A stretch of 64,000 nucleotides of DNA, taken from NCBI GenBank assembly GCA_950295325.1, contig OX485808.1, forward strand, positions 13,518,501 through 13,582,500, read 5' to 3'. Every line of letters begins with the position of its first letter. The stretch's first letter is position 1. The notes under the pieces were generated by a model, which was given only the letters and a program-made list of their open reading frames with translations, did no database searches and had not been told where the DNA came from. Source of the stretch: Polytrichum commune (taxonomy: Eukaryota; Streptophyta; Polytrichopsida; Polytrichales; Polytrichaceae). Below are positions 1-64,000 of the stretch, piece after piece. The translations under genes and the position numbers were made by a program.

Positions 1-24
1 CATGCAGTCTGCAGCGAGATAGAG

Positions 25-669
25 TGTACCATGGGAGACGAAGAAAGTGAAATGTCCATTTGTAGGTGTTTGTGTTCGAGGAAATCAGGTTTCAGCCTCT
101 TGAAATAAACTACTAGTAAGATTTGTCATCACTTGCGGCAGTTTCAAGTAACTTATAGATACATAGTAATCATGTCGGAAGGGAATGAAATCTCTTGAAA
201 ACACAAAGCTCTGATGTTGACATCTTTTCCATGTTGCCATGAACAATAAACTGGAACCTGCATCAGAGTGTGCAACAATTGAAGAGCCCCTCGACTGTGG
301 TTGAAGAGAGCATTCGTCATGAGATGCATTAGTCAGGAGATGCACAGGTGACTTGACCATTGCTGGCTCATTGTTGCAGAAGTTATATAGTACATGCCAA
401 AAGAGGACTCTTGACCACTTTCATCACAACCTACCTACCTGTAACCTAATCCAGTGACAAAGTTTTCTTTTGTGTTTTACAAGAGATTTTCTTCCTTTTG
501 GATCATGTTACTACTTATAAGCTACTAACAAAACTGTCACAAGTATGACAATTCTTCCTACTACCATTATATTTCATGGGGTTGAAACTTGATTTTCCCC
601 AAACACAATTCAAACACCTAAAAATGGACAATTCATCTATTCGCTTTCTTCGTCTCCCATCATGGTACA
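25..669. repeat. Inverted-repeat-bounded segment beside the transporter gene
   Basis: The two ends are inverted copies of about 50 bases. Both outer ends carry TGTACCATG, followed inward by GGGAGACGAAGAAAG and then TGTCCATTT and TAGGTGTTT, with small gaps. The left arm is about 25-75 and the right arm about 612-669. The segment lies directly downstream of the phosphate transporter stop codon (minus strand), so it probably supplies part of its 3' untranslated region. No transposase is encoded and no clear target duplication is visible. It may be a MITE-like element or a foldback. Confidence 0.55.
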
Positions 670-683
670 ACTGCCGATGAAAC

Positions 684-2351
684 CTACGCCACAGGTTTGG
701 CGACTCCTAGCTGCACAGGTGCAGCCGGCTTCTCCGTAACGACGGTATCGTCAGCGTCGTTCTCCCCTGACAGATCTTCCAGCGACCTCTGATTCGTCTC
801 GGGGACGAAGATGGTCATGACGAAACCCGCGAAGCTGATGATCGACAGCGCCAAAAAGGATCGCTTCAACCCAATCCCAGTCGGGTAGCCTTTATCTTGT
901 TGCCCCGGATGTTGGCTCTCCGCAGCATACGAAAACCCAAACGCACCAACAATGGCACCGGCTTTCCCTGCGGCTGCCGAGATTCCATGGCAAGTCGACC
1001 TCAACCTCGCGGGGAAAAGCTCAGCGGGAACAATGAAAGTCGTAGCATTCGGTCCAAAGGTGGAGAAGAAGAAGGTAAACGCGTAGCAAACAATGAATGC
1101 AATATGGTGACCCCCACAGAAATTGTCAGGGTTAGAAGCACACGGCTGGCCACGCAGATTGTAGTAATCAAACGTAAGGATGAGCATAAAAAATGTCATC
1201 ATAAAAAATCCTCCCAGCTGGATGATCCACCTCCCAATGAGATCAACAAGCGCAACCGTAAACCAGTATCCCGGAACAGTCGAGCACAACGCAATCAAAG
1301 CTTGCGTTTTCGACACTTTGAACATCTCCTGCAACGCACTCATCGTCTTGCCGGGGGGTAACCATCCCACGGCGGTGAAGATGTCCTTCTGGAACAAGTT
1401 TTGGCTGTAAAACGCAATGTCAAGTAGGAACCATGTGGTTGTGGTTCCCAACAGCTGTAATCCATGACGCCTCGCGAATTTCTTTGAAAACAACCCATAC
1501 TCATCGCTAAACCCTTTGGTCTGGTTCACTGGAGCTTCAGAGACATTCGAGAAGTCGACGTGTAACACTCTCCCCATATCCAGCGCGGCTCTCTTGCTGT
1601 TCTTGGCAATCAAGGCAGTGTACCTCGCGGTCTCCGGCATCTTCATCCGCCAGTAGAACGTCGTGGCTGCCGGGACGGCGCCGAACATGAAGACAATTCG
1701 CCAGACGTAATCCGACTGCCGGGGAGTGGAGCCGGCGCGGTCGGCTGTGTAGGAGTGCGCCGGGTATGCCGCCTTGAAGGCAGCCGAGACGATAAGCGAG
1801 ACAGTTGCGCCAGCGAGAATTCCAAACCCTTGCATGGCAAAAACTGCGGCGATGAAGGCACCTCGTGTCCTCTTGTTCGCGTACTCGCTCATAATTGTTG
1901 CGGAGAGAGGATAGTCTCCTCCTACACCGAATCCGAGCCAGAACCGGAAGAAGCAGAGGGTGGTCATAACCCCTTTCGCTGAGCTTCCGAATGAGAGACC
2001 TGAGGCGATGGAGGTGACGATCATCAGTAGTAGTGTGTACCCGTACACCTTCTTGCGTCCTAGCCTGTCTCCCAGCCACCCGAAGAAGAGCTGGCCGCAG
2101 AGTGTACCGCAGAGCGCTACTCCGTTCACTGCTGCAGAGACGTTCGGGGGTAGAGATCCGGGTTTCGACGACGTTGGGTCGAAGTAGTAGATACGGCCGA
2201 GTAAGCGTGTCACGGTGGAGATGCAGAACAGGTCGTATGCGTCTGTGAAGAAACCCATACCGGCGATGATGATGGTGGTGAAATGGTACCATTGTGTCTT
2301 CGCCTTGTCGAGGGCTGTCAGCACCTCGTTGGAGCCCTGCCCGACCGCCAT
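684..2351 (-). CDS. PHT1: PHT1-family inorganic phosphate:proton symporter
   Basis: A single-exon gene of 555 residues encoding a plasma-membrane proton-coupled phosphate importer of the major facilitator superfamily; plant PHT1 proteins are usually 510-560 residues. The first transmembrane segment carries [12 protein letters not shown] (31-42), including the conserved acidic residues. The PHT1 signature [13 protein letters not shown] is at 144-156. The family loop motif KMPETARYT lies in the middle, and the C terminus holds [15 protein letters not shown]. About twelve hydrophobic segments are visible with a central hydrophilic loop. The start is in a good context (ACAAGATGGC) and the downstream Met codons lie inside conserved sequence. 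Codon use is GC-rich, unlike the AT-rich surroundings. No frameshift or stop interrupts it, and it is the only clearly ordinary host gene in the window. The paralogue and its affinity cannot be told from sequence alone. Confidence 0.97.
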
Positions 2352-2561
2352 CTTGTTGACACTCTAATTAACTGTGTCCCCCAAGTTCTGCAACAAATTA
2401 AACCATAAACAGACAATGAGCTTCTTCCCAAGAAAAGGCTGCTACTATAAATTCGAAGAGTTTGAGACCACCGCCGTGAAAGCCTGGAGAAAAAGAAGTG
2501 ATCCCTGCTCATCAGAATCTGGTCTTACTACATCTGCTCGTCTCGTTGGCAATCTTCTGTC

Positions 2562-2564
2562 TCC

Positions 2565-2627
<63 letters not shown>
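2562..2627. repeat. (CT)n microsatellite
   Basis: An almost uninterrupted CT dinucleotide tract with one G interruption. It sits about 210-275 bases upstream of the PHT1 start codon; on the transporter strand it reads as (GA)n, a common plant promoter or leader element. Confidence 0.9.
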
Positions 2628-3072
2628 AAATCAATTAAACAAATAAACAAACAAGCTTCTTGCCAACCAGTGCTTGCTACTTAATTCGAAGAGTGTAAGA
2701 CCACCTCCAATAATTGAAGGAGCAGAAGGTGATCCTTGCTCATCACAATCTGGTGCTAGTACATCTGCTCACCTTGCTGAGAATCTACTCTCTCGAACAA
2801 ACAAGCAAGCTTCTTGCCAATCCGTGCTTGGAAATTGATTCGAAGAGTTTAAGACCATTGCCATTGTTTCCAGGAACAACGAGTGGTCGTTGCTCATCAT
2901 GCCAAATCTGGCCGCGTCACAAGTTCTGCTCATCTTGCTAAGTGTCTACTCTCGAAATCAAAAGAAAAAAGGAAAAAAAAAAAATTTAAAGAAAAAAAAA
3001 AAGAGCAAACGAGCTTCTTGCCTATCCGTGCTACTTAATTCGAAGAAGTTGAGACCACCGCCAAAGCCTGAA

Positions 3073-3080
3073 GAATATGC
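3073..3080. promoter_or_regulatory. Candidate P1BS site (PHR1-binding)
   Basis: GAATATGC fits the palindromic consensus GNATATNC bound by PHR1-type factors in phosphate-starvation promoters. It lies about 720 bases upstream of the PHT1 start. A single 8-base match is weak alone, but the gene downstream is the expected kind of target. Confidence 0.35.
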
Positions 3081-3341
3081 GATCCTTGCTAACCACAATC
3101 TGGGGTCACTAGAATGGGCAAGAATTGGGGGATTGATGATCGGGTACTGCAGCCTATTTCGGAATGGTCGCTGGAACAACTGAGAATGGTTCGGTGAGTG
3201 AGTTCATCCAGTAGCAGTAAGTGCATAAAAGGAACGCTGTAGTTTCTATAGCTTCCGAGAATCAAGAAAGTTTGTATTAAAAAGGATCAGTTGGTGACGA
3301 CGGAGAAGCAGCCGGCGAGCATCATCTACATGTCAAACAAT

Positions 3342-3590
3342 CTACAATGCCTTAATATTGAAGGATGCAACCTGGGTGATGCGATCAATTACAAGCTCCA
3401 CTGAAGCTTCACTAGCGTACTCGAAGTAGTACACACCAACTCTACCATTTTTCTTCATAAAATTCATCAGCTCGAACGTCTTCAGTACTACATGGGCATC
3501 AGACTATAAAGTTTGGGTTTGAGAGGATCATCAAGGCAGAGAAGAGCAACACCAACCATGACTGCCTCCCTGCAGTCAAATCACTCTCTT
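3342..3590 (-). pseudogene. Unidentified gene fragment, probably degraded
   Basis: On the minus strand, a possible acceptor (TTTGACTGCAG) is followed by codons beginning EAVMVGVALLCLDDPLKP. After a one-base shift, a second protein-like stretch (VVLKTFELMNFMKK, then VGVYYFEYASEASVELVID) runs to TAG at 3342-3344. The composition looks like real protein, but one frame change is needed and no upstream exons were found. I do not recognise the family. It could be the last exon or exons of a decayed gene. Confidence 0.3.
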
Positions 3591-4302
3591 TTGCACACCG
3601 ATATAGACTTTATAGCTAACCTCCCCCGCCCCAATTCCCATCACCAGGGTCCTATAACAACAAAACTCAACTACTAAAGCTTCATCGCACACAAATCATC
3701 TCAGATTTACAGTTCGCATGCAGAATTCGGTATGCTTTCCCCTTGAAGTCGCTGTAAATTATAGCCTGTGAGTACTTGCAAAATAGCGAAGCTTGACATG
3801 CGCCAGCCTGACATACTAAGCTCCCCGGCCTGCAATTCCCATCACCAACCTTGGTGCTACTGACAGAAAAACTGTAGAACTAAACTTTCATTGCGCACAT
3901 GAATTCACAAATTTCCCGTTGAATTGCCACAAATATTAGACGAGTTACTGCATCATAATGGTAACCGACCCAGAACTGCAAATCTCACCTGAGCTGCTCC
4001 TCCGTTGTCCAAAACTTGACGGATTGACTAGCTAGACTAGTCCTTTAAGTCTGAGTTTGTTAGTTAGCCCCTCTCATGGGTCCCTTCCTCAGAAGCATGA
4101 GTGGCACGATTTCTGGTACTAAGTTCGATTGTTGTCCGTGAATCACACACAGCAACTTGAATTTAATATCTCGCAAGACTCTGGCATCTAGGCATCCGTA
4201 CTCGCATATCCGAGACTGGGAGGCTCCACCTCTCCGGTGACCTTGTAGCTCCACCTTCTGTTGAGTCATTCAGATGCACCCAGGTTGAGCTTCTAGGTGC
4301 TA
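3591..4302. other. Non-coding spacer with a diverged duplication
   Basis: No gene is seen. Two related stretches (about 3616-3700 and 3818-3900) share CAATTCCCATCACCA followed by CAAAACTCAACTAC-like and CTTCATCGCACA-like sequence, so this part seems to be an old tandem duplication. Confidence 0.4.
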
Positions 4303-4844
4303 CACTGTTTTGTCTAATTAGTGTGGGTTACCATTTGGAGTTATAACATTTTACTTCACAAACAGAGAGTATCAATTTTTACCCAAACAACGCAAGTACA
4401 CTAAAAAGGATATTATTTAGTGTTTGATACACTAAATACGAATGCATACACTAAATGTCAATAACCCTATGAAAGTAAGTACCATTAGACGTAAACTCAA
4501 ATACTAAATATCAACTATGGTAATATTTGGAAGTTACATGTTTGAATTTAGTGTTAGTGAGGATATGAAAAAAAAGATGATAATGAAGGGAGGTGGTAGT
4601 AGGGAAGGTAGTGGCACATTTATGTCTAACACTAATTGATGAGGAATTGAAAGTGAGTGTTGAGTAGGGTAGGGTGGTAACAACATTAAGTGTAATCAAA
4701 CACTAAATATCCTTTTTTAGTGTATTAGTATGCACACCGAAGAATATGACATAACTTGGTTGGTAAAAAATGATAGTGTCGGTAAAAAAGTTATAGCAAC
4801 ACGTAACTTCATATGATAACCCACACTAATTGGACAAAATAGTG
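4303..4844. mobile_element. Outer MITE of a nested pair
   Basis: Terminal inverted repeats begin CACTGTTTTGTC on the left and CACTATTTTGTC on the right (read inward) and continue as AATTAGTGTGGGTTA. The element is flanked by TA dinucleotides. It has no coding capacity. A second MITE (4399-4722) is inserted inside it. The TA flanks suggest a Tc1/mariner-type mover, while the CACT ends resemble CACTA elements, so the superfamily is uncertain. Confidence 0.65.
4399..4722. mobile_element. Inner MITE nested in 4303-4844
   Basis: The ends read CACTAAAAAGGATAT and, inward from the right, CACTAAAAAAGGATAT, followed by TTTAGTGTTTGA on both sides. TA flanks both ends. The interior is related, in opposite orientation, to the element at 61786-62082, including TTAGTGTTAGACATAAATG and a run near ACTTTCATAGGGTTA. 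Confidence 0.7.
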
Positions 4845-4895
4845 TAGCTAGTATGGCCGTCACCTTCAAAACACCTACAGCACTACCCTGGTTAT

Positions 4896-5086
4896 GGTAT
4901 TTAGTGTCACTTACTATTTGGAGTTACTTTGTGCTATAACGTTTTACAATGGATCTCATCTTTTGTCAACAAAGGTCAAACTGGTTGTTTGGACACTATA
5001 TAACATTAACATCTTTACTTGGTAATAATTTACATTAATAATAAAACAATGTGTGACTCTCAATAGTAAGTGACATTGAATATCAC
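4896..5086. mobile_element. Short foldback/MITE-like element
   Basis: Inverted arms at about 4898-4917 and 5062-5084 share GTCACTTACTATT and its complement. The TTAGTGTCAC end motif recurs at about 5137-5147, suggesting another partial copy next to it. It is non-coding. Confidence 0.45.
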
Positions 5087-5675
5087 AAATGATGTAGCAC
5101 TAGTAGTGTCAACTTCCCACTACACCATTTTTGGTACTTAGTGTCACGTACACTAGTATCTGCTAAAGGCCTAAACTAGACGTCTAGAGGTCTCAAAGTG
5201 TCACGTTTGCTAATTGCCAATATGATATTGTTTGTCAACAATGTCAAAATATGATCAATGTTCTAGATTCAATAGTCAATGTAATTGGGGGGGACCTACA
5301 TGACCAACAACGTTGCATGAGCTCAAAAATCCTCGTTTTGATAATGAATAATCTTCAGTCGTGAGCCCTGAAAACTACGAGGAAAGTGGCCCTGGCCTCA
5401 ATTTGGAATTGCTAACCAATACTAATCACATGTTTCATATCCTAGAAGATGTGGGCTAGTAAGAAAGAGCAACCATTTGGAACCCATCTACCATACATAG
5501 GAAACCTATTTAGTAGCTACCAAACCTCAAATGTAGGTTAGTGAACCCAATCGCATCGATTTGAACCTAATATGAACCCTCTCAACGTTGTCAAAACTGT
5601 CAACACAAACCAAAATTTGCCATGTGGCTATGTCATGCAGCTACATTGTTTGTACTTGTAAGCGATGGTACGTAA

Positions 5676-5832
5676 CATTATTCAGATCCATAACAGTGTT
5701 CTATGGGATTATTAGTATTCCACGTAATATTTTCAGATATTCCTCACATTCAGATTGAATGTGGGAAAAATCTGAGAATTTTACGTGGAATACTGACAGT
5801 CCCACAGAACATTGTTATGGATCTGAATAATG
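5676..5832. mobile_element. Foldback MITE, copy 1
   Basis: The whole 157-base segment folds on itself: CATTATTCAGATCCATAACA at the left is matched by its complement at the right, and the stem runs through TTCCACGTAA to a centre near CACATTCAGATTGAATGTG. A second copy is at 9434-9582. No protein is encoded. Confidence 0.75.
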
Positions 5833-5943
5833 GTATGTCAGCTATCCTTCATTGAACTGTATACTATATTGACATGTTAGTAACATTTTGTAACAACAAC
5901 TGTATTTATGTAAAAACCAAATGCCGCCATGGCCCACATTGTG

Positions 5944-6306
5944 TACTAAATAGTCATATTAGTGTGGGATGGAAAATTAGTGTGGAAATAATTAGTGTTG
6001 GCCATGTACTACTTTTCTAGTCAAGGTGGAATTAACATGGGTCCAAGACATTGGGACTTCCCCCAAGTCTTCATGAAGACTTCCGACCAACACATTGAAT
6101 ATTAGTTATAGGCAAAAGTAACACAAAATAAAACAATCACGATCATTAATTTTCCAGGAAAACAAGTATTTTGGCCCATGCTAATTTTCTACTAGACATT
6201 TTAGTGGGGGTTGAGAATTTGATGTGGCCCACATTACTTCTCACTATGAAAATTAGCGTAAGCTCTAAAAAATCACTGTGGCCCACAACAATAAGACTAT
6301 TTAGTG
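5944..6306. mobile_element. MITE-like element with TAGTGTGGG ends
   Basis: The left end reads CTAAATAGTCATATTAGTG and the right end, inverted, CTAAATAGTCTTATTGTTG. The interior has repeated GTGGCCCACA motifs. It is non-coding, and the end motif is related to the 4303-4844 family. Confidence 0.5.
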
Positions 6307-6399
6307 TAGTGTTGGCACTGTCGGGCATCATAGGAACTTGCCCCGATCAACAAGACTAGAGTCAATTCTATAACCATGTCATAGAGATTCACTCAACTA

Positions 6400-6930
6400 T
6401 TGCCAATTGACAATTGAGTTGTGTTCTAATGACCACCCATGTCAAGTGGGAAGTGTGTTTGACGACCACGTTTCCTACTACTAGAAAACATTAGTAGGAA
6501 ACGTGGTCGTAGGATGCACTTCCCATTTGACAAATACAGTCATAAGCACATGATCCGATCGACAACAGCCGAGTGAAATGTATGACACGACACGGTTATG
6601 TATTCAACCCTACTGTTGTCAATCGGGTCATGTTCCAATGACCACCCACGTCAAATGGGAAGTGCGTTCCACAACCATGTCTCCCACAGTGTTGGGCCCG
6701 TGTTAATTTGTTCTAACCAGTTATAACATACCAATGAATTCACAATTTCATCGTGAGCAGTCCTTAAAAACATGATCATAACACACACTTCCTATTTGAC
6801 ACGGGTGGTGATTAGAACACGACCTTTTTGACAAAAGTTCACTCCAAATTCCACTTGAACGTTGTTTGATCGGATTGTGTGCCAATCAATCATCCCCCAT
6901 GTCGCATGGGAAGTGCATTCGAAACCACAT
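6400..6930. repeat. Cluster of inverted and direct repeat arms
   Basis: A strong hairpin has arms at 6442-6480 and 6492-6530 (CGACCACGTTTCCTACTA and its complement, extending through GGGAAGTG). Further copies of CCACC(C)ATGTCAA(G)TGGGAAGTG appear near 6632-6664 and 6885-6915. It looks like several overlapping insertions of one foldback family. No gene is seen. Confidence 0.5.
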
Positions 6931-8769
6931 CGTCTCCTACAAGTGGCAGTACAACGGAGGACCAGCCTACAGCTTGCAGTAATGCATGAATCTGTTCCCA
7001 AATTTAGTCCACTTGAGAGCAAAAACTAAAGTTACCAAGAATCGGAATCCAGTCCTGGGGCTTTTTAAGCCTTTTGCCGTTGCGGAGGATTTGGAGACCA
7101 TTGGAGCAGGTGAGGAGGATCAAGCAAGCAATGAAAGAAACCCCCAAAGAGAATTAAAGGCAGGCAAGCAGGCAGGAAGGGAGGAAGGGAGGGAGGGAGG
7201 TGGGTTCCATGTGCTTTGATATTATTCCGAAGCAGCAACTACAGTCGGTAAGGATTCGGAATCTGTGCTGGTGGAGGTGAGACCTAGTAATCCTTCCACT
7301 CCTCCGTTACTGCAGTGAACTTGGCCCTTGATCTGAATGAAGAGAGGCAACTTGGATACTGAAGGCATAACATAAGCCGGTCCAACACACTTTGTGGCCC
7401 GACAATTCGTTAGTTTGTCAAAAGTCGGTTCATCCGACATAATAAAATATTTGACGAGAATATGATAACGTTTAGAGGATTATGAACACAATTCTGGGCT
7501 TGTATGAACCAATGTATCCAATCAATAGGTAGTAAGGTGTTCACACAATACATTCAGCTCCGTTGTGGGACTTGGCATATAATCCCTCCCTACTGGGTCC
7601 ACGATCCATATGGGATATGAGGAAAACACAGGACCTTTTGGGAGATGTGTAGAACAAATGTTACGACCTAACCTTCAGAATTGTTAGGTTACCATTTGCT
7701 TCGTTTGTTCAGAAGGTTATCGTTTCTGAACAAATGAAGCAAAAGAACGTAGAGTCACCCAACCTTTTGGTAGAAATGTGGCCAGAATTGAATAAGTTAC
7801 AATACCAAAATGAAAGCTTGAAGATAATTCGGGATATACTTGGGGGTTTGACCGGGCAAAAAGTGGATACCACGTGAGAACAACTATAGGGTGTTTTTTA
7901 TTCATTGGCAAGAAAAATTATAGAAACTTTGGATCTATCATAGCCTACTCAAAATACGAAACATGTGATTATATATATTTTAGCATAAGGGGAAAACCCC
8001 CACTTTAGGTTTGAGGTAGAAAGAAATTAGTATGACAAAAATAACAAAGGATTTTTTTAATTAAAATAGAATGAGTATATTCACATATAATACATGAAAA
8101 ATGGATGAAAATTGAGCAACTGGGTCATGATGTGTACACTCTTCTTTCACCAATATATAGCAACGTGGATATACGCCATGCCATATTAGAGTCTTAAGTT
8201 TGCCTTCGTATAGAACAAGTAAATCAAAATCTTGTAAGTAATTTAGCATCATTTAAAATATTCTAGGTTTTCTTTAATAATTACCTATAGGGTGAATATT
8301 TGGTGAAGTTTTTTCTTTTCTTTTCTTCCTACTTAAAGGGTTCCCTAAAATCCAAATGAGGAGGTAAATAGCCCTCATAAAAATACCCTTTGTACACAGT
8401 GACGTGGTTACATAACACAAGAGGGAGTGAACCCCCCCCCCCTTCCAAAGGGGATATATGACCCCATATGCATTTAGGGATTGAGGAAAAGGAGATATCA
8501 TGTACATATAGAAAGGTAGAAAGTCAACTATTCATACGGAAGACGTACAATTTCAGGTACTAATGAGTAGAACCTAGCCCCCCTAGTCTGTGAAAAAATA
8601 AATTGGACATGCTCGCTTTGTTGGTTGTGTCTACCATGGGAGATTGGGAAGTGGGGTCTCTAGAACATTGAAACAATTCAATGGTCAAATGTTGTATCTC
8701 TCAATGTGGGACCAGTATGTAGACAAATGCATGACATCCATATATAATATCTATACTCATATCAAAAGA

Positions 8770-9120
8770 CCTACCCAACTGAAACCTGATTGGTATACAA
8801 ATTGTAATACTAGTCAAACATTGGTACTACCATGTGGGTATCACAAGATGGGAGAATCTTTGCATACCAGAGTTATTGTTTACGTCAATACCATGATCGT
8901 AATATCATAAAGAAAGTAGGGTAATCATATCTAGGCATAAAGGTCTTTCTTGATGGTATAAAGATTGGAATGATATCAATATCAAAGATCTTTTCAAATA
9001 TCCGTACCCTATTTGTAATAAAAAATTCATATAAAATCCCAACTCTACATACTTGGGTGGTATAAGAAAACACCAGTACCAGTCAAATGTTGGTATAAAC
9101 CCCAAGGAAACCATGTTAGG
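8770..9120. repeat. Dispersed repeat, copy 1
   Basis: It shares a series of short blocks, in the same order, with 60670-60990: GTGGGTATCA, AATACTAGT, a CAAGRTGRGA-like block, TCTTTG, CGAGTTATT or its variant, GTCAATAC and later ACCAACATTGGTTTTAACCC-like sequence. It is non-coding, and its class is not recognised. Confidence 0.4.
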
Positions 9121-9433
9121 CACAAAGGTGGCCACTCCCCTTTGTAAAAGGCAAAGTTTGAATATCATAGAATATCATATGATGCATTTGAACATAAGAA
9201 CTTAATTAGAAGACTTGTGGTATGTCCATAAATTAAGTCACCAATGTAGTTTTTAAAGAATATTGAATACATAATCTGAAGGGAATGAAAATTTTTATAT
9301 CTTTTAAAAAAAAACATAAATCCGTAAGTGCTGAGAAAACTAGGCACTTGAAGTCATCAGAAATTATTATACTAAAAAACAGAACTAGGGTTTTATATTT
9401 TATAGGAGCCAAGTGCTTTTAGGAGAGGAGCAC

Positions 9434-9582
9434 ATATCCATAACAGTGTTGTGTGGGACTGACAATATTCCATGTAATATTCCTGGATATTCCCCACATT
9501 CAGACTGAATGTGGGGAATATTCAGGATTACCACATGGAATATTATCAGTCCCACAGAACACTGTTATGGATCTGATTAATG
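9434..9582. mobile_element. Foldback MITE, copy 2
   Basis: This is the same family as 5676-5832: ATCCATAACAGTGTT at the left and its complement, AACACTGTTATGGAT, at the right. The centre is CACATTCAGACTGAATGTG. Confidence 0.75.
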
Positions 9583-12089
9583 CTATGAAGGGTGCACATA
9601 TTACACCAAATTTCTTTCATTGTACCTAAGTAATTGGGGTAAATTCTCGAGGAGTGCACTTAATTTGGCGTGCACAAAACCATGTGGATGCACAATAGGG
9701 GTATTAACTGCCCAGGGGATGGACTCTTCATACCTTGTACGAACTAAAGTGAGTGTAAGAAGGAGTATTATTTTGAGGCATTAGGGTACATAATATACAT
9801 AAGGCAAAGGTATTATTTCTTTCTAGTGTGTACCATTAAAAAGGCTATTTAAGAATTTTGAAGTAAAGGTGTATATGCAAAGAGGGATCTTAAGGTTTAG
9901 AGGTAAATATCACAATATATATGTTAGTTTCATTCAATACACACTTTTATTGATAGTTGTCATATGGTAATAATCCGCGATGACTACCCTATTCATTCTT
10001 GTTAGGGTTTTGCATTTGGGTTCTAGATTTTTACTCATAGGGCTCTTGCATTGCTCATGGGCCCCATTGAGTTGTACTCTACAAATTAAGGCTAAGTTAG
10101 TGTGCTCTTGTCTTGGTTTGTTTGATGCAATCGTTGAGTTACATGTTATGGATGAAAAGATGTTCAGTGACTTTCTCATTGAAAAGCAAAAGTAGATCTT
10201 ATACGTAAGAAGGCCTATTTAATTCATGATTTATATTATGTGTAGTTAGTGGAGGCATTTATCACATTAAATTAAAAAAACTTAGTATAAACTTATGAGT
10301 CTATTTTCTAGCATGCCGTTAGTATGTATTCTTTTTTTTACTACAAACCTCTCGTATTTAGGGGGTTTAATTTCATAGTGAGCCACTCACGTCATTTTAG
10401 TTTTAAATGAAGAGTCCATCCCCAAGATTAATTTTGCCTAGGGGTTACAAAACATACATAAGGTACAAGTATTTTTTTTCATTTTAACTTTGAATATAAA
10501 CTAGGGATATGATTTATGTAATCCTAATTGCATTTCTACCTTCAGGCCCATAGTCAATTATGATGAAGTGGGTAATCTACAAGAGGTCCAAATGAATATT
10601 TTATCCAATATGTAAACCACATTCATCTATGAAATCTAGGGTTCATGACGGAAGGGGGAAAGATCACCCTTTGGAAACCCTAAAAGATTCTCATTGTGGA
10701 GTTTGTAGGTGGTGGTTCTTGTAATTGCTTCTCTACCTTTTGGGTTTAGGGTTCGGTTGGAATTTGCATTTTTTTTTTCCTATGAGGCATTTTGGATTTT
10801 TAGGAGATGGTTTTGGGTGGGATATTTTGTATGATATTATTGCCAACAACTTTTGTATGTAAAGATGTAGTTTTTTGGAGTATTGGTCGAGTATCGACAA
10901 CCAATTGACCTCTTGGACCGGCCTTCCAATATGGAAATTGAGTTATGTTGGTATCAAAATAAGAATGCATCAACAAGGACATCTAATTTGACAAAGCATT
11001 TGACGGTAGAGTTAACTACCATTATTGTAGAAAATATTAGAGTTAACTACCATTATTGCATTGGCCACAATGACTTCCTTTGTAGAAAATAATTTGTATA
11101 AATTACATCCAATGGATGAACAAGTGTTCAAAGATTCCATCAATGATAAATAAATACGTCTTGTTAAGAGTATTTTAGCCATATTTTTCACATGAATCTT
11201 TTTGGCGCATACATATGATTGCGGTCTATATGATTTAAATAATTTTTAATTGTGTATGTATTCAAGGGAAATCCTAGCTAGATAAATGTACATATATCAT
11301 TCTAGGAGGGAGAAATCTTGTATATTAGGAGTATTTCTTTCATGATCATGCACGCATGTGGTTCCTAGTTCTAACATCGAGTGCACCCCTTGATGATAAA
11401 TATGGGCAATATTTGTTTCGTATGATTTTGTTTGAAGTTACATTCTTTTCCATGTGTTTATGTTTAAGACAATCATAACATTACTCAACAGCAAGTATTT
11501 CATCCTAGGACTGGAAATTTTGGGAGCTTAATGGCCTTTCATGTTAGGCCACCCTCACAAAATAACAATCGTTAGTTTAATTATTGTTCACTATGTGAGG
11601 GCAAACCAACAGTTGGCCATAACTAAGCTTCTGCTACCAAATGTTTACTGCAATAATTTATTTATTTTTATTTATTTTTGGTCATGCATGCACATGGGGC
11701 CCCAACACCAGTTCGCCTAATCAACGCCAACATGCCTACCCCAAAACCCAACACATTATTTGTGGCCAGTGGAACCATACTAGGCCTACCCCTTCCCCTT
11801 TGAAAAGGGTGTAGAGAGGGTATTAAGCTCAGGGTTATGATATTTCCTTACATATGACTCCATAATAACATGTTCATAACAAACATGTTACCCAACGCCT
11901 ATGTCATTTAAGTGGGGTTTTAATGCTCGTCACCGGGCCTACCTTGAAAAAGGGAAAATTTTATGAACCTGGGGCCATAAAATTTGATGAGGGAGGGCCA
12001 GGGGAGCATGTGTATTTCTGTTTATAATCTCATAAAATTTTCCCACAATTTTCAGAAGAAAATAAACATCACATTCATAAGATTCTCAT

Positions 12090-12890
12090 CTATGTCCGGG
12101 GAGAACCGGCGGTTAGTTGCAGATGAACCGGTTGAGTTTGAGAAATAACCGGTTGAAGTGCAAGACTTCAGGAAATTTACCGGCCAATTTTGGAGGAATC
12201 TATACAAGAATATACCTAAATGAATAAAAGCAAAACCGGAAGATTATGTCAACATGTAAGCGGTTGGATTTAGAATCATTTGGATTTAAATGTTGTCTAG
12301 TAGGATAAGTGATCCTAGAGATGAGGATTACATCAAGTGGGCTTGACTTTGGCCACATGCACTTGACTTCAATCAAACTTTCTTCCCACAAAGATGGAGA
12401 AAGTCATAGAGACCTCAAGTGTGCAGTGATCGGGGAGATTTTTGGGCATACTAATCGGTTGAGATCCTAGTGTGTGTTTGCAAGTCCAACCGGTTACATG
12501 TTGACGTCCTCCAGTTTTTCCTTTATTAATTTGAGGTATATTCTTCCATAGATTCCTCTAAAATGATCAATAATTCTCCTAAAGTCTTGAACTTCAACCG
12601 GTTGTTATTTCTCAAACTCAACCGGTTCGTCTGTAACTAATTGCCGCTTCTCCCTGATCATTGCAAGTGTGCTCTAGCGCTTTAGGCACTAACATACGTG
12701 ATGCAGTGATCGGGGAGATGTTTGGGCATAATCGGTTGAGATCCTAATGTTTGCAAGTCCAACCCGGTTACATGTTGACATCCTCCGGTTTTCCTTCATT
12801 AAATTAGGGTATATTCTATAAATTCCTCTAAAATGATCGGTAATTTTCCTGCAATCTTGAACTTCAACCGGTTATTTCTCAAAGCATATG
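12090..12890. repeat. AACCGGTTG-rich repeat: inverted pair plus a direct copy
   Basis: Three related arms of about 170-190 bases are present. The arm at about 12090-12270 is inverted relative to about 12470-12660, and about 12700-12890 is a direct copy of the second. Shared landmarks are GATCGGGGAGA, TCGGTTGAGATCCTA, TTGCAAGTCCAACC, CGGTTACATGTTGAC, ATTCCTCTAAAATGATC and CTTGAACTTCAACCGGTT. A fourth, partial copy lies at about 62100-62250. No gene is seen; the element may be a MITE or the ends of a decayed transposon. Confidence 0.65.
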
Positions 12891-15248
12891 TTAAATTGTG
12901 GAGGCATTGCATGATGATCTTAGTGCAGACATGGCTTGTTCAACGTGTAGCGGACCATGATATTAATAAGTGAGTGGAGGTTCCAACTTGGCCACAAATT
13001 TATCAGTTTTACACTTCAATGAACTATATATAAGGCATTGGAAGCAAACTTGACATATAAATCATGGTCCCACTTTGATTCTCGCAATTATGAAGTGTTA
13101 GGCATAATCGTAGTACTTTATATCATGCAAAAAGTGGGGCATGACCAAGATGGGTAGCACAATGAATGCCCCTTTGTAAAATATGTTATGTTTCCACCAA
13201 AACCTTGATTTTTGGTGGACCCATAGTAGGTGATGAATCAATGTAGGTGCACTTACATTTCGGAAAAGTGGCAAATTACTGTTTGTGGAAATAATTTTTT
13301 GAAGGTATGAATGGAATTTTTACATGTGACTTGGAATTTAAAATTTCCATTGCTACCCAATTGAAGTAGTCTATTTGTATTAGATGAACCCATATGTATT
13401 GCAACTTTCCAAAATTCTAGGTTTCTAGGTAAGCCCACCTTGAGAGCAAGTGAAGTCAAGAAATCATAATCACTTTTGCTTCATAACATTAATACTAAGC
13501 ACGATGAACATGTTCTCATTTCTATTTTGGGATATTGTCTACATGAATCACTATAGATGAACATTGTCAAGAGGACAATAGCCTTCAATTCACTCCCCCT
13601 TCCAAGGAGAATAATGGCTTAGATTCCCCATTGCATCACTTCTATGAGACTCAAGCTGAGCACTGTAGATGTCAAGAATAATGAGAATAGGTTTTCAACA
13701 CAAACCACAGGATATTTGGGGTTGCACATTGCAAGCTCATCCTAATATTGAGTATTGCTATGTTTGTGGTCACATGAATCTATTGAATTATATTAAAATT
13801 CTCACAATTTGTGCATGACGTATGTCCATGGTGGGCCACACCTAGTGTCAAATGTTGTCCATCTATGCAATATCTGACATATGTTTTGGGAGTATTATTT
13901 CTTTGGCCTATATTTTGAGGACCCTTCAATTATGTACTACTAGGATTCAAGTCTTTGGATGGGGTGGTATCTTAATTATAATTATTTGGAGCACTCATAT
14001 CCACAACCGTATATTTATCTTAAGATTTTTTTTTTAAATGAAAGTAGGACTAGAAGTAATAAAGACATTTTTCAAGATTCCAATACAAATTCACTCCTAC
14101 AAATTCACCCAACAACTCCACCCTATCCTGCCACCACCACAACACCTTGGGACTTACCAAAAGATATTTTCAGGGTCCTTGCCTCAAAAACATCAATACC
14201 CACCACCCAGGATGTGCGTTGCATGACTTTTGAGTTCTTCGACTCCTCTCTTGCATGTCTTCTTGCTGCAATGTTTCACCCCAAAAAAAACAAGGGCCAA
14301 ATTAAATAAATGCTTGTAATGGGGCTCATACACCCCTCTAAGCTACCCCCCCTCCCAAAAAAAAATTAGGGTTAATGGAATGTCTTTCGTACTTCCCTAA
14401 AGGTTGAACAGATAAAATATGAAGTTTCAATAATATAAGTAATATTCTAAGAAAATCCTAATAACTCGTAGGGTAGGTTTTTTGACATAAGTATTAGGTG
14501 TAGAGACTACCCTTTGTTAATTTTAATTTTAATTTAATTTTTACTTTAAAAAATCCCACCATATGTTATATTCCATCCCCTTTTGAAAAAATTTGGAAAT
14601 GCACCCCCCTACATGTCTTCAATTCAAAATATGCATAACACTTAAAGGCTTGCAGGGGAGAGGCATGTTTTTAGGTTAATATGTAATAAAATAACATTTT
14701 CGATAATTTATTTGTGCACGTATAGCAAAAGAAAATTTGTGAGGCAACATCAAAGGATCACATCAGAATAGTTCAATAAAAACCAATGCAAAATGACTAC
14801 TTTTAGAACTAGAAATTCCTCATAATCACAAAACCCATTGTTTTGGTGAGCAACCCATTGCTCAATCGTATCATTGGTTAGACTTGGAGATGTTCTAGTC
14901 CAGTGAATCAAACTGTCAAAAAAATACCTCTAGAGAGATTACCACCTCATGACGTTTATAGGATTATATATAACTTATCGATAAAATTTATGATTAAATT
15001 TTTTTGGGGGTTGCATGAAAAATATTTGAACAAATTTTTTTAATTTGATGCCTTACAGAAAATCAAATTAAAAAAATAGTAATAAAAAGAGAAAACCAAC
15101 ATTGATTCTCAAACCACATGGATTAATAATTGTAGTGTAGTACTAAAATTGCAAGTTAATGCTACTGAAGAGGGAATTTCTTTTTGGATCCTCACAATCC
15201 TCTACAAGTTAAGGCACATATAAAGAACTGGACCTTTGTGGTGTCTAA
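12891..15248. other. AT-rich spacer, no gene seen
   Basis: Only short open frames without recognisable domains occur, such as 13959-14309 (116 codons, compositionally random). Homopolymer A and T tracts and no clear element boundaries are visible. Confidence 0.5.
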
Positions 15249-15601
15249 GGGCCGGTTCACACTATGCCCAAGTTGAGAGGAGAAGCGTCACTTTTCTGGA
15301 CCAAACTATGTCGAGAGGAGAAGCTATATTCAGATTTTGAATATTTTAATGAAAAAAAAGTTTGGCCTCTCGACAGAAGTTTGGGTCGAGCATTTTGCTC
15401 GACCCAAACTTTGCTCGAGAGGCCGAACTCTTGGCGCCATAACTTCCTAAAAGTGCTGCCACCTAGGCTCTTTTGGAGGCAACGTCCTTTGGACTTCGGC
15501 CTCTAGTGTGAAGGCCGAGAGGACGGACTTTGGACATTTCTGCATTTTCATTGGTCCAAACGCTTCTCCTCTCGAAGTTTGGCCATAGTGTGAACCGGCC
15601 C
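15249..15601. mobile_element. Tourist-like (PIF/Harbinger) MITE
   Basis: It has perfect or near-perfect terminal inverted repeats starting GGGCCGGTTCACACTATG, flanked by the target duplication TAA on both sides (15246-15248 and 15602-15604). A 3-bp TAA duplication is typical of PIF/Harbinger. The 353-base interior contains a strong hairpin around GGGTCGAGCA / TGCTCGACCC. It has no coding capacity. A diverged, truncated copy occurs inverted at 49818-50078 inside the hAT element. Confidence 0.85.
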
Positions 15602-15604
15602 TAA

Positions 15605-16823
15605 CATAGCTCTCTAGTAGCTTGGGCAGAAAATAATCAATTTTATAGGTGCCTAAATTTATGGGAAATTCATTTTGAAAAGAAATAACACCCAAAGAGT
15701 TTCTAAAATCACAATAATGCAAGTGACATTCATTGGAATCCAACAATGTAGCATCAAATAACTTTAATAGTGTCTTCACACGGCATCAATCTCACTCATG
15801 GTCTAAAAACAATACAAGCATGAATTTGCTCCACAAGTCATGCTGACACACTGTCATAAAAACGGGAATGAGACAAGCAAAGAGGAATGAATGTCTAACT
15901 TATTTTAAATTACTTCTTGAATTTTCCCAATTTTAGAATATTATATTATGGGATGCCTAACTTACTTCACACTTCAATTAAGTATTAGGCAGAAAGGTGC
16001 CAAAGTTGCTAGAGAGCTACGATATGTAAACTCAGGGCTTAACATATTTTTGAGCACATAGTCCAATCCTTTTCTACACACATGATATTTTTTTGGGTGT
16101 CCACTCTTAGATCCACAACTAGCCACATACATCTCAAACTTAGGTATCGAGATTATTGTTGTGTTGGATTTAGGCACCTTAACTTGTAACACTATATTCG
16201 TTATTTGGAGACTTTGGAAAGTCTCAAAATAAATTGGACCCATAGTTTCGGATGCGAATATTGTGAACGTAGGGAACATCGGGAACAATTACATCATAAT
16301 GTTTTAGAAATCCATATGCGATTGAACTATATATTACTAAATATAGTAAGTATGGGGATGAGAATCAAATGACACAATTACACGATTATTTGGTTTTTTT
16401 GGGATTGTGTTGAACAAAAGTAATGAATCCATAAATAGCCATCTAATTTTATATGTATTGACTCTTGGATGCGCATCCGAAACATAAAGCTCTTGGCCTA
16501 TTGTGGTTGAATTGAATGGCACATCCCAATTGCAACAATACTTAAAATAAATTGACAATGTTAATTAGAATTTACAAATTAACATAATATGCAATATTAA
16601 ATAGTTTGGATTCCACATCCGTAAATATAAACATATACTAGAAAACATTTGATAGCGCATGGGAAGGGTGATTCCACATCCGTAAATCAATACAGTCATG
16701 CAATAATATTATACTAGTTGTAATCTATAAAATGTGTCTAATATAATATTCAACCCCAATGTCATATATTAATGACAAACAAATACACATTTCAACTAAC
16801 TTTGGTCCCGACGTACGTCAATA
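15605..16823. other. Intergenic stretch with degenerate palindrome remnants
   Basis: No gene is seen. Degenerate forms of the ACGGACGC/GCGTCCGT palindrome occur near 16463-16480 (GGATGCGCATCC) and as half-sites CACATCCGTAAAT near 16614 and 16675. They lie downstream of the DUF7869 gene. Confidence 0.4.
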
Positions 16824-19800
16824 TCATTCCCCCTCTTCATCTTCATCTTCAACTTCATTTCCATTTTCAAGATCGTTTTCCGCAGCTGCGATACGTGCCA
16901 AGTTGTCTTTGGCAAAATCTATATGTTTTTGCGGGATGGTCATTGTCTCTGATTTCGAACCTTTGCGTGGTTTCCAAGCACAAAGTATGGTATCTGTGTT
17001 TATCCAAACCGGTTCGTATGATGAGTCCATTGTCCATTTGAAACCTTTTTTGGTGTCCCACCCTAAATATGTCCGGAGCACATTTTGATCTTTGGTGCTT
17101 GGACGGCAATATTCCACCTCAATTTGGCGAAAATTTGGACTAGTTGGAACAAAGTTTGGTGATGACAATGCTTTCACCAACCAAATTGGCTTGGGATGCT
17201 CCTCATCCCCAGCACGTACGAGCAGCAAATAACCTTCGTGGCAATCAACCCCAACACGAAACGACGGCTCCGGTCGATTGCGAGCAGGGCCAACATAATG
17301 ATCGTCCGCAGCGAACTCTTCACGAACGTCCCCATTGTTGAACAACATGGCCTCAGATTCCACGACTGTCACTCGACTTTGTGGCCAAAACCCTTGTGTC
17401 AAACATGAATGTGTATCAACATCGGGTGCTATCAATGCCGTGCGAATGCGATCCCAATACGCAATCAATGGTTCGTGGGTATCCCTAACACGTCTTGTGA
17501 TGTCTTCCTCGCACAATTCTTTCCAATATTCAATGAATCCGGATATACCTTTGATGATTTCTGGCCCATTTCTCATGGGGCTGGGTGTACAAGGCTTCGG
17601 CTCACCATCAGGTAGCACACATTTGCCATCTTCGTTTTTGCGCCAAATGAGTATCCCTTCCTCCGGACCCCAATTCGGGGAAGTGCACAAAACTTTGAAT
17701 TGCATGGCGGGCAGACCATCGTCACGCATATAAAATCGGAATTGTTGAGCCTTGGTGTGGCCCACTAGTCGGTCAGACCCCTTAAGAATGAATGGTTTTA
17801 TAAACCGTTTGAAATCGGGCACTTCTTCAATCAAATGTGGAATGACTGGCACATTGTCCAAATCCATATATGATTTCATGAGAAGAGGAATTGTCGGAAA
17901 ATCCTCCTCGTGCAACTTCATACTCCAACGTCCAAATGAAGCGTCGATGTCATCGTGCGTGTGGCCAACCATCAAAAAAGACACAAACACTTCTTTGAAA
18001 ATGCCCTTGGCTACCAGCAATGACCAGAAACAAAACACGTATCGACATTTGTTATCTTTGGCACAATTGTCAAGTTGCACGCGTAGAGTTCGAGGCAAAG
18101 GTTTAGCAAGAACGGGTTGTTCAGGCGGTTCTTGAAGTGAAGATAGACAAACTTCCTTCCCCTCTAGCACAGCCTCATAAATCGGAGTTGTTCCACATCC
18201 AACAAAAAGAGCACGCGAGGATGATGTTGGCGGACTCTCAAGATCTCGTAGAAGTTTTGCAAAAGACCCTACGGTATGATTGGCGTCGCCTGGATAGAAA
18301 TCCAAGCCATAATGTGCATACTTGACGTCCACATGGCCATGTGCAATCATACCTGAATTAAGACATACAAATGAGAAGTACATTCCAATATCATATATAT
18401 GAAGGAAATATGATATTGCCGCAAGTAAGGAACAACCATGCACAGACGAGTTACGGATGCGCATCCGTAACTCTTAAAAATGAGTATGTGGGCACGCCAA
18501 AAAAATGAAAACCAACGAACCTGTGACAGATATTGGCAGCTTGAAATATCCATGTGTGGCCTTTATTTTCCGCGCATAACAAGGGCAAGCGGTCTTCACA
18601 TGGTCCATTTTGTCATGAATGATTGTCAACACCTCGTTCGGCCTCATTATCGATAAGGCGCGATTCTTGTAGTAGTCTTGACGGTGTGCCTCCTGGTTGT
18701 TGACATGCTCAATGTATCTCTGTTGATGTCTGGTGTGCGACTCGGTCCCTATTGGATGTGCGTCTCGAAGGCCTTTATATTTTTCACAAGTAGAACACCT
18801 AGCAAACTTATCCCCGGGTCTCTTCGTAATGTATTCAGCGAACTGTTGATTCTTGATCACACTCAATTTTGACAACGAAATCGGCCCACATCCAACATTT
18901 TCACCAACTTCATTAACATCCACGAGTATGTTCTTCCATTTTGTCCCTGTGGGTAAAACCATCTGAACAACCTTTTCCCCTGACGGCAAAGTGCGTGTCT
19001 TGTGTGGCATCGCATCCGCTAATGGCATAATGATGGTTGACAGAGTTGCAGCCGCTTGGAGTGTTGCCTCCCTGGGCTTCTTTGTACCTGAGTTGCCATG
19101 GAACCGAGAACGCCTTCCTTGCAGCGAGTAGTTCCGGAACCTATAAAAATCTGCCTTTGAAACGGCATGAATAATGTACCATGCCCGGCAACAAACTTCT
19201 ATATTTTCCAAGGTCACAACCTTACAACCTCCGGCATCCAAGTGCATGTTGCGATGTACTTCAAGTTTCTTGGCAGACCGCATACGAAAGTCGGCAAGCC
19301 ACATCTCTTGCCTCAAAGATTTGATTTTGTCACGGGGAAATAGTTGGCAGCACTTCTTCGCACAACAATCCTTTGTGGCTACGGACCTAATAGATGTGTC
19401 TCCCAATGTATGATCTCGACGACGCTGCGTGGGTTCACGAGGCACACGAACGGAATCATATTTACGACGACCTTGTCTGGGACGCATTGTGGCGAACAAA
19501 GACTGTTGCAGTTGCTCAAATCGGCGGGATTGATCCCACAAGCTCACACCATTGTGATGAACACTTCGCAAAGGCCATCGACGGAGAGAGAACCTCCAAC
19601 CAGGAGGCACTTCCGATGGAAGTAAGGAGTTCAATATGCACACCCCAACATCGTCCTCCCCGAGGGGTTTTGCATCAATACAATCCGTTGGATTCGAGTT
19701 CCTACAAACACCGTTGGCCACGGGAACGGCACATGCATTGAGTAGTACAACATCAAGATCAACCCACTGCTCCCGCGAATAACCCTCACATGGTGGTATG

Positions 19801-19931
19801 ATTTCATCATCTGCATCGGCCACACCATTTGTAGCTTCATGTTCCACGACATCTTCAAACTCGCTAGCATAGCTTGACGGTTCCGAGGAGAAATCGGACG
19901 CACTATCACCGACGTCGGAATCCATGGCCAC
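16824..19931 (-). CDS. DUF7869-type transposon protein, two exons
   Basis: Exon 1 is 19931-18521 and exon 2 is 18352-16824. The intron (18520-18353, 168 bases) has a CAG|GT donor and a TTAATTCAG acceptor, and splicing gives a continuous frame of 979 residues. The first part has acidic sequence, a Cys-rich CCAKKCCQLFPRDKIKSLRQ segment and FHGNSGTKKP, as in this family. A Cys pair lies near CSTCEKYK. Exon 2 carries the hallmark LDNCAKDNKCRYVFCFW, then VSFLMVGHTHDDIDASFGRW, an RNase H-like core with putative catalytic Asp/His residues. The C terminus ends in an acidic run. DUF7869 proteins occur in many eukaryotes in transposon-like settings; a transposase role is inferred. No terminal inverted repeats were identified here. 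Seven or more palindromes lie just upstream and one lies in the intron. Confidence 0.8.
18448..18473. repeat. Palindrome variant inside the DUF7869 intron
   Basis: A perfect 26-base palindrome with core ACGGATGCGCATCCGT, flanked by GAGTT and AACTC. Compared with the common core, both arms carry the matching C-to-T and G-to-A change, so symmetry is kept. Confidence 0.9.
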
Positions 19932-19977
19932 TACAAGAGAGCCAAATGAAGAATGAGATAAAATATAAGCAGTGTAT

Positions 19978-20716
19978 GTTTACGGACGCCCGTCCGCAAA
20001 TCATTATCTGATAAGAGATGTCAGGGTTAGGCGCAAACGTCTTGGCAAATTAGACAATGTATGTTTACGGACGCCCATCCGTAAATATCCCTATGTCAAA
20101 TGACAATTGTGTCCAAAACAAATAGGGTTGCAAGGAACCAAGAAGTCCCAGCCCCATTTACATTTACACTAAATTTTACCTCCTGGCCTTACCAGTAATG
20201 TATTTGAATGTGTACCAACGGTTTGTCTGTTTACGGACGCGCGTCCGTAAACATACCTTTACCTCATTACTAAACAGATGCAAGAGGTTTGTATGTTTAT
20301 GGACGCGCGTCCGTAAACCTACCTATACCTCATTACTAGAACAGATGCAAGAGGTTTGTATGTTTACGGACGCGCGTCCGAAAACCTACCTTTACCTCAT
20401 TACTAGAACAGATGCAAAAGGTTCAAGATTTACAGACGCACGTCCGTAAATATTCATCAGAACAAATATGCATACTATCAAAACAGATAATAATTCACAG
20501 CCCAAATTGTAGATGACATACCACCATGTGACACCAAAAGGATGCATGTTTACGGACGCGCGTCCGTAAACCTACTTGTAAATGCTCAATGAGCCAATGA
20601 AAATAGATTGAGATACTCAATGATGCAACGAGCCACTGAGAGATTCAATAAGATATGAGATATTCAATAAGCAAATAAGTCAAGAGATGTAATGTTTACG
20701 GACGCGCGTCCGTAAA
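19978..20716. repeat. Palindrome array upstream of the DUF7869 gene
   Basis: Eight copies of the TTTACGG...CCGTAAA palindrome (core ACGGACGCGCGTCCGT or a close variant) start near 19979, 20064, 20230, 20296, 20362, 20429, 20549 and 20695. The copies at 20230-20429 are spaced about 66 bases apart in a tandem unit containing ACCTCATTACTA...ACAGATGCAA. The array begins 48 bases upstream of the gene's start codon, so it occupies the promoter or 5' leader. Confidence 0.9.
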
Positions 20717-21565
20717 GTTCCGTAATTTGCGGCGTCATAATAGGACCCTTGCAGCGTGAACAATACCTGTCAGAAATAGAATCCATCGCATTCAGAGATC
20801 CAGATAGTGCAAATCGAATATGGGTTTTAGGGTATAGTAGGTTCATTGCAATAGGATCTATACCTGCGCGAAACAAGTATCCACCACACTACAAGGGTCT
20901 CAAGAGCGCAACCCACATCTGAGATGCAAAAAAAGTCCCTTGGTGGGGGGATTTCCCTTAAGTACTCATCATCTTCCCTTGGATCCTTTCTTCAGCATAG
21001 GATACTAGCCGCCAACTCTTTCCTAAAAACAAAAACCTAATATTCCAACATGGAGAATGCCAGCCTTGGAATGGAATGTGTATTCATGGCGGCCAACATG
21101 CATTTGACCATGACTCCACATAATGACAAAGCAAAAGGCATCTATATATTTATGGTGTACAACAAAGCAAGTTGGTTAATATTATATGAGCAATAAACAT
21201 TGTTGAGGGGGGGTTTATATTATTGGAGTACCCAATATTAAGAGTTCATTGTAGAATTTGTGGACAAAAAATTATAGAATCGTATAAAAAATCAACCACC
21301 ACAACAACATTTGTAGTCCATGGACTATAAAAATATATGTGCTTCGGAAATAATCTAGCAACTATTTAATTGTTTTGCATACAATCTTATGATATTAGAA
21401 TATCATGTTCTCTCCTCTCATCTTGCATTTAATATTGTAATACAATCGGCCACCACCTTACCATCCAACCCTTTTAATTTCCCCACCTACACATAATATT
21501 ATTAATACATACAGAAACTTTGATTTCCGTGAGGCCATGAAAGTAGAACATCTATGGACCTAGGT

Positions 21566-21605
21566 AGGGTTTAGGGTTTGGTGGGTTTAGGGTTTAGGGT
21601 TTGGT
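21566..21605 (+). repeat. Short telomere-like tract
   Basis: GGGTTTAGGG repeats, with one GGTGGG interruption, match the plant-type TTTAGGG telomere unit. The tract is only a few units long. Confidence 0.7.
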
Positions 21606-22329
21606 TGCAAGCATTCTTAGTTATTGAACAACACCAATTATTTTGCAAGATGGTGTAAGTGGTGAAAAAGTATATGACATTGAACAAATATTCATGAAAC
21701 TGTCAATGACAATTCTAATTGTCATGTACAAAATCTTCATTTGGTATCCTTTAATGAGAGCCATAAAACTTGGGTTGTATAACCCTAACTTTCATTTTTT
21801 TAAATCTTACTTTTTTTGGGTGAAATGTACCCCTTACATGCAAGTAAAAGATTTAGCCGGGACTTGTTATCCTTTGATGTGACCCCAAGTTTAAAATGAA
21901 ATGAAGGGATACAAATATGAAAACAATTAAGGCTTCGAAACATTGAAGATCATTATAATATTTATGTTCCAAACTGGCTTTAGCCATTTGCTCTTAATAT
22001 ATACTTTTGATGAAAGGTTTTGAAGATCATATATATTAATTGGTATTCTTTAATGGAGTACTTAACACATCAATCCATGTCACCATGGAAACAAAACTCT
22101 AGAATAAAAAACAGTTTGCTACTACTTGATGTAGGTGATATACAAGCTCGTGGAAGGATTCAATGAATCCCGATGGTTGTTTAATGTACAAGAGGGATGT
22201 AAATTCAATACATACCCTTGCGTGCACTTTTAATACAAGCTTACTAGACCTATGTTCAAAGGGATTGAATTAATTCGTAATGTTGTGCAAGATAATATCA
22301 TAGGCATATGACTTCAACCCTATTAGATG

Positions 22330-23007
22330 GTATGAAATAAGAGCTTATAACTCCAAACAAATACAAACATTTTCAAGAACTCTTGACACAAGATTCCAAA
22401 GAGTGTAGTTGGATTGACATCCCCCACTACCTCATTTTATCATTAAAACTCTCAAATGAGAGGCAAGCAATTTGGCCTCATGATTACAAGAAGTAGGGTA
22501 GTTGAATGCTCACCCTAGGTTCTAGACTTGCATTCATGCTAAACCCCTTAAACCCTAAACCCTCAATCCATAGTATTATATCGTTCTTCTCAAAATATGG
22601 TGAAATTTCTTCCAAGCCTCGCACTTCGAGGTTATGTTATTGATACCGGCTTAGGATGACCTCAAGTGACGGACGAGAGTTATGTCCTCCAAGAATTAAA
22701 GAGATTAACATGCAAATTCATCCAAACCGAACATGAATGTCATTATTGTTCACCCTCTTTAGTATGACAAGTGTGAGAAACACAAAAAGGTCATGTTATC
22801 TAGGTGTCGTCTTCTCATTCATATGACAAGTGGCGTAAAGTTGTCATATTATTGAGGGAATACGAAATTATCATAATAAAAATGAGCGCAAAGATATATA
22901 TACAACAAGTTTAATAGGCAATATAGATGATATGAAATAAGAGCTAATAACTCCAAACAAATATAAATATTTTCAAAAATTCTTGATAGAGGAGTCCAAA
23001 GAGTGGC
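22330..23007. repeat. Direct repeat pair of about 75 bases
   Basis: Copies at about 22330-22405 and 22930-23002 share TATGAAATAAGAGC, ATAACTCCAAACAAATA, ATTTTCAA and TCCAAAGAGTG. They are about 600 bases apart. They could be remnants of terminal repeats of a small element or a local duplication. Confidence 0.45.
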
Positions 23008-23844
23008 ATATGACGATGTTTGTATTTACAAAATGCTTAATCTTTTAATTTATTTTATTGATGAAATTTAATTGTGGACAATGATATACTATCATACAAT
23101 AAATAGTTGTAGCATATCATAATTCGTAATAATAAGCGATAGTTAGTGTACTAGTCATTTAAAGTCCACTTACCTTCATATTGCAACAACTCCACAAAAA
23201 AATGTTACACTTGAGTTACTCAACCTCATATTGTCCTATAGTTTCAATACCGAAAACTTCCCTAGGCTTATCATTGTGAACTTAATAAACATTAGGATTT
23301 GTATTGTAGAATGGGTTTGGTTAGGGTATTAATAAATGAAAGGTGACTAATATGACTCCAGGTCATGCATCTTCACCTTATGTTAGTTGGGCTTTGTCAT
23401 AAATATGATGCTACATTGAAGGACTAATATCAAACAATCTATCATGTGGAGTTATGAAGTAATATGGTGTGAGTTGGGTTAGCACCATAGTCGGTTGGCA
23501 GAACAACAATTCCCAAATAAACCTACGAATGAAAATGTGAAATATATAAATATTTATGTCGACATGGAAAAAATGAAATAAGGGTGATATTTAGGTTTCA
23601 GACCAAGAGCCTGCCACTATTTAATGAAAATAAGGGTTTCAAGAGATTATTTTAAACAAAGACTATATTCGAGTACAAGGTGTAGAACCCAATTGTCACT
23701 GGTGCTATGTTTTTACAATTTGTATCTTACATGCTATGTTACTACCATGTCCCTTCTCCTTTTGTCATTGTTAAATTTTAATCATATAATTAATGGTACA
23801 CATTATATGTCACTTCCACTTATTACCATTAATAGTTGAAATTT

Positions 23845-23916
23845 AGTGTTTGAGTTCACAGTTAAAAGTACCTTACTTTCATAGGGTTAGTGATATTTAG
23901 TGTAATTGGATGTTGC
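23845..23916. mobile_element. Single MITE arm (4399/61786 family)
   Basis: It contains TTTAGTGTTTGAGTT, then ACTTTCATAGGGTTAGTG and ATATTTAGTGTA, as in the element at 61786-62082. No matching second arm is clear, so this is a truncated copy. Confidence 0.5.
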
Positions 23917-24629
23917 GACTGGATGATGGTGACATGTCAACTAATACTTATATGCATATGATATTGAGCAAAAAGTGTGTATAATGGTTGTTGAGTTGGT
24001 GGATGCCGTTTTGGGAATCAATAATGCAGAAGGCTTTGATTTTAATGTTAATTTGCATTTGGTTCATTTGGATGATGTTTTTTCATGTACAATATTAAAG
24101 CGTCAACGTTATGCATCATTGTTGTCTAATTTTTTATTAGACAACTTGTTTCACTTAGGTAGGCAACACTAGACTCAGATCACTGAACTCTTATTTCAAT
24201 AATTATTGAGAACGCTTGTATTTGTTTGAAGTTATACGTTATTATTTCATACAATATAATTCACGTATAACATCGCGCCACCATACAAACATAGTATATA
24301 AAATCATTCCCAAGCCTAAACTGAGAAGTGTTCCACCTCCCTATAATAATTGCTTACATCCGTTGTGTGTGTTTTGAAGCTCATATTTCTTTTGTTTTTT
24401 TATTCGCTCAATAGTACGACAATTTTACAGCGTTTGTCATATTAACGAGAAGACAACATGTCGATAATACGACATTTTTTGTGATTTCCAAACGTGTCTT
24501 ACTAAAGAGGGAGAGGTGTGCCACATACCTCTCCAATATGAACCTATAGGGTTCTGCCACATGGCGATGGGGTGCGGGGTGGATGGGACGTTGGGAGTCG
24601 GGGCGTTTGGGGGGCTCCTCTTGAGTACT

Positions 24630-25600
24630 TAAGGGTTTTAGGGTTTCATTCGCCCATTTTCACCCTCTCATTTCTCCGCCTCCCCTCTCTCGCTCTCCTT
24701 CCTCACATTCTTCTCACGCTCCTCTCTTGCTTCTCTAGGGTTTGTTGTTGTCACCCTAAACCCTCTCCTCCCCGCGTTCCTCTTGTTGTTGGCGATTCTC
24801 TCCGCGCTCCTCTCTTTTTGCTGTTGGCGTTCCTCTTGCTCTCCTCTTGCTCTCCTCTTGCTGTTGGCGCTCCTCTTGCTCTCCGCGCTCCTCTCCTCTC
24901 CGCGCTCCTCTTGCTGGTGGCGTTGCTCCTCTTGCTGTTGGCGCTCCTGGTCACCTCACAAGGTTGTTTGTTGTTTGTGTTTGTGTTTGTTCTTGTGCTT
25001 GCTGGTTTGCTTTGCTTTGCTTGTGCTTTACTTTGCTTTGCTTTGCTTTGCTGATTTGCTTTGCTTTGCTTTGCTTTTCTTTGCTTTGCATTGCTTGTGC
25101 TTGCTGGTTGTGCTTGGTTGTGCTTTGTTGTGCTGGCTTGGTTGCTTGTTTGATTGCTTGCCTCTTGCATAATGACATAGGTTGCTTGTTTGATTGTGTT
25201 TTAGTTAATTTCTTGCTTTTACTTGCTTGTTTAATTGTTTGATTGCCTGCTGCTTGTGTCATTGTTTGTACTTGCTTGTGCTTACTTGTGATTGTTTTTT
25301 AATCTTTTGTTTATGTGCTTGCTTGTGATTGCTTTTTCTCTCTTTTGCTTGTGTGCTTGCTTGCTTACAGTTGTTTGATTTGCTTGTGCTTGCTGCTTTG
25401 CTTTGCTTTGCTTGCTGGCGTGGTTGCTTGTTTACTTGCTGGCCTCTTGCATAAGTACATAGATTGCTTGTTTGATTGTGTTTTAGTTTATTTCTTGCTT
25501 TTTTACTTGCTGGTTTGATTGTTTGATTGCTGGATTGTTTGATTGCTTCGTTTTTTTTGTTCTTTGCTGGTTTGCTTGTATTTTGCATCATATGCATCAT
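24630..25600 (+). promoter_or_regulatory. Pyrimidine-rich, low-complexity region upstream of the ParB-like gene
   Basis: It opens with AGGGTTTTAGGGTTTCATT (a telo-box-like AAACCCTA on the other strand) and CT-rich sequence. CTCCTCTTGCTGTTGGCG repeats follow (about 24780-24950), then long TTTGC/TTGCTTG repeats (about 24965-25590). Low-complexity open frames here are not credible proteins. The position upstream of a gene whose first recognised coding exon starts right after a splice acceptor suggests a promoter and a transcribed 5' leader with an intron. Confidence 0.4.
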
Positions 25601-25742
25601 GAAAGATTTCTAGAACACTGCAATTGCATTATGTAGATCAATGCAATTGCATTCTGCAGATCCTTGGGAAATACAAAACCACCCTCCTGAAATTCCGGAA
25701 CCCTCTCAACAAGGACCAGATTAACCAATGTAGGGCTTGAAG

Positions 25743-26478
25743 TTTACGGACGCGCGTCCGTAAACTTTGACGCACCAGGTGGGTGAAGCATGCAACATAT
25801 ATCCAGAACTTACGGACGCGCATCCGTAAGTTCTGGATATATTTAAAAAACAATATTATTACTAATGGACAGTATATTTTCCTAGTTTACGGACGCGCGT
25901 CCGTAAACTATTGACATCCAAGTAAACCCCACTCCTAGTTTACGGACGCGCGTCCGTAAACTAGTGACATCCGAGGAAACCCCATTCCTAGTTTACGGAC
26001 GCGCGTCCGTAAACTAGTGACATCCGAGTAAACCCCATTCCTAGTTTACGGACGCGCGTCCGTAAACTAGTGACATCCGAGTAAACCCCATTCCTAGTTT
26101 ACGGACGCGCGTCCGTAAACTAGTGACATCCGAGTAAACCCCATTCCTAGTTTACGGACGCGCGTCCGTAAACTAGTGACATCCAAGTAAACACCATTCC
26201 TAGTTTCCGGACGCACGTCCGTAAATTAGTGCTAACCCCGTAAACCCAACTACTAGTTTACGGACGTGCGTTCGTAAACTAAAACTTTCTTATTAAATCT
26301 TATCTTTGTTCATAGTTGAGATTCTCATCCCCAACTACCCGTTGATAGTTTACGGACGCGCGTCCGTAAACTACATGTGAAATTTCGTATTGACATATGC
26401 AAAATCATTTCGGATAGTTCATTCTGACACTATAATTCAAAACAACATGTGGAAAGTTTACGGACGCGCGTCCGTAAA
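25743..26478. repeat. Palindrome array upstream of the ParB-like gene
   Basis: Palindromes begin at 25743 and 25809. Eight tandem units of exactly 53 bases follow, starting at 25886, 25939, 25992, 26045, 26098, 26151, 26204 and 26257, and further copies lie at 26349 and 26457. Within the 53-base units the dyad extends to CTAGTTTACGG...CCGTAAACTAG, a perfect 30-base palindrome, separated by TGACATCCGAGTAAACCCCA-like spacers. The array ends 44 bases before the first recognised coding exon and probably lies in a 5' intron. Confidence 0.92.
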
Positions 26479-26522
26479 CTTGACATTGATCATGATGCTA
26501 AGCATTGTTTTTGCATTTGCAG

Positions 26523-27812
26523 ATGTCCTCTACAAAAAGGCCTGCAATTGACCAGGCATTTGAGTTTCTTCCGCCTCCACTTCCACCCGCCATCAAAGAT
26601 ATAAGCCACAACGATCACTACAAGCCAGTCGAAGACACAGTAGACAACTGGACAGTTTACGTAGAGAAACTTGAGAATGACACATTCGTACTTAGATTTG
26701 GGTATCAAATGAATACCAAAGATATAGACGTAGATAAATGGGTTAGAGTTAAAAATTGGTCAGTAGAGTGTGCAGTGGCCCAAGGTGACTATGTCGTCAT
26801 AGATCTTGAAAAACAAGATGACAGAGTCACAATTCTTCTTCATGAGCACAGACATCCATTCCACAAGGCTGAATGCGAAAATGGCAGCCCGGATGCGGGT
26901 TGCTTCAATCTGGCAACTGAATTCCAAGACTATGCATGCAATGCACCTTGGACGGGTAAGCGGCTTGGAAGACTCCTCAACAATGTCACGAGAGTGAATG
27001 GGGCAGTCCTGGAGTCCAGAAAGGGGAAAAGGAAGAAGAAAGTCGTTTCTGAACGACAACCGCGTGTTCCACAGACAGTCCCGGAAGGATCAAGACCGTC
27101 TCAAAGTGGAGCATCGAGAGGGAGCAGACCATCCAGTAAACGCTCCCATTCACAGATGGAGTCATCTGGACTTACCGAAGGTCCAGATGTCAGCTCCACC
27201 CTTACTGTCGCACCACTTCTGAAGAAAGGAGAACGCCCGAACTCTGATCTATCAACAAAAATTCAACAAGAGTTCGACGAAAAAACGAAAGCCTGCTGGC
27301 CAATGGGCAGGTATTTCACATTTGACGTGGATGTTTATAAATGCCACCAGGGCACCGAGAGTATGAATACTCGGGTGCAAGAAGAGAGCGGGGTCTGGTG
27401 GCAGATGAACAACATCATGAACAACCCGAAAGCTGACCGGCAGACCATATGTGTGACCCCAAAGGATCCAATCGTGGAGGTCACAGCAGAACATTGGCCA
27501 ATTATTAAGCAAGGGGAATTCTACATCGTGGACGGCCAGCATAGCGTGGAAGCGGCAAAAGCTCTCCTCGCAGACGATAATTGGAAGAGCCCTCTGAAAC
27601 CCACAATCCGATATTGGAAGGCACTTCTCGTGCATTCAGAGGACTCCAATCAGCGAATCGCCATATCAGCCTTCCTCAACCAGACAAACAAAATCAAAGC
27701 GTTTGAGGCGTCATGGGCAGCCAACATCGTGGCTGGTAGGACCTTGTGGGAGGAGCACGGCTGTCCACCAAAAGAGAGGGACAACGCAGTCGTCAAGAAT
27801 CCCAAATGGCAG
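26523..27812 (+). CDS. ParB-like domain gene, first recognised coding exon
   Basis: The exon starts at ATG directly after a consensus acceptor (GCATTTGCAG) and ends at a CAG|GTAATA donor, giving 430 codons in phase 0. The N terminus is unrecognised. A basic patch, KGKRKKK near residue 165, is a likely nuclear localisation signal and is followed by a Ser/Pro-rich linker. Residues about 260-420 resemble the ParB/sulfiredoxin fold: MNNIMNNP, then FYIVDGQHSVEAAKALL, where GQHSVEAAK fits the conserved nucleotide-binding box of ParB-type domains. ParB proteins bind palindromic sites or act as CTPases or nucleases; in eukaryotes the role is unknown. Reading past the donor gives FTDARP and a stop, which comes from the intronic palindrome. 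No upstream coding exon was found, so the true N terminus may be longer. Confidence 0.65.
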
Positions 27813-27827
27813 GTAATATTCCCAAAT

Positions 27828-27902
27828 GAATTTACGGACGCGCGTCCGTAAATTCTCCGTCACTCTTTCTGTGCTCTAAGTTTACGGACACGCGTCCGTA
27901 AA
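27828..27902. repeat. Two palindromes inside the intron after the ParB-like exon
   Basis: The intron is 27813-27966 (acceptor CTACTTGCAG). It contains a perfect 28-base palindrome at 27828-27855 (GAATTTACGG...CCGTAAATTC) and a second copy at 27881-27902 with one core change. Confidence 0.92.
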
Positions 27903-27966
27903 CTAGACTGTTCTCATTCCATTTGTTGATCTCATTTCAACAACTTATTTGTTTCTCTACTTGCAG

Positions 27967-28096
27967 GCATTCAGCAGTGCGATTGTGACGAAGTTCTCAA
28001 GTATTGACATGAAGCAAAGCGGCATGAAGACAGTGCACGATCTGAAGGGCGAACTGAAGCTCATCACTTCGTCGGGTAGGACCTGGGCTATCTGGA
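27967..28096 (+). CDS. ParB-like gene, exon 2, left part before the retrotransposon
   Basis: It begins after the CTACTTGCAG acceptor in phase 0 with AFSSAIVTKFSS and reads ITSSGRTWAIW up to the insertion. The final TGGA is the target-site sequence duplicated by the retrotransposon. The exon resumes at 38037. Confidence 0.75.
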
Positions 28097-28527
28097 TGTC
28101 ACGTGAGGTGACATCGGGGGCTAAGTCACGTCAACTTAGGAGTAAATGGACTCCATTAGGAGTCCATGTGTGTTGGGATGAGTAACGGACTCCATTGGGA
28201 GTCCTAGTTAGTTGTTCATCCACTCCATGGATGAACTCCACATTGGATTGGGGTTGTATGGAGAGGAAGGCCTCTTGACTTGCCATTGTTGTCAAGTCAA
28301 GTCTTGTGAGTGTGTTTTGAGAGAGAGAGAGCTTGTTGTTGCTTTCTCATGGCTATGGTGTAGTAGATTATGAGTAAAGCCTTTGCATTCTTTCTCCACC
28401 ACTTGCACTCTTGGATTCTCCCTTCGTGGAGTGAGAGATAGCTTGACTCTTGTGTGTGAATTTTAGAGTTTCTTAAGCTTTGTAAGGAGACATTTTAGTT
28501 TCTTAAGCTTGGAGAGAGAAACCCTCA
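28097..28527 (+). repeat. 5' LTR (repeat A, copy 1)
   Basis: It runs from TGTCACGTGAGGTGAC to AGAAACCCTCA, with typical TG...CA ends. TGTATG at about 28255 could act as a TATA-like element about 29 bases before ATTGTTGTCAAGT (28285-28297). If transcription starts there, U3 is about 28097-28284 and R-U5 is 28285-28527. Confidence 0.85.
28285..28297 (+). promoter_or_regulatory. LTR sequence complementary to the primer-binding site
   Basis: ATTGTTGTCAAGT in the LTR is exactly complementary to ACTTGACAACAAT at 28529-28541. In Tf1-type elements the 5' end of the RNA folds back on a site just after the LTR and primes reverse transcription; this pair fits that mode. Confidence 0.6.
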
Positions 28528-28528
28528 T

Positions 28529-28541
28529 ACTTGACAACAAT
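28529..28541 (+). promoter_or_regulatory. Candidate self-priming primer-binding site
   Basis: ACTTGACAACAAT starts two bases after the LTR end, where a primer-binding site is expected. It does not begin with TGG and matches no tRNA 3' end I know (no initiator-Met pattern). Its 13-base complement lies in the LTR at 28285-28297. Confidence 0.6.
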
Positions 28542-29821
28542 TGTTCAAATTTTTCATTTTTGGTTGTATTTCTGAGCCAGAATGGCCCAGTAATGAGAGC
28601 AAATGAGTGATACAAGTGTTTGAAAGCTTAGTTTGTCATTTCTTGCAACCTTCAAGAAGATTTTGAGAGAAATCTTCCCATTTTTCTTTTGTTGTCTCTT
28701 TGTGTTTTCTTCAAGTGTTGATGGTTGAATCTTGAGATTCCATTTGGTCTCAAGATTCTCAAGTCACATCATTCTTGCTTGCAATTTGTAAAAGCAAAAG
28801 TTTAATTCTTTTAAAAATCTACAAACAAATACAAACCAAACTTCAAATCCGAATTTTTTTTTATATAATATTTTTTTTGAGCTCCGGAGCTCCACGGACA
28901 CTCTTGGAGCTCCTGGAGCTCCAATTCTGCAGCCGGGGCCGGAAAAATCCCGGGCGGCGGCAGCCGGGCCCCGCGGCGACGTGGCAGCGGGCCGGGGGCG
29001 GGCGGGCGACAGCCTGGCCGGATGGCGGGCGGCGCCAGCCTGGCCCCCCTCCCCTTTTCAAGGTACCCTTGCCCCCCCTTTGAGTTACTTAATTAATTAG
29101 TTTAGTTAAGATTAGTTAACTTAATTAGTTAATTAGGTTGGTTCATTAAGTTAGTTAATTAAATTAATTAGCTTAATTAATTAGGTTCTTAGTTTAAGTT
29201 AATTAAGTTAATACATTTAGGCTAATTAAGTTACTTAGCTTAAGTTCATTAAGTTAATTAATTAAGTTAAATTTTTTTAAATTTTTTTTAAAAAAAATAA
29301 ACCGGATTTTTTTTTTTTTTTTTTTTTTTTACTTTCACTTTCAAATTTGGCATTTCATTGTCACAAACTTTGAGGCTCAAATTTGGGGGCATACTAGCTC
29401 CGATTGAAGTGAAATTTGAGCCTATTTTGTGTGAAATTTGCCAAGGAATCCAATGGTGTAATTGGATTTTTGATTGGAAGTCAAAATCATTGCTGAAATT
29501 GTTAATTTCAACGCTGATTTTTGTTTTTGGGAGCAAATTAACTCCGATTGGAGTGAAATTTGAGCCTAATTTGTGTGAAATCTTCCTAGGAGTCCATTGG
29601 TGCACTTAGTTTGTTGATTGGAGTTCATAATCACCTTGGAAATGAGCCTTTTCAACGCTGATTTTTCATTTTAATTACCAATCTCAAACCTTTGCACAAT
29701 TTTGGAATTCTGGGGGCATAAACACTTGGCATTTGGCAAGGGATTGCCATTTAGATAGCCCGCAACAGGTGCAGGTTGCCGTTACCTTGTAGATATTTGC
29801 AGGTACTCAAGTGATTATTTT
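28542..29821 (+). other. Retrotransposon 5' untranslated leader
   Basis: No coding is seen. It contains a GC-rich block (about 28870-29080) with GAGCTCCGGAGCTCC palindromes, then TTAATTAGTTAATTAAG-type repeats (about 29085-29275), a T tract, and a tandem duplication of about 140 bases (about 29380-29525 and 29530-29665) sharing TGAAATTTGAGCCTA and TTCAACGCTGATTTTT. Confidence 0.6.
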
Positions 29822-32800
29822 ATGGTGCAAACTAGGAGCCGATATTATCGATCTCCATCACCAGATTATTTGGAAAACGTGCATACCACAAATCTTGAGC
29901 CAGAGGTAGATACCAACGAGGCTTTTGAGCCTATTTCGGCGTTGGACACTACTAATAGGCTTCGGATTTGGAGTGTCGGCACGTTCGACGACATGGAGGA
30001 CGATCGCCACAATTCAGTGCGTGATCGGTTTTCAGGTCGAGCTGGGGGCATTTCCTTGCCCAATTGGAAACTCCGGTTTCGTACCTGGATTAAGGAGAAA
30101 CGCCAAAGGTCTTCCAATTTCAATGATTGGTATGCCTTTGAACTTCTGCCTCAACATTTGGAGTATGAGGCACTCCAAACTTACGAACGATGGACAGAGG
30201 GTCATCAGCGACAACTTCGGGAGGTGGAGCAGTATTGGGAGGCCCGGGTTGAACTTATTTCAGCCCTTAAAGATGGGGCGATTGCCACCTTAGCTCCACC
30301 TACCTTAAAGGAGGAGGATCCACTGGAGGAGTCTGAGGACCAAGAACTGGCATTTGGGCCAATGGTGGCTGGCAGTAGCACGGCTACCCTTTCACGGATG
30401 GCACGTGCTACACAGGCAGCATTGACGGCTGTTGGTCCACCACCTCCATTTAATCCCCTTACAGAATTTGTCGCACATTTGGAAGTGGAGTATGGTGGGT
30501 TTCGGCGAGACCAGATGCAGCGCATCCAGGATTTCCGCCGAGAGAAGGATGATACTCCACGGACCATGTATACGCGACTCGCGCGATTTGCTGTGGAGTC
30601 GGGAGGTGTTTTTGCTGAGAGTCAGCTTGTTAAAATATTTTTGTCTAAGATTGACAAGCGGCTACTTGAGTTGGCATCACCTCGGATTATCCTCGACTAC
30701 GAGGGCCGAGCTACGCTCGCACAAGCGTTTGCCGTGGTTGAGAAATGTGATCGGGCTCTTTGCCAACATGATGCCACGGATATGGTATCTTGGATGACAG
30801 AGAGTCCGAAACCAAGAAGAATTGTCACAGCTACTAGCAGTTTAGCTGAGACTCAACCCGTCAAGGAGCAAAAGATTTTGCATTGTTGGGGTTGTGGAGA
30901 AGCTGGTCATTCGAAGAATGATCCCAATTGTCCTAAGAAGAAGAAAACTCAGCCTTTGGGAAAATTCAAACAAAAGATGGAACCAGTAAGGGCAGGGGAC
31001 AATTCTAAGAAGAGACAATTGAAATGTAGCCATTGTGGTGGCACTAATCACGATGTGGATCATTGTTTCCTACTTCATCCTGAGATGCGGCCTGCCAGTT
31101 ATGTCACTGGAAAGTCTCTAAGGGAGCAGAGTCTTGAGGCTAAGGTGGCAGAGCTTGAGCAAAAGCTCAAATCTTCTGCATCTTTTGCTCAAATTTCTGA
31201 GCCGCATGTGGGTGGTGGCACCTCGGGTTCGGACATGTATATGTTTGGAGCAGCTGGAGAGGTGGTGGCGGCGGCTTCTACTCGCTCACAAACATTGGCA
31301 GATGCGGTGGCTTCCACGAGTGGTGGTAGCAACGAGGTGCTACATCCTCGCCATGCCGGACCAGCTGATCAAATTGGTCAAGCACGTTTACCTCTTTCAT
31401 TTGGATTGGTAGACACCACTGTTGTTGGGGCTAAAAACCCTGTACCTTTGAGAGATGGGGATTCCATCTCGAAGGATGTTACGCAGGCATTGGCATATAA
31501 AATTCTCCATATGCCAATTTTCTCGGGTTCGGAGTTTATGGCTTCGGATTTCAAGCCTGCTGCAGTTTTTCATTTAGCTGGGAGAATGTTAGAAGGTAAG
31601 GCGGATTTGCCATCCCTTCAAGTATCCCAAGCTGTGGTTGACGTACCTGTGGCTGAGGAGGTGGAGGACTTAGCCAATTTGCGAGCGAGTCTTGCGGATG
31701 CGGCGATCATTGCTTTTGGTAAGCAAACTGATATTCCTCCAGCATCAATTTCAGCAGTGGATACGTCATTTTCGAATTATGCGTCAGGAGCGGCATATCT
31801 TGCAGACATTTCTGCAAGGCCTGCTCGCGAACGGCATAATTTGCAACCTGGAGTTGTACGGCTGATGAACGACAAATCTTTGTTTCTCGTTTCACGCACG
31901 GATATGCCCACTATCCGTGCTACACCACTGAAAGTTATGATGGATTCCGGTGCTCAACCGGTTATGATTGGCAAAGGACTCGCTGACAGTCTTGGATTGA
32001 CGCCAGCAAGCTTGGATCCTTGTCCATTCACTATTGTGACTTCAGTAGGGGGCACTGAACGTGCAACATGTTACACCAAGGCACCTCTACGTTTGATTTT
32101 TCATGTGGGGGCAGGGCCTACTTACACTCATTTGTCAATGAAGTGTGTTGTTACTAATGCTACCAACTATGATATACTTGTTGGTCAGCAAGCTCTTTAC
32201 CCACTTGGCTTTGGTTTGGATAATTGGACGGAAGAGGCATGGATTAGACCAGGATGGTCCACTGGAGATGGCAGGAAGGTATTTATTCCCGTCACATTTG
32301 CAGCCACTGCTATGACTATGGTTGCGGAGGCAATGTTTGGTTGCAGCGGTTTAGTTGCAGATTTGCCTTGTACTCCAGTTTTATTGGAGGAAACAATGGA
32401 CTACACTTGTAATGCGGCAGAACAACAATTTTTACCATCTTTTCAAAGTCCTGCTCGACATTTCAAGGATCCAACTCCACCATGGCGAACTCCTAAGGAG
32501 TTATCCGACCATTGTCGACACATTGTAGCGGATTTGGAGCTTGGAGAGGCACCCCCAACTTCATCCTCATTTTCTTTTGCTCAACCCATTCGTTGGCAAC
32601 CATCACCTGAAGGTATTGTCCTTGTGGAGATCTTTGGAGGCATTGGCACAGGTTTGGCGGCAGTGTTGGAAGCTGGAATTACAGTTCGGCAATATATTCA
32701 TGTGGACAATGGGTATGCAGCCAACAGAGCCGTCCGACATCACATCCAACAATTGTTGTTGAGATACCCCGCACAATTGTCAGCCTCTGCCATTCATGGA

Positions 32801-33919
32801 TGTTGTGGTCAACTTCCTCAAGATGTCACTATGATTAGTGATGAGGATTTGAGAAGGTTGGGCCACGTGGATTTGATTATTGTAGGATGGCCTTGTCAAG
32901 GCCATTCGCGGGCAGGAACTGGCCAAGGATTGGATGATCCTAGGTCTAGTTTGTTTGCGGATTTGATGCGATTGACGCAATGGTGGTTTACCCACCAATC
33001 AACTCCGCCAGGGTACATTTTCGAAAATGTACCATTATTGGGTGATACCCGGCACAAAGTGGTGAAGGATAGTGAGTACATTAACCAAAATCTGGGTACT
33101 CCAACATTTCTGGATGCTGCATCTTTGGGATCCTTTGCTCATCGGCCTCGTTGGTTTTGGACCAACTTGGTATCACCTCGGGTGCTTTCAGTGGCGATTG
33201 CCCTCATTCCCCGCCTTATGGATCGCAAGGTGGATGACATTTTAGATGATCATCGTGTTTCCTTGGCAGTTACCAAGGATGACACCTTGCCATTTGCATT
33301 AATTAACAAGGTGGGAATTCCGAGAGGTGCACTACCTACTTTTGTGACATATTCACAGTCTTTTGCATTTCGATCTCGTGGACCTGGCATGGTTTGGGAT
33401 TCAAAATCCCAAACTTATGAGGAGCCTACGGCAGATGAGCGGAAACGCGCCATGGGTTTTCTTACAGGTACCACAGCTGCTCACGGGCTTCAGGAAGGTC
33501 AGAGACGTTTCCTATTGGGGCAAACTATGGATCTTAATAGCATTGTGTGGATAATTGGAATTTGTCTTGCTGCTCAACAACGTATGGATGACCAATTGCT
33601 TACTCTGAGGGCAGAGAACAATGGTCAGGGGGCAATGGAGCCGCAATCCAAGGATCACATTGAGGTCAATGATACCGAGGGATTATTTCCTTTGAAACTT
33701 CATGTTGCGGAAGAGCTTCGAGCCCAACGTGTTTTTTCAGCTTTGGCCCAAGAGTTTGGGAAGTTGGAGGCCCATAAAATGTTTCCACTTCTATTTCTTG
33801 GTGATACTTCATATGTGGGTAGCTATTTAGCTACACAAACTGATTGTAGTGGAGAGGATACGCATTTGGATTCAAGTGCAGATGATGGGGGCAAAGGTGT
33901 TGCCCTCTCCACGGACTAG
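29822..33919 (+). CDS. Retrotransposon gag-protease-DNMT3-like polyprotein (ends at leaky UAG)
   Basis: 1,365 residues in three parts. (1) Gag: a capsid-like region around FVAHLEVEYGGFRRDQM (about 220-310), then two zinc knuckles, CWGCGEAGH near 353 and the canonical CSHCGGTNHDVDHC near 401. (2) Aspartic protease: DSGAQPVMIG near 706 and NYDILVGQQAL near 780. (3) C5-cytosine methyltransferase, about 930-1250: motif I EIFGGIGTGLA, motif IV VGWPCQGHS with the catalytic Cys near 1021, motif VI FENV near 1067, motif VIII HRPRWFW near 1105, and motif X-like RRFLLGQTM near 1229. The AHRPRWFWTN box and the short IFGGIGTGLA motif I resemble DNMT3 rather than DNMT1 or CMT. All expected catalytic residues are present. 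Inferred role: de novo methylation of the element's own DNA copies or of the target locus. The UAG at 33917 is in frame with pol. Confidence 0.93.
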   Translation: MVQTRSRYYRSPSPDYLENVHTTNLEPEVDTNEAFEPISALDTTNRLRIWSVGTFDDMEDDRHNSVRDRFSGRAGGISLPNWKLRFRTWIKEKRQRSSNFNDWYAFELLPQHLEYEALQTYERWTEGHQRQLREVEQYWEARVELISALKDGAIATLAPPTLKEEDPLEESEDQELAFGPMVAGSSTATLSRMARATQAALTAVGPPPPFNPLTEFVAHLEVEYGGFRRDQMQRIQDFRREKDDTPRTMYTRLARFAVESGGVFAESQLVKIFLSKIDKRLLELASPRIILDYEGRATLAQAFAVVEKCDRALCQHDATDMVSWMTESPKPRRIVTATSSLAETQPVKEQKILHCWGCGEAGHSKNDPNCPKKKKTQPLGKFKQKMEPVRAGDNSKKRQLKCSHCGGTNHDVDHCFLLHPEMRPASYVTGKSLREQSLEAKVAELEQKLKSSASFAQISEPHVGGGTSGSDMYMFGAAGEVVAAASTRSQTLADAVASTSGGSNEVLHPRHAGPADQIGQARLPLSFGLVDTTVVGAKNPVPLRDGDSISKDVTQALAYKILHMPIFSGSEFMASDFKPAAVFHLAGRMLEGKADLPSLQVSQAVVDVPVAEEVEDLANLRASLADAAIIAFGKQTDIPPASISAVDTSFSNYASGAAYLADISARPARERHNLQPGVVRLMNDKSLFLVSRTDMPTIRATPLKVMMDSGAQPVMIGKGLADSLGLTPASLDPCPFTIVTSVGGTERATCYTKAPLRLIFHVGAGPTYTHLSMKCVVTNATNYDILVGQQALYPLGFGLDNWTEEAWIRPGWSTGDGRKVFIPVTFAATAMTMVAEAMFGCSGLVADLPCTPVLLEETMDYTCNAAEQQFLPSFQSPARHFKDPTPPWRTPKELSDHCRHIVADLELGEAPPTSSSFSFAQPIRWQPSPEGIVLVEIFGGIGTGLAAVLEAGITVRQYIHVDNGYAANRAVRHHIQQLLLRYPAQLSASAIHGCCGQLPQDVTMISDEDLRRLGHVDLIIVGWPCQGHSRAGTGQGLDDPRSSLFADLMRLTQWWFTHQSTPPGYIFENVPLLGDTRHKVVKDSEYINQNLGTPTFLDAASLGSFAHRPRWFWTNLVSPRVLSVAIALIPRLMDRKVDDILDDHRVSLAVTKDDTLPFALINKVGIPRGALPTFVTYSQSFAFRSRGPGMVWDSKSQTYEEPTADERKRAMGFLTGTTAAHGLQEGQRRFLLGQTMDLNSIVWIIGICLAAQQRMDDQLLTLRAENNGQGAMEPQSKDHIEVNDTEGLFPLKLHVAEELRAQRVFSALAQEFGKLEAHKMFPLLFLGDTSYVGSYLATQTDCSGEDTHLDSSADDGGKGVALSTD

Positions 33920-33925
33920 CAATCA
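33917..33925 (+). promoter_or_regulatory. Stop-codon readthrough signal UAG-CAA-UCA
   Basis: The amber stop ending the gag-DNMT frame is followed by CAATCA, matching the UAG-CAR-YYA context known to permit several percent readthrough in plants. The pol frame continues in the same register with no other stop until 37063, so readthrough would make a 2,413-residue fusion. Confidence 0.75.
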
Positions 33926-36900
33926 CAGGCTGTGCTGGCACCAATTGGCAATCCTTCTATGAAGAAGGAAACCACGGAGTTTGACGATTGGCCAATTGAA
34001 GTGGGGCCAAAGCTTACTGGTGCCGAAGCACGAAAGGTACGGGCATTTATTCGCTCTTACCGTAATTGTTTTGCCTTTAGTCTTCATGATCTTGAAGGAT
34101 ATAAAGGTAAACCTGTTCGTATTCAACTCGAGGACAACCACCCTATTTTCAGACGGCCGTACAGACTTAGTACCTCTGAAAGGTTGGGTGTTCAAACTCG
34201 ATGTCAAGAGTTATTGGCAGCGGAATTGATTGAACTCTCCAATGGAGAGTATGCTTGTGCCACGGTTATGCCGTCAAAGAAGGATATCTTTGGCAACTGG
34301 ACGGAAAAACGGATGTGTGGTGATTATCGTCCAGTCAACCGCAAGACCAAGTCGGATCGATATCCAATGCCGATGCCGGAGGAGTTGTTTGATGCACTGG
34401 GATTTTCTAGAATCTTCAGCACTCTGGATTTGAGGTCTGGTTATCATCAATTACCTTTGTTGTTGGGTGATCGGGTGAAGACCGCATTTTGGGGAATTGA
34501 TAAAGATGGCAAGGATCAACTTTATCATTGGAAATTTCTGCCATTTGGTCTCAAGAATGCACCAGCTGAATTCCAGCGGGTGATGGACCAATTATTGGCT
34601 GGTTTGCCGTTTGCTAGATGTTACATTGATGATGTTATCATCTTTAGTAATAGTCCACAGGATCATGTGAGACATTTGCAAGCGGTATTTGAACGACTTC
34701 AACGGTGGGGACTCCGTTTACATCATGGTAAATGTAAGTTTTTCCATGATCAATTGCCCTATTTGGGCCACATGATTGTTCCTGGCGGTCTTGGTGTGCA
34801 ACAGGCGAAGGTGGACGCTTTGCACAAAATTCCCGCACCTAGTGATGTACCACGGCTTCGTGCATTTCTAGGATTGGCAAATTATTATAGGAGGTTTGTC
34901 AAAAACTTTAGTTTGATTGCCAAACCTCTTACCATTCTCACGGGGAAAGACCAACCATGGATTTGGAGTCGGGAACAACAACAGGCATTTGATACATTGA
35001 AGCAGAGGCTCGGTTCTGCGCCAGTGCTTCGACGCCCGGATGTGTCTAGAGCTTTTCAATTGCACACGGATTGGAGTGCAGTGGGATTGGGAGCGGTATT
35101 GACACAGAAAGATGAAGAGGGGAAGGAATATGTGGTGGCTTATGCATCTAGAAGTAATAATAGTGCTGAATCTAATTATTCTTCTTATGAAGGCGAGGCC
35201 TTGGCGGCCGTTTGGGCCATTGCACATTTTCGACCTTATTTGTATAGGCAGAAGTTTACTTTGGTGACTGATCATCAGCCTTTAAAATGGCTTATGGAAT
35301 CAGATAAGCTCACCGGAAAACTTGCTAGGTGGGCATTGTTACTTCAGGAATATGATTTTGAAGTTGTTCACCGAGCAGGAATTGCCAACTTGGATGCAGA
35401 CGGATTGTCTCGCAATCCAAGTCCTTCAGATGAGGATTTGACTGGAGCCAGGTGGCATGGAGATTGTGATCGTGAGGCAGTGCCGGGTTGGCATGCTGCC
35501 ACATATCTCACAATGATGTCGGGATTGGCTGCTGAAATCCTTGTGGAAGAGCAAGATGAGGAGGTTGATAAATCTCTCGTTGTTAGTGATGTGTGGGAAG
35601 ACCAGGCGGTCTTGCACAAACTTCAACAAGGGATATTTCCTCTTGGACTATCTTCTATGGAGCGAGATAGAGTTAGTCACCGGATAACAAGGTTTCGTTG
35701 GGCAAACGGCTTGTTATTTCGTGTGTGGCCGAACGGAACGAGGCGCATCGTTCCAAGGCCAGATCAAAGAGCTTCTTTGGTACGGCAAGTGCACGAGGAG
35801 CTTGGACATTTTGGAGTGCGAAGGACACACTCTATGTTGCGCAACCAATATTGGTGGACTGGTATGTACCAACAGGTTGCCACTTATGTTTCTCGGTGTG
35901 AAGTATGTGACCGGGTTAGGTCAAGTTTTAATACTTTATCACTTCAACTTCAACCTTTACCTATTATGGGCTTGGGATATCGTTGGTCTTTGGATTTTGC
36001 CGGACCACTTACTATCACTCCACGTGGCTCCAAGTATGTGCTTGTGATGGTGGAGCATTTTAGTAAGTGGATTGAACTCGTGGCTCTTCCCCAAAATTCC
36101 TCAGAATTGGCGGCTATGGCATTTCTTGATCGAGTTTTGGCACGGTTTGGAGCACCTGCAGAGGTGTTGACGGATCAAGGGAGAGAATTTCTTGGATCTT
36201 TCGAAACTTTGTGTACCAAGGCTTTGATTGATCATCGGACAACTTCCAGAGATCACCCTGAGGCAGATGGCTTAGCTGAACGAGTTGTTCAGACGGTTAA
36301 GCGCGGTTTGCGGAAGTATGGATTGCTTCATGGCAACCATCGCGATTGGGACTTGATGTTACCATGGATAGCAATGGGTTACCGTTTCAGCAGGCAAGCA
36401 TCTTTAGCATCCTATAGTCCTTACCAACTCTTGTATGGACGGGAACCAATTTTACCTAGCTCGGTGCGAGAGAAATTGGCTCCCGTGGTCAACTTGGATG
36501 ATCCAGATGTTTGGGCTCAATGTCTTCATGACCGAGCATCGTTCTTCCAAAAGGCCATGCCTATGGCTATGGAGAACTTAAATATTGCTCAACATCGTGA
36601 TACATTACGGTATGCCCGGATCCGCAGTGGAGCTTATCGACCTCAGGTTCGTAGATTTTCCAAGGGGGATTATGTTTACTTGCAACGGGAGGCGCCTACG
36701 ACATTGGATGTCAAGGCTGGGCGCACGATTTTGCGGGTAAAAGATGTCTTGCCAAGTGGTATATTATTGCTTGAAGGCAAGGATGGACGGGAATGTCGTG
36801 AGCATTCAAAGAATTGTGCTCCATGTCACCTTCCCATCGACGGCTCTGTGCATCCCGAGTTGGCGGTTGTACCACAGGGTTTGCCTTGTTATGTTTGTGG

Positions 36901-37063
36901 AGAGAAGACAGGAGCTGCAACAATGTTATTGTGCGACCAATGTCAACGTGGATGGCACATGGCATGTTTGACACCTCCCCTTTTGACTCTTCCTTCTGGC
37001 AATTGGGTTTGTCCTCGTTGTCGGAAAGCCTCTCATTCCGTGGCCGTTAATGGTCATGATTGA
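33920..37063 (+). CDS. Retrotransposon pol: RT, RNase H, integrase, C-terminal PHD finger
   Basis: It is translated by readthrough or from a downstream start; it has no ATG near its beginning apart from NPSMKKE. Counting from 33932: reverse transcriptase at about 60-300 with YIDD near 231; RNase H at about 370-490 with LHTDWS and VTDHQPLKW; integrase zinc domain HEELGHFG...CEVC (about 620-660). The integrase core has SLDFAGP near 687, DQGREF near 748 and GLAERV near 782, an intact DDE triad with the usual ~35 spacing. A GPY-like tail follows. At about 985-1033 there is a complete C4HC3 PHD finger (CYVC, CDQC, WHMAC, CPRC) at the position where chromoviruses carry a chromodomain. PHD fingers commonly read histone H3 tails, so it may direct integration or tether the complex; that is inference. 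Confidence 0.93.
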   Translation, partial: QSQAVLAPIGNPSMKKETTEFDDWPIEVGPKLTGAEARKVRAFIRSYRNCFAFSLHDLEGYKGKPVRIQLEDNHPIFRRPYRLSTSERLGVQTRCQELLAAELIELSNGEYACATVMPSKKDIFGNWTEKRMCGDYRPVNRKTKSDRYPMPMPEELFDALGFSRIFSTLDLRSGYHQLPLLLGDRVKTAFWGIDKDGKDQLYHWKFLPFGLKNAPAEFQRVMDQLLAGLPFARCYIDDVIIFSNSPQDHVRHLQAVFERLQRWGLRLHHGKCKFFHDQLPYLGHMIVPGGLGVQQAKVDALHKIPAPSDVPRLRAFLGLANYYRRFVKNFSLIAKPLTILTGKDQPWIWSREQQQAFDTLKQRLGSAPVLRRPDVSRAFQLHTDWSAVGLGAVLTQKDEEGKEYVVAYASRSNNSAESNYSSYEGEALAAVWAIAHFRPYLYRQKFTLVTDHQPLKWLMESDKLTGKLARWALLLQEYDFEVVHRAGIANLDADGLSRNPSPSDEDLTGARWHGDCDREAVPGWHAATYLTMMSGLAAEILVEEQDEEVDKSLVVSDVWEDQAVLHKLQQGIFPLGLSSMERDRVSHRITRFRWANGLLFRVWPNGTRRIVPRPDQRASLVRQVHEELGHFGVRRTHSMLRNQYWWTGMYQQVATYVSRCEVCDRVRSSFNTLSLQLQPLPIMGLGYRWSLDFAGPLTITPRGSKYVLVMVEHFSKWIELVALPQNSSELAAMAFLDRVLARFGAPAEVLTDQGREFLGSFETLCTKALIDHRTTSRDHPEADGLAERVVQTVKRGLRKYGLLHGNHRDWDLMLPWIAMGYRFSRQASLASYSPYQLLYGREPILPSSVREKLAPVVNLDDPDVWAQCLHDRASFFQKAMPMAMENLNIAQHRDTLRYARIRSGAYRPQVRRFSKGDYVYLQREAPTTLDVKAGRTILRVKDVLPSGILLLEGKDGRECREHSKNCAPCHLPIDGSVHPELAVVPQGLPCYVCGEKTGAATMLLCDQCQRGWHMACLTPPLLTLPSGNWVCPRCRKASHSVAVNGHD

Positions 37064-37378
37064 GGACTTTGTGGATGTTTACCACATGTTTTAGTGGTGA
37101 AGTTGTTATTTAGTTGGTTGGAAATTTTATGGGATTGAAAACCACATTGAAAGAGTTATCCAAGAATTCAACATTAATTGTTGAAGGCGATTAAGGATGG
37201 GGCTCACATTGCACCCAGCCTACAATTCTTGGATTACTTTGTCAATCACGAGTTTAATTCCTTCGATTACTACTACCTAATTAAATATGTATAGATGTAG
37301 CAACAACTTCATCATGTTCAACAACTCTATCGATGAGTGTGTTTGTTCCTAGCCGATTGGAGGGGCTCCTTATCTGCT
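37064..37378 (+). other. Retrotransposon 3' untranslated region
   Basis: Non-coding sequence between the pol stop and the polypurine tract; no ORF or repeat of note. Confidence 0.6.
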
Positions 37379-37388
37379 AGTGGGGGCA
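37379..37388 (+). promoter_or_regulatory. Candidate polypurine tract
   Basis: AGTGGGGGCA directly precedes repeat B copy 1, not repeat A. If this is the plus-strand primer, the functional LTR would start with B, and the inserted copy would be permuted relative to a normal LTR element. Confidence 0.5.
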
Positions 37389-37493
37389 CTTGAAGAGGTG
37401 GTTGTTAGCATTTTAGTTTGTTATTTTATTTTGCTATTGATGTTGACAACGACACTCGATCTGTTGTGTTTAACGATCTTAGTTTACACGACA
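37389..37493 (+). repeat. Repeat B, copy 1
   Basis: 105 bases from CTTGAAGAGGTGG to TTTACACGACA. It is repeated without visible change at 37928-38032. It is joined to repeat A by two bases (GC), making the small palindrome GACAGCTGTC at the junction. Confidence 0.9.
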
Positions 37494-37495
37494 GC

Positions 37496-37926
37496 TGTCA
37501 CGTGAGGTGACATCGGGGGCTAAGTCACGTCAACTTAGGAGTAAATGGACTCCATTAGGAGTCCATGTGTGTTGGGATGAGTAACGGACTCCATTGGGAG
37601 TCCTAGTTAGTTGTTCATCCACTCCATGGATGAACTCCACATTGGATTGGGGTTGTATGGAGAGGAAGGCCTCTTGACTTGCCATTGTTGTCAAGTCAAG
37701 TCTTGTGAGTGTGTTTTGAGAGAGAGAGAGCTTGTTGTTGCTTTCTCATGGCTATGGTGTAGTAGATTATGAGTAAAGCCTTTGCATTCTTTCTCCACCA
37801 CTTGCACTCTTGGATTCTCCCTTCGTGGAGTGAGAGATAGCTTGACTCTTGTGTGTGAATTTTAGAGTTTCTTAAGCTTTGTAAGGAGACATTTTAGTTT
37901 CTTAAGCTTGGAGAGAGAAACCCTCA
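37496..37926 (+). repeat. 3' LTR (repeat A, copy 2)
   Basis: It is the same 431 bases as 28097-28527 by eye. It is followed by one T and then repeat B copy 2. Confidence 0.9.
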
Positions 37927-37927
37927 T

Positions 37928-38032
37928 CTTGAAGAGGTGGTTGTTAGCATTTTAGTTTGTTATTTTATTTTGCTATTGATGTTGACAACGACACTCGATC
38001 TGTTGTGTTTAACGATCTTAGTTTACACGACA
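37928..38032 (+). repeat. Repeat B, copy 2, at the outer right end
   Basis: This is an exact-looking copy of 37389-37493. It ends CACGACA directly at the target duplication TGGA, so the element's right end is here and not at the end of repeat A. Confidence 0.9.
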
Positions 38033-38036
38033 TGGA

Positions 38037-38671
38037 TGCGCGTCTTCCATGCACACAGCAACGGAGAACTCATCAACCTTGAGACGGAGAAGAAGTACAA
38101 AGAGGACTTGAAGATTAAGGTGCCTCCAATCCTCAGAGAGTTCTTCCATCCCCTCCAAGGGTTGCTCGATGCCGAGCTTTACAAGGCAGCAGAACACCTT
38201 CTTAAGGAGACTCCGAGAAGGACAGCGCCGTATCCAAAAATCTTCCTCAAACGACCAAGGTTTATGAAGCCTTCAACGTACCATTTTAAGGAATGGTGCG
38301 AATACAGGAAGAAGAAGACGTTGGCTATGAGGGAGATAGGCAAATTGGTACCCGCCTACAACCTTACAGATGCAGATGGTGACATTGTGTGGGACAACTG
38401 GAGGGGATTGAAAATAGCATACCACATCAATGGCGTCTCAATGAAGGCATTGATGAGAGCAGCATCTCCGTTCTTGGCCCAGCGCTCAAGGAAGAACGAG
38501 AAGAAAGGTTCTATCGACGAAAGGGAGACAACTTTGTATAAACACTTCCTCGATAGAAAGAAGAATGCCAAATTCGAGGGTGTCGCAAGGTTTTGCGCCG
38601 TGACATCACAATTGAAGTTCGGCAAGTGGGACACCCATGCTTCGCGGGCCACTGTGAGAGATGACCCCCGG
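38037..38671 (+). CDS. ParB-like gene, exon 2, middle part between the two insertions
   Basis: It continues the exon after removal of the retrotransposon: VFHAHSNGELINLETEKKY, then FFHPLQGLLDAELYKAAEHL and FKEWCEYRKKKTLAMREIGK. The stretch is Lys-rich with no recognised domain. Its last eight bases (38664-38671, ACCCCCGG) are the hAT target duplication; the exon resumes at 54631. Confidence 0.75.
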
Positions 38672-38760
38672 CAGGGTTGTCTATTGTGTCGTGACGGAGG
38701 GTAATCCCGACATAATGTCGTGCCGTCACGACACGTATCCGTCACGACATTATGCCGGAT
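38672..38760 (+). repeat. hAT left terminal and subterminal repeats
   Basis: CAGGGTTGTCTATTGTG is followed by GTCGTGACGGAGGG and several CCGTCACGAC motifs in both orientations, the usual arrangement of hAT transposase binding sites. Confidence 0.85.
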
Positions 38761-38899
38761 GCTGTCTTTATCCTGACGGACTTGAATTTTACCGATTTTT
38801 TTGTGTAATTACATTAACTCATTTTTGACACGTAGGATTTACAATGTCCACGTGTGATGACATGTCAGCAAAGTAAAGGTAAAGTGGGGAAAAATTTAC

Positions 38900-39436
38900 T
38901 AGAGCCCGTCCGCCCCCCCGTCCGCCTCCGTTCCCAACCCCCGTTCGCCCCCGTTCCCCCCCGTCCGCTCCCGTTCACAATCCCCGTTCGCCACCGTTCC
39001 CCCCCGTCCGCTCCCGTTCCCAACCCCGTCCACTCCCCCCTCTCCCGTCCGCCCCCCCCCCCCCCCGTCCGCTCCCCCGTCCGCCCCCCCCCCCCCCTCC
39101 CCCGTCCGCTCCACCCCCCTCCGTCCGCCCCCCCCCCCCCCCGTCCGTCCGCTCCCCCGTCCGCCCCCCCCCCCCTCCCCCGTCCGCTCCACCCCCCTCC
39201 GTCCGCCCCACCCCCGTCCGCTCCCCCCCCCCCTCCGTCCGCTTCCCCGTCCGCCCCCCCGTCCGCTCCCCCCCGTCCGTCCGCTCCCCCGTCCGCCCCC
39301 CCGTCCGCTCCCCCCCTCTGTCCGCTTCCCCGTCCGCTCCCCCCCGTCCGTCCGCTCCCTCGTCCGGGCCCCCCCCCCCCCCCCCTCCGTCCGCTCCCCG
39401 TCCGGTCCCCCCCCCCTTCCGTCCGCTCCCCAGTCC
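38900..39436. repeat. GTCCGC-rich C-tract array, left
   Basis: A degenerate tandem array of CCCCCGTCCGCTCCC-like units with long C runs. It ends just before the TATA box of the transposase gene (39448). Long open frames over it, on both strands, are compositional artefacts. Confidence 0.85.
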
Positions 39437-39447
39437 GATTCGAATAC

Positions 39448-39455
39448 TATAAATT
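39448..39455 (+). promoter_or_regulatory. TATA box of the hAT transposase gene
   Basis: TATAAATT lies 12 bases after the left C-rich array and about 235 bases before the transposase ATG (39685). A probable leader intron ends at TTTATTTGCAG (39670). Confidence 0.5.
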
Positions 39456-39684
39456 GAGGGTTCAAGGTGCCATTTTTGCCTCCACTGACATAGTGTGTCT
39501 CAAGTCTTTTGATTCTCCTTTGAGGAGTGAGGATTGAATGCGTGAGACCCGAATGCAGAGGATACTTTGTCCAATCTAGTGACTGTGAATTAGGGTTGCC
39601 CTTGTGGCACTCTTGAACAGGACCTAGTATGCAATCAAAGTTACTTGCTCTAACTTGTTTTTATTTGCAGGTTTTGTTGAAGTC

Positions 39685-42600
39685 ATGCCACGCCGAAATG
39701 ATGCATGGGATCATTGGTACGAGGATAAGGGGATGGTTCCCGGTAAATCACAAAGGCAGGTTAAATGTAGGTTTTGCCCGTTCGTCATATCTTACTGAGG
39801 AAATAGAATGTTGGCCCACCTTGGTTATAGACCTCCTGTAGGGGGTGCTTGTGATGTTTCCACATGTAGGATGGTACCCCCGCATATTAGGGTCTTGTTT
39901 GAACATTGCGGAGGCATTGTGCCCTTACATGTAGGCATTGTAAATGAGGACTCTCCGGTGCCAGATATTGTACCTCTGGAGCCTATTATAGCGGACTCCG
40001 TAATTAGTGAAACAGAGCCTTTGCTTATGTCCCAATCCACTCAACATTTTGATGTTGTGATATATGGCACACCTCCTCGTGAACTACGTCAACTCAACAT
40101 AACGGAGGGGTTCAATGTGTCAACAAAACAACTCCTTGATAGAGCATGGGCAACGGCTTTTTATGAAGCTAACATTCCTTTCAACATTGTGAGACATCCT
40201 GCATTTGTTCATGCTGTGCGTGAAACTGCCCGTCATCGAATGCCAGCCTACACACCACCATCGTACAATGCCATCCGTACGAAGTTGTTAACTGATAAAA
40301 AGGTTGACCTAGATAGGCAAGTGAAGGAGAAGATGGGGAATTCCGTTGAAAAATACGGTGTTACAATATGTTGTGATGGATGGGACAACGTGCAAAACCG
40401 ACCTCTCCTAAACGTTCTCCAATGCGGCACAAAGGGAGATGTTTTCTTGCGTACCATTGATACCACGGGAAATCACAAGGATCATGTATACGTTGCTGCT
40501 CAAATTCAACCATTTGTGGAAAAGGTTGGTCGACATAATGTGGTCCAGATTTGCACCGACAATGCCCCAGTTATGGCCTCCGCTGCTCGCGACTTGATTC
40601 AAGCAAATCCCGATCTATATTTTCAAGGATGTGCTGCGCATTGCCTAGATCTCCTCTTAGAAGATTGGGGGAAGGAGGAATGGGTGAAAAAGTTGGTAAA
40701 AAAGGCGCGCCATATTTGTGTTTTTATCAAAAACCATCATGCTTCTCAAGCTATATTCCGGAGGTTGTCACCAAATCTCTCACTCCGCCTACCTGTAGAG
40801 ACCCGTTTTGCAACGAACTTCATCATGATAGATCGTCTTCTTCAAGTACGCAATGCTTTGGAAAGAATGGTGGTTGATGAGGATTGGCCTACTCTAATGC
40901 GTGATATGAGGAGGAGATCTCGCACCTCTTACATGAAGGGCTCTGCTGTGCGAAGCTTTATACGTTCTGATGGATTCTGGAACACGTGCGAAAATTTCTT
41001 GTATATGGTGATCCCGGTTGTTAAAGCTCTTCGTGTATTTGATGGCAAGGCGCCTGCAATGGGAATGGCTTGGAGGGTCATGCATGATTTACAAACCCAT
41101 ATTCGTGGATTTAGTAAACCTCCATTTCGCTTAAGCCCTGAGCTTGCTGCAAATGCTATGCTAACGTTTCAAAATAGATGGAGGTTGATGTTGAATGATC
41201 TACATTGGGCTGGAGCGATGTTAAATCCGCTTCTACGTGGTTGGGCCCCACTCCATGAGGATGAGAATTCGAGGACAATCCTAAATCGAGTTCTTCGCAG
41301 GCTTGCTCAAGATGAGGACACTTATGTCCAAATCCTCCACCAGTACCAAGATTTCCTTGAAAATCGAGGGCCTTTTGCTGATTCTACTGACCCGAGCGTG
41401 CATGCCGCACCTCTCCATGAATGGTGGGATGCAATGGGAGGTGGAGCTAAAGCCCTCCAAACAATAGCAAGACGTATCCTTGCACAAGTATGTTCCGCAT
41501 CCGCATGTGAACGCAATTGGAGCATGTACTCATATGTTCACAACAAGAGTCGCAATCGCTTGAAGCATAGTCGTGCCGAGGACCTCGTCTACATATATAC
41601 CAATAGTAGGCTCATTCGACATCGGAGGGGCCCAAGACCTGCGCAATGGTACGAATTGAATGAGGTCCATTCTGACGATGACCTTGACGAAGAAGATGAC
41701 AACGAAGATGACGTGGATCCAAATGATAGTGCCGGAAATGATGCTGACAACAATGTTGATGACATCGACTTTGATTTGGATGACCTCGATTCCGAGAATC
41801 ATGATTCAGAAGATGAGGATGGCAATGGTAGTGATGGAAACCTTGGGGTGTTTGATTTTGATGAACCGGATGTCCCCCAACATAACGACGGAATGCATGA
41901 CGATCATGAGGGGTCTATTGGAGGACCGCCTTTTGAAACTCTCCACATTGGACAAGGGTTTCGCCCTGCCCATAATGTTGCTATGGGGGCAAGTGAGAAT
42001 GTAGGAATTGAAGTAGATTCCTTGCAACCTCGGAGCGATTCTCTTTCTTTTGGTGAAGGTGACAATGTACTACCCGCAAATGAGCCAACGCACGTTCAAC
42101 AGGATCCATTTCCAGCCCGAGTACATTCTGAATCCATGGACGCCTCCCTCATATCCAACCATCGTATAGAAGATCAAACGCCCAATGTTCCTGAAATACC
42201 TACAACTCGATTCCGTGCTCTTCAAAGAACTGCATCAACCTCTACGGTGCAAGTGCATGCACAAGGTCAACGTCGTCCTCTCACTCGAAGTATTGCCAAT
42301 ACTTCTAGATTGGGTGTTTCACGTGCAACTGCGGTGGGTGCTACTTTGGTTGCTATACACAATGTTTCAAGAAATGTTACTACAGAGGCGCCACGTCGTC
42401 ATTCTGTTCGTCGACATGTTGTTGAGAACATACCAATTGCAATTCCATCCGCATCAGTTTCACTTCCACACAGTCAATCCAATGGAACATGTGGCCTTGG
42501 AGTTGGAGGCGGAAGTACAACGGGGGATGCTTTTATAGATGGAAGTAGAGATGAAGTGCACTCAAGTCGTGGTACGGATGGAGGGCGTCAGAGAACTACG

Positions 42601-42882
42601 AGAGGTGTCAAACGTACTAGGAAGAGGTATCAGGGAAGATCGCTTCCGTTTACTGCTGAAGACTACAATGAAGATGAGGGTAGACCACATCTAGATGAAA
42701 ATGGCATACAGGATGCAGAGGGCTCCCGGCCGACCAAGAAGATAATTTTCTCACAACGTGACCGAGAGTTGCATCTTCGGAGCGCGACTCCCCAAACGGA
42801 TGATGATTGCAGCACAGACGAGTCTGAAGAGGACCCAAGATGTGTTGAAGCAAATGATCCCACAGTACGGATTCGAACGTAA
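39685..42882 (+). pseudogene. hAT transposase with one in-frame stop in the BED zinc finger
   Basis: The frame starts at ATG 39685 (MPRRNDAWDHWYEDKG), just after a splice acceptor, and has BED-like CRFC. TGA at 39796-39798 interrupts it, and it then runs unbroken for 1,024 codons from MLAHLGYRP. Counting from 39808: DUF659 region about 130-290 with CDGW near 190 and CTDN near 250 (first two catalytic Asp), CAAHCLDLLL near 272, and the C-terminal hAT dimerisation region with SACERNWS near 567 (catalytic Glu). A long acidic and Ser-rich tail follows; a basic KRTRKR patch near 940 could be a nuclear signal. The TGA could be an inactivating CGA-to-TGA change, or be avoided by splicing or a downstream start that lacks most of the BED finger. 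Everything else looks intact. Confidence 0.9.
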
Positions 42883-43608
42883 TGGTTTTGCACAAATGTG
42901 GTATTTCGGTGCTCCCACGTACTTCCATAATTTATTACTTACGTCAAAATTGATACAAGTTACAACCTTAGGGCCTTCGGTAAGACATTTAGACCACAAA
43001 GCGAACGTTACCTTCGAAGTTGTAACATTTTATTATAGTAATAAAATTATTTATTGCATGTTTTTTAAAATTTTGAAAATACAATATGGTTGTCAACTTA
43101 GCATTGCAATTAATCTCCAATAACATGTTATGCCTTTATTAATTACTATTTTGTATAATTCTTACTGTGAATGGAGTTTTATGTTTATTTATTGAGCTTC
43201 TTAAAGAATATGCTTTTATAAATATTGCAATCCCCTATTGCTCGATTGTACATGCTTCGTTGGTGACATCCTCTTTTTGAGGACCTTTCTATCCGTTTTA
43301 TATAATTATATCTTTATGTGGTATTCAATATTGACTATGTAGTCAATAGTACTTTTGGTTAGACTATCATATGAATTACTAATATTCAAATAAGTTTTTA
43401 AATGTTTCAAATAACATTAAAACATGTGGCATCCATATGTTATCTTTTACACGATCTTAGAAATGACAACTTGTCGGTAAATCCTCTTTATATTACATAT
43501 ACTTTGAACATGAAATATGTTCATTGTGTCCAAAGTCTTCATCCGTTCCTATACAACTTCCTAAACATGGTATAAAAATGCCTAATCCGAATCTGAATCG
43601 AGGTCTAT
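42883..43608. other. AT-rich spacer inside the hAT element
   Basis: It separates the convergent transposase and minus-strand cargo genes. No gene is seen; it presumably holds both 3' untranslated regions. Confidence 0.5.
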
Positions 43609-45531
43609 TCAAGCTGAAGTAGATCCTCGTCGTGCTCGTGATGATTCCCCCGCTTCCATGCTTCGCGTTGTTCCACGGGTGAGGTATGGACGACTACCAG
43701 GAGACAATGGAACGGCATTACGTGGTCTAGGCCCACCATTTAGCCATCTCAATACCATATCATCCGCAACTCTATGCAAGAGTGCATCAATTGCAGCCAA
43801 CTGCAGCCTGTTCTTGTGGTACCCCACTTCTAACTGCAATTCATATCTCGGATCCCGTTCCGTAGGCATGTCATCTGCATCTTCTTCCAAATCATGCTCC
43901 GATACTGATTCGAGACCTGCTGCATTGTACCAAGGAGGATGAATGCCTCTCTTTAATTGTCTGCTGGTTGAATCCTAATGCCATTCAAGAGTTTGGTACA
44001 AAAATCTTTTCAAGCCATGATCGGGGGGCTTGTTGGGATACAACTCGTCTGCAACATACAAAATTTGACGTGCATTCCGTGTCCAGTCGCCATCTCTGTT
44101 CTCGTGCCATAGCTCAACTTTGGCACAATTGTATAACCAACTCCACTCAACATTCTCTCCATCAAACTCTTGAAGATCGAAGGGAAAGTCCCATGGCTTT
44201 AATACCCAGTCGTTAGGCATGTAATCCCGAAGGCCAAATTGGAGGTACAAACGAGGATGGAAGGGTGATCTGCAATGAGGACATTGGCGTTTCTTGATCA
44301 TATTCCCTATTAGACATTGTGGATGGAATTGGGCCCCACATGATCCAACTTGATAGCATCCCTCTGGGCCAAATGGACATTGGCAAATCGCACATGCGGT
44401 TCCGTCGAAGACCATTGTATGTGGATTTGGCCATAACAACTCACCCCTCATGCGGAATGGATATTCATGCACTTGGGTCACATTCCAATGGTGATCTGGG
44501 TCGGTCACTTGACGCCAATCGATGCTCCCGCTTGGTAATGTCCACTCATTATCCCTATCCCACCTACTAGGGTACATCTGTTCATCTTCTGGCCATGACG
44601 TGAGCATCATATTCCACATTCTCTGATTGCGGTTCCATTATTTCTGGATGCTCTCAAACTCAGCTTCAAATTGATGAGCCTTGGCCATAGCAAGCAATGT
44701 GCTTGTCCTCATATTTTTGCGCTCCACAATCGCATCCAACAGAAATTTCTTCAACCTTGCATTCTGCTCCTCCAGTCCGCCAATTTTGGCTTCGTGATTA
44801 ACAACCACTTCATTGACCACTTGAAGTTGTTGTTGCATGTCCACCACCTCCTTTTGCAAAGCCTCCATCTTTCCTCGCATTACTTCATTCCTCATACATA
44901 CCTCCAGAGCTTGTGATTTTGCAATCTTGGCCTCCTGTAAAGCTGCGTCCCTCTCTGCTTCCAAAGACTGAAGGTTAATTGGTGTACTACTTGAACTGCT
45001 AGCCTCCCCCATCGTAAGTGTTGCAACTCGATTTTCCAACTCGAAAATCATCGTTTTATACTCACGAATTTCCAACGCATGTTGCTTACGCAATTCCTCC
45101 ATTCTGCTCTCCGTCGGGTCCACTCCATGTTCACCAAGGTTTACCTCGTCTAGGACCTCGTTAACCACGTCGTTGATCAGGTTGTTGACCTCGACATTTG
45201 CCTCCATGCCCTCATCCATATGCTCAAACGCCTCCTCGATGGCCATCTGCACGTCATTGGCTGGTCGTTTACGATTACGTGGTTTTTTTGGTTCCCGACC
45301 CTCTGGAATTGGGGCCCCAGGCTCGTCCACTAGTCGAGGATTCCTCCTGAACCACTCCGAAACGGGAGTGTATGAAATATCTGGAACTGTGCATTTAGTG
45401 AATGCAATTCCGATACCCCCAAATTTTTGACCATGCAGGGTAGCCAAACTTGACCAATCCACCCTAACTCGCAACACGTGCTCCGCATACATCATACACG
45501 CCACCGACTTTGGAATTGCACTCTTGGCCAT
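43609..45531 (-). pseudogene. Coiled-coil and RING-like cargo gene of the hAT, two in-frame stops
   Basis: One reading frame of 641 codons runs from ATG 45531 to 43609 with only two internal stops, TAA at 44638-44640 and TAG at 43975-43977. The first part (298 codons) has a basic KKPRNRKRP patch and a long heptad-rich coiled coil (about 165-285). The second carries a RING-like zinc finger: CAICQCPF, then CGAQFHPQC and CPHCR (about 44403-44290). The third is short and acidic. The stops could be C-to-T losses (CAA to TAA, CAG to TAG), or these could be separate exons or ORFs. A RING-like domain suggests ubiquitin ligase activity; the role in transposition is unknown. I do not recognise the family as a whole. 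Confidence 0.6.
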
Positions 45532-45914
45532 CTATCCAAATTGGAGATACTTCTAAGTATCGTTAGGAATCTCCATTTTGCCTCCACGTCATCAAGCTGC
45601 ATATAACTCGCACTGATGGCCTTGCAGTGTCGCTCGTGACAAGGTCTTGGCCACAACCGATCAAAGTGAGGGAAACCCACGTACTGCATTGCAGTCTTCA
45701 CTGACCACGGTTGTGGTACATTCTCCCAACCTGCCCTGGCTTTTTGAGTGTTGTCATCATAAACATCCCACTCCAACCCAGCGGCCTTGCGTACATGTGA
45801 TCTGTGACAACCTGATCCCCCACTTGCCATGTCTCCAGATCCTCCACTTGCACTTGCCATGTCTCTAGATCCTCCACTTGCCATGTCTGGAAATCCTTCA
45901 CTTGCCGGATCCAC
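45492..45914 (-). CDS. Probable 5' part of the coiled-coil/RING cargo gene
   Basis: 140 codons overlapping the start of the next frame by 40 bases, in a different register. The N terminus holds MASGGS repeats, then protein-like sequence (WDVYDDNTQKARAGWENVP, VGFPHFDRLWPRPCH). A one-base shift near 45531 would fuse it to MAKSAIPKSV, so it is likely an upstream exon or a frameshifted start of the same gene. A TATA box for this strand lies at 46352-46358. The function is unknown. Confidence 0.45.
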   Translation of the reverse strand: MDPASEGFPDMASGGSRDMASASGGSGDMASGGSGCHRSHVRKAAGLEWDVYDDNTQKARAGWENVPQPWSVKTAMQYVGFPHFDRLWPRPCHERHCKAISASYMQLDDVEAKWRFLTILRSISNLDRWPRVQFQSRWRV

Positions 45915-46351
45915 CCAAATTGTAGTTTCTAATTCTAATCTAGAACTCTAATTTTTAAATTACTAATTGCACTTCATAATAGTGCTACAAAACATCCAAG
46001 CATACACTTCAAAATAGTGTTGCTGTGGAATTAGTTCAAAAATGTCGTTAAAAATTAAACTACAAAAATTCAGCATACCCTTCGAGCACCCCGCTACCAG
46101 CGCTCACGCAGAGGCCAGTTGACTGGGCGCGTCACAAGGAATATGCCAAAAAAGCAATATGCCACGTCACAAGGGAACGGGTCCACGTGGATCACACCCA
46201 CAAACAGGTCAGTAAAAAAAGTATAAAAGGATCCCAAAAAAGGGATCCTTAACTCCTCCGAGCACCCCGCTAAACCCCGCACTCTGTAGTAGAGGAGGGT
46301 CGTCCGGGCGCCCACAAGGAGTGGAGTGGGGTATGTAAGTGGTCCCCTCCA

Positions 46352-46358
46352 CTTATAT
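46352..46358 (-). promoter_or_regulatory. TATA box for the minus-strand cargo gene
   Basis: The minus strand reads GTATATAAGT here, about 435 bases before the first cargo ORF (45914) and immediately beside the middle GTCCGC array. Confidence 0.4.
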
Positions 46359-46369
46359 ACCCCTCCATC

Positions 46370-47170
46370 CGCTCCCCGTTCCCACCCTGTTCGCACCCGT
46401 TCCCCTCCCAGTCCGCGCCCGTTCCCCTCCCAGTCCGCACCCGTTCCCTACCAGTCCGCGCCCGCGTTCCCCCCAGTCCGCACCTGTTCCCTCCCGTCTG
46501 CGCCCGTTCCCCCCCAGTCCGCACCCGTTCCCCCCCAGTCCGCACCCGTTCCCCCCCAGTCCGCACCCGTTCCCCCCCAGTCCGCACCCGTTCCCCCCCA
46601 GTCCGCACCCGTTCCCCTACGTCCGCCCCCCGCGTTCCCCCCAGTCCGCACCCGTTCCCAAACGTCCGCGCCCGCGTTCCCCCCAGTCCGCACCCGTTCC
46701 CTCCCGTCCGCGCCCGTTCCCCCCCAGTCCGCACCCGTTCCCCTACGTCCGCCCCCCGCGTTCCCCCCAGTCCGCACCCGTTCCCTCCCGTCCGCGCCCG
46801 TTCCCCCCCAGTCCGCACCCGTTCCCCTACATCCGCCCCCCGCGTTCCCCCCAGTCCGCACCCGTTCCCCTACGTCCGCCCCCCGCGTTCCCCTACGTCC
46901 GCACCCGTTCCCCCCAGTCCGCACCCGTTCCCCCCAGTCCGCACCCGTTCCCCCCAGTCCGCACCCGTTCCCAAACGTCCGCCCCCTCGTTCCCTACGTC
47001 CGCTCCCACGTTCCCCCCGTCCGCTCCAACCCGCCCCCCCCGTCCGCTCCATGTTCCCTTACGTCCGCTCCAACGTTCCTATAAGTCCGCCCCATGTTCC
47101 CCTACGTCCGCTTTAGAGTTCCCCTGCGTCCGCTCTAGCGTTCCCATACGTCCGCTCCCGAGTTCCTTTG
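46370..47170. repeat. GTCCGC-rich array, middle
   Basis: Degenerate tandem units of about 18-20 bases such as CCCCCAGTCCGCACCCGTT, with CCCGTCCGCGCCCGTT and CCTACGTCCGCCCCCCGCG variants and some higher-order repetition. Open frames across it (to 323 codons) are compositional. Confidence 0.9.
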
Positions 47171-47621
47171 AATCTGCACTTTTTAACTTTTTTTGGAAGT
47201 TTGGACATAGTCTCGGTTTTTTGGCTCTCAAAAATTCATATGAAGTCCAAAAAATGATTTCTTGGTATCCATGGATAGGTAATGAAGTCCTCTACATGAA
47301 TATGCAATAATATTTCTACTGCACATTCCCGCATCCCTCCATCCGCACCCCATCTAACTTAGGCCCTTTGCAAATAATATATGTGACACTAAATATCATT
47401 ACCGGTGTACTTATCCACACAAAACTAATGAAGGATCCCTCAAGCAACAAAGTAACCAATGTAGTATGATAACCAACAAATTATCACCCCTATGGAGACA
47501 ACGATGTACAAGTAATGACTTTATTATTGCGACGACGGTACAAATGCCCTTTATAAATCACATACATGAACAAACCATGCACGATTTAATATTCCACTTC
47601 ATTCCGTCAACTTGACTTCCG
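47171..47621. other. Spacer inside the hAT element
   Basis: AT-rich, no gene seen. Confidence 0.5.
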
Positions 47622-48182
47622 TCATGGCAACCTCGTAGATGCTTGTGGCTTCCGTCGAGGGTCCATTTTTTGGAGAGGATTCGGTCGAAGTAAATCAACA
47701 TAGCTAATCGTTCGGTCTTTCATCCGTTCCTTCAATGGTAGCCGATGAGGCGATAATCCTCTCCTCTTCTTACGAAAAGGCAAAGTCCTTGAAGATTCTT
47801 CCGCTACCTTGACATCTTCAATGTCGATTGAAGTCTCCTCCACATCCACATCCCCGGGCTTCTCCAAAATATCCGCACACAAATCAATCAGATCATTTAG
47901 ATCTCCACCCACGCATTGTGTGTTGTCATTCTCCACCGCATCGATCTCAAAGTTGTCCGCATATCGTCGTTGGTCCTCCTCCGCCCTCATCCTCCAAGCT
48001 TGTGTAGATTGTGAGAAGGGAGTCATGACATACTTATCACGAAATCGATCCCTAGCACATCTCTCATCTCTCTCACGCTCGGTTGATGGATTGAATGGAA
48101 TATCGGGTTCACCTAAATTTTCTATCTCCTCATCACATCCTAGACCCTCAAACATGTCTCTCTTCTCTCCCATCCTATCCAT
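47622..48182 (-). CDS. Unknown acidic/basic protein in the hAT element
   Basis: 186 codons starting MDRMGEKRDMFEGLG. The middle is acidic (DLNDLIDLCADILEKPGD), followed by a basic patch (FRKKRRG) that could be a nuclear localisation signal and a Lys/Arg-rich tail. Protein-like composition and no low complexity support a real gene, but no domain is recognised. It may be an exon of a larger cargo gene on this strand. Confidence 0.45.
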   Translation of the reverse strand: MDRMGEKRDMFEGLGCDEEIENLGEPDIPFNPSTERERDERCARDRFRDKYVMTPFSQSTQAWRMRAEEDQRRYADNFEIDAVENDNTQCVGGDLNDLIDLCADILEKPGDVDVEETSIDIEDVKVAEESSRTLPFRKKRRGLSPHRLPLKERMKDRTISYVDLLRPNPLQKMDPRRKPQASTRLP

Positions 48183-48439
48183 GATACTCTACCCTCGTTA
48201 TATGTATGAGTCTAAATGCTCTACTTATATATTGAGCTCAAAGGACTTTATGAAATATACATATTTGATGTAATCCAAGATGTAGAGGATCCAATTCTCG
48301 TTGGTAGGATAAAGACAACACAATAGGAATAAAAAGAAAGTTGGTGAAGTCAAATAGTTAGTTGCACTTTTTGAAAAAGTCCCCCGACACCCGCATTGGA
48401 AACCTCTTTGAAGCTTCTATATTTGATGGGTTGTCCTTT

Positions 48440-48726
48440 CATTCAACAATTCACATATTTGAGCTTCAACCTTAGTGGTTCGTATAGTTTCACAATCCAC
48501 ACGCATTCGAATGTCATATAAATTCAACAAAGTACATATTTGTGCTTCAATCTTTGTGGTCCATATGGTTTCACAACGTATATTAGGCATCCGAATGCCA
48601 TCTTCATTCAACAATTCACATATTTGAGCTTCAACCTTAGTGGTTCGTATGGTTTCACAACCCACACGCATCTCCTTGCCCTTTCATTCGACAATTCACA
48701 TATTTGTGCTTCAACCTTTGTGGTTC
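48440..48726. repeat. Tandem repeat, four units of about 82 bases
   Basis: Units start near 48440, 48521, 48604 and 48686 and share ATTCAACAATTCACATATTT, GAGCTTCAACCTTAGTGGTT and TGGTTTCACAA. The array runs directly into a telomere-like tract. Confidence 0.8.
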
Positions 48727-48765
48727 ATAAACCCTAAACCCTAAACCCCTAAACCCTAAACCCTA
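48727..48765 (-). repeat. Telomere-like tract inside the hAT element
   Basis: Five CCCTAAA-type units with one extra C (AAACCCTAAACCCCTAAACC). An interstitial copy of the plant telomere repeat. Confidence 0.8.
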
Positions 48766-49452
48766 TGTCATTCCAAATTGCTACCACATATGTGCCGTTG
48801 TTTTGTTCTCTCACTCATGTAGAAGTGTTTCCATACATGGTTTGAGGGTTTAGGTTCCCAGCTTTCCAACGAACCCACCCACTTTTTTTTACGATGCCTA
48901 CAACGAAAGTTAAACGTTCGCAAATCGCGAGGACTACTTCAAGTTGGCACAATCTCTACTTAGACATATAACTTATGGTATACATTGGGGTTTTTAGAAG
49001 GGGTCATGAACGCACGTGATTCTCAAACATAATGTAGAGTGCATCCCCCGAGTTCCTATAGGCTTCATAAAGATATCTTACCAACACCTTACACAAATTA
49101 GAACATTCTAGAAAAGCAAATTAATATGGTCCACATTGATATTAAACTAGGGATTTGGTGTGGGCTTAAATTTAATGTGGCCCACATTAGTGATCATTTG
49201 GGGGGGGTGCACTATACTAAATCCGTATGAGTATATGTGAGTGCACAAAAGAGGTATTGATTTGAACTTTGTTGTATTATGTATTATTCTTCACAAAATT
49301 ATAAGTTGTAGTTATGTAAATATATAGAATAATTTTAAAAAATATACAACATCTCTACTAACTTGTATGGTAGTGTCATTAGATTTTATAGAATAAGGTT
49401 TATTTTATTTTAGTATTGGCTTAAACTGGTACATAAAAAGAACCAACCACAA
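48766..49452. other. Spacer inside the hAT element
   Basis: AT-rich. Contains GTGGCCCACATTAG-type motifs near 49130-49200 also seen in MITEs elsewhere in the window. No gene is seen. Confidence 0.4.
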
Positions 49453-49797
49453 GTGAACATACGATCTTACATATCATTTGATGGTAGACTTCAAAACAAT
49501 AATTGCATTAGCTTTTATGACATGTATTACAAATCAGAGTATGGGAGGATTGAATGGAAACAGATGCTTAGGGACTTGGAAAAAGCCCCGGACGTGGCCT
49601 ACCATGACATTCTTAACAAATTTGATTTGATTTGGGGGGTCAAAGGTCTTATTGTGACCCGTAGCAACTTAGTCCCTACTTGGAAGGATAGGCCTCAAAT
49701 GAGCATTATTTCTAGATTTAAACTTAGGCTGCGCTGTTTCGGCTGGGTTGGTTGTATTTTCAATTTGAATTTTCAATTTGTGCCAAAAAAAGAATAA
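49453..49797 (+). CDS. Doubtful small ORF of unknown function
   Basis: 114 codons with partly protein-like sequence (LRDLEKAPDVAYHDILNK, then DLIWGVKGLIVTRSNLVPTW) but no recognised domain. The last part is low complexity. It could be a fragment of a decayed gene. Confidence 0.2.
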   Translation: MNIRSYISFDGRLQNNNCISFYDMYYKSEYGRIEWKQMLRDLEKAPDVAYHDILNKFDLIWGVKGLIVTRSNLVPTWKDRPQMSIISRFKLRLRCFGWVGCIFNLNFQFVPKKE

Positions 49798-49817
49798 GAC
49801 ATGTATTGCAAATATAA

Positions 49818-50078
49818 GGGCCGGTTCACAATATGGCCAAACTTTAAGAGGTTCAACATTTGGACCAATGAAAATGCTGAAATGCCCAAAGTCCGTCCTC
49901 TCGGCCTTCACACTAGAGGCCGAAGTTCAAAGGACGTGGCCTCCAAAAGAGCCTAGGTGGCAACACTTTTAGGAAGTTATGGCGCCAAGAGTTCGGCCTC
50001 TCGAGCAAAGATTGGGTATAGCAAAATGCTCAACCCAAACTTCCGTCGAGAGGCCGAACATTTTTTTCATTAAAATAA
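49818..50078. mobile_element. Truncated Tourist-like MITE inside the hAT element
   Basis: An inverted, diverged copy of 15249-15601. It begins GGGCCGGTTCACAATATG after TAA and matches through CATTAAAATA near 50075. The far terminal repeat is missing or rearranged; TTCACACTATGCCCAA near 50268 may be a displaced piece. Confidence 0.7.
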
Positions 50079-51107
50079 TCAATCATTGACAAGATCTTGG
50101 CCGTTAGATTGGAGGGGTTATTTTGAGCAAGGAATAAAGTGGCATGCTCCTTTGAGTTTGGACTTTGGGATTGGCCTTTGGAGGCTTCACACTTTGGCCA
50201 TCCAAGCCGAGAGGCCGTGGGAGTTCATGGCCAAAGGTTTGGACTTTGCGCTTGGCCTTTGGAGGCTTCACACTATGCCCAACTAAGGCTACCCTTACTA
50301 TATTTTCTTGGCTATTTTCAGTTCATTTCTTTGAACTATCAACAAAGTTGGGCCACTTAATCGCACGGCCTCTTCACTTGGACGGCCAAGAATATGTCCA
50401 AACTTCCAAAAAAAAATGATTGTGAATTATATAAATATAAATATAAGCAATTGTGAAGATTCCTTGTGAGAGAATACCATTCATAAAATTGCACACCCAA
50501 TCAAAACTTTATTCAATATCAAGTTTACAAATCACGAGTGAATATGAATCAATGTAACTGGATGTGTAGTTTTTATCATCCATATTATGGTTGTATTTCA
50601 TCCGTTAAGGTTTATAGAGTCAGATTTACAAAGAAGGGAGTACCATTTTGTTAACTGTTAACACGTTTAACATTTATAGTGTGCAATATGTGGGGAGTAG
50701 AAGAAAGATAACATTTAGAGATGTTTTGGATCACGTGTACAACCGATATAACTATAGTTTACTACATTTTGTGGCATACCAAAATTAGAATAAATATAGG
50801 TAACTGCATTTTTTCAAGACATATCACAAACAACTATAGTTAACTTGAACTTAGCACATGGATGTGATAACAACGATGTGAAAGAAGGATGTGGCCTCAC
50901 GAGAGGCGAGAACCTTGGTTAGCCTCCCATAGACTTCTTCTCGATTATGGAGCAAAGGCCTCATGGAGTAGTATGAACATTGCACTAAGATCCATAAACC
51001 TCATACAATATACAAGTTTTGTATGAAAAAATGATGGCTTTATTTACATCTCCAACGGTTACAAAATTGGTATGATTCAAAATTGTTGCAAAAAAAACAA
51101 AAAAAAT
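50079..51107. other. Spacer inside the hAT element
   Basis: The first 250 bases repeat GGCCTTTGGAGGCTTCACAC and CCAAGCCGAGAGGCC motifs related to the neighbouring MITE. The rest is AT-rich with no gene and presumably holds the 3' end of the kinase-like gene. Confidence 0.4.
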
Positions 51108-53024
51108 CTATTTTGCAGTGTCACGGAAGCACATTGTCGGGTTAACCATGTTGTATGGAGGGGACTTCAAAATGTTCACTACGTGTGTGATGGTTGACCT
51201 TTCCGCTGGATTGGTCTTCGTCAATGAATCCAATGCTAACTCAAACCGCATATTCAAGCCATTTGGATCACTGTTTAGCTGAAACAAGGGGGAAGTCGCA
51301 TCCCTGGCATAAATCTTCTTTGCCAAAGCACCCACTGAGAAGGACTCCGATAGACACGTGTGCCTATGTTTCCGAGCCATCCTCACCGGAGAGGTGGATG
51401 TTCCACGCTGCCCTCGTACATGGAATAATTCTGGACCAGCACAGTTGTATTTTGCTTTGTGCTTGTTCATCTCATCCACTGAATCTTTTCCATAGTTGGA
51501 GGGTGCGTCTTCACCTCCCCAGAATGCCATGCCCCAATCACACACACCAATGTAAACCGTGTTCTCACGGTCTTGTGGGAAATGCAACATGACATTGTTG
51601 GGATTAAGGTCATTGTGCAACACGTCATGCTTGTGCACTACATCCACAATGCACATTAGAGCCCATGCCAAATAAGCTCGATGCCTTCGATATACAACCA
51701 ACCGTTTCCGTGCTTCAAAGTCTGCCCCAGGCATGTGAAGGATTGTGCGCTCGTGGGTTTCCGGAACGCTGAAGTCATAGATCCTCATGTTTTTCAAGGA
51801 GCCTCCATTCCACCACATCGAATAGGATTCGTATGTTTTCATATTGAGGTATTGTAGCTTGATTACCCCAGGATGATCTACTGGACACGCCAATGCTTCA
51901 ACTGAACGTTCCTTTCGATTCTCCAAACTATTCGTGGCCTTCATGGTCTTCCCAGCCCACTCTATCCAGCTAGGGATGAATGATGCTCCATGAATTGCGA
52001 CTCTCCGCACCACTCCGAAGGTCCCTTGGAAGATTTCCTTATCCAAGGCTTTGATCTCCGCATTCCTAGGCAACCATATGACACCCTGCCGGCCCTGAGT
52101 GGCAATGTTGTCTGCCATCTGCCTGTCAATAAAAATGGGAAGGTTGCGGGCGGATGTTCCTTTTGCTGCTATTACGCCTCTTTTCCAATTCTCTAGCTTC
52201 ATGTACAGCTCGGACTTCCTGCCACTACTACTTCCCTCGCTAGGATGCACAGCATCATATGCCATTGTTGGATTGTAGATTGCTTCCACGGCTTGTTGTT
52301 CAATCCAGGTGCCCCAATCGCTCATGCCCCTAGCATCTTCAAACTCTGCTCCAGCCGTGGCTTCCGTGAGAATAAGAATCAAATCGTTCCTCACCAAATC
52401 CAACCCCTTTGTACCATCATTGAGGTATTTTTTTTCCAAATAAACCATGCTGTTATTTCTAAACCACTCCAACAGCACGACCCTACAATGGTTTCGAGCC
52501 TCATCGATCCGCGGGTCGCGTTTGCCTCTATTTTTCCTTTTCCTCGATTGCGAACCTGAAACCCCGGACCCCTCCTCCGTCCCTTCCGAAATTGCTGGGC
52601 GTTTTTGTCCCCGTCTTTCACCATGCTCCGAACCCTGAGGTACATCACATGCAGGGCTCTCCGGTCTTGATGTCCGCCGTGTCGGAGATCGTGGTGGCAC
52701 GGACTCTCCATGAGTGGCTGCATTTATATCGGTGGAACTGCCTGAGCTTGGTCCCCTTCCTGTTCTCCCTCTATGTCCACTGTTTCCCCGACTCCCACGT
52801 GTTCCACGGCTTCCACGTGTTTGGTTGCCTCCTGAATGGCCAACTGCAAAGAGCTCTTCGTCAAACCGAAAAGGATCTGGACGTGGGGGACGTGCTGCAG
52901 TGCTTCCACTTCCGGCCTCGCTTCCCGTACCCTCTCCAGTATGCGCAAGTGGAGTGCTTTGGAGCCAAGCACGGTGCAGCCTCGTATCCTCGTCTTGGTA
53001 AGGAGCAATGTCCTCCCCCTCCAT
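51108..53024 (-). CDS. Protein kinase-like cargo gene of the hAT element
   Basis: 638 residues from ATG 53024 (MEGEDIAPYQDEDTRLH); 55 further in-frame codons upstream look like leader sequence. The N-terminal 200 residues are Gly/Ser/Arg-rich and disordered, with a basic KRKNRGKRD patch. The C-terminal half is a protein kinase fold: glycine loop FQGTFGVVRRV, a Lys in WAGKTMKA, catalytic loop HDVLHNDLNPNNVML (HxDxxxxN, with Asn replacing the usual Arg before Asp), and CDWGMAFWG in place of DFG. The key Lys, Asp, Asn and Asp residues appear present, so it may be active, though divergent. A TATA box is at 53251-53257 on this strand. Its function in the element is unknown. Confidence 0.8.
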   Translation of the reverse strand: MEGEDIAPYQDEDTRLHRAWLQSTPLAHTGEGTGSEAGSGSTAARPPRPDPFRFDEELFAVGHSGGNQTRGSRGTRGSRGNSGHRGRTGRGPSSGSSTDINAATHGESVPPRSPTRRTSRPESPACDVPQGSEHGERRGQKRPAISEGTEEGSGVSGSQSRKRKNRGKRDPRIDEARNHCRVVLLEWFRNNSMVYLEKKYLNDGTKGLDLVRNDLILILTEATAGAEFEDARGMSDWGTWIEQQAVEAIYNPTMAYDAVHPSEGSSSGRKSELYMKLENWKRGVIAAKGTSARNLPIFIDRQMADNIATQGRQGVIWLPRNAEIKALDKEIFQGTFGVVRRVAIHGASFIPSWIEWAGKTMKATNSLENRKERSVEALACPVDHPGVIKLQYLNMKTYESYSMWWNGGSLKNMRIYDFSVPETHERTILHMPGADFEARKRLVVYRRHRAYLAWALMCIVDVVHKHDVLHNDLNPNNVMLHFPQDRENTVYIGVCDWGMAFWGGEDAPSNYGKDSVDEMNKHKAKYNCAGPELFHVRGQRGTSTSPVRMARKHRHTCLSESFSVGALAKKIYARDATSPLFQLNSDPNGLNMRFELALDSLTKTNPAERSTITHVVNILKSPPYNMVNPTMCFRDTAK

Positions 53025-53250
53025 CGTGAAAAAAACCGCGTGAGTGAGTGAATGTAAAAAGGAGTGAGTGAATGTAGAAATGAGTGCGTGAATCTGGAAA
53101 AAAAATTGCGAGGGTTCCCCCACAATTTGCCCTGCCCTCCCAAACCCCCTGAGACCCGCGCGGTGCCGCTGTCCTTGGGACGGCAACAAGGTCTCGGGTC
53201 CCTTTGTGGTGGGAGGAGAGGAAAGTGAGGGGAACTAAAACCCCACGGCT

Positions 53251-53257
53251 TTATATA
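53251..53257 (-). promoter_or_regulatory. TATA box of the kinase-like gene
   Basis: The minus strand reads CCTATATAAAG, about 230 bases before the ATG at 53024, at the edge of the right-hand GCGGAC array. Confidence 0.55.
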
Positions 53258-53319
53258 GGCAAAGGGGAGCACAATCATTATGGGATCCCGGTCGGATTTG
53301 ACATGGGGCACGAAAAGGA

Positions 53320-54345
53320 CGTATGGGGAACGTGGGAACGCGGGGGCGGACGGAGGGAACGAGGGGGCGGACGTAGGGGAACACGGGCGGACGGAAGGGA
53401 ACGGAGCACGGACGGGAGGGAACATACGGGAACATGGGGCGGACGGGAGTGGAACGTAGCGCGGACAGGAGGGAACATGGGGCGGACGGGAGGGAACATG
53501 GGGCGGACGGGAGGGAACGTGGGCGGACGGGAGGGAACGTGGGCGGACGGGAGGGGAACGTGGGCGGACGGGAGGGGAACGTAGCGCGGACGGGAGGGAA
53601 CATGGGGCGGACGGGAGGGAACGTGGGGCGGACGGGAGGGAACGTGGGCGGACGGGAAGGGAACGGGCGCGGACGGGAGGGAACGCGGTAGGGAACGGGT
53701 GCGGACGTTAGGAAACGTGTGGGAACGTGAACGCACGGCGGGGGAACGTGGGGCGGACGTGAGGGAACTTGGGGCGGACGGAGCCCTCCGCGTTCCCCCC
53801 GTCCGCCCCCGCGTTCCCTCGTCCGCTCCAGCGTTCTCCCCCCCGTTCCCAACCCCCTTCCGCCCCACCCCTGTCCGCTCCACCCCCCTCCCCCGTCCGC
53901 TCCACCCCCTCCCCCGCCCGTCCGCTCCACCCCCTCCCCCGTCCGCTCCACCCCCCTCCCCCGTCCGCTCCACCCCCCTCCGTCGTCCGCTCCACCCCCG
54001 TCCGCTCCACCCCCTCCCCCGTCCGCTCCACCCCCCTCCGTCCGCCCCACCCCCATCCGCTCCACCCCCTCCGTCCGCCCCACCCCCGTCCGCTCCACCC
54101 CCCTCCGTCCGCCCCACCCCCGTCCGCTCCACCCCCCTCCCCCGTCCGCCCCACCCCCGTCCACTCCACCCCCCTCCGTCCGCCCCACCCCCGTCCGCTC
54201 CACCCCCCTCCCCCGTCCGCTCCACCCCCCGTCCGTCCGCACCACCCCCCTCCCCCGTCCGCACCACCCCCCTCCGCCGTCTGCACCACCCCCCTCCGCC
54301 GTCCGCACCACCCCCCTCTCCCGTCCGCCCCACCGTCCGCCCCAC
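53320..54345. repeat. GCGGAC/GTCCGC arrays, right side, in two orientations
   Basis: At 53320-53770 the plus strand is G-rich (GGGCGGACGGGAGGGAACG units, about 20 bases). At about 53780-54345 it switches to C-rich (CCGTCCGCTCCACCCCC units). The switch makes a large inverted arrangement near the right end. Long open frames on both strands are compositional. Confidence 0.88.
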
Positions 54346-54539
54346 ACCTTCCTTAGTCATATTTTTCTACTTTGATTTTAACAGAACCCTAAACACAATG
54401 GCAAAATGGTTTACTTGGCAAGGGAAATATGCACATCCATGTCGGCGTTTTCTGCCACATAGGACGCCACCTTGGCAAGAAGGTAAGTATTTTACCCACC
54501 CTAGTCCATTCCCCCTATGTTGACCCTACGTGGACCCTA

Positions 54540-54622
54540 TTGTGTCGTGACGGAGGGGTCCGTCACGACACGACCTGACATGACGGCACGACACCGTCAT
54601 GACGTCGCGATAGACAACCCTG
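54540..54622 (-). repeat. hAT right terminal and subterminal repeats
   Basis: Read inward on the minus strand it starts CAGGGTTGTCTATCGCG and continues with TCATGACGG and GTCGTGACGG motifs matching the left end. Confidence 0.85.
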
Positions 54623-54630
54623 ACCCCCGG

Positions 54631-55185
54631 GGTTGTCCTTTTGCTATCTTTGATTTCCGTGCATTTCCAAATTCTTGGAAACAACCTCCTCCGGGGACCC
54701 CTTTCTACGACAGCTTCCTGAAAGCTTTCAAGAGCTTTCGGTCCCCTGCACTTCTGGAGCCAAACGTGTGGTTGTGGATTGTGGACCAAGAGAGATCCGC
54801 AGCGGTCGTCGACCTATACAACTCGACGATGGATCTCGAATACAATATCTTCCACAGCACATACGTCCCCGCGAAGACGGAAGGCATCGCCGTCATCGAA
54901 GAAGCAAGGGGGGTAAAGCAGGTCGGCGCTATATGTCTCTATTTCTTGACACGGAAGTTTTCGCCAAGTGGGCGTTTGCCTATAAAGGCGAAGAGCGTGT
55001 TCAAGAAAATTTACCAGTTGCCGCCTCCACACCCCAAGGAGCTAATGGACGAGGCGATGTTCGCAATCTGCCCGGGAACCGAGCTCCGAATGGACTTTTA
55101 CATAGGGGTATTGAAGGCTGTGACTGTGATGAGTGAGACAGTGTACAACGTCTTCGGGGGGACCAAATTTGTTTATGTGGCATTG
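54631..55185 (+). CDS. ParB-like gene, exon 2, right part after the hAT element
   Basis: After the hAT target duplication the frame continues as GCPFAIFDFRAFPNSW. It ends at a strong donor, GCATTG|GTAAGT. Together with 27967-28096 and 38037-38671 it makes exactly 440 codons. The C-terminal part, VYNVFGGTKFVYVAL, followed after the intron by MLGLQVNSF, loosely resembles the glycine-rich SAM-binding motif of N4/N6 DNA methyltransferases; ParB-methyltransferase fusions are known in prokaryotes. The typical DPPY box is not seen, so the similarity is tentative. Confidence 0.7.
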
Positions 55186-55227
55186 GTAAGTACTTAAAAA
55201 AACTTTCATGCCTCCACCTGATGCAAC

Positions 55228-55354
55228 TTTACGGCCGCGCGACCGTAAAGTGTAACCACCTAGTTCATTTCAACTTTACGGCCGCGCGGCCGTAAAGTTA
55301 TCAAACCTAACCCAGTGTGCATTTTACGGACGCACGTCCGTAAAATGCACACTG
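55228..55354. repeat. Three palindromes inside an intron of the ParB-like gene
   Basis: The intron is 55186-55433. Copies at 55228 and 55274 have the symmetric variant core ACGGCCGCGCGGCCGT (the first with one mismatch). The third, 55313-55354, has arms extended to 20 bases: CAGTGTGCATTTTACGGACG and its complement around a CA centre. Confidence 0.92.
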
Positions 55355-55433
55355 CATCATGTTTGTATGTCCATCTTCCCCGTCAATTCAATCTTGATAC
55401 CAACAATCCACTAACTTTTTTTATTTGGTGCAG

Positions 55434-56822
55434 ATGCTTGGGTTGCAGGTTAACTCGTTTGTGGGGGCTGGCGACATGGATGAGTGCAAAGATCACAGGA
55501 AGCTTGCAGAGAAAATGGATCTCAATGACTTCTTGGATATCATTACCCCACATCCTGTTGTTCCTCTTGCCTCTAGAGAGGAGCCTTCTCATGCAGGCGG
55601 GTGGGGCAGCGATGGAGACGATGATCCAATGTCTCCAAGGGGACAGCCCTCCAGGCAGGAAGACTTGCCCGGTCTTGCTCGTCATCCAGTGGATCGCGTG
55701 GCGTATCTCCTGGGTGAAGACGACATGGATGCAGAGGAGGCGCAGCCCTACGTCACTCCAATTCGGGTGCCTCATAATACGCCTAGTCTATCACCCTTTG
55801 GGACTCCCACTTCTCGAGTTGGGCTTCCTTCCACTGCGGGCCCATCTCGTGCTGCAAGGCTTATGGCGGAGAGGGATGCGGACCTTGCTGCAGAAACCGG
55901 ATGCACGGCGTCCTCTGGTGGGGGAGAGCCCAGTGAGCAGGCGGCGCTCCCGCCCATGGAAGGTAGAGATATGCTAGAGTTGATATCGAGGCCCGATATC
56001 GACTCCTACCGTGCAAGCCGGCGGCAGAGAAACAAGACGCCTTACAACGAATACCCCGAAGGCGCCGTCTTGGAACTCTCAGATGAAGACGAGGATGAGG
56101 TGAGGCTGTACGCTTCCATCTCCGCCTTGCCTTCTGAGCCAGGCAAGGTGAAGAGAGAGCCCATGTCCGTCTCCGAGCTGGATGAGAAGATGGAGAAAAG
56201 GATGAAGGAAGAGCTTGACATGCGGCTCCGGGAGGCCAACGAAGAGCACGCCAGGAAGATGGCCGCCATCCAAGCTGAGATGGAGCAAGCTAGGTTGGAG
56301 TCTGCTCGGAGGCATGCCGACCTCATGGCTCAAAATCAACAATTGTTGGCTCAAAGCCAACAATTCATGAGCATGATGGCAAGCTTGCAGGCAAGACCCC
56401 AGGTGGTGTATGCAGCTCCCGAGCCCGCCATGTCCGTGCCCCCCGTTCTGGTGCGCCCTCCTTCTAGCAGCCACACGGTGTACATACCGGAGCACACCTA
56501 TACGGCCCCCGCGTTGGTTGTCCCGCCCCCTCCCCAGGTTGCTGCCGCTCCAGAGCCCTCCCCTCCCGCCATAGGAGACGATGAAGATGTCAACATCGGC
56601 GACGCCCCCCTCGCCGATGAAGATGTACATATGCGGGGGGGCCAAGACTCCTCGCATGAGGATCAACCTTTCGTCGGCACGCAAGCGTCGCAAGCAGGTG
56701 GAGCCGATTTGTTGGTGGTGGAAGACACGCAGGGCGAATTTACGGACGCGCGTCCGGAACCTGGCCCCGCAACTGGGCCTGGTGAGGGAGGCACTGCCGG
56801 CGAGGAACTCACCGCTGAAGAG
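55434..56822 (+). CDS. ParB-like gene, exon 3: coiled coil and proline-rich tail
   Basis: 463 codons in phase 0 from a GGTGCAG acceptor to a GAAGAG|GTAATC donor. It starts MLGLQVNSFVGAGDMDECKD. A helical, heptad-rich segment follows (about residues 240-325, EKRMKEELDMRLREANEEH and onward), then a Gln-rich stretch (LMAQNQQLLAQSQQFMSMM), a Pro/Ala-rich linker and acidic residues. Near its end the palindrome at 56739-56760 is read in frame as FTDARP, so a repeat has become coding sequence. No enzymatic domain is seen in this exon. Confidence 0.65.
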
Positions 56823-56872
56823 GTAATCAACCTTTGAGCATGCCTCCCTCTTTACGGACGCGCGTCCGTAAG
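56739..56872. repeat. Two palindromes: one exonic, one intronic
   Basis: 56739-56760 lies inside exon 3 and has a damaged right arm (CGTCCGGAAC). 56851-56872 lies in the following intron and is intact apart from its last A (CCGTAAG). Confidence 0.88.
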
Positions 56873-57167
56873 TTCCCAGTCAGCCAACTTTCGTGGCGTG
56901 TGCATATTTTCGAGTTCGAATCTCGACTTCACCCGCGGCGGCGGATCCAATTTTGCTAGTGTAGACTCAATTAATCTTAGGAGAGACCTTTAGTGACAAT
57001 GTAAATTATTCGCGAAATGTATATCACCAAACACATTAATACAATTTTTTGAACTGGATAGTTCTTCGGATACTTGTTGCCTCGCATTTCTTTGTTGCGT
57101 TTTTGCTTGCTTGTCATTTGGTTTTCCTGGGTAGTGCCATTCACCTAGGTAGTGTGTGCCATCACAG

Positions 57168-57929
57168 GGTCCGTCGGAGATATGTCGCAACCCCGCCGAA
57201 AGACCAAGCCAGCCCATGAGGAAAAACTTCATAATATTTGACCTCAATGGCGTGCTTTGTCAATCCACACATATCTCCAATAGTGCGTCCAAGGGTCCCT
57301 ACCGTACTCCACAAGACATGGATTACGGCGGGCGCTTCGATACACTAATTAACAAGAAGGTTGTGCGCGTCCGGCCCGGCTTGAGGTGCTTCCTTCGTGA
57401 GGTCCTCGGCTTGGCCCATGTCATCATCTGGAGCTCCATGCTGATGGACAACACGAAGGCCGTCGTCAGTTTCCTTTTCCGAGAACTCGCAATGCCGTGC
57501 TTGCTTCTCGGTCAAGAACACTGCGATGACCTTTATGACCGTAGCGGCAAGATTGTACCCAAGGTCGGAGGAGGCCCCGGACCTCAATTCCTTAAGGTGC
57601 TGAGGAAGAACCTCTGGGTGGGCGTCCCGATGTTGGAGGGGGTCCCCCAAGGTTATTGGCCCACTCCGGAGAACACGCTCCTCATTGACGACAGCCCGGC
57701 GAAGAGCGTTCTCAACCCCCCGGGCAACTGCATTTTCCCGAACCCTTGGGAGGGCGATAGAAACGACAACTTCCTAGAGTTAGAATTAGGACCCTACATT
57801 AGAAGGCTTGCCCATCACTCCGGAAGTGTCCCGGATTTTGTCCTCTCAAATCGTATTGGCAATAGACCTCTAGGCCCAAGAGATACAGAATTTAGGAGGT
57901 TGTACGGCTTTGCTGAACTCAATAAATTG
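57168..57929 (+). CDS. FCP1/NIF (HAD-like) phosphatase domain exon
   Basis: 254 codons in phase 0 between a CATCACAG acceptor and an AAATTG|GTATGA donor. It contains FIIFDLNGVLC, the FCP1 box with DLNG in place of DLDET. Next come VRPGLRCFLREVLG and IIWSSMLMDNT (motif II Ser), a Lys in VPKV, and TLLIDDSPAKSVLNP (motif III DDSP), so the HAD core order is complete. The second Asp of the DxDxT motif is Asn, which could weaken catalysis. The exon phase fits the upstream ParB-like gene, so it may be its next exon. Equally it could be a separate gene starting near MRKNF, because the 345-base gap has a weak polypyrimidine tract. Confidence 0.7.
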
Positions 57930-58028
57930 GTATGAGAACTTTGATATTTTTTGGCTCCGTACTTGGACTCTCCATGTTTATATCTAACATTTCTCTCCTT
58001 ATTTTGTAAATGTATTTTTGTGCCTTAG

Positions 58029-58427
58029 TTGCCTCACCAAGCATCCCAAAGTCTCAGACATGGCATGTCTACATCTCAACCGGGCCCCAGCTCCCCTTCC
58101 ATTGGTGTGACCGACGTTTCAATGCCTTCACTATTTCAATTTTCGGCCTTCGATGCCGCCTCTGCCGTGGATTACTCCAAAGACTCGGGGTTCGAAGACG
58201 GAGTTGTCGATAGCCCTCCTCCAAAGGTTGCAAAGCTCAATTACGCTCTACCCCCATCCCCATCTCCCCTCCGCAATGAGAAGCACGTTCGAAACCCGCG
58301 GTCGACCAGGCGTCTTTGCATGGATGAACCCCACATTGATGTCCCGGCCTTTACGAACGTCCCGGTTGTGCTTGTGTCTACTCCCCTCGATGTCCCTGAA
58401 GATCAAACCGCCGCCCCGAAGGCCAAG
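58029..58427 (+). CDS. FCP1-like gene, next exon
   Basis: 133 codons in phase 0 from acceptor GTGCCTTAG to a possible donor GCCAAG|GTGCCC. The sequence is Ser/Pro-rich and disordered (FEDGVVDSPPPKVAKLNYAL). If the donor is not used, the frame stops at 58466. Confidence 0.5.
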
Positions 58428-58573
58428 GTGCCCCACTATTGGCATTCTCAAATTTTTCATTCATGATGTCCGCGTATTAATTTAGTGCATTTCAAATTCT
58501 TGGGTTTTTCGGACTTACATCCGTAACTTATACTAACCCACGTCGTTATATATATTTTTGGTCATTGTTTCAG

Positions 58574-58900
58574 ACCCCAATATACATGGATGTGGGACGT
58601 GCATCCTCCACTCCGTCATTGGATAGGCGAACACTGAAGACTGCGACTTGCGAGTCTGATCGTTGTTTGGCCCTACGAAAGAGTGCAAGACATTCGGTTT
58701 CCCAAACGCGTTCGTATTCCACTTATTCGGTAGGGGGTCGGCCAATATGGGAAAATGGCATATATTCGAGGGCTGGGAATGGGAATACACAAGGTTACAG
58801 TCGCGGAGCCGAGATATTTAGAGCCATGGACGCCATGAAAGCAAAAGAAAAAGAAACGGCCGCAAAGGCTAATAATAGTATTTCAAAAACAAAAGAGTGA
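58574..58900 (+). CDS. FCP1-like gene, probable last exon
   Basis: It follows acceptor GTTTCAG and reads TPIYMDVGRASSTPSL to a basic, helical end (AMDAMKAKEKETAAK) and TGA at 58898-58900: 108 codons plus stop. No domain is recognised. Splicing in phase 0 supports the join. Confidence 0.45.
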   Translation, partial: TPIYMDVGRASSTPSLDRRTLKTATCESDRCLALRKSARHSVSQTRSYSTYSVGGRPIWENGIYSRAGNGNTQGYSRGAEIFRAMDAMKAKEKETAAKANNSISKTKE

Positions 58901-59169
58901 CGCCTATTCATGGTCCAAATGTATAGGCTATATTAAAATACATATAGATGTGGATTTGTGTTTCTAGGGCTTTGGCCTAATAGTGGATATTCCACTTGCA
59001 TTTTGTATTTTGACCCTCTTCAATGAATATGATATCGATTTCCTATATGCAAATGTTGTAATTGTCCCATTTCCCTATTTTTATATGTGTAATTACATGC
59101 ATTTGAGTTTCATATTTGTTTCCATATTGGGAACATAGCATATTTGTAGTGTTTTCATTCCTATAAATG

Positions 59170-60364
59170 TGAAAGCCACGTCCTTAAATAGTCTCAAAAT
59201 TAACAAAAAGTCTCCAAATAACGAATATAGTGTTTTGTGTGGTTTGGCCTCCAATTTGGATGAGTATAATAAGAAGGTTGGAGAATGTTCTCACCAAAGA
59301 CAAGACTACAATAGGTTCCTCCTAGACCACAATGGTCAAGAGAGTTTGACGACATTGGCCATTACAATGCTTTTGGTCAATTCTTGGTAGAAAATTTGTG
59401 CACCTCCAACTCTGTGGTTCCTAATGGGGTAATTAAGTGATTTCAAAGTTTTACTTGCTTCTATGGTACAGGTGGGGCTAGAGTAGTAGATTATCTCATA
59501 CATGATCTCAACTCCCTTCGCAATTCTATCTCTGATTTTCTTATAGGTGATAAACAACTTGATTCATATCAATGCCCTCTCTTCTTCAAAACATGTCATA
59601 GTGTAGGATTGGGGCTTCTAGCTTTGTCTAGTCAAGGCAAAGTTCTCCGTCCCAATCCTAAGAAGGCAAACCAATATGTTCTAAATGTTAATAATTTTTA
59701 GGTACGGTGGAAGAAACTCCTTGGGGAATTATAGGACCATAATGCTTGGCACAATCCTTGGCAAGCTCTATGGCTTCACTTTAGAAACAACAATTAGTCA
59801 ATGGGTAGGAGCAAAAAGGGGCTAGAGCAAGAGGCCAAGCATGTTTTAGGTAAGGTAGATCCACTATGGACCACATCCTTACATTACATACTTTAATTGA
59901 ACAAGAAATATTTGCAGGTTGATGTCTCTATTCTTATTTTGTTGACTTCAAACTAGATTTTGATATAGTTATGACAAGCTTGGGAACACCTTTAACAATG
60001 AGGCGTACGACTTCATTTACAACAAGCTGCAAAAGCCATGTATACCACAATTCATGCAAAGTATGAATCAATGGTGACACACATGGCAAAGTAATTTTTG
60101 GCATCAATGTTAAACAAGGATGTCCCGTTTGCCCCACGTTATTTGGCATGTACATTGATGAACTTGAAATATATTTGGATGAGATATCTCTATGTTTATT
60201 TGATAGGGTGGTCGTCATTCTTCTCTTATGCTAACGATGTTATTATGCTCTCTAAATCAAGAGCACGCCTACAAAAACTTCTAAACAAACGACATGAGTT
60301 TTGCACTTCTTCTAACCTTGAAGTCAATTTATCTAAAACTGAAATCATGATCTTGAAATCATGA
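59170..60364 (+). pseudogene. Decayed LINE (endonuclease and reverse transcriptase remnants)
   Basis: Several frames must be stitched, so it is inactive. Recognisable pieces are an endonuclease-end segment (ARVVDYLIHDLNSLRNSIS near 59475-59535), then NYRTIMLGTILGKLYG near 59730, a STMDHILTLHTLIEQEIF-like piece near 59860-59910, GCPVCPTLFGMYIDELE near 60115, a YANDV box in place of YADD near 60230, and LEVNLSKTEIMI near 60320. The order and motifs are those of a plant-type non-LTR retrotransposon. Confidence 0.7.
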
Positions 60365-60409
60365 AATACGAGACCGACACTAGTTAAATCAATGAAACAT
60401 CATAATAAT

Positions 60410-60480
60410 GGATCTGAAATCCTGGAAACATTCCCCAACTTGCTTATTATACTCATCCATTGTGTTACAGATAAGCCAAA
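60410..60480 (-). pseudogene. Small LINE fragment, opposite strand
   Basis: The complement reads ATGGATGAGTATAATAAGCA and GTTGGGGAATGTTTCCAGGA, matching 59258-59300 of the decayed LINE. It is therefore an inverted piece of the same family. Confidence 0.5.
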
Positions 60481-60669
60481 GAGGAGCATTCACCTGAATG
60501 ACTATAAATAAATAAATATATATATATATATCCCATCCATTATTCGCTCCTTTTGATTCCAACGACAAGATATCTGTGTTCTTCAAACTTGGATATCTTA
60601 GACGTCACTAAACCACATGCATGATGTCGGATGATTGCGGTGAAGGCCAAACCACACACTAGTGAAGTA

Positions 60670-60990
60670 CCCGGGTATGAACATCAACGTCAATAATGGT
60701 ATTGAAACACCTACCCGTGGGTATCAAATTCATAATACTAGTTAAAATGTGATATTAGGTGGGTATGTCAAGGTGAGAAAGTCTTTGTATGTCCGAGTTA
60801 TTATTTGGGTCAATACATTCTAAAGTATACTAAAACCAAGGTGATTTTGCCTAGGTGTGAAGATTGTTACATGGTATTTAAAACAATTTTTTTGTCAAAT
60901 ATCCAGTAGTATCCAAAAATATGAAAATTTTGTTTTAGATACCCGAATGGTATTAGAAAAAACATGATACTGGACCAACATTGGTTTTAA
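60670..60990. repeat. Dispersed repeat, copy 2
   Basis: Related to 8770-9120 by ordered short blocks (GTGGGTATCA, AATACTAGTT, CGAGTTATT, GTCAATAC, ACCAACATTGGTTTTAACCC). Its class is unknown. Confidence 0.4.
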
Positions 60991-61449
60991 CCCTTCATTG
61001 TTCAAGTGAAAGTTTGCTTGTAACCTTGAATATCATATCTAAGATATTTTCATTTATTTTAAGGCATGATTGGTGCCACCAATGTGCTTAGTGAGGAATC
61101 TTTCTTTGCAAGAGGTCACCTCTCATGCCACCTTAGTTGATAATTAAGAGTAACATAGGGGTTGCTTACATCATGGACCACAAAGTCATCCCATGTCAAG
61201 TGGCCTTCACCCATGGTCATACTTTCATGGTCAAAATTCTTAAAATGCAATTTTTAAGCCTCTGATCCTTCACTAGGTGTACACCAAATGTGGACCAAGA
61301 AGAGTGACCATGCAAAAAAAGAGTGGATGTGCTGATTTTTTTCAATATATGCCCATCAAAAGCAGTTTTGATCCTAAACAAATTCAGACAAGGATTTCGC
61401 CCAACATGTCGTAGGGACAAATTTATACTAAACCTAGCTAGGAGCCTTG

Positions 61450-61640
61450 AATTCAAAGATTTTGGCAAATGACTACCTATTGGATGGAGTGTGGCCCTAT
61501 TGTGACCACCTCCAACTCCATAAACATTTGTATGATTGTCATTTCCATGCTTTCTTGGTTTTAATACAATCCCAAAACATGTCCTCAATGATTTCAAACG
61601 TGTTGGGAAAGTTAAAAACACGCATTGCATGAAAACTATG
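61450..61640 (-). pseudogene. LINE C-terminal fragment
   Basis: On the minus strand, sequence like FWDCIKTKKAW resembles the Cys-containing C-terminal region of LINE polymerases (a WxCxxAxxxW pattern). It is short and frameshifted. Confidence 0.3.
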
Positions 61641-61785
61641 TTGGGTAAGATGTTGTATGATTGACTGTGTGCTGCTGCTTTATGCTAAAACATCCAAATG
61701 AAAGGCACCTCCTGTCCAAGCAGTTAGAATCCCAAACCTTTGATCAAAGAACAGGGAGAACTGGCTGCTTGTTACAGATGAACTA

Positions 61786-62082
61786 CACAAAATATGATAT
61801 TTAGTGTTTGATTAGATTTAGTGTTTTACCACCCTACTCTGCTCAACACTAATTTTCAATTCTTTGATAATTAGTGTTAGACATAAATGCGCCGCCGCCG
61901 CCTTCCCTGTTGCCACCTCTTTCCTACTAAACACTAAATTCGTGCATGTAACTTTCACATATTATCATAGATGATATTTAGTGTTTGAGTTTACATTTAA
62001 TGTTACTTACTTTCATAGGGTTAGTGATATTTAGTGTAGTGTTCGTATTTAGTGTATCTAACACTAAATATCATATTTTGTG
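61786..62082. mobile_element. MITE with TA flanks (297 bases)
   Basis: Exact-looking inverted ends, CACAAAATATGATATTTAG, flanked by TA on both sides (61784-61785 and 62083-62084). The interior is related in inverse orientation to 4399-4722. A CCGCCGCCGCC run lies near its middle. Confidence 0.8.
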
Positions 62083-62099
62083 TAGTTGAATTTCAATAA

Positions 62100-62250
62100 T
62101 TCACGAAAATTATCAATCGTTTTAGAGGAATCTATGGAATATACTTCAATATAATAAAGAATAACCAAAAGTGGTCAACATGTAACCGGTTGGACTTGGA
62201 AACATTAGGATCTTGGTTGATTATGCCCAAATGTCTTCTTGGACACTAAA
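62100..62250. repeat. Partial copy of the AACCGGTTG repeat
   Basis: It matches the 12090 arm orientation: ATCAATCGTTTTAGAGGAAT, GTCAACATGTAACCGGTTGG, AGGATCTTGGTTGATTATGC. It is adjacent to the MITE at 61786-62082. Confidence 0.6.
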
Positions 62251-62795
62251 GTGATCCTTAAAACGAACCGGATGCCGGGTCATACACATGGTTTTACCCT
62301 GGGTTTAGGCTCCCGATCTGAATTTGACAACACGATACCCATGTGTTAGGCCTCTAAACATGAACATGATGTCCAACTCTAGGTAGCCTGAGTTTAGGAT
62401 CATTTGAGCATTTCGACATGTCTCCAGGGTTTTGATGGGGACCTAACCCCCCTTCTCCTCTCGAAAGGCATCTCTTTGACGTAGAGATAAATACATCTTA
62501 ATTCCGATCTTGAAACCTAGATGAAAATCTTTGTGATCCAAGGGCCAATCTTGGTGTGGAGTTAGAAGTACTCACAATAGGGTCACATACCTTAACACAT
62601 ATCACCACACTTAATTTGTGTGTGAATGTCAACCTCACTACAAGTACAAGTATAACAATATTAAACATGTGATTCAGTGTGGCCCATACTCTTCGTCATC
62701 AACCCATATTAATTGTCTTGTAATCACTAGATGCCAACTATAAAAAAAAGTCACATGGCACTTAATGTTACATGACAAGTCACAAACACCATTCT

Positions 62796-63058
62796 CACTA
62801 GAAGAAAACATGTCCATTACAACCATCCATTACGACTCGCCTTCGACTTGGCCATTGCGACTGATGGCGAGAAAAGGCATAAAATCAAACATTTTGGTAG
62901 TCAACTAAAGGTCAAGTTTTGGTTGTGAATTTTGAAAAATCGACAACCAAAACCCTCTGGTTGACATCCAAAATGATTTGTTTATGCATTGTCTCGCCAC
63001 GAGTCGCAATGACCAAAGTTGCAACGGACAGTTGTAACAGACAAGTGTCCTTCTAGTG
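62796..63058. mobile_element. CACTA-like MITE (263 bases)
   Basis: Inverted ends start CACTAGAAG and continue to TTACAAC (about 30 bases, with mismatches). The interior has a weak second inverted pair (GCGACTGATGGCGAG and CTCGCCACGAGTCGC). No target duplication is certain. Confidence 0.6.
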
Positions 63059-64000
63059 CCTAATGAACACGGCACACCAAGTTGAGCACCACACTAAACC
63101 ATCATGTTTAGCAGCATACCACTATACTGTAAGCTGGCATCACTACAAGTGCGAGGGGGACTGCAAACCAGGAGGCCACTTTCATCATGCACGAACTATG
63201 TGGGGTTGGAACCGACAATTATGACAAGCTTCACTGAAAACAAGCCTTGTTTGGAGAAAGGATCCCTACAAAGTTCAAAACCTGGCTCTCAAGTCACTAT
63301 AATTATATCGTATGTCGGAAGCTTATGCGGCGTGGTCGTGAATGCTCCTAGCCAGTTAGTGTCTTGGATGAATTCCCTGCCTGTTACCGTGTGCCCGGGC
63401 CTCTTCTTAAGTTGAAAAGGCCAAAAGCGTTGAGGAGTTGCTCACTTCCGAGATTGAGGATCTGGTGGGATATCCATGGCGGCCACGTCCCCGATTTGGG
63501 CAAACTAACTCATACACTCGTTCCTTCTTGTTGGATGCCTAAACCCTGGCCTCCAAGTAACCACTGTACGGGCTGGTTCGCCCCAGCCCCACCTCCCCTG
63601 GGTGGACTGAACAATATAAGCACCGCCTTGCAACTTGGGGGTAAAAAATAATGCACCAAGGTGGATTGGAAAGCTTATACCATCAACACAAAATCATGTG
63701 CTTCAACTTCCACGATTATGTCCAAGGGTGATGGTTTCTTCAAGGTTGCTTTCTCGGAGTACACTAAGTATTGCATTTTATGTCGTTGTGGTAACTTTTT
63801 CTAATGACATTTTGTATAAATGAGCTTACGAATATTGTCATTCCAACTGTTTGTTTAGCTCATCCATTTTTGGTATGTTTTGTGTCTTAACATTTTTGTG
63901 ATGGAGTGTTGTCATGAATGATTGGAATTAAGGTGAATAATCACTTAGTAAGTGGGTGCAAGCATGGTGAAGTGGACAACTCTTGTTCCTTGCGTAGGTT
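63059..64000. other. Right-end stretch, no gene recognised
   Basis: More GC-balanced than its surroundings (63100-63650), with open frames to 103 codons but no domain. A hairpin GGGCTGG...CCAGCCC lies near 63570. It may be exonic sequence of a gene continuing outside the window, or an old repeat. Confidence 0.3.

Follow-up and report, generated by a model that had tools for sequence, protein, structure and literature searches.

We present here a Ty3/Gypsy-type retrotransposon from Polytrichum commune that encodes a DNMT3-like cytosine-5 methyltransferase and carries a PHD finger on its integrase. It lies within the window, the 64,000-nucleotide stretch of contig OX485808.1 that was analyzed. 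We place at about 0.6 the probability that it represents a family with its own DNMT3 and integrase PHD, methylating at the Gag level and steering integration through the PHD finger. DNA methylation is ordinarily directed at transposons. In this family, comparison of two diverged elements shows purifying selection on both the DNMT3 domain and the histone-reader-type finger, and because the pairing is kept and old, a parasite's reason for methylating DNA becomes directly testable. The combination of split-repeat ends with a DDE integrase opens an unusual replication route to test.

The inserted element occupies positions 28097 to 38032; it and all stranded features given below are on the forward strand. 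The first-pass annotation had proposed this span, and it is exact, as judged by the reconstructed empty site: a target-site duplication, TGGA, is present on the left (28093 to 28096) and right (38033 to 38036), and rejoining the flanks with a single TGGA restores a reading frame open for 63 codons upstream and 222 downstream. The interrupted exon-like frame consists of a left piece (27967 to 28096), preceded by an AG acceptor at 27966 that 43 of the 63 upstream codons follow, and a right piece (38037 to 38704). The 4-bp duplication is the short target-site duplication expected of a DDE integrase. The element is probably a recent, intact-looking insertion. No second copy was found within the window using blastn with three element pieces against the window flanks, and Rfam returned no matches at gathering scores.

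The ends are split direct repeats in the order A-int-B-A-B, which rules out a plain matching pair of long terminal repeats (LTRs). Repeat A (432 nt, beginning TGTCACG) is present as A1 (28097 to 28528) and A2 (37496 to 37927), and repeat B (105 nt, ending ACGACA) as B1 (37389 to 37493) and B2 (37928 to 38032, the right end of the element); the copies of each are 100% identical. B1 and A2 are joined through gc in the palindrome GACAGCTGTC (37490 to 37499). Directly 5′ of B1 is a purine-rich run, AGTGGGGGCA (37379 to 37388), which resembles a polypurine tract and may serve as one. Repeats and stop codon were compared with the DNA of a single relative, L053, which is not a flanked, integrated copy and which was recovered along with four Streptomyces loci in a scan of genome contigs. 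L053 has the same 10 bases at its corresponding junction and a similar purine-rich run. Its 127-nt end overlap is suggestive of circular DNA, which we do not claim, as split repeats alone close an assembly graph. The split-repeat architecture is a criterion of DIRS/PAT elements and is present here; these elements are also defined by a tyrosine recombinase without target duplication, in place of which an rve integrase and TGGA were found. No initiator-Met primer-binding site, the one primer type searched for, occurs in 28090 to 29900 or in L053 at 7000 to 8700. A scan of viral contigs for the B-A junction pattern found none.

Open reading frame 1 (ORF1; 29822 to 33919, 1,365 amino acids) encodes Gag, protease, and the methyltransferase. 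It contains two CCHC-type zinc knuckles (30884 to 31066), at 30884 to 30931, with a wider last spacing, and at 31025 to 31066, and a retropepsin-like protease with DSG (31913 to 32194; Pfam matches below gathering scores). ORF2 (33920 to 37063) matches the Pfam domains RVT_1, RNaseH, H2C2, rve, and PHD. Its reverse transcriptase (RT; 34301 to 34777, with YIDD within 34619 to 34639) is followed by RNase H (35039 to 35353), an integrase H2C2 finger and DDE core (35759 to 36259), a beta-rich integrase C-terminal region (36608 to 36880), and the PHD finger (36887 to 37021). The order protease-RT-RNase H-integrase with H2C2 and rve, in which the protease match is below the Pfam cutoff, is that of Ty3/Gypsy elements and bears out the original Gypsy assignment. 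ORF2, whose first start-type codon is at 33932, is in frame with ORF1, and the two are separated by a single amber codon in a TMV-type leaky context, UAG-CAA-UCA (33917 to 33925). This matches CAR-YYA, given as the readthrough consensus in excerpts of PMC2194720, and TAG CAA TCA is present in both the window element and L053. With a leaky UAG between the frames, the methyltransferase would be made at the Gag level. The earlier placement of methyltransferase and PHD finger in the same polyprotein therefore holds for the UAG readthrough product only; otherwise, the domains are in two ORFs.

The methyltransferase domain (32597 to 33631) matches PF00145 (E value, 3.3e-11). The boxes first reported, I (32624), IV (PCQ, 32885), VI (ENV, 33017), VIII (AHR.R, 33113), and X-like (33500), are all present, as is an IX-like box (33335), and their unrearranged order excludes a DRM enzyme. 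The box spacing had been likened to that of DNMT3, which is fair but not exact (I-IV, 87 versus 70 in DNMT3A; IV-VI, 44 versus 47; VI-VIII, 38 versus 32). One alignment of the family comprised 16 hand-picked sequences, and three degenerate rows were kept out of one profile. Profile search ranked DNMT3A first (85 bits), above DRM-type enzymes (48 bits) and HhaI (38 bits); a bacterial-type control query placed HhaI first. No DNMT1 was among the 54 profile-matched chains (E ≤ 0.001). The structure model (pLDDT, 90.5; pTM, 0.90) was compared with the PDB using Foldseek, and the best 50 of 181 matches (E ≤ 0.001) were all of the DNMT3 family, although some chains may be DNMT3L; TM scores by target were 0.75 to 0.82 for the listed DNMT3-family chains shorter than 300 residues. 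In an alignment of relatives, 15/62 blast matches were excluded as partial. The 55 rows of the methyltransferase tree, selected on coverage or manually, include no DNMT1, CMT, or host plant DNMT3; the sole DNMT3 row, a long-branched DNMT3A with part of its sequence unseen, falls on the side of the element family, apart from 10 bacterial or phage enzymes (SH-aLRT, 99). Profile, predicted fold, and tree thus agree with the DNMT3 assignment, the separation from bacterial enzymes being seen in the tree and placement against DNMT1 and CMT being judged by profile only.

Between the window element and L053, the methyltransferase is under purifying selection (pN, 0.19; pS, 0.78), as is the PHD finger (pN, 0.15; pS, 0.80); pN is higher in two linkers, at 0.37 to 0.45. 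With dS saturated and one diverged relative, selection was judged by pN against pS and not as a ratio. CpG depletion, considered as a scar of element methylation, was not specific to the element and was rejected as such a mark.

The PHD finger is, as first described, a complete C4HC3 finger at the chromodomain position of the integrase (PF00628; E value, 2.4e-10), and Pfam found no chromodomain in the element at E ≤ 1. The integrase/PHD alignment comprised 18 hand-picked sequences, and the structure model of this region was weak overall (pLDDT, 72; pTM, 0.41). Among the best 60 of 107 PDB matches, the top ones were CHD4, PHF12, KMT2D/C, KDM5, ATXR5, WSTF, and DPF3, and the next listed were BAZ2, AIRE, and UHRF1. 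The solved structures nearest this finger are mostly histone H3 readers. Two residues ahead of the ligand His, K4me3 readers have Trp; this position is Gly in 110/116 PHD fingers and Trp in none of the 116. From its sequence, the finger is predicted to be a C4HC3 type without an aromatic K4me3 cage, as in readers of unmodified H3K4. Between Cys 2 and Cys 3, the loop of this finger holds one acidic residue; 17/116 fingers have none there.

A search with a query that included the PHD finger, and hence biased the PHD rate upward, gave 163 matches, of which 120 were listed. The finger proved not to be missing from these relatives, being present in 115/120 by pattern and in the other five by Pfam. 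Methyltransferase and PHD-integrase occur in one chain in 40 of the 120 proteins, and the predicted pairing is not unique to this element. Loss of methyltransferase motifs, named at the outset as a possible objection, affects a few relatives: the catalytic Cys is kept in 18/19 and 32/40, the latter being the PHD set, which also keeps the ENV Glu in 34/40 and the motif VIII Arg in 35/40. Because the motif IV Pro is replaced by Glu in 21/40 and the aligned Cys is missing in 8/40 (seven gaps, some in fragments that start past the box, and one Leu), predicted catalysis may not be universal across the family. A degenerate methyltransferase is kept in seven relatives (P0044, P0045, P0054, P0061, P0126, P0133, and P0136), and the PC motif is visibly missing from the alignment in P0044, P0054, and P0136. 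The both-domain chains of Volvox, Tetrabaena, and Marchantia (P0044, P0045, and P0025) have degenerate or broken methyltransferases; intact pairs occur in other relatives. Marchantia P0025 was considered as a separate PHD gene, which was rejected; two methyltransferase fragments accompany its PHD finger, and we read it as a probable decayed copy. Together, the intact homologues and the decayed ones, the latter from volvocine algae and Marchantia, show the pairing to be old.

In the pol tree (40 rows by coverage or by hand, family members only, without reference clades), the methyltransferase lies upstream of RT or after RNase H, and these positions are split over two clades, in both of which the PHD finger is conserved. 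P0020, which is 93% identical to the window element, and P0021, whose contig is as long as that of P0010, are labelled there as having the methyltransferase in ORF1, with ORF1 unseen. Two scans of viral contigs with pieces of the element ORFs found no relatives. A profile scan of these contigs gave 52 loci, 25 to 53% identical across portions of the domain, and we read these as likely phage or bacterial C5 enzymes; five served as outgroups.

Under the favored reading, translation would yield mostly Gag-protease-methyltransferase, so that the methyltransferase would be packaged with Gag, and UAG readthrough would add less of the complete chain, which includes RT, integrase, and PHD finger. The packaged enzyme would methylate the newly made double-stranded cDNA ahead of its integration. 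This cDNA, probably by way of an intermediate with a B-A junction, would then be inserted by the DDE integrase, which would cut at the TGTC/GACA ends. The ligand of the PHD finger would be the histone H3 tail, with unmethylated K4 more likely than K4me3, and the finger would steer or hold the complex on non-promoter chromatin. The complete scheme, a green-lineage Gypsy in which a Gag-dosed DNMT3 premarks cDNA, a PHD finger reading unmethylated H3K4 picks the site, and a DIRS-like B-A intermediate is used with a DDE integrase, is offered as a speculation that we think unlikely to hold in every part; the decayed methyltransferases in the both-domain chains of Volvox, Tetrabaena, and Marchantia weigh against it. 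If true, each new copy would arrive premarked and in matching chromatin.

Each part of this reading has alternatives. The PHD finger may be a structural or dimerizing appendage of the integrase that does not bind histones, which would suit the lone acid in its Cys2-Cys3 loop and the lack of any in 17/116 fingers; its conservation over both pol clades, the selection on it relative to L053, and the H3-reader roles of most of its nearest solved relatives (best 60 of 107) make this rather improbable. Similarly, the methyltransferase may be mainly a Gag-level protein that binds nucleic acid or methylates RNA, with its boxes kept for binding and not for marking DNA. Its location upstream of the leaky stop implies Gag-like dosage, the degenerate copies and the Glu in motif IV are compatible with such a role, and an RNA role was raised by de Mendoza 2018 for LINE-type methyltransferase elements (PMC5890265, in excerpts). 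We consider this unlikely against the retention of the catalytic Cys, ENV Glu, and motif VIII Arg in most of the PHD-integrase set and the predicted DNMT3 fold.

It is very improbable that the A-B-A-B repeats are an accident of this copy, namely, a 5′ LTR deletion plus a tandem end, and not the replicative form. The arrangement was seen in one integrated copy, but insertion of the whole A-B-A-B unit is consistent with the ends, the restored frame, and the 4-bp duplication, L053 has the same GACA-gc-TGTC junction, and DIRS-like repeats are reported for a Klebsormidium nitens relative (PMC5890265, in excerpts). Less can be said against the methyltransferase having been captured twice from related hosts, before RT and after RNase H, instead of once with a later move. 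This is a substantial minority possibility: the two positions sit in two pol clades and the tree held no plant or algal host DNMT3, yet both position types cluster together and apart from DNMT3A, which alone represents DNMT3 in that tree (SH-aLRT, 94).

Vertebrate DNMT3A/B share the catalytic fold with the element; when the folds are aligned, about 21% of residues are identical. They combine a methyltransferase with a PHD-like H3 reader, ADD; in the element, unlike in these enzymes, reader and writer are far apart, and the reader is on the integrase. For SymbioDIRS-Dnmt3, a target duplication is not expected. That retroelement resembles ours in its A-coding-B-A-B repeats and DNMT3 but uses a tyrosine recombinase in place of a DDE integrase, according to excerpts of PMC5890265. 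Chromoviruses and the chromodomain/Tudor Gypsy elements of Ectocarpus likewise end their integrase or polyprotein in a histone reader; theirs is a chromodomain or Tudor domain, "PHD" does not occur in PMC12477816, and its excerpted text contains no cytosine-5 methyltransferase. Ginger1-9_HM shares a PHD finger and a Gypsy-like integrase with the element but is a DNA transposon with Ulp1, and "methyltransferase" does not occur in PMC2836005.

KnitGypsy-Dnmt3 of K. nitens is a Gypsy element with a DNMT3 and DIRS-like repeats (PMC5890265, in excerpts) and has these, with the Gypsy polyprotein, in common with the element described here. A PHD finger, which our element has, is not mentioned in the excerpted text, figures aside. 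The KnitGypsy-Dnmt3 methyltransferase gave no methylation in yeast, a result its authors call inconclusive, as DNMT3B also failed (PMC5890265). The K. nitens protein P0019 (KFL_009030040) is homologous to the element in methyltransferase and pol by match search and both trees; its methyltransferase, upstream of RT, shares 43% identity across 259 residues, and we infer that it is a KnitGypsy-Dnmt3 copy. P0019 is one chain, whereas the window element has two ORFs with a leaky stop, and it ends before the PHD site; P0029, to which it is sister in the pol tree, has a PHD finger. A Gypsy element with DNMT3 and DIRS-like repeats is, on the published excerpts, already known in KnitGypsy-Dnmt3, and the Polytrichum element is a variant of it.

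The Gypsy-type retroelement at 28097-38032 encodes a methyltransferase and a PHD finger on either side of one in-frame stop. ORF1 (29822-33919; 1365 aa) contains two CCHC-type knuckles, a retropepsin-like protease (DSG present, Pfam score under the cut-off), and a C5-methyltransferase. ORF2 (33932-37063, open from 33920) contains RT, RNase H, an H2C2 and DDE integrase, and, at its extreme C-terminal end, a C4HC3 PHD finger. TGGA stands both at the end of the left flank and at the start of the right flank. Fusing the flanks with a single TGGA gives a frame that stays open over 63 codons upstream of the join and 222 codons downstream, as would be expected had the unit inserted in its present form into an exon; the proper exon start would be after the AG at 27966. 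The downstream piece of this interrupted ORF matched no Pfam family at E <= 0.01, and a long open hAT transposase ORF (PF04937, PF05699; 39808-42882, + strand) lies beyond it. The window also holds a tandem array with a 53-bp period (25826-26334), a very C-rich, imperfect tandem tract of CCGTCCG units (38902-39450), and a 546-aa DUF7869 ORF (16824-18464, - strand) adjoining an unassigned 485-aa ORF. Searching the window's flanks turned up no second copy of the element.

DNA was compared with L053 (CADCWO010000201.1, positions 1-9285), a diverged relative's retroelement contig deposited within a cyanobacterial MAG and taken as misbinned because of its eukaryotic retroelement content. Its ends overlap by 127 nt, which could arise either from a circle or from the way split repeats assemble. 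The ends of the window element differ from a simple LTR pair and follow the block order A-int-B-A-B, with two identical copies each of block A (432 nt; 28097-28528 and 37496-37927) and block B (105 nt; 37389-37493 and 37928-38032). The B1/A2 junction is the 10-base palindrome GACA-gc-TGTC, which occurs once in the window and is identical in L053. A purine-rich run lies directly 5′ of B1, and a similar run lies at the equivalent place in L053. By standard LTR logic, plus-strand priming at this run would make the LTR B-gc-A, and the integrated unit could derive from a precursor carrying this repeat twice, one copy being cut internally at the palindrome. No initiator-Met primer site was found in 28090-29900 of the window or 7000-8700 of L053. 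The A-int-B-A-B order is the one given for DIRS-type elements in a passage of de Mendoza et al. (PMC5890265).

ORF1 and ORF2 share one frame and are divided by TAG CAA TCA, which is identical in L053 despite near-saturated synonymous sites (pS 0.62-0.81). A passage of the Tca2 paper (PMC2194720) describes TMV-type readthrough as directed by CAR-YYA 3′ of the stop, and CAA-UCA fits this context. None of the 13 ORF1 relatives available as proteins (P0001-P0013) has an RT in the same chain; P0016 and P0019 (Klebsormidium nitens KFL_009030040) are each one single chain. From this layout we infer that the methyltransferase would be made at Gag dosage and RT-integrase-PHD at readthrough dosage.

The first-pass annotation had called the methyltransferase DNMT3-like, and profile, fold, and tree agree. 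A profile built from 16 members of the family (METHYLTRANSFERASE) put DNMT3A top at 85 bits, followed by DNMT3C and DNMT3B, with lower matches to 4onj (48 bits; database title "DNA methyltransferase", which we take to be tobacco DRM), DRM2 (40), HhaI (38), and DNMT2 (25). A DNMT1/CMT placement was checked by profile only, and none of the 54 chains matched at E <= 0.001 is a DNMT1. The control, bacterial-type enzyme P0245, put HhaI top. The AlphaFold2 model (pLDDT 90.5, pTM 0.90) retrieved DNMT3-family entries in 50/50 of the Foldseek matches listed (of 181, E <= 0.001). A 55-row tree, composed of the family, DNMT3A, and 10 bacterial/phage enzymes, set DNMT3A and the family apart from the bacterial/phage rows (SH-aLRT 99); the family without DNMT3A received 94. 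The DNMT3A row, the only DNMT3 outside the family, has a long branch and lacks one sequence stretch.

A beta-rich C-terminal part of the integrase precedes the PHD finger, which takes the position that a chromodomain has in chromoviruses, as had been proposed. The integrase/PHD model is weak overall (pLDDT 72), with PHD blocks averaging 81-89. Among the best 60 of 107 solved relatives by profile, CHD4, PHF12, KMT2D/C, KDM5, ATXR5, WSTF, and DPF3 came first, and BAZ2, AIRE, and UHRF1 next. The PHDs of KDM5, ATXR5, BAZ2, AIRE, and UHRF1 read H3 unmethylated at K4; K4me3 readers are marked by a Trp two residues before the ligand His, where family members have Gly in 110/116 and Trp in 0/116. P0103, P0043, and many other relatives extend about 300-400 residues beyond the PHD, and scans of two of them gave no Pfam domain in this extension.

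With the methyltransferase as query, 19 proteins were retrieved: P0001-P0013, P0016, four from Marchantia polymorpha, and one from K. nitens. The PHD-region search returned 163, and the 120 listed include Marchantia, Volvox, Tetrabaena, and Haematococcus. Relatives retain the finger, with the C4HC3 pattern in 115/120 and a PHD by Pfam listing in the other five (one scan-confirmed). A methyltransferase lies in the same chain in 40/120; it is degenerate or broken in P0045 (Volvox reticuliferus), P0044 (Tetrabaena), and P0025 (Marchantia), and P0051, P0063, P0088, P0093, P0124, and the transcriptome entry P0083 join an intact PCQ box to a PHD. The gene model P0025 (Mp_7g09570) combines a PHD with two methyltransferase fragments and has no RT in Pfam; it is read as a decayed copy or, possibly, a domesticated gene. 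A third search added methyltransferases from Closterium and Marchantia paleacea. The closest kin with species names are streptophyte elements, and this, together with the AG acceptor of the interrupted ORF, would make a charophyte or bryophyte host likely.

Among relatives, the catalytic Cys is present in 18/19 of the methyltransferase-search set (one gap), 32/40 of the PHD-region set (7 gaps, 1 Leu), and 74/101 of the third (25 gaps, 1 Tyr, 1 Ser), whose 107 proteins include six under the profile threshold. Glu replaces the motif IV Pro in 1/19, 21/40, and 29/101, respectively. P0054, P0044, P0045, P0126, P0136, P0061, and P0133 retain a degenerate methyltransferase, the PC motif is missing from the alignment in P0044, P0054, and P0136, and such clusters can be large (58 member sequences for P0054, 42 for P0126). 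Between the window and L053, identity is 69% for the methyltransferase (pN 0.19, pS 0.78) and 78% for the PHD (pN 0.15, pS 0.80), and pN is 0.45 in the protease-methyltransferase linker, 0.37 in the ORF1 tail, and 0.06 in RT-RNaseH. Judged on this single sequence pair, both domains are evidently constrained, though more loosely than RT and integrase.

Forty pol sequences fell into two clades. In clade I (window, L053, P0016, P0019, P0061, P0133, and P0020 and P0021, whose position is assumed), the methyltransferase lies before RT or in ORF1; in the second (16 rows), it lies after RNase H and before the integrase, and one change of position is needed among these 24 rows. In the other 16/40 no methyltransferase is visible: ORF1 may be out of view in the 12 that belong to clade I, and the 4 of the second clade lack a methyltransferase between RT and integrase. 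P0061 and P0133, members of clade I by pol, group on very long branches with the other degenerate copies when the tree is built from the methyltransferase, which counts against full pol/methyltransferase congruence.

CpG depletion was considered as an element-specific methylation scar and rejected, because the element, though depleted, is no more so than the hAT transposon. The element has a CpG observed/expected of 0.65, against 0.70 and 0.80 for its two flanks and 0.82 for L053. Synonymous codon shuffles gave z of -5.8 (ORF1) and -2.9 (ORF2), -5.4 and -3.1 in L053, and, in five control ORFs, -5.1 (hAT), -4.4 (kinase ORF), -1.0, -1.2, and -1.5.

Among the papers listed, drawn from literature other than subscription papers and some preprints, no title or abstract opening describes one retrotransposon that carries the two domains together. 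Within that scope, the pairing and how widely it occurs look unreported, and so do both architectures, the ECQ variants, and the leaky stop. The available portion of a 2025 paper repeats streptophyte and dinoflagellate reports and leaves chlorophyte elements unmentioned. The main text of de Mendoza et al. (2018, PMC5890265) contains neither "PHD" nor "chromodomain"; its relevant passages describe the Gypsy-DNMT3 combination with DIRS-like repeats in K. nitens as an independent acquisition in that lineage. That element, KnitGypsy-Dnmt3, has DIRS-like repeats but Gypsy domains according to a figure legend there, and in both respects it is like the window element.
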